From NCBI RefSeq assembly GCF_037975245.1, contig NC_092571.1:25000564-25064563 (forward strand): DNA of 64,000 bases, read 5' to 3'. Under the pieces are notes generated by a model. It was not told the DNA's origin. It did no database searches and saw only the letters and a list, made by a program, of their open reading frames with translations. Origin of the DNA: Apostichopus japonicus. Taxonomy: Eukaryota > Echinodermata > Holothuroidea > Aspidochirotida > Stichopodidae. The translations under genes and the position numbers were made by a program. How positions within the stretch are numbered: position 1 is the stretch's first letter; every line of letters begins with the position of its first letter. Of this stretch, positions 1 to 64,000 are shown in pieces.

Positions 1-628
1 ATAACATCTTTGCATATGTTTGTTATGAAATTTGTGGCTCTATTTGACGACAGTTTGTATAATACTTGCAGGCCTATGTGTTGAACATAGTTGGTCAAAT
101 AGAGTAACGAATCATACAACATAAGTAACAGGAAGGATAGACTTAATCAGTGAATAAACATGTTTTTTTTGCATTCATAATAAATTGGACTGGATTTAAC
201 ATTGACTATTATTTGTTATGATAATTGTCTGAATCTCCCGAGTATTATTCACTTCAGTTGACTCATATTGTTACTGCCAAACCATCAACATGTCTTGCAA
301 TAAAGTGAAGAAGCTGGAGTTGTGCCCTTCAGTTTTGCTTACGTCGTCCTTTCCCACCACACCCCTTCTCCAAAACTGGTATTGTCTATTGATGATTGAC
401 AAAAGAATAACTTAGCGAAAGAATAGGTTTCACACTAAGTTCACACTTGTCTTGCTCCTCATCTCTCCCCCCCCCCCCCCCATAACAAAAAAACGAAAAT
501 CTAGGCTGCTGGTCTAGTAAATGAACGTTATTTTGCTGTGCTGTTTGCACATTTATGTTTTAAATGTTGAAACCAATGTGTATTTCTTTTCTCTTTTTGT
601 TTTTTTTTCTGCTAAAGTTTACTTCCAG
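1..628. other. Intron or upstream part of the eIF4G-like gene
   Basis: AT-rich sequence with a 15-base C run near 467-481. I see no convincing coding exon here. The exon at 629 needs two bases from a preceding exon, so the gene starts upstream of the window. Confidence 0.5.
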
Positions 629-3032
629 GACATCCAACCAGTATCCTCAGGCTGCTCCACCCTTTTCTTTCCCTTACATTCCAGCAACTCAGTCTGTCCA
701 GCAAAATCAAGGTCAATATAAGCATTGATTTATTATTCTTTTGTGTCTTCAGAGTAGCAGGTTATATAATTAACTTATTAAATTTACTTGAATTTATTTC
801 CACATTGGAGATATTAACTTGAGTGACCAATGTAATCTTCTGTAAGAAAGCCAGAAAAGCATGTTTTCTTGCCCAAAGAGAAACTGAAAATTCACTTAAC
901 TTGTGAATGACAAAAGCTGCTTCCCATAAGGAAATAAGGCTAGGCTGAGTATCTATATACCACTAGTCACTAGAGCATTGACATATTTTGACTAGATTCT
1001 CACATTTAGCTAAACAGAAAAAAAAAACTGGTAGGCTTACCTTAAGTCTTATGAGTCCACTTATGTGAATAATTTAGTATTTAAGTTTTGAAGGCTCTGA
1101 ACTATTTTCTCTTATAAAAAGTCTGTTTTCTACGTAGAAAACTTCTTATACATCTTTTACATTTAGATAGCAATTTGCCCATTTTGAGTATCATTTTGTG
1201 ATGCAATAATGGATAAATTATTCCTTGGTAATAAGTTTGATAGTTTGACTAATCAAGCTTCAAATAATGTAGTCTCCATTGCCTTGAAACTCTCATTTTG
1301 GCTCTTAAAGCAATTTTTTAGTATACTGTCATTCAAAAGTTACCGGGCGACGAGGATTGTATCAAATTAGTTTGCTGGATGCTTACCACCATCTTATAAA
1401 GGATTGTATTTATTTTAGAAAGAAAGAAAAAGATCCTGAGGATACAGGATCCTACTAGTGGCGAAGATCTCACAGAATCGATCTTGCGAGATGGTGTTGT
1501 CATCCCAGCCAGCAGCCAGGTGGCAGGTGCAGGGCCCTCTAGTTCTCCACCTCAGGTTGGTACCTGCTATTTCAAGATCAGTAGACCCATCAGCTCTCCC
1601 TTCTCACAGTCCTATCGTCCATTCTAAGCCTTTCCCGACCTCCACTTCCACATCCCATCCCTTGGTCTGTTTCAGAACCCGGCAACTTTTAAGAGTCGTC
1701 CCATCATCGCCAGAGACTTTCAGATTTGTGTTTGAGCAACCAACATCAGCGTAGGGTGTTGTCTGGCTGACAAGCTGTTGTTTATATCAAATTCTAATTG
1801 AAAGCTGGATACACCAAAATTTCAATTTGAAATTTATTGGTGTCATCATTCATCACTTTGGAGATAATGAATATGAATTAAAACTAGCGATGCTGTACAC
1901 CTCTTTCCACCCTATAGGGGTGGGGGAAAGGGTTTACTAGTCCAAAGCTGGTGTTTTATGGATAAAACCTATTCTGTCCAAATCACTCCTATATTGTACA
2001 TAGTTATTGTTATTTTGTTACATTTCTTTGGACAACCCAATTTGCTGTTCGGGCAAAAAAAAGTGAAACCTAGTTATTCCAGGGACAACCAGCAAAAGTC
2101 CTTATAAGTCAGTTGCCCAAACAGCAATTTGGTTGTTGTTAAAAGAGTAGTGAAACAACAGAGATTGACCAATATGTATACTGTAGGAGATTGTGCAGGT
2201 TCATTGAATAGAACACCAATGGAAACACTGTAGGAGAAATGTTTTGGTTTGGTGAATAGAACACCAGTATGTACACTGTAGGAGGTAAGTGTACGTTAAT
2301 TGAATAGAACACCAATGGGAACACTGTAGGAGAGATGTGTAGGTTCGTTGAATAGAACACCAACTTTGGGCCAATAAATTTCCCTCTCGGGTGGATCATA
2401 ATAATACCACTGTTTTTGTTTTATTTCAGTATCTCCAAGTGATGGAGGGTGATGTTAACTTATCATTTAGGGTTTATTTAATTACAATACAAACTGAATT
2501 TGATGTATACAATTAGTGGTCTGTCAGATGACTTCTATAGCTGATTTGGTTGTCAGTACAGAAAGTTTGACAACTGGATGTCTATTAAAATATGCCCTGT
2601 TAATATTATTGTAAAATATTTGTTGAAGATGCTAAACAATTGCAATCCATGAAATGGAACATATCCGACTGATCTGTATTCTTTTCCTTTTTCGTTTTAA
2701 CTTGATTTGCCATTTTTTTTGTAATAATTTTGCCCAGACCTGGTCCTTGGTCAAATACTTATTTTGCTCTGGTATAGGTATAAGCATTCCATGTTTCATG
2801 TTGTCTCCCACAGCATAAAGAACCAGAATCACAAGTGCAGGAAAGCAGACGGATCCAGGCAGAGTTCCTCACCAACGTTTCACAGGTGGCCAGTAATCCA
2901 GGGAGCAGAAAACTCTCTAAGAGGGCCCAACTAGAAGATGGTGCACAGCCAAAAGGGCCATTATTGGCACAGATAGAAACGTCTAGCCCGGTATTTACTC
3001 CTGCAGCACCAGCACAGATTAGTAAACCTCCA
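629..3032 (+). CDS. N-terminal exons of the eIF4G-like gene
   Basis: Exon 629-711 encodes a Pro/Gln/Tyr-rich stretch (NQYPQAAPPFSFPYIPATQ), of the kind found N-terminal in eIF4G. Exon 1419-1555 encodes KKKILRIQDPTSGEDLTESI, which matches the conserved eIF4G segment whose human form begins KKTIRIRDPNQGGKDITEEI. This segment identifies the gene as eIF4G-derived independently of the eIF4E motifs. Exon 2814-3032 is a low-complexity Ser/Pro/Gln linker; its donor is uncertain, since the phase-compatible GT at 3033 is modest and the frame stays open to 3162. Any start codon or PABP-binding site lies further 5'. Confidence 0.75.
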
Positions 3033-6000
3033 GTAACCACCATTCTAAGCCTTTCCCGACCTCCACTTTCACAGCCCCTCCCTTGGTCTGTTTCAGAACC
3101 CTGGCAAATTTTTAATAGTAATATTTACTTGCCTCAACAATCTCACCATCATCTTATCTGTTGAAAAAAAGGGGAAAAAAGGTCATCGTTGTGTAGGTGC
3201 CTGAGGTTGAAAATGTATTTGTGCATGTATGAGGAGTGTGAAACAACAAGATACACTTATAATAAAGTAAAAGTTTTGGCACAGTGTTTAGACAAATGTT
3301 TATGAATATTGAATGTGTCAGATTGAATGTTATAAACAAAGGGAACCGTCTGGCCCCTAGTGTTTACAATCATATCGGTGGCTGGTCAATTAATAAGGTG
3401 CACTCAATGGTGAATCCTAGTAACAGTACTTTGGGTAGTTTATGCTAACAAGCAACAATTTATTAATGCTCGAGTGAAGCTGAGGCGGAATGTTTTTCTA
3501 TATGCAGGCCTTACAGTCATGCTTAATAAAATACTATGGTATCTTCGTACAAACCTGCTAGAGATCTTTGCACTTGTATAGCAATTATTTTGCACAGCCT
3601 TTTTGCGATTTTGATACTGGATAAATTAATTCGCTGGTTCGGTTCATCCGTATAGTGTTGCAGCACGTAGAATTTTTGTGCCCCCTCTTGGTTTAAAGCA
3701 TATACATTGAATAATAAATAATAAATTTTCATGCTCTCTGTGATATGTTTATTTTTCTGCAGATGACCAGAAAAGATGTCACATGCAGTGCAGGATTAGA
3801 GAATGGCATATCTAGGACTAGTTCCTCCACAGAGACCTCCAAAGCCAGGAAAGGAGCTACTCGAAGTGAAAACCAGGAAAAATTGTCCAAATCACAGAGT
3901 CATACTAATTCCAAACAAATGAAGCTGAAATACCCTTATAAAGAAGGTAGTTTGTTACAGTTTCTGTCAAAGCAAGTGTTGATTATCCTTAAAGTACCCG
4001 GACCCCACTCCCATGCAGGGCTGTTTGTCAATTCTATGGACAAGCTCGATAAAGAAAAATTGATGTTTATTTTCTCATCAATATGATTTACAATAGTTTG
4101 ATAATAGAAATAATTACCTAAAAACTCATCAAATAATTGACCTTTTTAAGATTAAAGAAGTCATGTAAAATTTTGTGCAAAACAAAACATGCAATTCTTT
4201 GACAAGTTTTGCACGTCCAATTAAATAAAGTGTTCTTGTTTTGGTCGGTACAACCATTCTTGAAATTAAGATAGAAAAATGGCTACTGTTCATTTGAGAC
4301 GTTCCTTTCCAAAGTGTTGCAAAGGAACGAAAGAAAAAAGGAACAAAAAACAGAAATCAAGTTTGATTTGGTTAAAAACTTGTCTTTTTATTTTACTTTT
4401 CACTGGTCCAAATAAGGTCAATGGAGTCCGATAAACCAAGCAGGAAAAAAGAGATACGACAGGGTATTTCTCCTCAGTGTTCAACCAGACTGTACCATTA
4501 GGCCAAAGGGGTTACCAGACATTCCAGAGGTTATTCTTCCCAAGGTAAATTATAGGTCTGCTTTATACATTCTTTTTGGAAATGTATAAACGATTCAAGC
4601 TCTGTCCAACTAAAGAGTCATCTTTTGAATGAACTGATCTTTTGCTGGCTGGGTTAGGCATAAATTATGTAAGGCTGTATTCAAAAGAAAAACATGCATT
4701 ACCGTGGACAAAAGAACACTGTTCCGTTGCGTATATACTTCACAAACAAGAACACTTCCTATGGTTATTTTGCAGACGAAGTTGTGAATAATCGGTGTAT
4801 AGCCAGCAACTTCACGATCACACGCAATGAGTTATATTTTGGTTCTCAAATGTTTTATCTTGTTTCTTAAAAAAATATTTAAGTCCTTGAAGATGTTCAA
4901 ACACAAAACCATCCACTCTGCAGGTTTACACATTAAAATTTCTGTTGTTCAAATAGATAAAGATTGGCAACCTGTTGTCACCCCCCCCCCCCCACACAAA
5001 CACACAACCATCTCAATTTCAAGTTCCCACCCACCTCATACACATGTCACAGGGATTATTTTCCCCGTCTGGTCAACATCTTCTTATTATACAACTATGA
5101 AATGTCCCAAATACAGCAAAATGTAAGAAGAAAGGGACATAAAGATTTATTACAATATTTATCATATATGAATTGTTAAGCTCTGCAAATATCTTATGAA
5201 CTCTTTTTTGACTTATTTACTTTTACCATTAATTACATTTTCAGGCAGAAGTAAGGTTCCATCACAGGAAACCTGTGACCTCCAAAAGTGTTGATAACCT
5301 ATCCACACTGACTGATAGAAAAACAGATTCAACTGTTGTGAGTTTATATATAATATTGTTGCTATTTTTTAATTCAAATCAGTTGCCTCAAAATAAGTTC
5401 ACATCAACCATTACAGTATCAGAGTTGTGTATGGCAAACTTGCTAAGTTGGTGAAGGTGTATTGTAATTGATGGTGTGTCCACTGTAGCATGCATTAAAC
5501 TTTTAGAAAAGGGGCAGTGAAGTCGTGTGTAGGCATGTAAAGGCTTGCATGTGTAGACATGTGAAGGCGTGTGAAGACATGTGAAGGCATGTGTAGGCGG
5601 CATGTGAAAGAGTGTTGCTGCTGCATGCAGTTGTTTTTCATGTTTTGCTGAGTGTAAGCTGTTAGATTAACCGATACAGGCTCTTGGCTTGGAACCTGCC
5701 GTGACTTGGTCAGATGTTTTCTCTTCAAGCTATTATTTAGAAACAGAGTTCTTTTTCTATTCCGGTTCTCTCTGAATTGACACAGGGATTAATTATGACA
5801 ACTACTAAAATTGGTAGCGACACTTTTAAGTTTTTCCGGAAGTCTATTTTCATTTCATGAAATATAGAAAAAAAGACTATCAAATATTTCACATCTGTTG
5901 TGATTTTGACTTTTTGGTGATTTATAAGTACGTATAAGTATGCCAAGATTCTTTTCAGAATCTAATCTATAGCATTATTGAGTTTGCAATAATTAATTAA

Positions 6001-9000
6001 TTGTATTTGGTGACAAAATGATGGAGAATGCTTCAGTTTGATCTATATTTTATTTCAATAATACCTTGTAGGATTTGGTAAAATCATTTTAAATTGGCAA
6101 CAGACTGCAAAAGCTGCATTTACTAATTTTGTTTGATTGTTACTAAAAATTCCATGGATCTTTACATTAATTTGATTCATATGTCACCCATAATTGCATT
6201 CTCTTTCCTTCATACCAGTCACTTTTATACAAAGGTAACCTCTCAAAGAAATGAAATTATGTTACATTTTTAATTCATTAATCATTTCAGAACACGCAAA
6301 AAGTTATTAAAGACAATTGGGATAGGAAAAAATCTGATCAAGTGAGCAAATTAAAAGGGAAAAGCTCTGAAAAGATAGCTGCCGTTGAGTTTACTGCTGA
6401 GCAATATTGTGAACCACAAACTATAAGCAAGCAACTCAAACTGAAGTACTCTTACAGAGAAGGTAAGTTCCAATAATCATGGGAATGTATATCTTTCCAC
6501 TGTTTCAATGAAAGAAAAAAAAATCTTTTTCTTGTGATTCTATTTTATTTGTAATAAACATTTCCCTCATTGTTCTCGGTTGTAAAATAAATATACCATG
6601 GCATGCATAACTGTGCTATTCAGCTAATCAGTTGCCATATACAGCTAAATTAGCATTGACTCACACAAGTAATTTTGTATTCTTGGGAGTTTAAAAGTTT
6701 GTTTCGAGAAATAGCTTCTTGTTTTTTACTTCAATGCTACAGCAGAAGTTTGGTCTGAATGTTAATAGTAGAAGGTTCATGCTGTCCAGGGGTGTAACAC
6801 ATAAAGTGATACTGGCTCAGTCATCCAGGCTTGACTCTGGGGACTTGAAACTTTTGCTCGATTCATTTCTTAAACGACCAAGAGGGATTTGGCACCTTCG
6901 GAAGCTCAAAGTAGTGGTCCATGAAGGCCCATCAGTTTTGAGTTGGTGTACCGTTTTATTTCATTCACCCCACCTCCCTTTCAGTGATACTATCCATATA
7001 CTCTATGGACAAAATTAGAAGATGTGACATGCCATTTTGACCTTTGAAATTTATTAAATAAATTGATTTATCTTGTTACAAAACCTTAGATCAGTGGAGT
7101 CCTACAAATCAAGACGGGCAGAAGAAGTACAGCCGAGATTTCCTTCTCACCATCCGACCTGAGTGTATCGTTAGACCAGAAGGGCTACCAGATATGCCAG
7201 AGATCATCTTTAAAAAGGTAAAGTCAGGCGTGTAGCCAAAAGGGGGGGGCAAAGGGGGGCACCCCCCCTCTTGATCATATTTTGTTTGTATATTTTTACG
7301 ATATCGCTAGTAATTTCAAGCTTAGATGCAACTTACAAGGCCTGGGAAGTGCCATTTCCAGCGATCTGGGAGGCATTTTCAGCCAAAATTTTCTTGTACG
7401 GGTAGTGCCAACTCATGGTGACGCTACTGTATGCTTCGAGAGTTTTCAATGCAGGATCTACGGCTCTGATAGTTTGCCTACAGGTTCGCCCCTCCCTTCG
7501 CAAATTCCTGGCTACGCGCCTGACTAAAACTAAATTTTACCTGTATGTAATTACTATACATATATATTGAACATTTAATTTGTACTTATATCTATGTATG
7601 TATTCATACACATATATATATTTTGTTTTTTCTTTTCTTTTCTTTTCTTTCTTCAGGGAGTCTTCCACACTGTTAAGCTTTTAAGCTTTATGGAAGACTT
7701 CCCTCCACTTTGTACTTTTGTGGCAAACAAATAAATAAATAAAGTACAGTGTACATAGTAAACTAGCTAAGCTTGGGCTCATGTCAAAATCTAGGCCTAG
7801 TGTTCATCTGGGATTTGAACCTTAAATGGAATGGATGGCAGGGGGGGGGGGATGGCGGCCTGAATGGAGAGCACATGGAGGGGGGAGATTTGGAAGGGTC
7901 AACAAAAAATTGAAGTTGGTTTGAATTGCCAATTTACATATGCCTGTTGTATTTCTCTTCAACTGTTTTAATGAAGGGTGATTGAGGTTTGTGATTTTCA
8001 CAACTGTATGACAGTGTCCAGTGTAGCATTAACACCAATATGCAGTGCTTGCCAGTTGGTTGTTTTAACAAGTAAACTTCAATAATGATTTAATGTGTGA
8101 TCGAAGCACTTCATTATAACTACAAGTTAGCATTAGAAATATTATCTTAACAATTATTTTCATATTTATTAAAGAGGTAATTGGTGTGAAGTTGAAATAG
8201 CCTAGAAATGTTTTACTAGAAAATGAAAGTGGAGGGAGGGGAGGGGGAGAGGGGTGTGGGGTGATTTGCTTTTTCAAAAACTAAATTTTTGAAAAAGAGG
8301 AAATGCAGAGGCCACTTTACTATCTCATGTTTGTACTGCATGATGTGTGGTACCATGAGGATATAATACTTTCACTTTAACTATCACCCTATCCAAAATA
8401 TCTTTTAATAGGCTTTTTATCCTAATAAAGACTAAAGATATTTTTGATAGGGTGATAGTTAAAGGGAAGGTGTGAAGATCAATCTTCAAGTATGCTTCGA
8501 GTTGTAACTGGCAGATTAATTTTATTATAAACAAATTTATAATTGCAAATTGATGTATTCCTTTTTTTCTGTGATATGAAGTCAATAACTGTTTAATTAG
8601 GTCCAAACCTGTCCCAATATTTCGGTACTAACTTATTCCTAGAATATTTGTGTAAACAGTGCAAGAACCTACACCTCCAAATTAGGCTTATCAGTCAAAC
8701 AGGTCGAGATGATGTATTTAATTCAAAGCCACACTGTGTTAAAACTTTTCAGTTGATGTTTATTGATTATTTAAATTGTTTATTTTTCAATGGTTTACAC
8801 TCTAGGCAAAGGTCTGGCCTATTCTTCAGTATGAGTCCTGTGCTTTGAAAGTTACCAATATCGAAGAACAGCCAAGAAATTCGATGTCAGGGAGAGCAAT
8901 TGTAAGTTCACATGTTTGTTTAATACATATCTTAAAAATAGAAAACCTCAATTTGGTGATATTAGAAATCACTCAGTTGTTTTCAAATATGGATGTTGCA

Positions 9001-12000
9001 AAATATGACATTGTGTTGATATGATGTAGGCTTTCCTGGACATTGGAGCTGACTATACAATTGGGGGAGGGAGGGGGTGGGGGTTGGGGGTAGATAGTCT
9101 TGATATATAGTAGTGGTCCTGCAGTAGGCAACCTTAAAAGCCAAATCCTTCCACGAAAGATTTCAGTCCACGTAAACGTATCGGCCCACAAACTTTCGTT
9201 AATCTGGAATGCTTAACCTTGAAGCCTTGTATAGGCTTGAGAACCATTCCCATTCTATCTGTAAATTGCTTATCTAGGTATATTGAGATTTTGATTCTCT
9301 CTGGCCCTTTACCCCAACCCCATGTCCTTCTCTGACCATCGTAGCAAAATTAATTGAGAAAACCATCATCGAGAGGGTATCATGGCTTGTTCAATGTTTC
9401 ATGTTAGGGCATTGAGGTTATCAAAACAAAAAGTTCAGATTTTTCAAAATTAAGACAATTCTGTTGAATGTTAATAAGATGAAAGAGAGGAGCCAAAATT
9501 GTGTCATTCTGATTGTGTAACATGTAGCATAGGACCTGTAACATGTAACACAAAGGGGTCAAAGTTCATTTGTTAACTGGTTTCATGGCTTGGTTTGTTT
9601 CCCTGTGTAGGGGGACAGAATGAAATATACATTAACTTCTATAACTTTATGCTATTTTTTATTACAATAAACATAGTCACCAGCTGTCCCGCCTCCCCTC
9701 TCCTCTGTCAGCAACTTGTGTTCAATATGCAATATGCCAAAATGATGACTATAAACCAACATTGTAAAACTCTGAATTGAAGTTTGACTTATTGTGTTTT
9801 GTTTTGATTGTTTATATTGGGGCCTGTAGATATCACACATTCACCTCAGATGACATTCCAGTGCTCAGAAAATCAAATTTTGGTTGCTAACTCTTGTTTT
9901 GTTAAAATTAATTAGACATGTTCATTTCAACAAACTCTGGTCCTACCCTGCCATCAAACAGATGGGTTTAGGACTTCATATAGGACTTTTAACCTGACAA
10001 ATCCTGACCTTGTGTGATATGGGCTATCTTTCAGTTATTCTTTTGTTCTGTGGATTCATGGTAGCCTTAATTATGTCCTATCCTGTATATTTTAATGATC
10101 ACTCAAAAATGCCCGCTAGGTCCATGGTCAGTACTAACATGAGCAGCTGGGGCTTCTTGAGGCAAGTGATAATCAGCCCCTTGACACTCTTCACTAGTTT
10201 TGCTCAAGGCTGGAATAGTCAAGCTTCCATGCCAAAGTGGTAAGATTCTAGGATCATAAGCTGTGATTGAAAGTTAATAAATATTTTCTAATATTAATAT
10301 AAAATTGATTCCTTTCATTTTTTTATTTATACTGCTTCAATCAAATATAAGTGGAGCAAAATTAAGGTATGGACACACTCCAGTGGTCTGTATAGAAATA
10401 CAACCTGGCAACTTGGTATGCTTTTTGTTTTTGTAAATACATCTCCCTCTTTATGTTTCAAATTGTTTCATTTTATGGTCAGAAAAAGAACGAGTCCTCA
10501 ACCGTAGGTGTGGCACCATCGACCGTTACAGAACCAAAAACGACCAGCAAGAATGGCGTAAAGAAAAATTTAGTGTCAGCAGAAGACAGAGAAAAGTTAA
10601 GTGGCGCTAGAAGCAAGAACAGGATTCAGAATGGTAGACGTGAAACTAAGAAAGAATTGCAATTTATGTTGGAAGAAATCAACGTTTATACTGCAACTGA
10701 GCAAGATCAGCTGTCACTAGCCAGAGGTAAGTTGTATAAAATATTACAAGAAATAACTTGATTTGGGTTAGAGCATGCTGTGGAAAAATTGAATTCTCCT
10801 CTTACAGTTTAGTGTTAAGAAAAATTCACATTGTGTTTGACCTTGACAGAAATAATGGGACAGGTGGGGTGGTGCGGTGGGGGCGGGTGGGTGGGTGGGT
10901 GGTTGGAGGTGGGTTTCATATATGGTAATGGGAATCTCCTTTATTGTTACCTGATTCTAAAGCAGCTTATTGAATTAGCATGGTAGTTTATGGCTAGGTT
11001 ATTATTTCCTTCAATTTGTTGTCCAATTAAGTTTACTTTAATTAGGAACAGAATACAGGACAACCAGCTTAATACAGGAAAAGGGAATTAAACGGTCTAG
11101 TTCAATTACTGTGCTCTTATGCACTAAATGCTACTTTTTTAAACATCAACTCGGGCATTTTCAAGACCACTGCGTGGGATGATTTTGATCAATTTGCTTT
11201 CAAAAATACGCTAGAATATTTGAATGAAGATTACCCCCTCCCCTCCCCCCACCCATCTACGAATTAAAAATTAAAACAGTGGAATCCAGTGCATAGAGTG
11301 GTATCGTTAATATATATGTTTTAGAAATGGAATTTACAACGAGCCACTGTATTCTCTGTTTTGCCCAAACTTTAGGTCAACGGAATTTAACGCATCAACT
11401 CGGAAAGAGGAAATACTCAAGGGATTTTCTTCTTGGCTTCCAGGGTGATTGTACTTGCAAACCAGATGGAATGCCTGATGTGGTGATTGAGAAAGTAAGC
11501 TACAATATCATATCTCTTCTCAAGGATGAAATGGTCTGTGACTAGGGGGGTAGGAGCCGGGGGGCACTGGGGGCACATGCCCCCCCCCACTTTTTTCCAA
11601 AATAGCAAATGGGCCCTACTGGCAAATAAAATATGCCCCTTTGATGAAGAACTGTCTTTTGGATATCTTAAGCCTTTGTTAAGTTTAATATTTTATTGTA
11701 ATTATTTAGTTTTAGTCTGTACATGCTATTTTTAACTTTTGATAGCACGGTTAGCAATAAACAATCTCAATAAAAAGTATTTATAGCATACTAACACATC
11801 GTATATATTTAAGTGATATGGACGGTGTGTATCGGTTTATAACATAACGAGTGGTGGTTGTGGAATGAGAAAGTGCCCCTCTGATGTTGTGCCCCCCACT
11901 TCTTGGAAGCTTCCTACCCCCCTGTCTGTGACTAGCTCAACAGTAAACAGTTTGTTTCTTCGGTGCTTTTATATTAAAGTCCTTACTGATATCTTGGCAA

Positions 12001-15000
12001 TGGTTTATAATGAATAGTGATTCTTTTTTTTGTCTCAGCAAAGTTGCCTCCTAATTATGGGTATTTCTTTATTTATATCTTTTGCATTGCTTTGAAGTAG
12101 CAGAATTACCATTTAGAATTGGTGATGATTTGATGATGTGATCGGGGAGTGGCCAGATAGAAATTTTTAAAATAGTCAAAAAGACAGCAATGCTTCCAAT
12201 TCTCACCAATTCTCAACCGACTTTGAGATACATGGAGAACATATGCCATACAGAGTTGAGACTGTCTTGCTTTTATCGATTTGATTTCTTTTTAATGAAT
12301 AAATTACTGGAAGAGGTGTGGCTTTAAGTTTGCATTGCACTTTTTTTTTTATTTCCCTCAAATTTAATTTTTTTTTTTTTCATCTCAGGATCAGGTTAAG
12401 GTTGTGTTTCCAAAAGATGATTTGTTATCAGAACAGAAAAGAATTCAGACAAACGGTTTGAAAAAGGGAAGATTATTATCGGAAGAAATTCAAGAGGATC
12501 AGTCAAGATTAAGTAGCCGCAGAAAAAACCAAGGGAAGCATGAAGTTACCGAGGGTAACAGGAGAGAAAATGGAGAAAACAAACTCACTTTTGGAGGAAT
12601 CGGACTACAACAATACCAATCAATACTTGAAGGAGGTAGGATATATCAGTCAAAGGAAATCTTGTTAAAAAATTAATTATATCTAATAATATTAAATGTT
12701 TGAAATGAAAATATGTTGTTTGACCGAGTTTCTATGGTAACAGACGAAGGGCTAATTGTTATTTGTAATTTGTGAATAGTTTCTGTTGGATGTGATTTGC
12801 ACTTGTTATACATTGTTTAGTTATTGATTCTTGCATCTTTAGTTCCTATGGTAACGGACCAAGGGCTAATTGTTATTTGTGAATAGTTTCTGTTGGATGT
12901 GATTTGCACTTGTTATATATTGTAAAGTTATTGATTCTTGCATCTTGAGTGGCAAATTTAGTATTTCCACTGTTCCTGTTAACATTTATTTTGTTAACAT
13001 TTATTTTTCTTTATATCCATTAATTCAATTTCTGAATTCCAAACCAATTGTGTTGGAAAATGAAAAAAAAATGATTTTGGAGTTGAAAACATTTAAAAAT
13101 AAATTAACAGTGTATTAAAACAAATTTAAATGATGCATTAGCAAATATAAACAGCTTTATAGGTTTATAGTACCTAACCTAGTGTAAACAGCTGGAGAAG
13201 GTATTTAACAACAATTATCAACTGGACATTCCCTTTAATCTGCAAAGGCCTCCAAAAATATCTTTTCTTGACAAAACTAACAGCAAAATTGAATTTGTTA
13301 GACATCTTCTCCAATACAAAGACCACTTTGTTGTGATTTACTTTTGATATGGCCTTTCATGACTAAACTTTGAATAAAAAATGTAAGTGTGTCTACATCC
13401 CTCTCTAAACCTGAAGAAAATATTTTTTTCTGTGGAAGAGACAAATTTTGTTTGTTTTGCTGCATTTTGTTCAAAGTTACTGCAGGAGCTGGGACCAGAC
13501 CAAGAGAAGATCAACAACCACAGATAGAAGGTAGGATATATTTAGATCAACATCAACATATTTAGATCAACATCAACATATCAGATCAACATCAACATAT
13601 TTGGATCAACATATATTTAGATCGACATTGCAAGTACTGATTAAGGCTGGATCTTGTCAAGTTTTTGTAACTTCACTGTAAGCAAGACAATCGTGTTTTA
13701 TTGAGGGGATCATGATTGCCCAAATTTAATTCCTCATATACAACTCGCTAGATGGGTATTACATGACTGAATCTTCTGTTTGTTTGTACTGTGCACTGCA
13801 GGGGAGCAGGTACCTCTGCTGTCCTCAGGAGTGGGGGGGGGGAGGTAAAATGTAAAGTCATCAAGGGATGGGGTCTAAGAGAAGGGGTGTTCCTCCCATT
13901 TGAGAAATTTTGATAAATGGAGGGTGTGCCTAGATGCAAAATGATGCTTGAATTTAATAGTAACTTCCAAAACGTTGAAGAATTTTCAACTGTTAATACA
14001 TATGTATGTATTGTACACTAGGAATTTGTGTAATATTCTGTCTGCCAGTGAGGTGGGTAGGGGAGGGGGGGTAGGTGATGGGCTAGTCTCAGGAATCGAG
14101 CATCTCATGCGTAAATGAAGGTCCATGGATAGGTGTGAGTTTATTGACGATTTACATGTATGTAGTATCACTCATAGTAACATAATTGCTATGGTAACCA
14201 ACCAGCCATCCAGTTGTTTTACAGAGTGTTTAGCCTTTGCCTTATGAGCAGATGATCAGGGAAACAACCAAGGATATGTGGCCACAGCTTGGACACTTTC
14301 TTCCATAGAATCAATCAAGCTTCCAGAATTGGTTATGCTCCAAATAGTGAATCTAGCTTCGATAACCTCAGAGCTGTTTTGTCTAAGGGTTACCATAGCT
14401 ACAGGCATACTGAGGCTGATGGGAGATTTACTTCTTGGACATGATAAATGAATCCTGTCACAGTTCTACTTCTCAATTGCATAAAAAAAAAACAAGTCCA
14501 GATAATTATGTAATTAATTTGTTGCAGATGTATCGGAGAATGTGGAGACACAAGAGGAGGTTGCAGCTTCATCTATGCAGGAACCATCAGAAGATGTGTA
14601 CAGGGAGACATTTGAGGGAATAATTATAGAATATTTGACTTTGAGGAATGTTCAGGTAGATAGTCACATTACTCATCTAAATGTTTGTATTGGATGACAA
14701 AATGATATAAAAAAGAAACCTTTTGCCCTAAAAATCAGTCATGTTATTTCCTTATACTGATAAAATATTACGTAATTAAGATATTAAGTAATTACATGTA
14801 AAGCTAAATTCTTTATGAACTAGGACAATGTTATCCTGTCTAGTTATTACTCCTTAAAGTATCTGTATCATTCTGCTCATTCAACTTGTATTATTTTTTT
14901 CTTCTTTACCAAGGAGTCTTCTACTCTGTTAAGCCAATTCAGGCTTTATAGAAGACTTCCTTTCACATTGTATTTTTTTTGTGATGAAACAAATAAACAA

Positions 15001-18000
15001 ACAAACAAAATAGGACAATATATTGGCCTTTTTTGTTGCTATTCCCAATGCTGTCAACATTATCAGACAAACAAATTTTCTAGCATTCAAACACTAAGAG
15101 CAACTATCATAGTTTGGTGAACAGTAAACTGGGGCCCTGGGTCAATAATAGGGTCCAGGTAAATGTGGAGGGTCATGTGCCCAGAATAAAGAATACTATT
15201 TTCAAAATTCAAACTTCAAATGCCCAACCTTGCAATTTAGACCTTGCCTCCCCCTCTCCCCACAAGGTAGCAGAGCAGTATTCAACCACCTCAGAGACAC
15301 ACCTAGTCATTCCAAAACATTTCGCACGCCTATAGCCCATCTATATAGGTGGATGCATCTGCCAAAATCAGCCTGGGGAAATTTGGGAATCCCCCCACCC
15401 CCCTACCCTTTCCCACCTGGAAAATCCTATGCACACCACTGCAACAAAGTGAATTTTATTTACCTATTTATAAATAGTCGTTTCTTTCCTCCTTCTCTTT
15501 AGAAAGCCTGTTCCAGTCTCTCAGATTTACCAACGTCTTGCTTCCATCATCTCTTCGTCTCCCTCTCTCTTGAAATGGTTCTAAATAAACATTCAGGCTT
15601 GAGGGATTCAATCGGAAGGCTGTTCCATTCTCTCTTAGACTCAGAGATCGTGTCCAAGGAGCAGTTCAGCATCGGGTTTGTAAAACAGCTTGCAACTTAA
15701 TAATTTGCTTTTTTGGAGAAATTTGTTGTTCTGTGAGTCACAGAAAATTAACGTGGAGAAGGAAAGCCATATAAGAATTGTATATAGCTAGACACGGTGC
15801 AGTGAAGGTACAGGTGTGCGTGGGTGTATGTATGTATTTGTATGTACTTTAGATCCTGCTGCAAGCAGGAACTCGCGAAGGAGCCTCTTTGGCTCATCAA
15901 AGCTGCAAGCTGACCGAAGTCAGTCTCTTAGATTCATGATTATGAGTTGTCAATTGTCAACAACTCTGTAACTGGACGACGTACATTAATCTTGGAGTGA
16001 ATTGAACTGGTGACTTGAACTGGTGGAACAAGTAAAATAAATAGACTCAATATCTGTCTATGACAGGTCTTGAAAAAAAATATGTTATTGTGATTTAGTG
16101 AGTCAAAAGTAAACGTGGAAAAGGCAAGCCCTGTAGATATTAAATGAAGCTAGTGTGGATGAAGTGAAGGTACAAGTAAAAAATGATAAACTCTTCCTAA
16201 GACCTCTAGTAGTTTTCTTTTTGAAATACAATTGATGGGGTTTTTCTGGTATGAAACAGAACGTGTGGTGGCAAGCTAGGATAATCAAAAATAAATTACT
16301 CCAAAGTTTTCTACATCAAGAGGTCCTGATGGTTTCTTTCATTATCACAAGGATGAATTTTGAAAAGAACAATCTAAATTGGTTAATTATATCTGGTAAA
16401 AGATGAGCAAAGGACATGGTAGAAATGGCACAAAAACCTGCAAAAATATTAAAGAAAGATAAAAGTATATTACATTCTTATTAGAAACAAAAGGACCAAA
16501 CTTTAACGAGGCGTTGCTTTACTCGCTAGACTGGTTGATACTTGCAAGCTAATTAAGATTCCAATTATGTTTAGTTTTTGCATGTTTAAAAAAAAACAAG
16601 CAGATCATAAAGAGTATAATTATGAAATTTTGAAAGGAACAATATTTTGCTGTTAAAATATGTCAGGACCTAATTTCATATCCTTTTCAATTATAATTTA
16701 ATATTATTTGCAGTTGGGGAGCTGAGTGAGTTTATTCGCAAAGCTTGTTTAATAGTTTATAAGAACATCCATGACTGGATTAGTAAAGTTAGATAAGTGA
16801 GCCTCGCTACTGTACATGTTGACAAGTTTTGTCAGTTTGTCATTTGTTTGTCCGTTTGTTCGTCCGTCCGTCCTTTCATTCGTTCATCTTCTTTCGAAGA
16901 GTATATGCAAAGCCCAAATTGCATCGGATTGCGCCATGTAACATCTAGAAATTTCAACATTTTCCCGGGGGGGGGGGGTGAGGGGGCATGCCCCAGAACC
17001 CTGAGATAGTGCGAGCCTTCGGCGTTCATGACCTCTGGAGTTAGTACTTAAAATGGTCCACTTTTCATAAAATCCTTAAAATGGTCCACTCTTCATAAAA
17101 TCAAACTCACCCTATTGAAAAGCTTGATATGGGCCTGGTATCTGGGAGTCTGTCGTCTAGCAAGTTTTCATTGTTATGAAGCTTTCATGCGACAAAGGTG
17201 TTCTCTCTACTTGGCAAGAACATTTAAAAGTTAATAATGTTACCATGGTTACCATCAGGAAGTATTTCTTCAGTGAACCAGTAATCTTTTTTTACGCATA
17301 ATTCATAGTATCATGTACCAATAATGATGTCTGATTCTTTCTTGGATAGATTTGAACTCTTTCTGGAGTCCACCACTGAAGTCGCTTGGTCGAATTCCTC
17401 CTTTTGGAAGAACCTGGCAGAGATCTTGGCTGTCATGGTTACTGCGGGAACAGAAAACTTGGAATTTATGACAGAAATTATTCAGACACTCCCCGGCGAC
17501 GGAAGTCCCGTTTGCCTGATGATTGAGACCCTGAAGCAAATTTTGAAATCAGGAGTAAGATTAAACTGAAGTTTTCTTGCTTGAGAGTAGACATTTAAGC
17601 TTGAAATATATCTGTCTTTATCAAATCTTTTTTTTGAAGTTTGCATCAGGGATGTCTCATAACAAGTTGCAGTGAATCTCTGTGGTTTGTATAATTGTGA
17701 TTCCCTAAAACTGATTTATAACATAATATCGAACTGGTTCAAAGTAAACATACACAGAAGAGGTATCAGTTTGCTTCACACCCGGGTAATAAGTCAAATG
17801 TATTCCATTTCTATATTTCATATTTCTATCAGCTATAACGAATTTACTTTTTTCTCTGTCTCGTGAGCTATCTCTGATCATTTCAAGCTTGAAAACATTG
17901 AGAGCCTATCATCTCAATTGTTTACAAAGTTCTGCTGAATGATATAGCTATAAAATGGTTCTATGGTGATAGCACATTTCCTTGTCGGACTTTGCTACTC

Positions 18001-20993
18001 CCCCGCCCCCCTCTCCAACCCTGTCCATCTCTCTGCTTGTAATTTAATATCCTCTGGTGGTCAATAAAGGCCTGACGATGGTTACTACATCATGAATATT
18101 CATCGAGAGATCTGTCACACATTTCCATTTTTGTTTCTCTGCAGAATGTCTACCAAGTACTAAGGTTCTGGCGGAACTCAAAGTTTAATTGGAGCCAATT
18201 CGCTCCCGATGACTTAGATATAAAAGAAGTTCTGGAGAAAGAGGTCAGTGTTTTGCTTTCAATTGTTACAAATGAAGCAAGAAAATCAAATCATATTTTA
18301 TGTTATATACTGCTGCTTCTAAGGAAGAAGGGAACTTCAAGTGGCCCAATGAAACTTATACTACAGGTTTTCATGTTTTAAGCAAGGTTTTAGTTCGTTT
18401 GAAATTTGATCGGAGCCTTATACTGCTCAACTGATCACAGTACGTGGTCGCATATGGTCGTAGATGCTTTGAATGGTCATCTCATACAATTCTTATCCAT
18501 AGATGATAATATTTTAAATTTTTAGTGAAGTCTGTATTGGTCGAAATGTTATCTGTTCATTAATACTGGTATCAGCAAACGGCATATTTTACTACCATCC
18601 CGGGGTTTTCAAACTGTCCTTTGTGTAGCCCGGTACAAGTAAAGTATCAATTAGGGGAAGATAGAGGACGTCTTTTATAGTACATCAAAGTAACAAAACC
18701 ATATCTCAAACAGTGGAAAAGAAGAACAGTATAAAATGATAATAAAATAATAAATGAAAAAAATCAGAAAAAATAAAATAATATATAATTACAACAAAGA
18801 AAACCCCTTATATTTGTTGCTTCTCCCTTCAAATGTCACCAGAAACTCGTCTTCATTCTTCCACCGGAGAAAAAAGTGAAGAAAACACCAAAAGTCAAGA
18901 AGGATCCCCTTCCTACTGAGGTAAGTTTTGGTTATGTACCAACAGTGACGTCCTGTTTGAAGACACTTCTTGGTCTTGCCTGCCGTGAATATATTAAATC
19001 TGTGTAAAAGTAAGTTGGCCTGACGTTTCAATCCTAGCAGAAATCTTTTTCAGAGGCTAAATGACAAGTAACAGTAACAGAAGGGATAAAAACATGCACA
19101 GAATACAGACAGGTTAATGAGCACGGTGAACACAAAGAGATAGATGTAAGGGGATTAGTAGACAAGGGATGGAGAGAAGAAAGGCTCTCTAGTGGATAAG
19201 CAGTTTACTAACAGTTTTATTATATATAATATATTAAATAGTAAGCCTGGTGTCATAAAGTAAACTGAAACAATCAACAACAAAAATAAGTTCCGTATTC
19301 TGTTCTTAAATTCTTTTTGTTTCATTGATGGTTCATTTGTAAGTAAATTCTCTTATTAATAGTTTCTCAACAGTTATACAAATGGAATATCTTTCCAAAT
19401 TAATATTCATGATACACTGGTATATGATATCATGTTAGTTATCATCAGCTAAACGATCAGTGGCTTAATCCAAACAGTGGGCTTTATACACAGTTCTTTT
19501 TTTAATTTGCTTGATCTATTAAAAATCATGGTGAATTTGATGCAAAAATATGAATTTATGATTGTATATTGAGGTTTCTATAAAAAGTACAGACTTCAAC
19601 ATCAAGTTCAATTGTGTTTCCTGTTGAATTCAAGAATCAAAGAAAATATTTCAACTTGTAAATATACAGGCAATACAAACATCAATATCACAGGCTAATC
19701 TGTACTGTGACCTGGCTTTAATATCAGCAGGGAATTTTGCAAAAAATATTGAAAAACTCCACTATTGTGAACCTATACATTGCCATTTTGACTTTTTAAC
19801 AATGACCACAATTCTTGCAAAAGGTAGAATGCATTGGTTCGCTCAAGATATCACCATAGTTACAGCAGGCTTTGATTTTTATGCAGATGCAATATACTGC
19901 TTCATTATTGGATGTATTTATCAAACAAGAATTATATTGACTTTGCTGACTTTTGTTCACAGATTCCACAAAGACAGATGAAGCACAAACGAATAGAAAA
20001 GTCAATATCTTCCTTTCAGAATGGCTTGTTGAAGTTGTTACAAAGACAGCCCACGCAGCATAGGAAAGCTTTTGATTTCATTGAGGTGAGACCAGGACTT
20101 TCCTTTGGAAGCCAATTTGGTAAAAATTGGACTATAAATAGACCCATGATTAGACCCAGGACTAATGGTCGGCCAAAACATTTTCTTGAAGGGTTCCACA
20201 AATTGGAAAGGAAAGAAAACTGTCAGTATTTGTCTTGAAAAAAAAAAAACTGGCCAAATCTTGAGCAAAAGTTGCAAAATAAAAAACCATTTTGCAACTT
20301 AAATTGCATGGGTATCATTTCTGTCTTTTTTGGCTTTCCTGTGAATTGTCTTACTCTGTTGACTGCCAATCCAGAAAATGATTATTGGCTGAAACCGAAG
20401 AAGATTAAATAGGGCTAAATCTTGATTTGGTTGTAGTAATTATAAAGCACTTTCACAATGCTGTCCACAGTTTTTTATTTCATTTTTCAGAAGTCAAGTT
20501 TATTCAATTCTCAGACCAAGTGTGATTGTCATTATGGAGTGTTTGTGAGAGCTAAAGTTTAACTATTAAAATCTGTTTTGTTTTTCATTCTTTGTAGAAT
20601 TCAGTCAAAGAGGAAGTGAAGAGTACTAAAGAATTCATTCAAGCACTGGTCTTGGCTGTTCTTATGTCCACAGCTGTTGAGGGTTTGTATTTTGTTTAAT
20701 TAAGCATTTTGTGAAGAAAAGCATAGTTACGTTGCTACCTTGCCTGTAGGGCCTTGAACAGTAGCACAATATATCTTCTTTTAAGTCTATTAAATACTCA
20801 ACAGACTTATACACTAGTTTTCATGTTCAGGAATGCCATATTGGTTTGACTAAGACCCATATCATATGCCAAATGTTGCAATCTTTCACAAGCGATCATA
20901 AATTTGGCCCTGGTTTAGCCAAAGTACATAAATTCACATAATATACATTATACAATATATATATATATATATACACACACATATATATACATA

Positions 20994-21036
<43 letters not shown>

Positions 21037-22749
21037 ACGTTTCAATTTACAATGCACATTAACTATACGTTCTTCCTGTAGGTGACGTTGGACCCTACAC
21101 TAAATGTCAACGAGAACTACTTAAGAGAAGATCTGCTCTGTTGCGAGCATTTGTCAGGAAAGATGAAGCATTGCAGATGCAGGCAGTGCAAGTAGCCCAG
21201 GCATTTTCTGCTAGTGTTGGAAATCCACCAAGTAAAAAACCTTGTTTAGTTAAATTCCTATTTTTGAATTTCTTTGAAAGCAGCTTTTTGAGTAGATTTT
21301 GATCCTAATTTTTTTCGATGCTGTTTTATATTAAGATCTCATATCAAAAGATCTCATTTAGCTTGACTGGTTAAGATTTATTTCAAATAGAGGATTAAAA
21401 GTCCACATATTTTGGGAGAAATTTTGAAAGTTTCGGAGGTTTGAAACAAGTTTTTTTAAAATACTTACTCATGAACATTTCCTTGATGGAAATATCTAGG
21501 AGAGTGTCTTTGTTTGATCAATTACAAATCATATTTTGAGTAACAATTAGTAGGTTTGAGCTCAACTCAAAAACGTTGCTTTAAAATAGTATTGTATTGT
21601 GGTAGAATAAAAAAATTAAAAAAATATTGCTACAAAATGTCAGCATAGACAGGGATGTGCCCACGCTGGGCACTGGGCCGCCCCGCCCAGCACTAAAAAT
21701 TACCACCCAGCACTGTCTTAAAAATTGTGAATCCCGCCCAGCACTAATTTTCATCTAAAATCCCACCATTCCTAACAATATATTCAACATAAATTGGGCC
21801 TAGCCTATGCCAAAATCATACAGACTAATAATGCATCAGTTACACATGAGAGAAACATTACTTACGGCTCTCAATCGGTACCTTGTAAAATATCTATGAA
21901 ACAAACTAATAACTTTTACCAGGTACGTAATATATTTCACTAAAAAAAAAGGGGACACCCCCTCCCCCTTAGACCCCTCCCCCAGGATGGCGATCAGTAT
22001 ACCCCGGCACTCAGGAAAACCTGGGCACATCCCTGATAGATATTTTGAAATGTAACTTAGTCTTCATGATGGAGGTGAAAAGTTACTGCAGCTAGGCGGC
22101 TTAATTTATGAAAATAAGGTATTTGTCAACAACATTGACATCATCATGGTAGATAAAGGGAAGATTGTTAATTTTCTATGTGATTTCCTAAATGTTAACT
22201 TTTGTCCATATTTTGATGGAGTTGAAACTATCACAAAATTCAGAAGTGCCCATTTTGTTTACATAAAAAATGTCCTCTCCAATCTATTTTTTGATGTGAT
22301 TTCCTAAATGTTAACTTATGTCCATATATTAATAGAGTTGAAACCATCACACATTTCCAGTTCCCACCACAAATTTCAGAAGTGCCCATTTTGTTTATAT
22401 AAAAAATATACTCTCCAACTTGAGGTGTTCCGTCTCATAGCAATGTGATTTGGCAGGTTGCTTCCTTACGACAAATGTACATGTCCAACTGTCCTTTGAA
22501 GTTTGTTCCCTCCCTCCCTCCCTCCCCCCTTCCCCACTTTTTAGATTTCAAAAATAACATACAGGCTATTATGCACCCCTTTTTCATTTTCTTCTTTTTC
22601 ATTTTTCAGAATTTCTCAGAACGATGTTTGAAGTATTTTACGATGAAGATGTTGTTTCAGAAGAGATTTTTTATACCTGGTTGGACAGTGAAGAAACCTG
22701 TGCTACAAGTAAATTAGCTGCCAGCAACTTCTTCAACAGCTTAGGTTAA
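629..22749 (+). CDS. eIF4G-like protein with three eIF4E-binding cassettes and no MIF4G domain (5' partial)
   Basis: Paralogue of translation initiation factor eIF4G. Exons read: 629-711, 1419-1555, 2814-3032, 3763-3946, 4417-4544, 5245-5337, 6291-6462, 7090-7217, 8806-8901, 10483-10726, 11376-11494, 12389-12635, 13486-13530, 14528-14655, 15503-15675, 17350-17554, 18145-18243, 18843-18920, 19963-20085, 20598-20682, 21082-21231, 22610-22749. Every junction keeps phase and the sum is exactly 1,024 codons plus stop. Order: eIF4G N-terminal segment, three YxxxxLL eIF4E-binding cassettes, a short linker, MA3 (eIF4A-binding in eIF4G) and W2 (MNK-binding in eIF4G). The MIF4G domain, about 225 codons in the ordinary eIF4G on the other strand, is missing. 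The start codon lies upstream of the window. Least certain are the 3' end of the third exon and the weak acceptor at 4417. Family and architecture are read from sequence; a role as translational regulator is inferred. Confidence 0.9.
1622..1690. repeat. Duplicated noncoding segment, copy 1
   Basis: ATTCTAAGCCTTTCCCGACC through CTTGGTCTGTTTCAGAACCC recurs at 3041-3110. Each copy follows an N-terminal exon. Surrounding open frames read them differently, which argues against coding. Both end in a good pyrimidine-AG acceptor. Confidence 0.65.
2174..2372. repeat. Tandem repeat, about 60-bp unit, four copies
   Basis: Units run from ACACTGTAGGAG through GTTnATTGAATAGAACACCA. They lie in the intron between N-terminal exons of the eIF4G-like gene. 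Confidence 0.8.
3041..3110. repeat. Duplicated noncoding segment, copy 2
   Basis: Second copy of the 1622-1690 segment, directly after the 2814-3032 exon. If the donor at 3033 is not used, this copy would be read as coding up to a stop at 3162. Confidence 0.6.
3763..5337 (+). CDS. eIF4E-binding cassette 1 (exons 3763-3946, 4417-4544, 5245-5337)
   Basis: First of three repeated three-exon units. The first exon is a charged linker ending KQMKLKYPYKEG. The second, 128 bases, begins GQWSPINQAGKKRYDRVFLL and carries the canonical eIF4E-binding motif YDRVFLL (Y at about 4462). The conserved arm RPKGLPDIPEVILPK follows; in eIF4G this arm lies beyond the canonical helix. The third, 93 bases, begins AEVRFHHRK. 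The 128- and 93-base exons have the same length and phase as the eIF4E-binding exon and its successor in the ordinary eIF4G (63215-63342 and 62319-62411). The acceptor before 4417 has a weak pyrimidine tract but aligns exactly with cassette 2. Confidence 0.88.
5515..5610. repeat. GTGAAGGCATGT-type minisatellite
   Basis: About nine imperfect copies of a 10-11-base unit (GTGTAGGCAT, GTGAAGACAT and similar) in an intron of the eIF4G-like gene. Confidence 0.7.
6291..8901 (+). CDS. eIF4E-binding cassette 2 (exons 6291-6462, 7090-7217, 8806-8901)
   Basis: Second copy of the unit. The linker exon ends KQLKLKYSYREG, nearly matching cassette 1. The middle exon is again 128 bases in the same phase: DQWSPTNQDGQKKYSRDFLL, motif YSRDFLL, then RPEGLPDMPEIIFKK. 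The spacer exon is 96 bases (AKVWPILQYESCAL...), one codon longer than in cassette 1 and more diverged. A small transposon with 14-bp terminal repeats starts only eight bases after the middle exon. All Y and LL contact positions of the motif are kept, so eIF4E binding is expected. Confidence 0.88.
7225..7522. mobile_element. hAT-like MITE, 14-bp TIR (CAGGCGYGTAGCCA)
   Basis: The left end CAGGCGTGTAGCCA and the reverse complement of the right end, CAGGCGCGTAGCCA, match at 13 of 14 positions. The ends are followed by G/C runs. The flanking eight bases (GGTAAAGT and ACTAAAAC) agree only partly, so the copy is old or the target duplication has decayed. It starts eight bases after the coding exon of cassette 2. 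Its interior is related to 42235-42350. Confidence 0.6.
7655..7742 (+). mobile_element. Dispersed retroposon tail, copy a
   Basis: GGAGTCTTCCACACTGTTAAGC, then GCTTTATGGAAGACTTCC (a hairpin), then CAAATAAATAAATAAAG. Closely similar to 14911-15009 in another intron of the same gene. The hairpin plus short tandem tail resembles the 3' end of a LINE or SINE. Confidence 0.5.
8365..8477. repeat. Palindromic MITE-like hairpin
   Basis: Arms of about 35 bases: TTAACTATCACCCTATCCAA with AAATATCTTT on the left and the near-perfect reverse complement (AAAGATATTTTTGATAGGGT and GATAGTTAAAG) on the right, with a short loop. It lies in an intron of cassette 2. It looks like a folded MITE remnant. Confidence 0.6.
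10483..12635 (+). CDS. eIF4E-binding cassette 3 (exons 10483-10726, 11376-11494, 12389-12635), diverged
   Basis: Third and most diverged copy. The linker exon (244 bases) has lost the KLKYxYxEG ending. The middle exon is 119 bases, three codons shorter, and reads GQRNLTHQLGKRKYSRDFLL: the QWSP lead-in is replaced by QRNL, but the motif YSRDFLL is intact. The arm is shortened to KPDGMPDVVIEK. The spacer exon (247 bases, DQVKVVFPKDD...) is extended with charged low-complexity residues. Phases match cassettes 1 and 2. A 382-bp hAT-like MITE lies in the intron after the middle exon. Weaker or altered eIF4E affinity is inferred. Confidence 0.82.
11543..11924. mobile_element. hAT-like MITE with 8-bp target duplication TCTGTGAC
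   Basis: Terminal repeats TAGGGGGGTAGGA and, on the other strand, CAGGGGGGTAGGA. Perfect 8-bp flanking duplication TCTGTGAC at 11535-11542 and 11925-11932. The element is 382 bp, non-coding, and lies in the intron after the eIF4E-binding exon of cassette 3. Confidence 0.78.
12728..12946. repeat. Tandem duplication, about 110-bp unit, two copies
   Basis: CTATGGTAACnGACnAAGGGC through TTATTGATTCTTGCATCTT occurs twice in direct order with small differences. Intronic, just after cassette 3. Confidence 0.8.
13486..17554 (+). CDS. Short linker and MA3-domain exons (13486-13530, 14528-14655, 15503-15675, 17350-17554)
   Basis: Exon 13486-13530 is only 45 bases (AGTRPREDQQPQIE). Exon 14528-14655 leads into MA3 (YRETFEGIIIEYLTLRNVQ, compare eIF4G KSKAIIEEYLHLNDMKEA). 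Exon 15503-15675 is the MA3 centre (LRDSIGRLFHSLLDSEIVSK). Exon 17350-17554 completes MA3 and continues towards the W2 region (FELFLEST...FWKNLAEILAVMV). The last two are 173 and 205 bases, identical in length and phase to exons 52123-52295 and 50498-50702 of the ordinary eIF4G. MA3 binds eIF4A in eIF4G; here it is clearly diverged, so binding is uncertain. The acidic EDMEIDIP stretch of eIF4G is replaced by TTEVAWSN. Confidence 0.82.
13533..13625. repeat. ATTTAGATCAACATCAACAT minisatellite
   Basis: About five copies of an 18-20-base unit beginning a few bases after the 45-base linker exon. Confidence 0.75.
14911..15009 (+). mobile_element. Dispersed retroposon tail, copy b
   Basis: GGAGTCTTCTACTCTGTTAAGC, GCTTTATAGAAGACTTCC, then AAACAAATAAACAAACAAAC. 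Same hairpin and tail type as 7655-7742, with a variant terminal repeat unit. Confidence 0.5.
15828..16020 (-). mobile_element. tRNA-SINE-related copy (reverse orientation)
   Basis: Reverse complement of the SINE body and tail: GATCCTGCTGCAAGCAGGAA, CAAGCTGACCGAAGTCAG and a TGTATGTA-type tail. It shares with 52806-53060 a middle segment (GTTGTCAATTGTCAACAACT type) not seen in the 33697 copy. It lies in the intron after the MA3-centre exon. Confidence 0.7.
18145..22749 (+). CDS. W2-domain exons of the eIF4G-like gene
   Basis: Exons 18145-18243 (VLRFWRNSKFNWSQFAPDD), 18843-18920, 19963-20085, 20598-20682, 21082-21231 and 22610-22749. The last encodes FEVFYDEDVVSEEIFYTWLD, the acidic/aromatic box typical of W2 domains of eIF4G, eIF5 and eIF2B-epsilon, so the W2 fold is probably kept. 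The protein ends earlier than the paralogue: after FFNSLG comes TAA at 22747-22749, without the [13 protein letters not shown] tail. Exon 18843-18920 adds a Lys-rich insert (KKVKKTPKVKKDP) with no counterpart in the paralogue, where a single 147-base exon covers this region. Confidence 0.85.
20954..21034. repeat. TA/CA microsatellite
   Basis: AT dinucleotides with a short ACACACAC interruption, intronic, ending about 50 bases before the exon at 21082. Confidence 0.9.
21650..22035. mobile_element. Small inverted-repeat element with TIR CAGGGATGTGCCCA
   Basis: Left end CAGGGATGTGCCCA, right end TGGGCACATCCCTG: a perfect 14-bp inverted repeat. A 5-bp direct repeat ATAGA flanks it (21645-21649 and 22036-22040). 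The hAT-like CAGGG terminus would predict 8 bp, so the class is uncertain. It contains a reversed copy of a G-rich module (21948-21997) shared with other elements. It lies in the last intron of the eIF4G-like gene. Confidence 0.7.
22180..22420. repeat. Tandem duplication, about 120-bp unit, two copies
   Basis: GATTTCCTAAATGTTAACTT through AGAAGTGCCCATTTTGTTTA occurs twice; the second copy has a short insertion. In the last intron of the eIF4G-like gene. Confidence 0.78.
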
Positions 22750-23428
22750 TATTGATAAATATTTATGATAGTTTAAATATTGAGGCATATGAAATTTGCA
22801 GATCAACAGTTTATTTTTATATTGAATATATATGAGAAAGTTTCTGGGGAAACAAAAACATTCTGGGGAAACAAAACTTTGTAGAACAAGGGAATCTTGA
22901 CCGGTTTTCTCTTATTTGTGGAGTACGAGGGGGTGTCTTAACAAATAGTTAATTGTACAATTAGGATGATTCTTGATATGTAAAGTTGTTAGATATTTGG
23001 GAAGTATGTGTCACAGCTGTGAGAGAGTGTTTCAATGTCATGCCTCACAACCATTAGGTTCCTGGTTCAGAAACCTTACCGTGGTAGCAGATTCTATTGA
23101 CCCGTTCAAAACTGCGGCTATACCAGTGAGTGTTGTTGAGCAGAGCCTAGAACCGTGGATCTGGTGTTACTGGGTTGTGAATAGGAATTGAGTTCTATCA
23201 CTGGTTTCAAAACAACTTTGATTGTTAATGCAGCACTGCAGTGATGATAAATATGGTGTTTACTTCATGCCCCTCCCTCCTCCCTCCCTACCCTCAGTTT
23301 ATGTGCATTTATAGTTATCTATATATATATATATATATTAATAAGTGCGTAAATATATTTGAAACGGCAATAAGTTTTCCGAACAGTGCAAAAGCTGTCA
23401 AACCCAGGCTTACGCTCCATATGCCATA
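22750..23428 (+). other. Presumed 3' UTR and flank of the eIF4G-like gene
   Basis: AT-rich, without exons. No AATAAA is obvious; an ATTAAA occurs next to the TTAA MITE. The 3' end of the transcript is not resolved. Confidence 0.35.
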
Positions 23429-23432
23429 TTAA

Positions 23433-23791
23433 AGGCATTGAAGACTCGCCCCAAACCGCATGCGGCCATCTGAAAAGTTAACTTTCTGTTGCTTGCAAGT
23501 GACATTTTGTTTGTGTCGCTACAAAATGCAGACAGTAATGAAACGTGATACCTTGTTATCTTTAGCTGGACCAGACATGTCCATCGCTGTATCGTTTATA
23601 CGCTGTGCTGTGGGTATTGACCGCAGCTGTATGTACTGACTGTACACTAGTGTCTAATTACAGATGGTAGCAAGCTGTGCGTGTATTTTCTGGGATCGAT
23701 GGTGGTGTTTAACACTTCTGTTACACTTCATTTGAAACTAGGTAGAATTACCGGCATTAGACGTTTCTTTTTGCGCGAGTCTTCACGCCCT
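23433..23791. mobile_element. TTAA-flanked MITE, copy 1
   Basis: Flanked by TTAA at 23429-23432 and 23792-23795. Ends read AGGCATTGAAGACTCGC and, reverse complemented, AGGGCGTGAAGACTCGC. TTAA target choice suggests a piggyBac-type source. A short open frame inside (MYFLGSMVVFNTSVT) recurs in copy 2 but resembles no transposase and is probably fortuitous. Confidence 0.72.
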
Positions 23792-24419
23792 TTAACCAAA
23801 TGGGCTATATATAAATATTTATATATGGATATATTTAAACTGCCTCGAAGCCAAGCAACTTACCAGCTATGTGGAAAAGTAATCATAGTTATCCAATTTA
23901 AGAGGATGGATTTCATTTAGGTGTTATTGTAAGAATTCTAAAAGAGACTTGTTCATGTTTTTTAAATCTGTTAATAGCTAAAGTTACATTCGGATGTGGT
24001 ATCATGTTTTAAAGTCTATTTTTCATGCCCTTCCCTTTTTTTTGTGCAATAGAAAGAGTTTTACTTAGTTAAGATCTAAAGCAATGTGTGTACATTGTTA
24101 TCTGTACAAAAGAAGTGGCAACCATCTTGTGCATATATTGAAACACTCTTAAAATTATCACTTTTGGTTTCTTGCTTGAAGCAAAGGAAACCTATGCAGT
24201 CAGGTTGGTATGTGTGTACGTGTGCGTTTGTTTTCTATCTGACCGAGGACTTGAACAAAAGAATTCCAGGTCCTCGGTTGTGATTTCTAAAGAATCACCA
24301 CGTCCTCTGAAGAATTCTATTGTATGGGGTATTGTTAAGGTTAGGGTACGTGGATTTGAACAATGGAAAAAACAATGGAGTCCTCGTTTGGAATGAAATA
24401 CAAACATGCGTGTGTGTCT

Positions 24420-26302
24420 GTGTGTGTGCGTGTGTCTGTGACGCTTGCTTGGGTCCGTGATAACTCAACAACAAAGTGATGGGATATTTGTCATACTTGC
24501 TATGTGGATAAAGTACACTGAGAAGGTGTGCCCTAATGAGTTATGAATATTAATGCGGTTATGGGGTCAAACATAAAAAGCTTTACTTTGTATACAGTTG
24601 TTAGTTAAGAGCTGGTTCATGTAGGTGCAACTTTTATGGGACTATCTGGGCCCCCAAAAATACCAGGCCCTTTTTTGGGCTGAGTGGGCCTAAAATTTAT
24701 TTCCACTGCAAATGGGTAATGTTTAGTACCAATTGGGCCCATATTTTCTTTACATTGCAAAAACTCTGTAACCTTGAGTCAGATTGTAGCCAAACTTGGT
24801 ATGGATGGGTCAAAACGTTTGTCTATGGGTGTATCAGTGTGTGTGTGTGTCCAAGTTTGGGTCAGAAACTCCTCTTAAACAGCCTGGCCGATTTTCGTCA
24901 AACTTGGTGGGTAGGTAACCCAAGGTGAACCTTTGTGTCTAGCAAACCCCCTGAACCAAAGGTCCAATTAAGTTTAGTTTTGTTTTTTGCTATAACTCCA
25001 AAGGGAAACATTGAATTGACATTGAATCTTCACAGGTATAATGTAAAATGTCAAGTACTACGAAAATATATGGTTGCCATGGGAACTGAGGTCAAAGGAC
25101 ACATTATCTTAGGTCAAATGTATAATTTGGTGTAGTTTTGCTGGCAATGAGATATGCAACTCCTTGGATTTCCCCTTGTTTTACTTTTACTCAGTAATTA
25201 GGCCCTTTTGTTAAATGAAATTTGAACTGTAATATCTTTAAAAAAGATTTATTTTTCAATGAAGATGGAGAGATCTTCCTATTTGTTATGATTCAAATGT
25301 TATATCTTGCCATAAAATCTGACAAATAGGCTGATGTTTTAAGATTTAAGAAACAACGAGTTCATTCATTTCATTCGGGTGGAAACCGCTAGAATGTTAT
25401 CTTTACGTCATCTCAGTTTGAGTAATGCTTGGTAAAATCGTTAACATTAAAAATGCAAATAGCTGCTTTATTAATTTTTCTTTACCGAAAATTTGTATAC
25501 TGTGAAAAAAATGTTCAATACAAAGAGCAAATATCAAACTAATACAGTAACACATATTATGTATTTCTTCCAATTCGTTCGTTCGTACGTTCCTTCGGTT
25601 CAACGATTCATTCAATTAATACAACCAATACACAAGATATTATATTTAGAAGCGTTGTTGGGCGAACCCACTCCTTTGATCCCACCCCCTCTTCCAAACA
25701 GACCTTTGACCTTACTTGAAATGTCACGTGTAATAGAATATAATATATATAATAATTAAAACATATCATGTAAATACCTCCACAGTATGAGAGGAAACAT
25801 TGGACGTTTATTTAGCGCAACTTCCATCGTGGTCATAAAAATAAACACATCCACGGGTACGATGAGCATGCAACGTTCTATCAAAATATGTGGTTACCTT
25901 GGTAACTGGAGTCAAGGGCAACGCCACTGGGAAACATTGAATTAACATGCAACTATGATCACAGATATAATCGAAGAAATTTGAAAACGCCGAAGCTTCT
26001 AGATTCATGACTATTGTTCTTTTACACAAAAGCTGGAAATCAGTGGGAACGCGCGCGATACGATTTCTAAGGCAGCACGTTCGTATACATTAATATGATA
26101 AAGCCAGAAATATTGAATAGACGTGGAACGTTCAAATGTAGTAAGTATGATCAAGTGGTAAAAGGACATATTGTTCGCGTCTGTGCGGAGTTCATGAATG
26201 AGCGGTGTCAAGTTTGAACATGTCTGTTATTATGTAGCCAATAAGCATATATTCCTTAAAGGTGGTCGATATGAGATAGGCCTATATGCAACTCCGTGGA
26301 TT
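24420..26302. repeat. Degenerate dispersed repeats, intergenic
   Basis: Related segments recur in one orientation. GGGAAACATTGAATT..CATTGAA with GTATAATG appears at about 25000-25050 and again at about 25928-25975. TATATGGTTGCCATGGGAAC (25066) resembles TATGTGGTTACCTTGGTAAC (25885). ATATGCAACTCCTTGGATT (25151) resembles TATATGCAACTCCGTGGATT just before the hAT element. I see no gene here; the hAT element landed in one of these copies. Confidence 0.45.
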
Positions 26303-26310
26303 GCCCTCTT

Positions 26311-27930
26311 CAGGGGCGTAGCGAAGTTTTTTTTTGTTGGGGGGGGGGTGTGGAGAATTTGATTTGCCGACGGATCTGGAAGTGGTGACTGAAATGGGGG
26401 AGGGGTCTAAGGGGAGGGGGTCTACCCCTCCCCTTTAGAAAATTTTTAGTTTTGAAACGTCCTTAGATGCAATCTGGTGTATATTTTAAGTCAAATTTGA
26501 TTTGCCGACGGATCTGGAATTGGTGACTGAAATGGGGGAGGGGTCTAAGGGGAGGGGGTGTCCCCCTCCCCTTTGGAAAATTTTTAGTTTTGAAACGTCC
26601 TTAGATGCAATCTGGTGCATATTTTAAGTCAAATTTGATTTGCCGACGGATCTGGAAGTGGTGACTGAAATGGGGGAGGGGTCTAAGGGTAGGGGGTTGT
26701 CACGAACGACTTTATTCATTGTACGTGTATTCAGTATATGCTGGTCAGGGTGATAAGTAGGTCACACGTCGTGACTGACAACTTGTGCGTTTTTTCTGGA
26801 AGCGACGAGAAATGATGGCGCTATTCGGTATTAGCGAGTACAAATTTCCAGAACATACGGGAAGTAATTTTTAGCAGGTGACCGGATATGGTCGACCAGT
26901 GAACGATGCACTATCAGTCGTATCTTCGAGACATGGATGATTCTCGATGTTATTTCGTCAGGATTCCTGGAAAAGAACTTTCGGGAGATCTAACCTCGGC
27001 TATATAAGAAGAGATATTTTCGGTGATTTAGAGTTTAGTTTTCCGATCTATTGTGAAAGAAATTCATCTGAGATAAAAAATTAATTATCGAGGGGACGGA
27101 CGGAGGAACCGGTGGACTGTTTGTTTATTAGATTGGTGCGTCGTTTAACCGGGACAGGCGTGACTTCGGCAGAGTTTTTCGGAGTTCATCCAGGAGGAAG
27201 CCATCCTTGGGATACAAACGTTGAGTCGAATTGGACCAGCGGGGAACGGTTTTGCTCCTGACCAAGTCACGGGATACCAGCCTACGAGGGAGAATCCCGA
27301 CATCGTTGTTGGTGACGCAAGGAGGTCAGAACAGCTACGAAAGGAACCGAGAGCCGGCACGCGCCGCGTAAGATAAGTTAAGTAATCTTTTAAAAAATTA
27401 ACGGCCGTACAATATTGTAAAATCTGTCTGTATCATTCCAAATTTCTAGTACCAATAATCCCTGTACAAATCAGTAGAGATCGTATCATTGTAAATATAT
27501 CGTTTTTGTTAACTTTCAGAAACATCTCAGTAGTCTTTTGGTCCTTTGAGTTTACTTCCCTGAATCTATCTAAAATTTTATTTTTATCGGCCAAAGGAAA
27601 AACCCGGGGTCGCAACAGAGGGGGCGCTAGAAGGTGCCATTTTGTTTTATCCCGCGGAAGTTGTGACAGGGGTCTACCCCTCCCCTTTGGAAAATTTTTA
27701 GTTTTGAAACGTCGTTAGATGCAATCTGGTGCATATTTTAAGTCAAATTTGGCACGGAAGAAGCTCCCGTTCTCCTTTTCTCTATTCAGCTTTCCTTCTT
27801 TCTTCCCCTTCCGCTCTCTTCACCTTTTCTCCTTTTGCCGACAGACCCAAAATTTGCCGACAGCGACCAAATTATTGGGGGGGGGGTGACACCCCCCACA
27901 CCCCCCCCCCCCCCGCTCGCTACGCCCCTG
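26311..27930. mobile_element. hAT-like non-autonomous transposon with 8-bp target duplication GCCCTCTT
   Basis: Terminal repeats CAGGGGCGTAGCGA at both ends (right end as reverse complement). Perfect 8-bp target duplication GCCCTCTT at 26303-26310 and 27931-27938. The interior has three tandem copies of a 138-bp unit starting GATTTGCCGACGGATCTGG at 26361, 26499 and 26637. The third is split by a nested solo LTR. No transposase frame is seen. Confidence 0.88.
26698..27668 (+). mobile_element. Solo LTR nested in the hAT-like element
   Basis: Starts TGTCAC, ends GTGACA, 971 bp, flanked by the 5-bp duplication GGGGT (26693-26697 and 27669-27673). Removing it restores the third 138-bp unit of the host element. 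A TATA-like CTATATAAGAAG at about 27000 fits an LTR promoter reading on the plus strand. No internal retrovirus-like coding region is present, so this is a solo LTR left by recombination. A Gypsy-type origin is likely but unproven. Confidence 0.82.
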
Positions 27931-28745
27931 GCCCTCTTGATGTAAAATTGTAGTTGATTACAATCGTTATGTACGGCGCAGTCATAAATATAACTACGTC
28001 ACAGTATGACTTTAAAAAGAGTTAAACGTATTTCATACTTACTAAACTTGTCACGTATTTAATACAAATTCCTCTGTTGAACATTTTTTGAATGGAACTC
28101 TTTGGATTGCTATAACAAATATCTTTAATCAAAGAAAGTTGGTATTTATTAAGATTTTCAAATCTCATAGAACTAAAACAACACGCATAGCCGTCTTGAC
28201 AAATCACTGAATATACTTATCAGTTAAACTCGAAATACCACCCTACCTCCCCGACCCACTTTCTCCTACCCCTAGGTTCACCAAGCTCCCCTAACGCCAG
28301 ATAAAAATCTCGATATGGTATGGGGGCGCCCTCAGTTATGTCTGGTGTCATTAATAATCGGCTCTTTGACCGAAAAAAGAAAACATCCAACTCTATACAT
28401 TTATAAGATCTGCACGAAACAGCTATAATACATACAAACACGTGGGATACATGTTAATATTCGGTATCCGTAGTGACATCGTTTTAATTTGGGAGGGGGG
28501 GGGGGCAATTGGTTCTCTTTTTCATCACATATTTAATCTTCTTTTTAAATCAAATATTCTGCTTGATTGTAATAACGATGTCATCTCGACATTCCTGAAT
28601 GGTGTTTCTGCTCTGCTAATCGAATTATCTCTGTGAGACATTAACGGTTGAAAATTACTTGTTCATTTTGTACGGTAGGCCTCTCTGTTCAAGGGCAATT
28701 CTTTGAGGTGATGGGGATAGCCTATACTTATAACACAGTACTTGA

Positions 28746-34151
<5,406 letters not shown>

Positions 34152-34608
34152 AATTTTCTGATTTATATTATTCGTAACGTTTTGTAACTTCGCAACAGCG
34201 TCTTTTCGGTACATAACGTAAAATGAATTGATTAGCTTTCTACTCAAGTATTTCACCGGCGAAGGTAGAAATTAATTAACTCCGATTTCCGTTTAAAATA
34301 GAACAAAAGAAAATTTCTTTCACAATAAATATCCAAATAATCGATTATTGATAGGACTAGGATTATCAGAAGTAGGCTAAGTTGTTGTTTGAAATTCATG
34401 TAGGAAAGAACGAATGCATAGAGAATCCATATCGGAATATCTCGATTTATTTGCAGCTACGATGTACCTAATGCATCTGTTATGCATAAAAGAAAACTAG
34501 AGTAAGACTTCAATTTCTGTAAAAAGTCAAGTACCTAGTAGTTGTTAAATTATCTTGCACATGTATGTCACAGAACGACAAAGGCTGACTGTAACTTTTA
34601 ACCAACAT

Positions 34609-34658
34609 TTGTTTCATTTTGATGGTCAAATTATAATTTGACCATCAAAATGAAACAA
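34609..34658. repeat. Perfect 50-bp palindrome
   Basis: Two 25-base arms without a loop, centred between 34633 and 34634 (left arm begins TTGTTTCATTTTGATGG). It lies about 450 bases upstream of the lectin start codon. It could be a cruciform-forming site, a MITE remnant or a recent inverted duplication. Confidence 0.9.
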
Positions 34659-34929
34659 CAGCAGTGACATTAGAGGCTAAGACGGTGTAACTACTCGATG
34701 ACGAATTAAGGCAAAAGTATGAAAAAGTGCCAGTGTAACATTGGCTGCCATATCATAATAGAGCGAATGAATTCTGCTGTTTAGATTGAGAAGTACTGAA
34801 ACTTAATGACTCGCAGGTCCCCAGTCTCAGAGCTCGTTGCGGTCATTGCTGCAAAAATTGTTCCTTTTTTAAACTGAAGGGAAAAAAGGAACACTTTTGA
34901 TCCTTGCGTATACTACTTACATCTTAGCA

Positions 34930-35215
34930 CAAACCTATAGTGTATAGGCTACATGTATATCTACACACAGACCTATTGTGTAGGCTACATGTATCTACTG
35001 TACACACAAACCTATAGTGTATGCTACAGGTATCTACACACAAACCTATAGTGTAGGTTGCATGTATCTACACACAACCTACAATGTAGGCTACAGGTAT
35101 CTACACACAAACCTATATAGTGTAGGCAATATGTATCTACCCACAAACCTAAATTGTAGGCTACAGGTATCTACACACAATCCTATAGTGTGGGCTACAT
35201 ACAAACCTGTGTGTA
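34930..35215. repeat. Minisatellite, about 40-bp unit, seven copies
   Basis: Imperfect units of the type GGCTACATGTATCTACACAC followed by AAACCTATAGTGTA. Intergenic. Confidence 0.85.
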
Positions 35216-37035
35216 TTCAACAAGTCACTAACAGTCATGCATGTTGAGTAAGTTTATTATTCGTATAGGTCTTTTGAATGATATATCTGTTTAAAGACAG
35301 TTTCGCTTAAAAACTTCAGAAAAGAAAAAAACTCATAATGAAATTGCTAAGCGAAGGACTTTATAACATACAATAGAGCAATATGAAATCCCTGAATTTC
35401 AATGAAGTTCTTTAAATTTTCTTTTAAATATTCTTATAAAAAGAAATAAGATAACTCATGCTACAAAAAACTATTATTTTCCTTTCATGTACACGTTTCA
35501 CTTTTTTTGCTGGCTATATCTTTATTCTTGATTTAAAAAAGTCATTTTATATCAATATATTCTCATTATTGATCGCTTGAGAATATCAATATCTTTTCAA
35601 AAGTTGTTTCTTACATTGTCTGCTTTAGGTCTTATTGCGTTTCCATCCAAACTCTAAATCAAAAATATTTCAGAAAACGTAGCCACACAAGCTTGCATAT
35701 AGGATTGTACTGTACAACTCTTTCGACAAAACATGTCATTTAAACAGCAAATAAAATTGAAATTTACAGTTTTAGAGGTTAACTTTGTCCAACCATACTG
35801 ACTTCATTTCATTACGAGAAAGTAAAACATTTCAGTCGCATTTATTTACTTCTTAAGAATTGGTCGACTGAATAACTTTCGTTGATATTTCATCATAATT
35901 TCATGAAAAGCAATGCATGCACTTTTTCATATAGCTATTTTGAATTTCGAGACTTTGCTGAGTTAACCTAGGTTAAAAGTCTTCAAGTTTCCCCTGAGAC
36001 AAATTTGATAATTACGCTAGCTATTTTAGCCCAGCTGTTACGTACATGTTTTTTCCATTAAAATTCTAAATAACGTAATAAATTGTTATTTTTTACTAAT
36101 TGTTTAATGATGATTAGGAGCTAATATAAACTAGCGAGCGAAAGAAATTTGTTGACGTCTTATTTAATTGCGATCGGAGAACCATATGATTGAACTTATC
36201 TAGGAAGAACAGTAATGAACTGAATGAAAACTACATATAATACTTCTAACTACTTATTTCTCTGCTTTTTTGTTGACTTATTTTTTATTTCGTAGAGAAC
36301 ACGTTGATTTTCTTAATAATACATTTATATGTATGTGTGCAAAAAGTACTCCATATTTGTCAATTATATTATTTTATATTATTATTAGGATGGGTGATTA
36401 TTGTTATTTAAGGATTGGTTCAGGTGTTTGACATGTCTATTGTGTATGAAAGAGCACAAAAAGACAAAAAGAACAGTGGCGAAACTACCATGATAGCAGG
36501 CTCTGTTAAGGAGATATGACACTTTGAAGATATCAAAATTTCTTAGAAAATTACTGGTGTAGAAAGACTAACTGTGAGGGTGTGATGTCACATCCTCACT
36601 TCCTTGACATGTGTGAATATATTTCTTTAAAATTATTTACATTTTTTAACACATTTGAAAATAATATAATCAAAAATTCTTCAGATGTTTAATCTCAAAT
36701 ACTTCCTTTGACAAATATGAGATCTCCTGACATATCTTTTGGTTGAAAGTCATGAAATCTAACAAAATATTTAGAGCAAAAAACAAAGACTTTTCAGGAA
36801 TGTGAGGCAGTGATATCACAGCTAATCAGATTTCACCAGTTTCTACACAATCTGATAAAACTTTACACTTCAATATCTTTTTAACCGAAAAAGATATTTG
36901 AATTTTTTTTTCACCATTGTGTTTCTTTTATTGTCCTCTTTCATATAACATAAACATGTATGACAACTGAATCAATCCTTTAAAGTCCTTTACCTTGCTA
37001 CGCTTTATTGATTACAATATGGAAAAAAATAGTAT

Positions 37036-40000
37036 TTATGAGAAACCCACTTCTGGACACATAATTGCATCAACTATTGGATTGTTCTTTCTGTAATCTC
37101 TGACATGTCTGGCACATTCTTCAATTCCTTGTTCTGTCAGAAAATTTTCCAGTGTTGAGATGTTTGCAGGAGATATCATTGAAGTTTGGGTCAACTTGTC
37201 CAACAAAAGTCTCCCTGGTGTTCTGTGTTTCTGGATGTTAGATATAGCCTCGTCGTGTAAATGGAAGATGGTTGCTAGTTGAGTGCATTGGTCCGCATTA
37301 AGATCTTGTGATAGGTTATGTTTGAGGTGTGAGAAAGCTCTTTGCATTGCTGGAAATTTAAACAAAGTAGAAAAATTGTTATTCAGAATTTTGAAAAAGA
37401 AAGAATATAATACAATTTGTGTCGTGTTTAACGTTTCTTGGACATCTTGTCTCACTTCTTTCTGGAAACAGATGTAGTGAAGTTAAATATTTAATCAGTT
37501 TGTATACTGCTACAGTAAGTATACTGTTCATGTCATATGACACATGTTACCGTGTTAGGAACACAAAGTAGTAATTACTGATGCATCGTTGCGGGACATG
37601 AACAGTAGTTGCTGTACCAACCATTTAGTGCGAGTTCGTTAATACGCGATTCTAAAATGAAGTCGTATCTAGTCGTTTTATGCTATAAGTAGGTATATGG
37701 GTATACCTGAACATGACCTTTGTTCGTTCTCGGCATCACGAATTGACGTAACTTAAAGAGTGATGTGAACTGGATTCAAGCGGTACCGTACGTACCGTAC
37801 TCTTTACTTCATCTCGTATGCAATCTCATCTTCATAAACTCCTTGTCCGGTCGCGCAGTTCTTTGTCTTACATGGGGAACAAGTTAACAGCTTTGCAAAT
37901 GTTACAGTGTCACCTGTAACACATGTTACCGTGTTAAGAACACAAAGTAGTAATGACCGATGCACGGTTGTGGGACGTGAACAGTAGTTACTGTACCAGC
38001 TATGAGTATTGGCTGGCACATTCTGTATGAATGATATTCCTGATACATTCAGACTAATACTTCCATGTACTTACATCTGCTTTAAAGTAAGCTACTTACT
38101 TTCAGGCAGTACGCGTTGGAATGGAGATGTGGCTTGATCTTTACGTAATAAGTTTCCAATCTGTTGAAGAAAAGTGTGACAACGAACTCCCGGAGATTTC
38201 TCTGTAAACTCCTTTTAAAATCTCGATGATGCTTGACACTTGTTCGAGTGAGTAAATTTGATCAACTTTTCCACTTGTAAATTTACTGTAGTAATTAGGT
38301 TTTTTCTCTCTGTGAACATTTTGAAGAATAGCTTAAATATTGATCTTTACGGAATGTATTGTAAATCTTATACTATATTGCGTCCGATAGCTTGTCAAGC
38401 TTGTATCAGAAATTGGAAAAATGCGTAAAAAAGGAAATTTGAAATTATCTCGGAGAATTGTTGCATAAAATATATCATGGATTTGTTCAAAGAATGTGCA
38501 AGATAGGAGTTATACAGTTAGAACTATTCTCAAAACATAATCGAAAGTGAATTTTGAAGGCTCGCGTCAAATTCATATAGAATTATCACATAGTAATGAT
38601 AGAAATTGACAGAAATCAAATTACCTTCAGTTCGATATTGATTTGAAACAGAACCTTATTTGTCGTTGCATATCTTGCATCAATCTCTAGATTAACGGTG
38701 TCTTTCATGCCTTTGTTCTGCAGATGGAATACAACCTTGTGCCTGTTCCGTAACCAAAGTGTAGACAGTGCGACTTCCTTTTAAGAGAGTGAAGAAATAA
38801 GACTTTCTATCATATTTAGGAAGTCACGCATTTTGCACGAGCTTCAAAGAGAAAACAGAGGACCAGAACTTACTGGCATTCATAAATAATAATAATAATA
38901 ACAATAATAATAACAACAACAATAAATAGTAATAATATAGCAATAATAACAGTAATAGTAACTACTGCAATGGATAATAACAATAATAACAACAATAATA
39001 ATAACATAAAAAATAATAACAACAATAATGCAGGGGCTTATGGATTACAAATTAAACACTTTAGAAGTCATTTCAGATGGGAAAACCGTACATTGCTCCT
39101 GGATGAAACCCCAGCCTTCCATGACTCGTCCGGGGTTCGAACCCCGGTTAAATGTTACCAGTTGTGACATTTATACGAAGGACGATACTTTCCCCGTCTC
39201 CAAGCTATAAACAAAACGTTATAAGCGTCGAAATGGCATATATACTTGAAATGGAGGGGGCAATGACCCGGAGAGGGTTAATAAGGCGGAGTGCAAAAAT
39301 GTTTCACCAGTCGTGGTAACCTAGATAGATCAGAAGGCGTATGCATATGAGACAAAGGTAAGAGGGGTCAAAATAAAGTAAATACATTGTTATCCGTAGA
39401 TAAATAAAACCTAACCACTTTTCTGGGATATGGGCTACACCTGGACGAACTGCTGGTAATACTGAAAGGTAAAGACGAATCCATAGATTTGAGTTGGACA
39501 GAAACAGGATGATGAAGTTGAATGCCCTTTCGATGGTAAATTTCTTCATTGATAAGACTCTATGAGATAAAGGAAACAAAATGTGATTACTTTCACAATA
39601 ATCTTTACTTATTTCATAGAACCGGTAAGATATTTTGGATGATATCAATAAATTTCTCACGATGTATTCAGTCTGCACATTGACTTAAGGAAAACATTTG
39701 TACACTTGTTTTTCATTCAGCAATTTACAACCCAGACGACTGTCCTTTTCTTTCTGTGTGAATGTATACACATCATTTATAAAATACTGGAAGTGCAACT
39801 TATTTACAGACTAAAGGTACACTGCACTTTGTTGACACAGGGATTTTATCAGTGCTTACACTCTTCTTGATGTAATGTCAGTGACCTTTGACCACATTCC
39901 AACCTGATTGCACTATAATTGTAATATCAGATGCAATATCCAAATTTTATAACAAAAAAAAAACACACCTTTCTGAGATCTGGAATCTCTTATTTCCGTG

Positions 40001-41475
40001 ATATGTTTATATTTTCTTTAAATTATTCATGGTTCTTTCATCTCGGGTCAAATCCAGTTAAGAACCGCATTCAATATCAGCTCCACTCCAAACTACCAAA
40101 CGCCCCTGCCCATTGCTGCTTTTCACTGAAAAGAATACTTTACATTTCTCTGAAATTCACCTCTATTATATGAAGATGATATAATATCGTCACATGTACT
40201 TACTTGATGCTCTAATTCATGATCATTATGGATCCAGAGACGAATTATCAAGTCGTCTCCCAGATTAGTAATTCTGTTAACAATGGGTACCACTCGTACT
40301 CGTTTTATCAGCTTCGATTTGTGAGGGATATGGAGACCAATGAGGCAAGGTTTCTGAGATTCTACTTCAAAGTGTAGACTCTTCATCGTGCAACGTAATA
40401 GTTTCTCCTCTAAAGTCCACTGGACAGATTGATCTAAAAAAAAAAAAAAACTTCAAATGACGTGGTCGAAATAAAAGGAGATATCGCGATCAGATTATTA
40501 CGAACTTTGTTTTGAACCACATCAGGGTATTGCCCTTGCAATATTTCACTAGATCCTGCCAAAACCCAACCGTTGCAAAATAACACTAGATTCATCGCTG
40601 GAAAGGTAACGTCAGAGTTTTCTTCGGTTTAATATATACGGTCGCAGTCTTCATAATGCTAAACAGGACCGTCGAACTGATTTCAATGGTTAAAACACGT
40701 TAGGATTAACTTTGTATTGCATCATACTATATAGTATTCATTGTATTTGTGCCGTAGAACATTTGAAATACATTGAGGTCAATAGATTTTAGTTACATTT
40801 CTGCAATTTCCTTGCCTGAAGATGTATTACTAATCAAAAGCTAGGAATTGAGAAGTTAATATCCTCTCCAGGGCATTGACACGATGAAAGCATCCATACC
40901 TTTCAACTGCATGAAGCCTATAGTACTCACCTTATGTATGATAATAATAATAATAATCTAGATAAGCAAGAAAGCTGTCTTGAAACGTAAATATAATCAA
41001 TAACTGCCAATTGGATGGAAATTTGTATGACACGAACCATTTTTAAATCTTAAAATAACAGTAAGCCTTTCATAGTGGAATGTGTAGTTCATAGTAGGCC
41101 TATATCAAAATTAATGTAGTTCTCTGAATTCATCCTTCTTACCTGCCCAGTTAGATAAGTGAAATGGGGATTTATTTTCTTCAAACTGAAAGGAGTCAAC
41201 CTTAGTCTGGTATGGAATTAAAAGGTTTTCATTGGTGCTATGCAGTTCTACGCACATCAATCCCTTTTGTAGGTTAGTGACATCGTACATGTTGATAATG
41301 TTGCGAGATTTCGATGTTGCGAAGTTCAATAGGGTCATCCCGGGAGTTTCAAGCAAAGAGACACAACGTAACATATTAGTTTCTGCCGGTGGTAGGCGAA
41401 ATAAAGAAGCTAATCGCAGAGTGCTGCCAAGAGTTAGTTCTTCAGCAACACCAACCATCAGTCTGCCATATGCAG
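37036..41475 (-). CDS. UPA/death-fold protein, UNC5/UNC5CL/PIDD-like (5' incomplete)
   Basis: Exons 41475-41143, 40433-40204, 39559-39416, 38777-38625, 38201-38100 and 37461-37036 join in phase to TAA (461 codons). The first exon resembles a death-fold bundle (VGVAEELTLGSTLRLASLF...TPGMTLLNF). The middle is beta-rich: LHFEVESQKPCLIGLHIPHK suggests the end of a ZU5 domain, and VALSTLWLRNRHKVVFHLQN with TTNKVLFQINIEL resembles the UPA domain. After a FKFP segment (compare FRIP in UNC5) comes a C-terminal death or death-effector domain (AFSHLKHNLSQDLNADQCTQ, TPGRLLLDKLTQ, ISTLENFLTEQGIEEC). Such proteins signal in apoptosis or NF-kB pathways. The assignment is from remembered family patterns and is moderate. 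The exon carrying the start was not found; an in-frame ATG just inside the first exon is an alternative start. No transmembrane segment is evident. Confidence 0.6.
38885..39023. repeat. AAT/AAC microsatellite
   Basis: Mixed AAT and AAC triplets within an intron of the death-fold gene. The Asn-rich open frame across it is spurious. Confidence 0.9.
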
Positions 41476-41852
41476 CTGAAATAAATATGAAAATATAGAA
41501 ATAATACATGAACATCATAATGCACCCATTGAAGGGAGATTATAATAATGCACTGGCAACTAAAAACGGGGTTGCTCCATCTCCATACAAACCTTGTCGT
41601 CTACGTAAACAGAACGCATAGCATAGTTGCTACTTAGAGAGATATTCCGGTAGCTGAAATTCATTCCTAACAAAATTGATGGAACGATTCCGCATTGATG
41701 AGTTAAAACCACATTCAAATAGCACACTGAATCGTGGAGATAGAAATGATTAAATTTTGTTGAAGTTTGAACAATTCGTATCTGGCAAGAGCAAAGCAAA
41801 TGATGACGTGATAGCAATAATTGAGCTGAAAAGTTGTTGTTTTCGTTTTTAA

Positions 41853-42185
41853 AAGGTGTGAAGACTCGCGCAAAAAGAAACGTCTAATGCCGGTAATTTG
41901 ACCTAGTTTCGAATGAGGTGTAACAGAAGTGTTAAACACTACCATCGATCCCAGAAAATACACACTCAGTTTGCTACCATCTGCTATTAGACACTAGTGT
42001 ACAGTCAGTACATACAGCTGCGGTCAATACCCACAGCACAGTATACACACGATACAGCGATGGACATCTCAGGTCCAGCTAAAGATAACAATTAAGGTAT
42101 CACGTTTCATTACTGTCTGCATTCTGTAGCGACACGAACAAAACGTCACTTGTAAGCAACAGAAAGTTAACTTTTTCAGATGGGA
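41853..42185 (-). mobile_element. TTAA-type MITE, copy 2 (inverted, one end lost)
   Basis: Reverse-orientation relative of 23433-23791. The end AAGGTGTGAAGACTCGCGCAAA follows TTAA at 41849-41852. Similarity continues to about 42185 and then stops before the other terminal repeat, where sequence related to the 7225-7522 element begins. One end was probably deleted or replaced. Confidence 0.65.
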
Positions 42186-42489
42186 AATCTGAGAAATTGC
42201 AGACTTGAGACCTATATTTTAGGGCTAGGTATTCGCAGCATAAACCACTCGGGAAGTGCCGTTTCCGGCCATCTGGTGGTTTGAAAACAACCCAAAATTT
42301 TCTTGTACGCTCCGCGCCAACCGATGGTGGCGCTCCGCTTAGATAGTCTCCACACATTAGCCCCCCCCCCCCCAATAATTTTTCCTTTCCGCCGCGCCTG
42401 TCTTTCTCAAGGCAAGACTCTAGCGATGTCTGGAGATTGTCAATACTAAAGATATCACTCTAAGAAAGAAAAGAATGATATGAACCATG

Positions 42490-43087
42490 CAGTGGCGGCG
42501 CCAGGAATTTTTAGTTGGGGAGGCTAAGGGGGGCTGAGCCAATTTTTTTGGTGGCTTACAAGATTGAGTGATCGCCGTCCTGGGGGAGGGGTATAAGGGG
42601 AGGGGTTGCCCCCTCCCCTGTTGAAATTTTTCCCAATCCTGGAAAGGCCTACATGCAAAATGGTGGCATTTAGCGAGGCTTTTGTCACCTGAAAATTTGT
42701 CCAAAAATATGCATTTTTTTGTAACTTTAGTCAAATTAGAATGGAAGATACCAATTCACAGTTTTCGTATCACTAAAATATTACCTGCTGTGAAAGATCC
42801 AATTCCTTTGCTCAATTATTATATCGCGCTCTCTGACACAACACCTGTTTTAGTCGGTATACACGCTGTTTGTGAAACGCACACGACATTGCCGTATGAG
42901 AACAAAATTCATCAAAATTTCCATTGACCATTGTAGCACTGCGTTATGGCTGACAAAATTTGGGTAGGCTTTATTGTTTCAATGAGTTTTTTTTTGGCCT
43001 ATTTCAGTTGGGGGGGCTAATGGGGGGCTGACTACTTCAGTGGGGGCTAAAGCCCCCCAAGCCCCCCCCCCCTTGGCGCCGCCACTG
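42490..43087. mobile_element. hAT-like MITE with 8-bp target duplication GAACCATG
   Basis: Ends CAGTGGCGGCGCCA and TGGCGCCGCCACTG form a perfect 14-bp inverted repeat. The 8-bp target duplication GAACCATG is at 42482-42489 and 43088-43095. The 598-bp interior is non-coding and contains the shared G-rich module (about 42573-42665). Confidence 0.88.
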
Positions 43088-43799
43088 GAACCATGTCAGT
43101 AGAAGTATAGTTATTGAACCCAGAACATGGTAATGTAAGTGAAAATCCTTTCTGTAGGCAGAAACATATACGTATGAGCCCAGACCCACTTTTATGCCAT
43201 AGGCTATCGTATAGAAGATGGGACTGAGAAGGTGACTGGTATCATTAACATTAAATTGATATATATATAGTTGTCAGGGCTCAACTGTACTGTGTTGACA
43301 TTATGTGTTTGTGAATACAGATTAAGTACACACACCTATTGCTTGAAAGTCCTCGGAATCAAAGGTTTGAAATCAACAGCAGGTTGTTGGTTAGGTGCGG
43401 CCCAGTCAATTGTTCACTCCTCATATCTGGCCCATTCATTCAATAAGGTTGCCCACCCCTGATCTAAAGCATTCAAACTAAAATGCAACAATGATGCATC
43501 GTGGTTTCGATGACGTAATTAGCTGCACCTTCCCACGAATCTGATGTCAGAAGTTTCCCTTCTTGATATATCATGCTTACAAGGTTTCTACAGATTGCGA
43601 TGTTTAATTGACATGAAATGACCATTGAAATCGGTCCACTTAAACAATACCTAATATGGTATATGCCATATATGAAGTTCATCCATTATACGATTTTTTG
43701 TTGTTGCTGTGTTAAATGGGTTTTTAGACTGAGCTCTCATGGCCTGTTGCCTTCAGCAAGGAATCAATAAAAAGTGGGGTTAAAAATGGGGAGACTTTC

Positions 43800-44235
43800 G
43801 CCTATGATGACGAGTGACCTTTGAACTCTAATAAAAAATATAAAAAAAACCCAACAGGGTTCATTGATTCAAAATTGGGCATCCACATATGACATTTGTG
43901 ATTCATCTAACATTCCCTTCTTAGGGAATGGTTTACAAGCTTTCTCAAACTTTGATTACAGATCTTTGACCTTTAATATAAATAACATGGATAAACATGA
44001 GGCATCAACATTTTAAATGATTCATCCATTCTTCAGATATCCCGTTTACAAAGTTTTCATACTTTGATCTTTGCTGACTTCTGACCACTTCTACAGGGTC
44101 CATCTTATCAGTATGGGGCTTTCCCATACTAAATATGAGATTCATCAAGTTTCCATTCCTAAGATACCCTTTTTCGTTTTCAGACTTTGACCTTTGACCA
44201 CGTCTACAAACTAGGGTTCATCTAATCAATATTGT
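43800..44235. repeat. Degenerate GACCTTTGACC-type repeats
   Basis: Several imperfect units of roughly 100-150 bases, each with TTTCAnACTTTGA..TTTGACC followed by a CATATGA/ATTCATCTAA-like stretch. The same type recurs at 51340-51800. Origin unknown. No coding potential seen. Confidence 0.4.
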
Positions 44236-44599
44236 GGATCCCTACTAGCCTTCGTTAAAGCATATTGGCCTATTTTTCTTTGCCAAAGGCGCTGGGTCCA
44301 TCCTTACTATTCAACACGCTATGAGCTATTGTTCCTGTGATTGCGTCTCTGTGTGATTCATTCCTCCTGTGAATGGGCAGAGTGAATGTAGAATGGGGAG
44401 GAAAATGTAATAGCCGTAACATTTTCCTATTTTCATGTAGCGAGACTCGATCGCGTCGCTGAGCAGACCCAGCAGTGTAGATCCCCATACGCAATATGAG
44501 ATTCATCTAAGCTTCATTTCTGTGTCTGCCCCCACATATGAACACCTAGATATCCACACTTCATTATCATAATATACCATCATAAAAAAGACAAAAACA

Positions 44600-46353
44600 T
44601 TTCAATCTTTTTTTTTTAATTATTTATTAACACTAAATTTTTTTCAATGAATGGTTATACTCCAAATTGTCAGCAGTACACAAATGAATACATCTGTGTG
44701 TGATTATACCGCTTGTTTTAAATCCATACAGGTTGGACACGACCTGGAGAATGTATTGCAAAAGTAGCACATGACTAATCCGTCAGAGATTACGTAGGGA
44801 CAAATCAGGACATTTGTAACTTTGTATCTTTCCCAAACTTCTAAGTATTGCTGACTTAAGCCTTCATATCATATATTTAATTTTCTTCTTCTTCTTCTTC
44901 TTTTTATTGTTGTTAAATATTGAATTCACTTCTTCATCAATTCTTCAATATTTCATTTAACATTAAACCTTTCTTTCTCTCTCTTCCACAAGAGATCAAA
45001 AGTTGCCACTTATTATTAACTAAAACCTATCCCAAACAGAGACTGACCTGTTTGTGTTTATTGTCAAAAGTGGGGCACCAAATAGTCCCTTCACACATCA
45101 TAACAGCTGTTACATTTAACACCCCAAATCTTGTCTTAAAACCACATATTGTTAACAACCACACAAGGTGTTGTAACTTAAACTTGTATGACATACAAAT
45201 ATTTCTCTTTTCGAATATCTTTCTCAATAACCTGTTCCTAATGAGATCTGAAGACAGTTCCTCAAACTCAATGGTACATTTCGACCATTTTAATCATCAT
45301 TTTTTCAGAGCATTTGAAACGAACCTAAACACATTTTTTTCAGAAGCATAATTTACAACAAAGTAGCTTCTTTCTTATTCCTTACATCCTGTAAACTTTG
45401 CTCAATCGAGTCATGCCAGGAGGATCCACCTATACTGAAACTTAGAAAATCACTCACTACATAGCATTTATTACTTCCCACAAACTTGCTACCTCACAAG
45501 GGTAGACCACCTTACTGAAAGAAGTAAACAGTCTTCTCATATTCTCCATAACATGTTCATTTTTTGTTTACCAACAACTTGTTAATGGAAAAGAGGATAC
45601 CCAAGCCACAATTGTTCATCACAAATGAATATTGAAAATGCTCACATTCCCTCCGACTGTTTATTTATTTTTTTTAGTACATGCTTCCTTATTTTTCTTC
45701 CTTTTTTCTTCATTTAATAAAAAAATTCAGCATCTGCCTATATTTTTTCTCCAACATTATTTGAGTTTAACGCTGACAAATTTTTCATAAAACATAGAGA
45801 AATGAAAACTATTCCTTAAAAACAAAATCTTATTCATATAAAAAGTTCTTAATATATATAAATATCTTTCCATAAGTTGTTTTTTGTTTCCCTACTGCCT
45901 TTTTTCTCCCTGTTTATTTTATATTTGTCTCCACTTTTCTGTGTCTATCATTGACTGTTGGGTACAAAAGAAAAAAAAAACTGCATGCTGTACCAACATT
46001 TATCCCTCAACAAAATCCATACTTGAGGGGATAATTTTTTGCTGCTATATTTTTCTTTTCTTTTTTTCTTTTTTTTCTTTGTTTGTCTTTTTACTCTTTT
46101 GGGGGAGGTACCATTCTTTCTTGTCTCACAATCTTAGATCTTTAAGTTACTTTGAGGCAAACAAGCGGTTACGTAGGCAATTGGAGAATTTGTAGAAAAT
46201 ACTTCATGCGAATACTGCGTAATCCCCGCAGCCAAATAAAAATGTTCAGCAAACAAGGAAGGCTTGGTGGTTGCTTCGTACCGCAATTGAAAAAGAAGGC
46301 TCGTAGATTAACATACGATGACATCTCTCAACTGAAGCCACTCGCGGTCACCA
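44600..46353 (-). other. Probable 3' UTR of eIF4G with candidate poly(A) signal
   Basis: The stretch after the stop is A-rich on the minus strand and lacks recognisable transposon ends. A minus-strand AATAAA lies at 44623-44628, followed within about ten bases by an A run. This would give a 3' UTR of about 1.7 kb. Earlier AATAAA-like sites exist, so the end point is tentative. Open frames on the plus strand here look non-coding. Confidence 0.35.
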
Positions 46354-49300
46354 TTAATTCGGAGGGTCTGATTCCTCCAACCAAGTGTAGAAGCTGGTTA
46401 CTGATTTCAAGGCGATACCTTTCCCCGTTTTCTCTGCTGCATCGTCGCTCTCCCTCCAAGAATAGAATGTTTCTTCAGAGATGACGTCTTCGTCGTAAAG
46501 CACATCAAAGTACAAGCGTAGAAGCCCTATTTGAGGAAAGATAAACATGATTTTAACATCACAGCAAAAACCCAACGCCCTGCACGTCCTCCAAAACGCA
46601 AACCTGTCGTCCTACAAGAACTATGACGACTTGATGGCACAAATTCAAATTTCTTTGTATGCTAAATGAACCAAACATGTTCACCACAACTATAGCGGTA
46701 ACATGGTTAACACCATAGTACCAGTACTAGCTCCAAATGAATCCCATCTTTAACCACCATCCCCTATTGCTGCCTTTGCAATGGATAAGCTGCAATCTTA
46801 CTGTGTTATACTCTACAATTAAAGGAAGGATAGAGTACCCAAAGACATTCTCTTTTACTTTATTTCACCAAATTAAACAAAAGCAACAACAAACTCAGGC
46901 AAAATAATCAAAACAAAACAGTTCAAGATTAAACAGCAGATAAAAGTGTCCAACGAATGTGTGGCCTAATATTTTTCCATATGCACTAAACGGTGCGTAC
47001 ACTTGTTCATTAATGGAACAGCCAAATAGATTTATTTTGATGGATCTGTTAGTAAGATTGACAGGTAATCAATCCCTTGCAATTATTACATGGTTTTAGT
47101 AAAAATAACACACAGTTTACCACCAGGAGTGAAATGAAGGCAGACAGATGCTGAAATAACTTTCCAACAACTTTCAATAACTTTCTCTGAAGTTCAAACT
47201 TGTTTTAAACTCACCTGGTGGGTTTTCTAGACTGTAATTCAAATGTTGGACTGCGAAGAGAGCTTGTAATTCTAGTTTGGCGTCACTGTCAATATACCTC
47301 TGCATCAAGACTGATCTTTTCTTCAGTAACTCATGGTCACCCCTACTATTTGTGCCTTCCCCTAAAAGGTAAAAACAAAGAACGAAATTGGCAACGAGGT
47401 TGGTTGCAGTTCCAAAATCAATGTTCTTTTCTGCACTTTCACAACCTTCTTAAAACCAGCCATTCCATGAAAAGCAAACCAAGACTAACTGTTCGGTCAG
47501 TAATACTCAACTCTGGTAAACATCAGGAAGTCCGAGACAGATCTGGTAAATTCTCAAACAAGTAATGAATGGATTCCGGTGAGCCCACAAGAATTTGCAC
47601 AAATTACACTTAAGACTGCGGGAGTAAAGTCAGACTATGTCCTACATAAAGACTTGACATAAAAAAAAAGTATAGGTGACACTATTGTAACATTGTTTTC
47701 TAGACATGGCTTTGATTATTCATTATTGAGCTTAGGTTTGATGGGAATGGGGGGAGGGGTTATACTTTCTCCTTTCCCTCACATAAAGTTACTAACCTTT
47801 CACAGCTCCAAAGCACACAGCTGACACTAAGGCACGTATAAATTCCTTGGTCTTCCTCACATCTGGTGGAATTGATTTCTGTATAAGACAACGGCAAAAC
47901 CAGTTTCTATTACTAGAAGAATCTTATTTTCAAACCTGTTGTTAATAATCCAGAGAGATGCACCATACATCCATGCCTTATAAGAGCTTAATTACTGGGA
48001 AAAAAGACAAAGGAATTTTGGCATAATTTCAGTTTGTTAGTGTTTTTGGTTAGTATGTACTACTGCTTAACAATAATACTGAGTTCTTTGCAAGTTGTGA
48101 GATTTCTAAGTGGTTCACAGAGAAGTTTCTTGTAACTAAAAGTGCTGTAAAGGCCAGTACAATCTAGGCAAATGGCCAAGCCAAGTAATGTAAAGTAAAT
48201 GATTACTGAGAAATAATAATAGAGATCAAAATGATTTTGTTTTTCTGATTCGATAAGGAAATGCTGTCAGAAATGATTCCATGTGATTAATGCTGAAACA
48301 TTACAAGCTGACTCGGATATTCTAACAACACACCTGACTTTCCATGTTGCAGGGATTGTATCACTCATTGCGACACTACTGTCGGAAGTGCAATCTAATC
48401 CTAAATTCAACATCAAGTGGCTTGCAAAAAATATGCACAACTTATAGTAAAAGCTGGCGATATCACTGATCCATTGTTGTCTTAATAGGACTTTGTCTGA
48501 CAATGGGTATAGCTTTTGAATCATTGGTAAGTCATGGAGAAAGGCCAGCAATTAGGAGTTCCAACTGACTACACACACTTACAGACTCTACATTTGAGGT
48601 TCACATGCAGTGATCCCTAAGGTAAGACATGTCTCCATGAATATGCAAACATTTTCCCTAAGGTCAGACATGTCTCTATGAATATGCATTACCTTCTCCC
48701 TATGGTCAGACATTTGCCATGCATATGAATAGTTTCCCTAAGGTAGCACACGTCACCATGAATATTCATACATTTTCCTTAAGGTCAGACATGTCTCTAT
48801 GAATATGCATTAGTTTCCCTAAACGTTTCCCTCTTCGTCCTGTACCAATACAAACACACCTCAAACATTCCTGGTTACCCTCTTTGCCAAAGGAAAATGT
48901 TCCTGTGCCATTTCTCTTACACAATGTCATTCATTTAACTGACATCACAAAACTTGAAATCTGAATGTGAAGCTCACTCACCTCGATGAAGTCAAAGACT
49001 TCATCGTTAGTAAGACTTTCATTCTGGAATTGAAGGATTAGATCCCGCTGGAAGTTTCCTATCCTCGTCTCTTCCTTAGGGGTGCTCTGTGATACTCTAT
49101 CTACTGGCTGCTCTGTGAATGATACTTTCTGTAAACAAAATACAAAACCAACAAATTAACCTACAATGAATTTTTACCCACCAGCAGTGAAAACAATGGT
49201 TTACAATGCACACTACCTGAAATTACTATTTGATTGATTGATTGATCGACTGACATCAAATATACACCAATGTCAGCCTGACTGTATCAAAACTTCTGAA

Positions 49301-49727
49301 TGGCTTTTTTAAAAGGCAATTACCCATACCATAGTTTCAAATATAAATGTACACAATTTCACTCTGAAAGGGTCTGTGAAGCCACCACACAGGTGTTAAT
49401 ATGGATATGGCGAAGTATTCAATGACATGAATGACCGACAATTAACATGCACACTGAATAGCAATATCAAACTAACTTGTTTGTCTTATTTAATTGATGA
49501 AACAAGGTAATTAAAATATTGTTTATAAATGTGGGGGAAAGGTACATGGGCGAGCAAAAGGCAGAAATTAGAGTAGGGGACCTGAGATGACAATGGAGTA
49601 TATTCTTCGATTTCAAAATAGTACTTACCTTATTTTTAACAAATTCTTGGATGTTCGTTCCGGAAGGTAAAAATAGACTCCAGGTGAAATTAGATGTTTT
49701 CCATATTTTGGCCATATGTGTCTCACT
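46354..49727 (-). CDS. EIF4G: W2 domain exons and C-terminus of eIF4G
   Basis: Exons 49727-49629 ([20 protein letters not shown]), 49128-48982, 47878-47797, 47361-47215 and 46526-46354. The last encodes [19 protein letters not shown] followed by [19 protein letters not shown] and the stop. The acidic/aromatic box and the terminal helix of W2 are complete. W2 recruits MNK kinases in vertebrate eIF4G1/3. Confidence 0.93.
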
Positions 49728-52700
49728 CTGTTGAGGGGGAAAGAACCACTAATATTAATCTCCATGCTTTCTGGTGGAAGTCCCATATGATACCATAAAG
49801 AAAGTCTATTTTCACAACTCTCATGCATCAACCTAACATATCTCATAATTTCATGTCATAGTGACTGAGACATCATGTTGATAGTAAGTTTCAAATTGAA
49901 ACAGCAAAACTTTTCATATTGAAAGCACTTGCCTCGAACTGTCCTGAAATAGTACTGGAATGTCAATAGCATACAGTTTGTTTTCTTTTACTGTACATTC
50001 TACAGTCAGCTCAGTCAAGTATTGAGAGGGTGTGTGTAGGGGGGGGGGGCAGGGAGAGACAGGCGATAGCGATGGAGACAGCTATGGCAGGGAACATCTG
50101 AAGGGTATAAGGACATTATTTTGTACAGGGATGAGCCTGGTGTAGAAAAAAAGATCACGGAACTTTGCAAAAATTGTGGTATAGGCACCAGTTTGCGTAT
50201 GCTACAGTGTGTTAGGATAACAGTTTTTGTCCCCGAGGTAAAAAAGAAATCACGTATATTCCCTGAATTCACGGCAAAAGCTCATACCTGTTTGTAAGTG
50301 TAGAATGTTCTACATACTGATCTGATACTGCACTGTAAACTACTGATAATACAATGTAAATACACATCACACAGTCCTCAATCTCTAACATCTATGACGA
50401 CGGCACTCCACAAATAACTCCTCTCCACACACCAATACTTGTCTCTCAATTCGTTCCCTAAACCACCAAGTCTTCAATCTACAAAGTCTATACTCACTGT
50501 TAAATTAACACCAGCCTTCAGGATCTCAGCCATGCACTCGGCCGATTTCCCTTCCCTGGGTATTTTTTGGACCACATCTCGGAGGAATGCAAAGTTGGTG
50601 GCCCCTTCGGCAGCCATAGCTCCGATGATTTCACCCAAGTAAGTCCAATATAGTGGAATATCTATCTCCATGTCCTCTGCAAATTCTAAAATTTCGTTTA
50701 GACTGTAAACAAAATTTAGATCAACATTTGTTACAGAGAGAAGAAAGTCTTTGAAAAAGAATAATTTGCAGAATTCAGCAAAGAAAGGAGATGTCTTAAA
50801 AGTATGGCTGCATGGGGAGTATGTTTCTTTGCAAAAAATTATTTATTTGAATTTCTTCATCACGAAGAAGACCAGAGATCATCCACAATGTTTAAAATCT
50901 CACCTCTTCGTTACCAAGAAAGCTTTGGTGCTTGAAATGGGGTTACTTTTTTAATATAATTATGTCCGTTTCTAATAGTAATTTTTGTCTTTCCACCATT
51001 TTATACCTGGTGTGTTTCAAAGGAAACAACCCTGCAAAGATCAGATTAACCAGAAAGCCAGTTGGCTTAGTGATAACTTGACACAATTTGTATGAGAACA
51101 TTAAACAGCAATACTACAAAACAAGATTCTTATGTGTTGACCGTTAGTGATCGGCAAGATTCTTGCACAAATGCCGACCTGCCTATCAAGTAAGAAGTTC
51201 ATCATCCAAGCTTTAGTTTTATCGGTACAATGTCTACGTGATTTTCAGATCTATTATTAACCTAGAATGAACTTCAACAAAGTAAAACCTTTTGAGTTAC
51301 CAGGTGCGTGCTTACAAAATTAAAAGACTGACCTGACATGACATTTGACCTCCCCAGAAAAGAAGGTGTTTTTGTACCAAATAAGGTGGATCATTCGTAC
51401 CAAGTATGACAATCATCTACCCCTTACTTTAAGGGTAATTATGTTGCAGAGGTTTTCAGATTTTGAGCTTGGTTGACCTCAAACAACCTTTGACATCTAC
51501 CAGTCTCCATAGCATACTTGCACACATCAAGGGAGAGCTACATACCAGTACAAACTGCAACCAAGCAGCACTTTTTGACTTATTATGCTGACAGAGTTTC
51601 ACACTTTTATCTCTGTTGTCTTTTGATGATCGTTGACCTTTACTAATTTCGACAGGGCTCTTGCACTCAGCAAGCAGTATCTATATACAAAGTATGAACT
51701 TTAACAAAGATGCACTTTTTGAGCTATCGTCTTTACAAGGTTTTCAGACTTTGACCCCTGTTGACCTTTGACCTTCACATATATGAAAATGGTGCTAGTA
51801 CTCCATAAGAAGGATCCACATACCACAATAGGAAGGATCCACATACCAAGCATGACATTAACCCACAAGGGACCTTTGAATCTGTTTATACAAGCAGGTG
51901 TCTCACACACACACACAATCATCATCCCATACATTCTGTCCCTTCCAGCAAGGAATCAACATTTGAATTTGCTACCAGTTATAAAACCTGCTGTTATTAT
52001 TGAAATTGCTGCAAGTCACTTGCACTTTACATCCAAGACAGAAAATTTGTATTTTTCTAAATCAATTCTTTCTTTCTTCCAGGTGCAAAAACTGTACCCA
52101 AAATATTTCTCCATATACCTACCCATCGTTAAATTGTTCAACTGAGATGGTGGATGTTTGTAATAGCCTGTGGAAGAGCCTGCCAACGGACTCTCTCATA
52201 CCGCTTGATTTTTCTAGAACATCTTCAATGGCTACGCGGACAAATACATGTTGAAGTTTAGGTGACTTCAGCTCCTCTAAACAAGTAATAGCTTCCTGTA
52301 ACGGATAAAAACAAAAACATTTGACTGTTTAATACAATTGCGAAAGCATGAAGGAAGGGAACGTGATATAATTTGTTGCAGTTGTAAGATCTATGAATTC
52401 TATTTCCCAGACTGAAAATATTTTATGTTTCAGTGGACAAAATATGCTGCATATGCTTGAGTCTTGTTCATTGCCCATGTATTCTGCTGTGCGACACCTG
52501 ATAACATTATACTACAGTGAAATATGCTGCACCAACACAAGCTCTTGCCACAGTTTTGTACCACCCCTTGTATCCAAAAGACCTCAATCCAGCGTGTCCC
52601 AAAGAAAGCAATCCTTCCAGACATAAGGTAGAAAATGTTCTAAGATAGAATCCCTTTAACTTTACCACCATTGTGGGTTTTGCTGGGCAGCTCAGTGGAT

Positions 52701-55700
52701 CTTGATACCAATTACAAACATTTACCAATAAAACCTTGTCACAATAATAACAGACTGTCAATTGCTTCTCTGATGTCTTATGGGAATCAAGGCCTATAAT
52801 AAAGGCTTTCAATCATAAGGTCCCCGGTTCCGGTCACCACCAGATTAATGTATGTCATCCAGTTACAGAGTTGTTGACAATTAACAATTCATAGTCATGG
52901 ACGTTAAATATGAATGTAAGAGACTGACTTCGGTCAGCTTGCGGCTTTGATAAGCTAAATAAGGCTTCTTTGCGAGTTCCTGCTTGCAGGAGGATCTAAT
53001 ATACATACATACATACATACATACATACATACATACATACATACATACATACATACATACCAACATAATATCCATAATAAAGAATGTATTACTATGCATA
53101 CAATGGAATAACTCTCTAATCACACTCTCACACAACTATGGGCAGGATCTGAAATAATAGAGGACTCCGGTAGAAAACTGTTAAATTGTCTTTCATGTTC
53201 AAAACAGTAGCACATGGTCTAGTCACCTCTGATGCATCATTTGAACACAACCAGGGATTTACAGCCCAGCCAAGGGGTCTGATGCTTACTAAGGGTTTGT
53301 AATAACAGCTTGGAATAGGCACATCTAGTAAAGACCATTCAAAGGGATGGCAGGACATCCTTTACTCAAATTGGCATAACAATGTAAGCCTTCATTGATT
53401 TCTTTACTGTGGGCTCGGAATATTGTTTTTGTCGAGTTGAGTAGAGCGGTGGGGTGGGAAGTAGACATTGGATGCCTACATTTATGATATCTTCTCACCT
53501 TGAAGTCTTTGATGCTGACAAATTCCTTTATAGTGGACCTGGACCTCTTCTCATACTCCTCTTCTGATAAGGCTACAGCAGCAGGTGGCTCTACTCCTGA
53601 AAAAGAAAAACAGCAACAGATAAAATAATCGAATGCAAAAACTAAGATCCAAAACACATTCAAATGTGTTATGCAACAGAATATCTACTTGTTGTGTACT
53701 ACAGGAGGACTGTTTAAATTCGGTATTCTAGTCCCATTGATGTATGATGTTCCTTCTCCCAAAACCATGATGTTCATAAAATCATTTCTGCAGGCTTGTG
53801 TGTGTGAATGGAAACTTTTTTTACGACTCTTCACCTTGTGCGAAACATTTCCAGACCACAATCTAAGGATGTTCGCCAGACAGAATCACTCATTAACCAA
53901 CAAAGAGCAGTGACATGTACTCACCTTTGCTCAATTCTTGGATCCATGCGAGAGTCGACCCTATTTGTGTTTGCATAGGAAAGTATCACTGCAGTCATAA
54001 CATCAAGCCTAGTTTATCATATGCCATATGCTTACTGTCATTTACCTCCTGTACACTAACAGTTAAGATCCTTTCGAACATGGTCTTGACAATTGATAAC
54101 TTGATATTCTGTATCACACACGGATTAGCTAGACAAACGCCCCTTACACAGATTAGCTAGACAAACTCCCCTCATCCCTCCTTTTCTCTCTACTACTTTT
54201 CTTTTATCTACTTACTCTTTTCCTGGTTTCTGTCAAGTTCGTTAGACCTTGACTTCAGTGACCCTGTGAATCGCTGCGTGTCCGCTATCGCCGACTGTCT
54301 CTCTCTCGAACGATCAATCTCCCTCTCTCTGGACCGCTTGGAGCCGGAAGATGACCTGCCCTTGTTATCCCTCGCTGATGGTGGTAACATGGACCTACAA
54401 GCATACCAGGAAGAAAATATTTCAAGCATTACAGGAGAAGTTCATCAATCGCTTGCCTCTTGAGCTGCATTTAAACTGGTGCAAGATTAGGGTGGGTCAG
54501 GACAGAGGGTATGGGATAGGGAAGAGTAGGCGAACATTATACAGGGTGTCCAATTATTCATCGATTCTCATCAATATCTGAACAATGGATAGTGAAGCCA
54601 AAAGCAGTGTTAACATGAGTTGAGAAAAAGCTGTGTGTATAGGGTCTTGTAGAACCACAACTTTTTGCTGCCTAATACCCCATTGGGTCCTTCCTCAAGA
54701 TGTAGATTGCTGCCCTTTTATGAGCAATCCCACGAACTTAGGAAGTTCTACTTTGTCTGTAGAATGCTGTAGGTATCCAGCGTCCATCTACAGAACCTTG
54801 CTAAGATCTGCTTGTTTATTTTACAAATTATTCTTCAGACAAAAAAATGAAATTCTCATTGAGATCATTCCTACTTTATTATTCTTTCACTGAAATGCAT
54901 TGTTTCAATATTTAACATTTTTATACCTTTAAATTGAATGAAGTGTTAACTATTTTCCACTGTGCATCATTTGGGGGTGAGGGGGGGGGGGCTTAACTTG
55001 CAGCAAAAATTGAAACCATGTTACAATAAATCTGGGTTAAGCTCAGTTTTAATAAATCCAGTTGACATACCCAGTACAATTACCTATTCTTTTGCCCTTG
55101 TTCTTTATTTTGTAATTCAATATTGCATTTTGGCATCCACATTTTAAATTCCTACCCTACTCTGCACTCTTTAATACATTACCTTGATTGTTGTTTATCC
55201 TCTCCGAGCATCATGAACCTGTTACCCTGAGAAATTTTAGCCTCCGAGGAACCCGAGGACGACTTCCCTCCTCCTCCACTGCTGCCTTTGCCCCAGCCCC
55301 CTAAGGAGCCCGGTCTGCCACCTGGACCCAACTGTACATTATCATCAATGGTTTGCTGAAGAGTAACAAACAAAGAATTATGCACCAAACATACTAAATG
55401 TGAAAACAACAGTGAAATCAGAAACTTCCAACTGGTGGAACACAAAAGGGTCACATAATGGGATTGGGGGGGAGGGGGAGATCACATTTCATTAACAAAA
55501 AGGTACATGGCACATGGTTTTATATGGGCTCAGGGAATATGGCAGTTTGAGGGTATGGTGGTATTGTGTATATGTGGGTAGGTTTAGCAGAGTCAAAATA
55601 CACTCATGCCTATGAAATAAAACTGAAGTGTATACCTTGCCACATAATTATAACAAGTTTAATCAACACTCACCCTTGTAATTTTAAGCTTGGCTGGGTT

Positions 55701-58700
55701 TTCAATAACGTTTTGTTTGGTACTCCTGTTTCCTGAGACAGTATTCCATCCCCCATCCTCCTGGTATTTCTCCATGCTCCCCTGCGGTCTCTTTGATGAC
55801 TGTCGGGGTGCTAAACGAGAGGTTAGTTGCTCCTGTTCTCTCTTTTGCTTTTCCATCTCGGCTTCCTTTCTAATCTGGTCGATCATAACTGGCTTGGCTT
55901 CATTTCGCCTTGGCTTCCAGTTGTTCTGTAATATATCAAAATGGTACCATCAAGCAAGTGTGTTCTACAATATCGTTGCCAACACATGGCAGTAGAAGCA
56001 TAAATGGGATTATGCATAATCACTGCCTCGACCCAGTAGACCTAAGGCTGTATGGTTTCACTAATGTCAGAAACCAGCAGTCAAAGTGAGCTTTCACTGA
56101 TGCAATGTTCAAGTTCATTCAACTATATTCACCATTCATCATTTTAGTCTACGGACCCACTTGTTCTCTTAAACTTGTTTTTATTACCTGTGTGTGACAT
56201 GTTAAATACCAATTTCTTTGTATTTACAAATAAATCTGTATGTTTACATGTACATTTTTCTGCTCAGGTCAGTTTCATGGATTCTTTTAACATTGTTCCA
56301 AGTTTAAAGTAAAGCACAACTGTTGTGTAACCAAGGCTTTGTGCCAGCGACAGACAGCCAGAGCATGGCCATAGGCACAATCCACAAGTTTGCCAGCTAG
56401 GCTGTGAATAGGACCACTTAGTACTGCATATTTCTGGCTACAGCCTTGCCTGGAACTGCCGTAATCATAAAAGAACTATAAGACAATGCAGACTCTACAA
56501 AATAAAGACCCTCGTTAATAAACCGATACAAGCAACCACTGAACCTCTTGCAGGTCTCTACTGCAAAAGTTGGAGCTAATTGATGAGTGGTTTTGCTTTC
56601 AAACAATGCAGACTTTTCCCTTGACACAATGTCCTTAAGGCACAAGCCCCTTACAGATAATAATACAAACAAATGAATAGTACAACAAATACAAACAAAC
56701 AAATAGTAGAACCAAAACAAACAAACAAATAGTACAACAAATAAATACAAACAAATAGTACAATCCAACAATAGTTTAAGCAAATAGTTAATAGTTGAGT
56801 ATGTCTCTTATCATGCATAAGGTCTCCATCTATTATCAAATGGAAACCAAAGTTTGCACATTAGGAGTTTCTTTGCCCTCCATTACTAGATAGGATTCTT
56901 ACCAAGGGAGATCATACCACGAGTGGAGGGTTGGAGCATTTGTCCGACTTTGTTAGGTTTATGCAGAAAATGTTCAACTACTTTCGTGTTATATATATTA
57001 ACATATATATATTATATATATAATTAGTTAATGAGTACTTTGTTTTGACCATGTTTCCAATACTAAGATTCTATGTACAGACACTGTGATAAAAAATCTT
57101 TACAAATTAAGCTTACATAGCTAGCCATGTCAGATAAATGATGTCCTGTAGAACTTTTAAATTCCAGAATTTGAACTTGGCAAACTCAAAACATGACAAA
57201 ACCCTGTAGATAGATATGTAGTAATATCGAACTTACATCTCGTAGATCCTTAAGATCATGCAGCATAAATCGTATCCTGGAGGAAATTTTCTTCTCTTTG
57301 ATAATTTTGTCTACTTGGTTGAAGTACTGATCCATTAATGCCTGCAACAGGAAGGGAAAAAAAGAATTTCAATACAATTGCTTTCATTAGACCTTCCAGC
57401 ACTTACTATGTCCATAAACAAGTCCAGAATTAACAACTATAATACAGATTGCATACAGATAAACATATTGGTCCAGCTCCCCCCCCCCCCATCTTGATAA
57501 TTATATAGCTTAGTTCAGATCAGAATTTCACATATGTCAACTGAAACTTGGAAAGCATCATTCTTTTTTGTACATTTACTTCTTTATATGAAAAGAGCTT
57601 TCAATGAATAAGCCAACGAACCAACTTTAGGACACTTGTAGGAAATAGCATTGAAAAAGCAAACAAGCTGCACACTCACAAGCCAAAGAAAAAAAATGTT
57701 ATCATCTCTACCAACCCACCCCCCCCCCCTTTGATCTAATTACCCCAAACTGAAGCGACCCACATCACTACACTCTCCCAACCACCATTAAAGTTCCTCA
57801 AATAGTTTGCTCTATACCTTCATTGCACACTGCTTGCCCCATCCTTCCCTCCCCCATCCTCCCCACCCTTTCCCATATAAGATTGTTAGAGAACCTACCT
57901 TGCCCTTTTGATGGTCAAGACTTTGTCCAATAGTCGAAACCAACTTGGACATGCACTCTAAGGACTCTTCATCTTTAGCCTTTAGTAACAGGAAGATGCA
58001 GCCTTGCATAATCTTCTCTGTCAGCAGAGATAGTTTGAAGAGTTCTCCGATGAATCGGATATTGCCGATAATCTGTTTCTTAGCAATCATCTGTTGGTAC
58101 TCTAGTTCTGCTTGGGCTTCTTCTTGTTCTTTTGCCTTTAACACGTAAATTAAAGGACGACAAATGTGAAGGATAAAAGTGATGAATATCAGATATTCCT
58201 GGCATCTCAAACAAATGCAAAACAAGAATCTAGTGTCAGCGGTCCAACAAACCCTTGGATGAGTGAGATAACCAAAACGGAGGGGAAATGTTTCACATCT
58301 TTCTGTCCGGAAGGAACAGATTTGAAATAAGATCCATTATTTGACCTATTTCAAGGAGAGATACAAAGAAATGTACAGAAGAAAACTTTAAAAAATTTAA
58401 GAGCTGAAAGTACTGTGGCCATGTTGAGATTATACCTGCTGAATATTTGAATGGTACCTTCAAAATGGAGTTACATTTTTTGGGGGGGGGGTTACATTTT
58501 TTTTGGGGGGGGAGCAGTTTGATGAAGTTCATCACACATGTAGAAATGACATGGACCTGCTTATCCTTCAAAGGCTCCAAATCGTGAATGAAATGATAAA
58601 TTTGTAACGATGGTTGTAACTTAATTCCTTTTTTTTAAATCATACAGAAGGAATTAGGTGGTTAGGGAATGTCTTACCGACAGAGCCGCGATCCTCTTCT

Positions 58701-61700
58701 TCTCCATCTCAATTTTTTCATCACTTCTCTGTCGCTCAAACTGTTTCTGACATTTAATTATAATCAGTTTTCTGAATTGCACTTTGCTACCATCAGCCTT
58801 AGTCACCTCAATCTAGAGAAAACAAAGGGAAACAACAAAATCTTTAATGAGCTGCTGGAGAGTGAAAACTTTCTGACAAACTTTTTGGAGTTTCTGACAA
58901 ACTCACGGTGAAGTAGACGGCAAGTTGTTGATTCCAACAACAGTTTGACAACAAGACAACAGATTCATTCCAAAGATATACTACACAACACTGGTGTCTT
59001 CCATTTCATTTCAAACTAGACTTTTTTCTTTGTTTTGTAAGTTTTGATGAATAACGTAAAAATGACTATAAACAACGAAAGCTTTTTACCTTCTTACTGT
59101 CTGTTTGACTTTCAAACGTGGTACAACACCTAACAGTGAGTTCGCACAAGAAAAGATCAAGATCATAAAACGATGGTACAAGCGAAAGATGTCCTGCAAG
59201 GATTGTACGGCAAGGATTGTACTAGAGTGATTCCTTGCAATGGCAATTGCTACCAGAATAAGGTGCTACACCTCGCAAAAAGGTACATTCACAAAGGAGA
59301 GGTGATGGGTCAATGGTTGTGCTAAACTGTTACCAGTTAATTGGCTAGGTAGATGGAAAAGTTCAACAGCCAGACAGGTTAGAGAGGTAGTGCAGTATGT
59401 TCAAAATGCTACCTTTCTGTCATGGTGATGTTATTGAATTATAAATGGTCGCTATAGGGATGAAGGACATCAGTCAATCGTGTTAGCTTTACAGATTATC
59501 ATTAAAGGAATAACCAAGGCTGAGAATAAATAAAACTATATAACAGAGTTTGTGAAACGAAATACCTTGATCCAACTCCTAGCTTCATAATTTTCCATTT
59601 TACTAAACCAATTTTACGGATTTCATTTCTCCATTATTACTTGATGAAAAATTCATATTAATATGTATTCGTTCAAGTATATGATTTACAACTTACATTT
59701 TGCATGACTCTGCACATGTTTGCATATGCCTGGCTGAAACCAGGTTCCATTATTGCCTGTATAAAAAAGAAAACAAATATGAATCAGTGATTTCAATCAA
59801 TCCTGAGGGAAAGTTATGGTGTTAGCTTTGAAGTAGAACAAACGAAATCACATCTTTCCACATTTTGAAATATTTCATAGATTGATAGTTACAGCTTTTA
59901 AAGGAAACACACTTCCAGCTATCATTATTAGTGACAGAAATAACAGTCATGAATTAACCCCTCCCCACACCCCCCTCCCCCACCACCACACACACCCCTA
60001 TCATCCCATCCTTGACAGCCAAGAGACACAACCCAACCATCATTCTTAGTCTATATGATAGGGATAACTTTCACGAACAACTTCCCCAAACAGCTAAAGG
60101 AAACAAAATCTTCTTCCATTTGGGAGATAATCACAAATTGTTCACGTTTCTTCAGAAAAGTCTAAAATATGGCATCATTGAGCCATGTGTGCTTCATGTT
60201 TTTGTCTTTTTATATTCTTCTTTATTTGTTACAAATGTTATATTTGCCTGTAAAGGAGACGGGGTTTTACAGATTATGTCAAATCTAAAATGTGGAAGCT
60301 CTTAACATGACCTAATGATGACAATGGTTTCAGTGTCCACAATAATAACATTTTACCTGGAAAAATTAAAAAGACGAACATAAAGAAAAGTGAAAGGTTT
60401 GAGATCCTAGTAGTAGCACTATGAAATGACAGATTAACAAAATGTCGGCTCCCAGACGAGATTTTAAACTACGACATCTCTCAAACAGAGCAGCATTTTG
60501 CTAAGCTGGTTTGGGGGGAGTTGATCTTCACAAAGATCTTCTGTCATATAAGATAAAGATGATGGTTGGGCTTTTGTCCCCTTTAAAGGCCAAATATCAG
60601 TTGATTTAAATGCACCATTTTTGCCTTGTTAAATTAACGAGAGCCTTTGTGAAGATGCAAACTCTACAGATAGGAGCATTCTAATGACCAAGAACCTAAT
60701 TGGTGACTTACAGCTGTATCTGATGGTGGCCTAAAACGTGACCATTCCAACTGACCAAGCCCTTTATGTTTGCACACAGTGGGCGACAGCCCTCAGCAAA
60801 ACTTAAAAATCTATGAACTTACAACTGCTCCACATTAGGAAGATATTAACCCTTATAATACAATCCAAACAATGTTGTGGCCAACAGATTGTGGAAGTGA
60901 AAAATCTAATGTATTATTGTTCCTGGTACAATTTTTGAGGAGTAACAGAAGTAACACATTGCCTTTCCATGACTATCTTTCCTCTAAATATGCTCATTAA
61001 AATCATTGTAAATTTGCCAAAAGCAACTTCTTGTACTAAAAAATTTCTATTACAAAACTTAGGTTACAAGGTCTGATATTCCTAGCAATATTTTATATAC
61101 ATAGAACAAAACTAATGACCAACCTTCTCAAATACAAGGTCAATGACCCCTGTCAATCTTTCCTCTGAGTTGATGGGTAACTGCATGGTTTGATTCATCA
61201 ACTTCTGGAAATTTTGAGGAGTGAGTTTGTTGAGGATACTTTTGAAGCTTCTCAATAATTCCTGTTGGGGAGGAAAAAACCAAGAAAAAATAAACAGCTT
61301 TTTTCTTCAACATCTGCCCCAAAAAGACAGTTTTGTGAACTTCCTAAAATTGCTTATAATTGCTTTTCTTCAATATATTCTAACTAAATATATTCAGTTT
61401 GTCAACACATCACTTAAGATATCAGCTTGAAGCAAAACAAAGCCAGGATACAGCATCTTCAGCCTTATCCTACATATTAGTAGATAATTATAAATTATAC
61501 AATTAGGCTAAGCACATAACTAATACAAAAATAACACTAGGTTTAGTATCTATGGTAACAACATGTGGAAAGTTTAGGCTATTAGGATAATACTTGTTTT
61601 ACAGAGCAGAAGACTTATTCAAGACTATTGTGACATTTTCTATTTATATTTTGATAGTCTTATTTTTACTAATTTTCGGCTGTAATAGTTTGGTCTTTCA

Positions 61701-63342
61701 GTTTTATTGTATGCTGTCATATTTTATTGCTTTCGTCTTTAATTTCTGAATTTTATTGCTTTAATAAGCATTGTTAGGATTTTTTGTTTATTTTTGTAAT
61801 TTTTATGATGCAATATTTTTAGGCTGTAATATTTTTCAAGCTGCAATAATTTTAATTTGTAATATTTTATGCGTTTCTGTGAAGTGCTCTGAGATCATTC
61901 TTTGATGTAGAGCGCTATATAAGAATAAATTATTATTTATTATTATTTTATTTGAACCAACGGCTTTGACATATTGGAAATGAACTGAGACTACTCACTG
62001 CGTCGTCATCTTTGTCTTCTGAATCCTTCTTCTTCTTCTTAGAGTCTGGTTTCCAGGCGTTCTCTGAACGCTTAAGCGTCTCCTCCTGAGAGGCAGAAGG
62101 CCTGGATATAATCTTTCTCTCCTTAGACTGCCTCTTATTGCCCTGCGGAAAGGAGGGTGCTTGCTGGTTCTGCATTTGAAGAAAGAAAAAAAAAATGCAT
62201 TTATAGGCGGACATTGAAATGTTTTACATATACAAATTATTTCCAAATCTGATGTTGAACTGCATGATAGAAGTATATATATATTTATACCACAAGATAT
62301 ATTTGAAAATAAACTTACCATTCTTGGTGATTTCATATAAGTTGGCATAAATAGGTTGTCAGGACCTTTGGAAGTCATACTTTTAGTGTCAAGATGTGGC
62401 CGCACATCAGCCTACGAAACAAATAAGATACAGAAGGACAGGTTAACATACAAGTATGAAATCATAAACCATAGAAAATGTAGACAGAAATGCTAGAGGC
62501 AAATCAGCAATCATCTCTGTGAGGAGGTTGCAATATCCGGAAAAAATATATATAAAAAATCCCCCCCCCTCTCTCTCTCTCCTTCTTTAGTGATTGTATC
62601 CTGCCACACTGTACAGATGCCTCATCAGAAGAGAGGCAAAGAACAGAACGGTCGGAATTGATATCCCCTCCAATACTCGGCAAGATCTTACCAGTGAAGG
62701 TTCTTACCACAAGAAGAGGGGGCTAGAGAGTTGGAACCCACCACCGTATAGCATTACAGAGATAAGAAAAACCTTGTGACGACTTTGAAATGACCATGAG
62801 AGATGTTAAATCACAGGTCAGATTACAAACAGAAACATTTGGTCCACCCACCTCTAGAGAACAAGATCAACTCATCTCTTAAAGAAACCATTTCAGTCAA
62901 ACTTTTAATCAATTTTTTTGATGCTTCGATACTGAAATCCTATTAGAGTATAGGTCATTAGCTTGACTAGTCCAGTTTCTCAGATCGAATAGTGAAAGAA
63001 AAGACTAATAGTTTGGAATTCTCCAGTTTGCTCTTATATGTGTTTAACACAAAGCATGAAAAAGTTGCCCAGGTGAACAAAATCTTGAGGATGGATCTTA
63101 GTTTTGTTACTTTACACATTGAGGAAAGATTTCTAAAAATTGGGATAAAACTGACATGCTCAATGTGAAGAATTTAAATGGGATAAGATTTGTTCTGGGC
63201 AGTTCTATAATCACCTTCTCCAGTACAATGTCCGGAATATCTGGAAGCCCTTGAGGTTTGCTAGTGCAATCCGGCTGGAACTGGAGAAGGAAGGTTCTGT
63301 CATATTGCTTCTTACCTTCCTGGTTTAAGGGACTCCACTGGT
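46354..63342 (-). CDS. EIF4G: Eukaryotic translation initiation factor 4 gamma (eIF4G1/3-type), 5' partial
   Basis: Scaffold of the cap-binding complex eIF4F. Exons from 5' to 3' on the minus strand: 63342-63215, 62411-62319, 62169-61999, 61261-61124, 59756-59697, 58812-58678, 58135-57899, 57341-57237, 55925-55674, 55355-55183, 54394-54216, 53596-53499, 52295-52123, 50702-50498, 49727-49629, 49128-48982, 47878-47797, 47361-47215, 46526-46354 (TAA at 46356-46354). All phases agree, giving 930 codons from the eIF4E site to the end. Domains in order: eIF4E-binding (YDRTFLL), MIF4G, a Ser/Gly-rich linker with DGGWNTV, an Arg/Ser/Glu-rich linker, MA3 and W2. The N-terminal part, including any PABP site and start codon, lies beyond 64,000. 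Identity rests on many conserved segments. Whether it is called G1 or G3 is not meaningful in an invertebrate. Confidence 0.95.
48612..48825. repeat. Minisatellite, about 42-bp unit, five copies
   Basis: Units of the type CCCTAAGGTCAGACATGTCT followed by CTATGAATATGCAT in the eIF4G intron upstream of exon 49128-48982 in coordinate terms. Confidence 0.85.
50498..53596 (-). CDS. EIF4G: MA3 domain exons of eIF4G
   Basis: Exon 53596-53499 ([18 protein letters not shown]) begins MA3. Exon 52295-52123 contains [19 protein letters not shown] and [14 protein letters not shown], and exon 50702-50498 contains [20 protein letters not shown], then [22 protein letters not shown]3 is the second eIF4A-binding module of eIF4G. 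The long intron between 52123 and 50702 carries degenerate dispersed repeats. Exon lengths 173 and 205 recur exactly in the plus-strand paralogue. Confidence 0.92.
51340..51800. repeat. Degenerate GACCTTTGACC-type repeats in an eIF4G intron
   Basis: About four imperfect units with GTTTTCAGACTTTGACCCCT, GTTGACCTTTGACC and CATACCA..ATGA motifs, resembling 43800-44235. Confidence 0.4.
52806..53060 (+). mobile_element. tRNA-SINE-related copy with long CATA tail
   Basis: Decayed B-box region GGTTCCGGTCA near 52826, then GACTTCGGTCAGCTTGCGG, GAGTTCCTGCTTGCAGGAGG and a perfect CATA tetranucleotide tail to 53060. The A box is not clear. It lies in an MA3 intron of eIF4G. Confidence 0.72.
54216..55925 (-). 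CDS. EIF4G: Inter-domain linker exons of eIF4G
   Basis: Exon 55925-55674 starts [20 protein letters not shown] and includes DGGWNTV, matching the segment just after MIF4G in animal eIF4G. Exon 55355-55183 is Gly/Ser-rich ([20 protein letters not shown]) with NRFMML, matching the NRFSAL region. Exon 54394-54216 is rich in Arg, Ser and Glu ([16 protein letters not shown]). In vertebrate eIF4G this linker is a phosphorylation-rich hinge. Phases are 0, 0 to 2, and 2 to 1. Confidence 0.88.
57237..61261 (-). CDS. EIF4G: MIF4G (HEAT-1) domain exons of eIF4G
   Basis: Five exons: 61261-61124 ([20 protein letters not shown]), 59756-59697 ([19 protein letters not shown]), 58812-58678, 58135-57899 ([40 protein letters not shown]) and 57341-57237 ([34 protein letters not shown]). 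These are the conserved repeats of the MIF4G domain that binds eIF4A, RNA and eIF3. They total 675 bases. The upstream exon 62169-61999 carries the basic lead-in with NAWKP. No equivalent of these exons exists in the plus-strand paralogue. Confidence 0.94.
61640..61945 (+). mobile_element. L2/SINE-like 3' tail (GCGCTATATAA type)
   Basis: T-rich sequence ending GAAGTGCTCTGAGATCATT, GTAGAGCGCTATATAAGAAT and then ATT trinucleotides. This terminal signature is widespread in animal L2-related LINEs and their SINEs. It lies in the intron before the MIF4G exons. Confidence 0.5.
62319..63342 (-). CDS. EIF4G: eIF4E-binding exon and following exon of eIF4G
   Basis: Exon 63215-63342 (128 bases) reads [20 protein letters not shown] and contains YDRTFLL, the canonical eIF4E docking motif, then [15 protein letters not shown]. 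Exon 62319-62411 (93 bases) begins [16 protein letters not shown]. This pair is the single-copy counterpart of the exons triplicated in the plus-strand paralogue. The linker exon that would complete the cassette is not seen; it would lie 5' of 63342, possibly beyond the window. Confidence 0.93.
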
Positions 63343-63839
63343 CTGCAGAGCAAAAAACATCAAAGAGAGATATTGCAAAGTAGTTTGGAAGAGTGTATGT
63401 ACACATAATTCACAAGGTTTTCAAATCGTACAGATATATCAGTTCAATTAACATTCAAGTTTCATTATTCCTTGGGGAAGTTCTAGACATGCATAGGTCA
63501 AAGAAGGGTCTTTGAATCAAATTTTAAACATCCAAAGAATCCAATGACAATCGTGTGTTGTGCAAATCTCATGAAACCATTTGTACTCTCAACTGCAAGA
63601 AGCATTTATCTACACAAGGAATGGACTAGGGTAGTTAAAAATGCATTTTCTTCTTTTTATTATCTTTCTTTTTGGAAATTTTGTTGCATTCTGGTGGTTC
63701 CATACTCAACCATTGACAGAAGACATCATCTGTTACTTTTGCTGACCAAAACCCCCAAATGAAATGGAAAAAGACATTATCACATTACCTAAGTCCACCC
63801 CTTTTGACATCTCAAATTGAAGCTTCCCAGGCATCCAAT

Positions 63840-63912
63840 AATAATTATAATACATAATTTTTATATAGCGCCAAACAAACTATGAAATAATTCTCATAGC
63901 GCTGAACAAAAT
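63840..63912 (-). mobile_element. L2/SINE-like 3' tail, reverse orientation
   Basis: AATAATTATAATACATAATT, then TTATATAGCGCCAAACAAAC and CTCATAGCGCTGAACAAAAT: the reverse complement of the same tail type. It lies in the intron 5' of the eIF4E-binding exon of eIF4G. Confidence 0.45.
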
Positions 63913-64000
63913 AAATCCAATCACGTATAACGATCCGTTTTCATAGCTTTTCATAGTTTTCATAGCTTTGTCAGAATTAGGAAGAAACAACCCTGTGCAA

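Follow-up and report, generated by a model that had tools for sequence, protein, structure and literature searches.

The eIF4G-related cluster and the exon chain of gene B

A cluster of eIF4G-related genes is present at one locus of Apostichopus japonicus, within a 28.4-Mb contig. It comprises gene B, an ordinary eIF4G gene on the opposite strand and, upstream, copy A, a recent MIF4G-MA3-W2 duplicate. The window is the whole stretch of 64,000 nucleotides that was analysed, and the N-terminal exons of the ordinary gene run past its end. Self-comparison displays recent inverted and tandem duplicates in the locus. A coding frame running on from copy A into B was rejected, as copy A reads TAC TGG TGA in frame at the position of the ordinary gene's TAA and so stops two codons past it.

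Gene B can be read as 19 in-frame exons between positions 3763 and 22746 of the + strand. Exon boundaries were placed manually, guided by open frames and AG/GT signals; the chain has 878 codons without a stop or frameshift, and its introns are GT-AG in 18 of 18 cases. A preliminary description had given the gene as 3763..12635, which is too short, as the exon chain continues to 22746. The features are as follows.

618-711, 1419-1555, 2814-3032, + strand: N-terminal exons recently copied from the ordinary gene, damaged; candidate 5′ exons of B
3763..3946, + strand: upstream exon of unit 1; ATG right after the splice acceptor, end ...KQMKLKYPYKE
4417..4544, + strand: motif exon of unit 1, 128 bases; YDRVFLL and arm, RPKGLPDIPEVILPK
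5245..5337, + strand: third exon of unit 1; 93 bases, the length of the ordinary gene's counterpart
6291..6462, + strand: upstream exon of unit 2; end ...KQLKLKYSYRE
7090..7217, + strand: motif exon of unit 2, 128 bases; YSRDFLL and arm, RPEGLPDMPEIIFKK
8806..8901, + strand: third exon of unit 2, 96 bases
10483..10726, + strand: upstream exon of unit 3, without the LKYxYRE end
11376..11494, + strand: motif exon of unit 3, 119 bases; YSRDFLL, arm three residues shorter
12389..12635, + strand: linker exon after unit 3, from the exon chain
13486..13530, + strand: linker exon joining unit 3 to MA3, 45 bases; MIF4G not found (tblastn)
14528-14655, 15503-15675, 17350-17554, 18145-18243, + strand: MA3 (HEAT-2) exons
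18843..18920, + strand: linker exon between MA3 and W2, from the exon chain
19963-20085, 20598-20682, 21082-21231, 22610-22746, then TAA, + strand: W2 (HEAT-3) exons, C-terminal end shortened
46357..63342, - strand: ordinary eIF4G, the part in the window, with one motif exon (63342-63215), MIF4G, MA3 and W2

The segments at 618-3032 are possible 5′ exons of B, and joining 1555 or 3032 to 3763 by a putative splice keeps the frame. They were dropped as an established part of the gene because self-comparison identifies them as recently copied from the 5′ end of the ordinary gene; the copy breaks off inside that gene's exon numbered fifth. The Pfam query was a 22-exon model of B that includes them. 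The one published expression assay located in the literature measures the ordinary eIF4G, a point to be set against the reading of B given below.

The eIF4E-binding modules

The preliminary description proposed a triplicated cassette of three exons, with an intact eIF4E-docking motif and a GxPDxP arm in every copy. The three motifs, YDRVFLL, YSRDFLL and YSRDFLL, are indeed found in B's open exon chain, and their exons agree in order and all run from phase 1 to phase 0, the phase also seen in this genome's ordinary eIF4G. The further claim that motif exons 1 and 2 are both 128 bases in the same phase, equal in length to the ordinary gene's motif exon (63342-63215, - strand), is correct as well. 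The canonical eIF4E-binding motif of eIF4G, YxxxxL followed by a hydrophobic residue, is thus carried by three exons of B. In a tblastn search of 134 kb, the ordinary motif exon matches units 1, 2 and 3 (E = 7e-20, 7e-17 and 3e-10) and the ordinary gene itself, with no fourth B motif exon.

In a PDB search, human eIF4G1 (5t46_B) is matched by unit 1 at 1.1e-10 over 51 residues, by unit 2 at 5.9e-10 over 55 residues and by unit 3 at 0.0045. Units 1 and 2 are predicted to encode a two-part eIF4E-binding module resembling the human eIF4G1 fragment in 5t46. In unit 3 the canonical helix is retained, but the second arm has a three-residue deletion and reads GMPD---VVIEK; the preliminary description needs correcting here, as the arm is intact in units 1 and 2 but not in unit 3. 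PMC8558276 gives L633, I636, V639 and V640 as the human eIF4G1 residues that contact the lateral face of eIF4E. By a manual count along the alignment, unit 1 has L, I, V, I at these positions, unit 2 has L, M, I, I and unit 3 has M, -, V, V. The lateral-arm hydrophobic positions are therefore 4/4 in units 1 and 2, where this non-canonical arm of eIF4G is present in full, and unit 3 is without one of them.

The spliced 22-exon model displays the Pfam eIF4E-binding domain PF21140 at 2.7e-13. Genome-wide, five PF21140 matches are found at E up to 10. One is in the ordinary gene, one each is in units 1 and 2 of B, and the remaining two, with E 5-6, are on other contigs. The unit 2 match falls under the curated cut-off and unit 3 is missed, a point against the reading of B; because the model misses unit 3, the genome-wide count is a lower bound.

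Comparisons of the four motif exons (B's three and the ordinary one, 39-42 codons each) gave pN of 0.19-0.32 and pS of 0.75-1.02 in six of six pairs; the three pairs within B have pN of 0.21, 0.32 and 0.32. Since the exons are conserved at saturated silent divergence, these values point to long purifying selection.

The outer exons are less uniform. The upstream exons of units 1 and 2 end alike, in KQxKLKYxYxE, with 18/57 identities over the whole exon. The third exon of unit 1 shares 13/30 residues with its ordinary counterpart, both being 93 bases, and that of unit 2 shares 9/31, but these two third exons do not align with each other (1/16). The outer exons of unit 3 have scattered identity to the others (10/54, 12/59, 7/26 and 8/26, raw counts without a shuffled control). 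The proposal of three-exon units is consistent with the upstream ends of units 1 and 2 and with the likeness of their third exons to the ordinary gene, but not with the failure of these third exons to align. For unit 3, triplication of a cassette agrees with the motif exon, the exon order and the phase, but its outer exons lack clear homology.

MIF4G, MA3 and W2

MIF4G is absent from the spliced 22-exon model in a Pfam search up to E = 1. A genome-wide PF02854 search found five MIF4G matches, none of them in B; it rates exons one by one, catching a single exon in the ordinary gene and another in copy A, and its silence on B is therefore weak alone. By tblastn (E <= 0.01), the ordinary MIF4G matches its own gene and copy A and gives no match in B; in the same run, the ordinary MA3 and W2 recover parts of B's MA3 and W2. 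The MIF4G (HEAT-1) core, a defining feature of eIF4G, is thus not found in B, where extreme divergence could escape detection.

MA3 and W2, which are features of metazoan eIF4G, are both present (PF02847 at 3.8e-12 and PF02020 at 2.5e-8 in the 22-exon model), and the C-terminal part of B matches the human eIF4G structure 1ug3_A at 6.7e-32 in the PDB search. The W2 end, ...ASNFFNSLG, is shorter than that of the ordinary gene. Identity to the ordinary gene is 33.8% in MA3 and 43.8% in W2, and identity to human is 27.0% and 34.7%; as these domains have diverged, parts of B may be under relaxed constraint. B can be called an eIF4G paralogue by descent, based on MA3 and W2, but not in the sense of a working initiation scaffold, as MIF4G was not found. 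For the same reason, B would likely function as a competitor rather than as an extra-strong scaffold.

Possible functions of gene B

On the sequence evidence, we give about even weight to the reading that B is a multivalent eIF4E binder that has lost MIF4G, multiplied its eIF4E module and competes with ordinary eIF4G. An old eIF4G-derived gene would have dropped the core while its binding module was multiplied. The protein, if made, would grip two to three eIF4E molecules by their dorsal and lateral faces; without MIF4G, it would not recruit ribosomes by that route and would compete with ordinary eIF4G, keeping capped mRNAs or free eIF4E inactive or clustered in the manner of a multivalent 4E-BP. 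The idea fits because the modules share one in-frame chain and the motif exons look to be under purifying selection. Multivalency had been suggested in the preliminary description; two complete predicted modules and a shortened one in a single open chain favour it, but the arm of unit 3 is incomplete.

Retention of MA3 and W2 despite MIF4G loss could also mean that B is a scaffold for eIF4E phosphorylation or for helicase delivery, gathering eIF4E for Mnk (via W2) or for eIF4A (via MA3), and so modifies eIF4E and does not sequester it. This is unlikely: the W2 end is shortened, and the region affected is presumably the aromatic/acidic box needed for Mnk. In its favour, Mnk docks at the carboxy-terminal part of mammalian eIF4G and phosphorylates eIF4E, according to PMC3359775.

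It is rather improbable that the units are alternative cassettes, with most mRNAs having one or two and binding being tunable rather than trivalent. Units 1 and 2 each begin and end in phase 0, and leaving either out preserves the frame, so isoforms with fewer eIF4E sites are possible, and each motif exon is phase-compatible after every upstream unit exon. However, all three units join in a single open frame, other exons intervene between the motif exons, skipping a motif exon alone (128 or 119 bases) breaks the frame, and loss of unit 3 as a whole (phase 0 to 1) shifts it.

It is quite improbable that B is a relic that worked until recently and is now decaying. The damaged recent N-terminal copy upstream, the fast-evolving MA3 and the shortened unit 3 would agree with decay, but the 878-codon core is open, all 18 introns are GT-AG and motif-exon pN is far under the saturated pS. 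A tandem or assembly artefact, suggested by the recent duplicates in the locus, is very improbable because the motif exons are far too divergent (pairwise protein identity 46-59%) and the locus lies within the 28.4-Mb contig.

Among known proteins, B resembles eIF4G1/eIF4G3 (human 5t46, 1ug3) in the canonical and lateral eIF4E-binding module, MA3 and W2, and differs in having three modules rather than one, no detectable MIF4G and a shortened W2 end. 4E-BPs and eIF4G are described as having a single canonical motif in common in PMC8558276. Like the 4E-BPs (4E-BP1-3, Thor, 4E-T, Cup), B is predicted to bind the dorsal and lateral faces of eIF4E without a ribosome-recruiting core, but it differs from them in its eIF4G descent, its several modules and its retained MA3 and W2. 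DAP5/eIF4G2 is an eIF4G-derived protein in which one of the two halves of the eIF4F scaffold has been lost; it keeps MIF4G-MA3-W2 without an eIF4E site. B displays the opposite loss, with eIF4E sites present and MIF4G not found, and it is copy A that has the DAP5-like layout. Drosophila Mextli is an eIF4E-binding protein with eIF4G-like parts, MIF4G and KH. Its eIF4E contact has three parts, according to PMC8558276, whereas in B MIF4G is not found and the whole eIF4E module is repeated. A protein such as B is not described among the literature matches listed, which consist of titles and abstract openings and cover few subscription papers.

More tentatively, an initiation scaffold may have become a multivalent eIF4E trap by deletion of its core and tripling of its module, a mirror image of DAP5 acting as a bulk eIF4E-clustering switch. 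Sea cucumber eggs or aestivation are guesses at stages for such a switch. If made as predicted, B would represent a regulator of the 4E-BP type that arose from eIF4G itself and has an eIF4E valency greater than one. It would then offer a clean test of whether valency, not affinity, can control cap-dependent translation, and evolution would have split the eIF4E module from the MIF4G core in the direction opposite to DAP5.

Exon structure and eIF4E-binding modules of gene B

The core of gene B, the eIF4G-derived gene on the + strand, spans 3763-22746 and is modelled as 19 exons and 18 GT-AG introns in a single open frame of 878 codons. Exon boundaries were placed manually, using open frames and splice letters. 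Addition of three upstream exons (618-3032) gives a model of 22 exons and 1,028 residues. The preliminary description ended the gene at 12635; its start at 3763 is retained as that of the core, but an open exon chain continues to 22746. A rival explanation of the three eIF4E-binding units in this chain is that they are alternative cassettes.

Motif exons of gene B and of the ordinary eIF4G gene
4417-4544, + strand: unit 1 motif exon, 128 bases, phase 1 in, 0 out
7090-7217, + strand: unit 2 motif exon, 128 bases, phase 1 in, 0 out
11376-11494, + strand: unit 3 motif exon, phase 1 in, 0 out
63342-63215, - strand: ordinary eIF4G motif exon, 128 bases

The exon model bears out the earlier claim that the first two motif exons are 128 bases long, in identical phase and equal in length to that of the ordinary gene. 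With the ordinary motif exon as tblastn query, the three gene B motif exons were matched at E = 7e-20, 7e-17 and 3e-10. Judged from sequence, their homology rests on the exon level, the seven-letter motif by itself being weak evidence.

The human eIF4G1 fragment 5t46_B, whose structure was solved together with eIF4E, is matched by unit 1 over 51 residues (E = 1.1e-10) and by unit 2 over 55 (E = 5.9e-10); the unit 3 match is weak (E = 0.0045). Human eIF4G residues L633, I636, V639 and V640 touch the lateral face of eIF4E (PMC8558276). If alignment columns are counted to assign these to the GLPHISDVVL stretch, a hydrophobic residue stands at four of four positions in both unit 1 and unit 2. The unit 3 arm, GMPD---VVIEK, is shortened, as three residues are absent, and unit 3 has neither the QWSP nor the LKYxYRE piece. 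An intact motif and GxPDxP arm had been proposed for every unit; the motif holds for all three, the arm for units 1 and 2 only. Similarly, the proposed three-exon repeat is clear for the motif exons and only in part for the outer exons, which are weakly conserved overall: the third exons of units 1 and 2 do not align with each other (1/16), and those flanking the unit 3 motif exon show only scattered identity to other units.

Selection, descent and duplication at the locus

Among the motif exons of units 1-3 and the ordinary gene, pS is saturated at 0.75-1.02 and pN is 0.19-0.32 in all six pairs (39-42 codons each); the exons are short, and the values were counted pair by pair, not on a tree. 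The three pairs within gene B give pN of 0.21, 0.32 and 0.32. Comparison of gene B with the ordinary gene gives pS 0.77 and pN 0.42 for MA3, and pS 0.88 and pN 0.37 for W2. Given low pN at saturated pS, the gene B motif exons appear to be under long-lasting purifying selection, tighter than that on the C-terminal domains. A rival reading takes gene B for a recent relic.

MA3 identity is 44.6% for human-ordinary, 33.8% for ordinary-B and 27.0% for human-B; the W2 values are 46.4%, 43.8% and 34.7%. By these figures gene B is a long branch. In all five parts compared (MA3, W2 and units 1-3) its identity with the ordinary gene exceeds that with human, which fits a duplication within the echinoderm line, as judged against this genome's ordinary gene and human.

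The window (C11:25000564-25064563) belongs to a 671.6-Mb genome, and flanking DNA reveals an eIF4G cluster around it. Positions beyond the window are expressed in its numbering.

Cluster members
~72950 to 46357, - strand: ordinary eIF4G, N-terminal exons past the window end
-44265 to -13652 (C11:24956298-24986911), + strand: copy A, MIF4G-MA3-W2, recent partial duplicate of ordinary eIF4G
-855 to 3032, + strand: putative gene B N-terminal exons, duplicate of the ordinary 5′ end

Copy A gave 15 tblastn hits with ordinary-gene pieces, 11 at 82.9-100% identity and four at 57.8-79.5%, two of the latter extending into introns. Its dS against the ordinary gene is 0.076 and omega 0.56 (729 codons). 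All 15 compared stretches, a subset of exons, are open, and the stop lies two codons beyond the ordinary stop position. At the first retained exon the splice acceptor is gone (AT, not AG), and no motif exon was found back to C11:24910001. The layout resembles that of DAP5, with MIF4G, MA3 and W2 present and the eIF4E motif not found. Arrays of a ~179-base satellite (self-match spacing) lie in inverted orientation in its MA3 intron (-32487 to -28056 and -23277 to -20098).

The gene B 5′ copy shares 84-93% DNA identity with the ordinary 5′ end in four main blocks, introns included (dS 0.09, omega 0.61, 193 codons); an omega near 0.6 does not demonstrate constraint. Part of the fourth exon, with its acceptor, is gone, and the copy breaks off within the fifth (our exon numbering), at ~3040. 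With the 5′ copy recent and damaged and the core old, gene B reads as a mosaic, an old core (3763-22746) preceded by a young, damaged ordinary-gene 5′ end. The young part may supply putative spliced exons: phase permits splicing to the core from 1555 and also from 3032, a donor not used at that place by the ordinary gene. The first core exon has an ATG immediately after its acceptor. Between the two convergent eIF4G genes, at 30299-30672, the 7-base unit GAGGAGG occurs in 53 perfect copies.

Published EIF4G primers and other observations

PMC10077181 gives two A. japonicus EIF4G primer pairs, one for a SNP in an EIF4G intron (papilla number) and one for qPCR. Three of the four primers match this genome exactly: the SNP pair and the qPCR reverse primer. 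For the qPCR forward primer, the first 17 bases match where the second exon of the ordinary gene ends and the final three agree with the start of the third, as expected of a splice-spanning primer. These matches point to A. japonicus or a near relative as the source of the genome. The SNP primers fit exactly at both the gene B 5′ copy (655-1187, 533-base product) and the ordinary gene (69834-69307, 528 bases). The scored SNP could reflect a difference between duplicates, not an allele.

COX1 of the 16,099 b mitochondrial contig is open under tables 4, 5, 9 and 13; table 9, the echinoderm code (AAA=Asn, ATA=Ile, AGA=Ser), is preferred because it yields residues that we take to be the conserved ones. 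COX1 pieces with in-frame TGA occur at C29:14745-31219; this contig is probably another one of mitochondrial or nuclear-mitochondrial origin. A 148-codon open frame at 37482-37039 (- strand) has a helical-looking stretch, and a death-fold domain was suspected; a search with its first 110 residues gave nothing in Pfam at E up to 0.1.

Apparent domain loss and proposed function

In the 22-exon gene B model, the Pfam eIF4E-binding, MA3 and W2 families exceed their cut-offs, two weak families fall below theirs, and MIF4G is absent from the results. A genome-wide MIF4G search gave five matches (one ordinary-gene exon, one upstream-copy exon and three on other contigs) and none in gene B, a weak negative because exons were scored singly and each known local MIF4G showed just one exon. 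With ordinary MIF4G as tblastn query (E <= 0.01), hits fell in its own gene and in the upstream copy, not in gene B; ordinary MA3 and W2 queries in the same run did reach gene B, at one MA3 and three W2 exons. A single 45-base exon, 13486-13530, separates MA3 from the exon that follows unit 3 (12389-12635). A MIF4G diverged far more than the other gene B domains could have escaped detection. W2 also stops early (...ASNFFNSLG versus an ordinary-gene ending of 13 protein letters, not shown).

The ordinary eIF4G links eIF4E to the ribosome via its middle domain. A scaffold for Mnk or eIF4A is one rival explanation of gene B. Among the literature matches listed (titles and abstract starts, subscription papers mostly outside), none was found to describe a relative of eIF4G that has more than one canonical eIF4E site or has lost MIF4G. 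Target proteins for gene B exist, since the eIF4E domain has seven exon matches in the genome, spread over three contigs. A protein that lacks MIF4G and carries several eIF4E modules would be expected to draw eIF4E off eIF4G. A valency greater than one would let it bind eIF4E on adjacent capped mRNAs with higher avidity, and it could cluster these mRNAs. We infer that gene B may act as a multivalent eIF4E competitor or clusterer.
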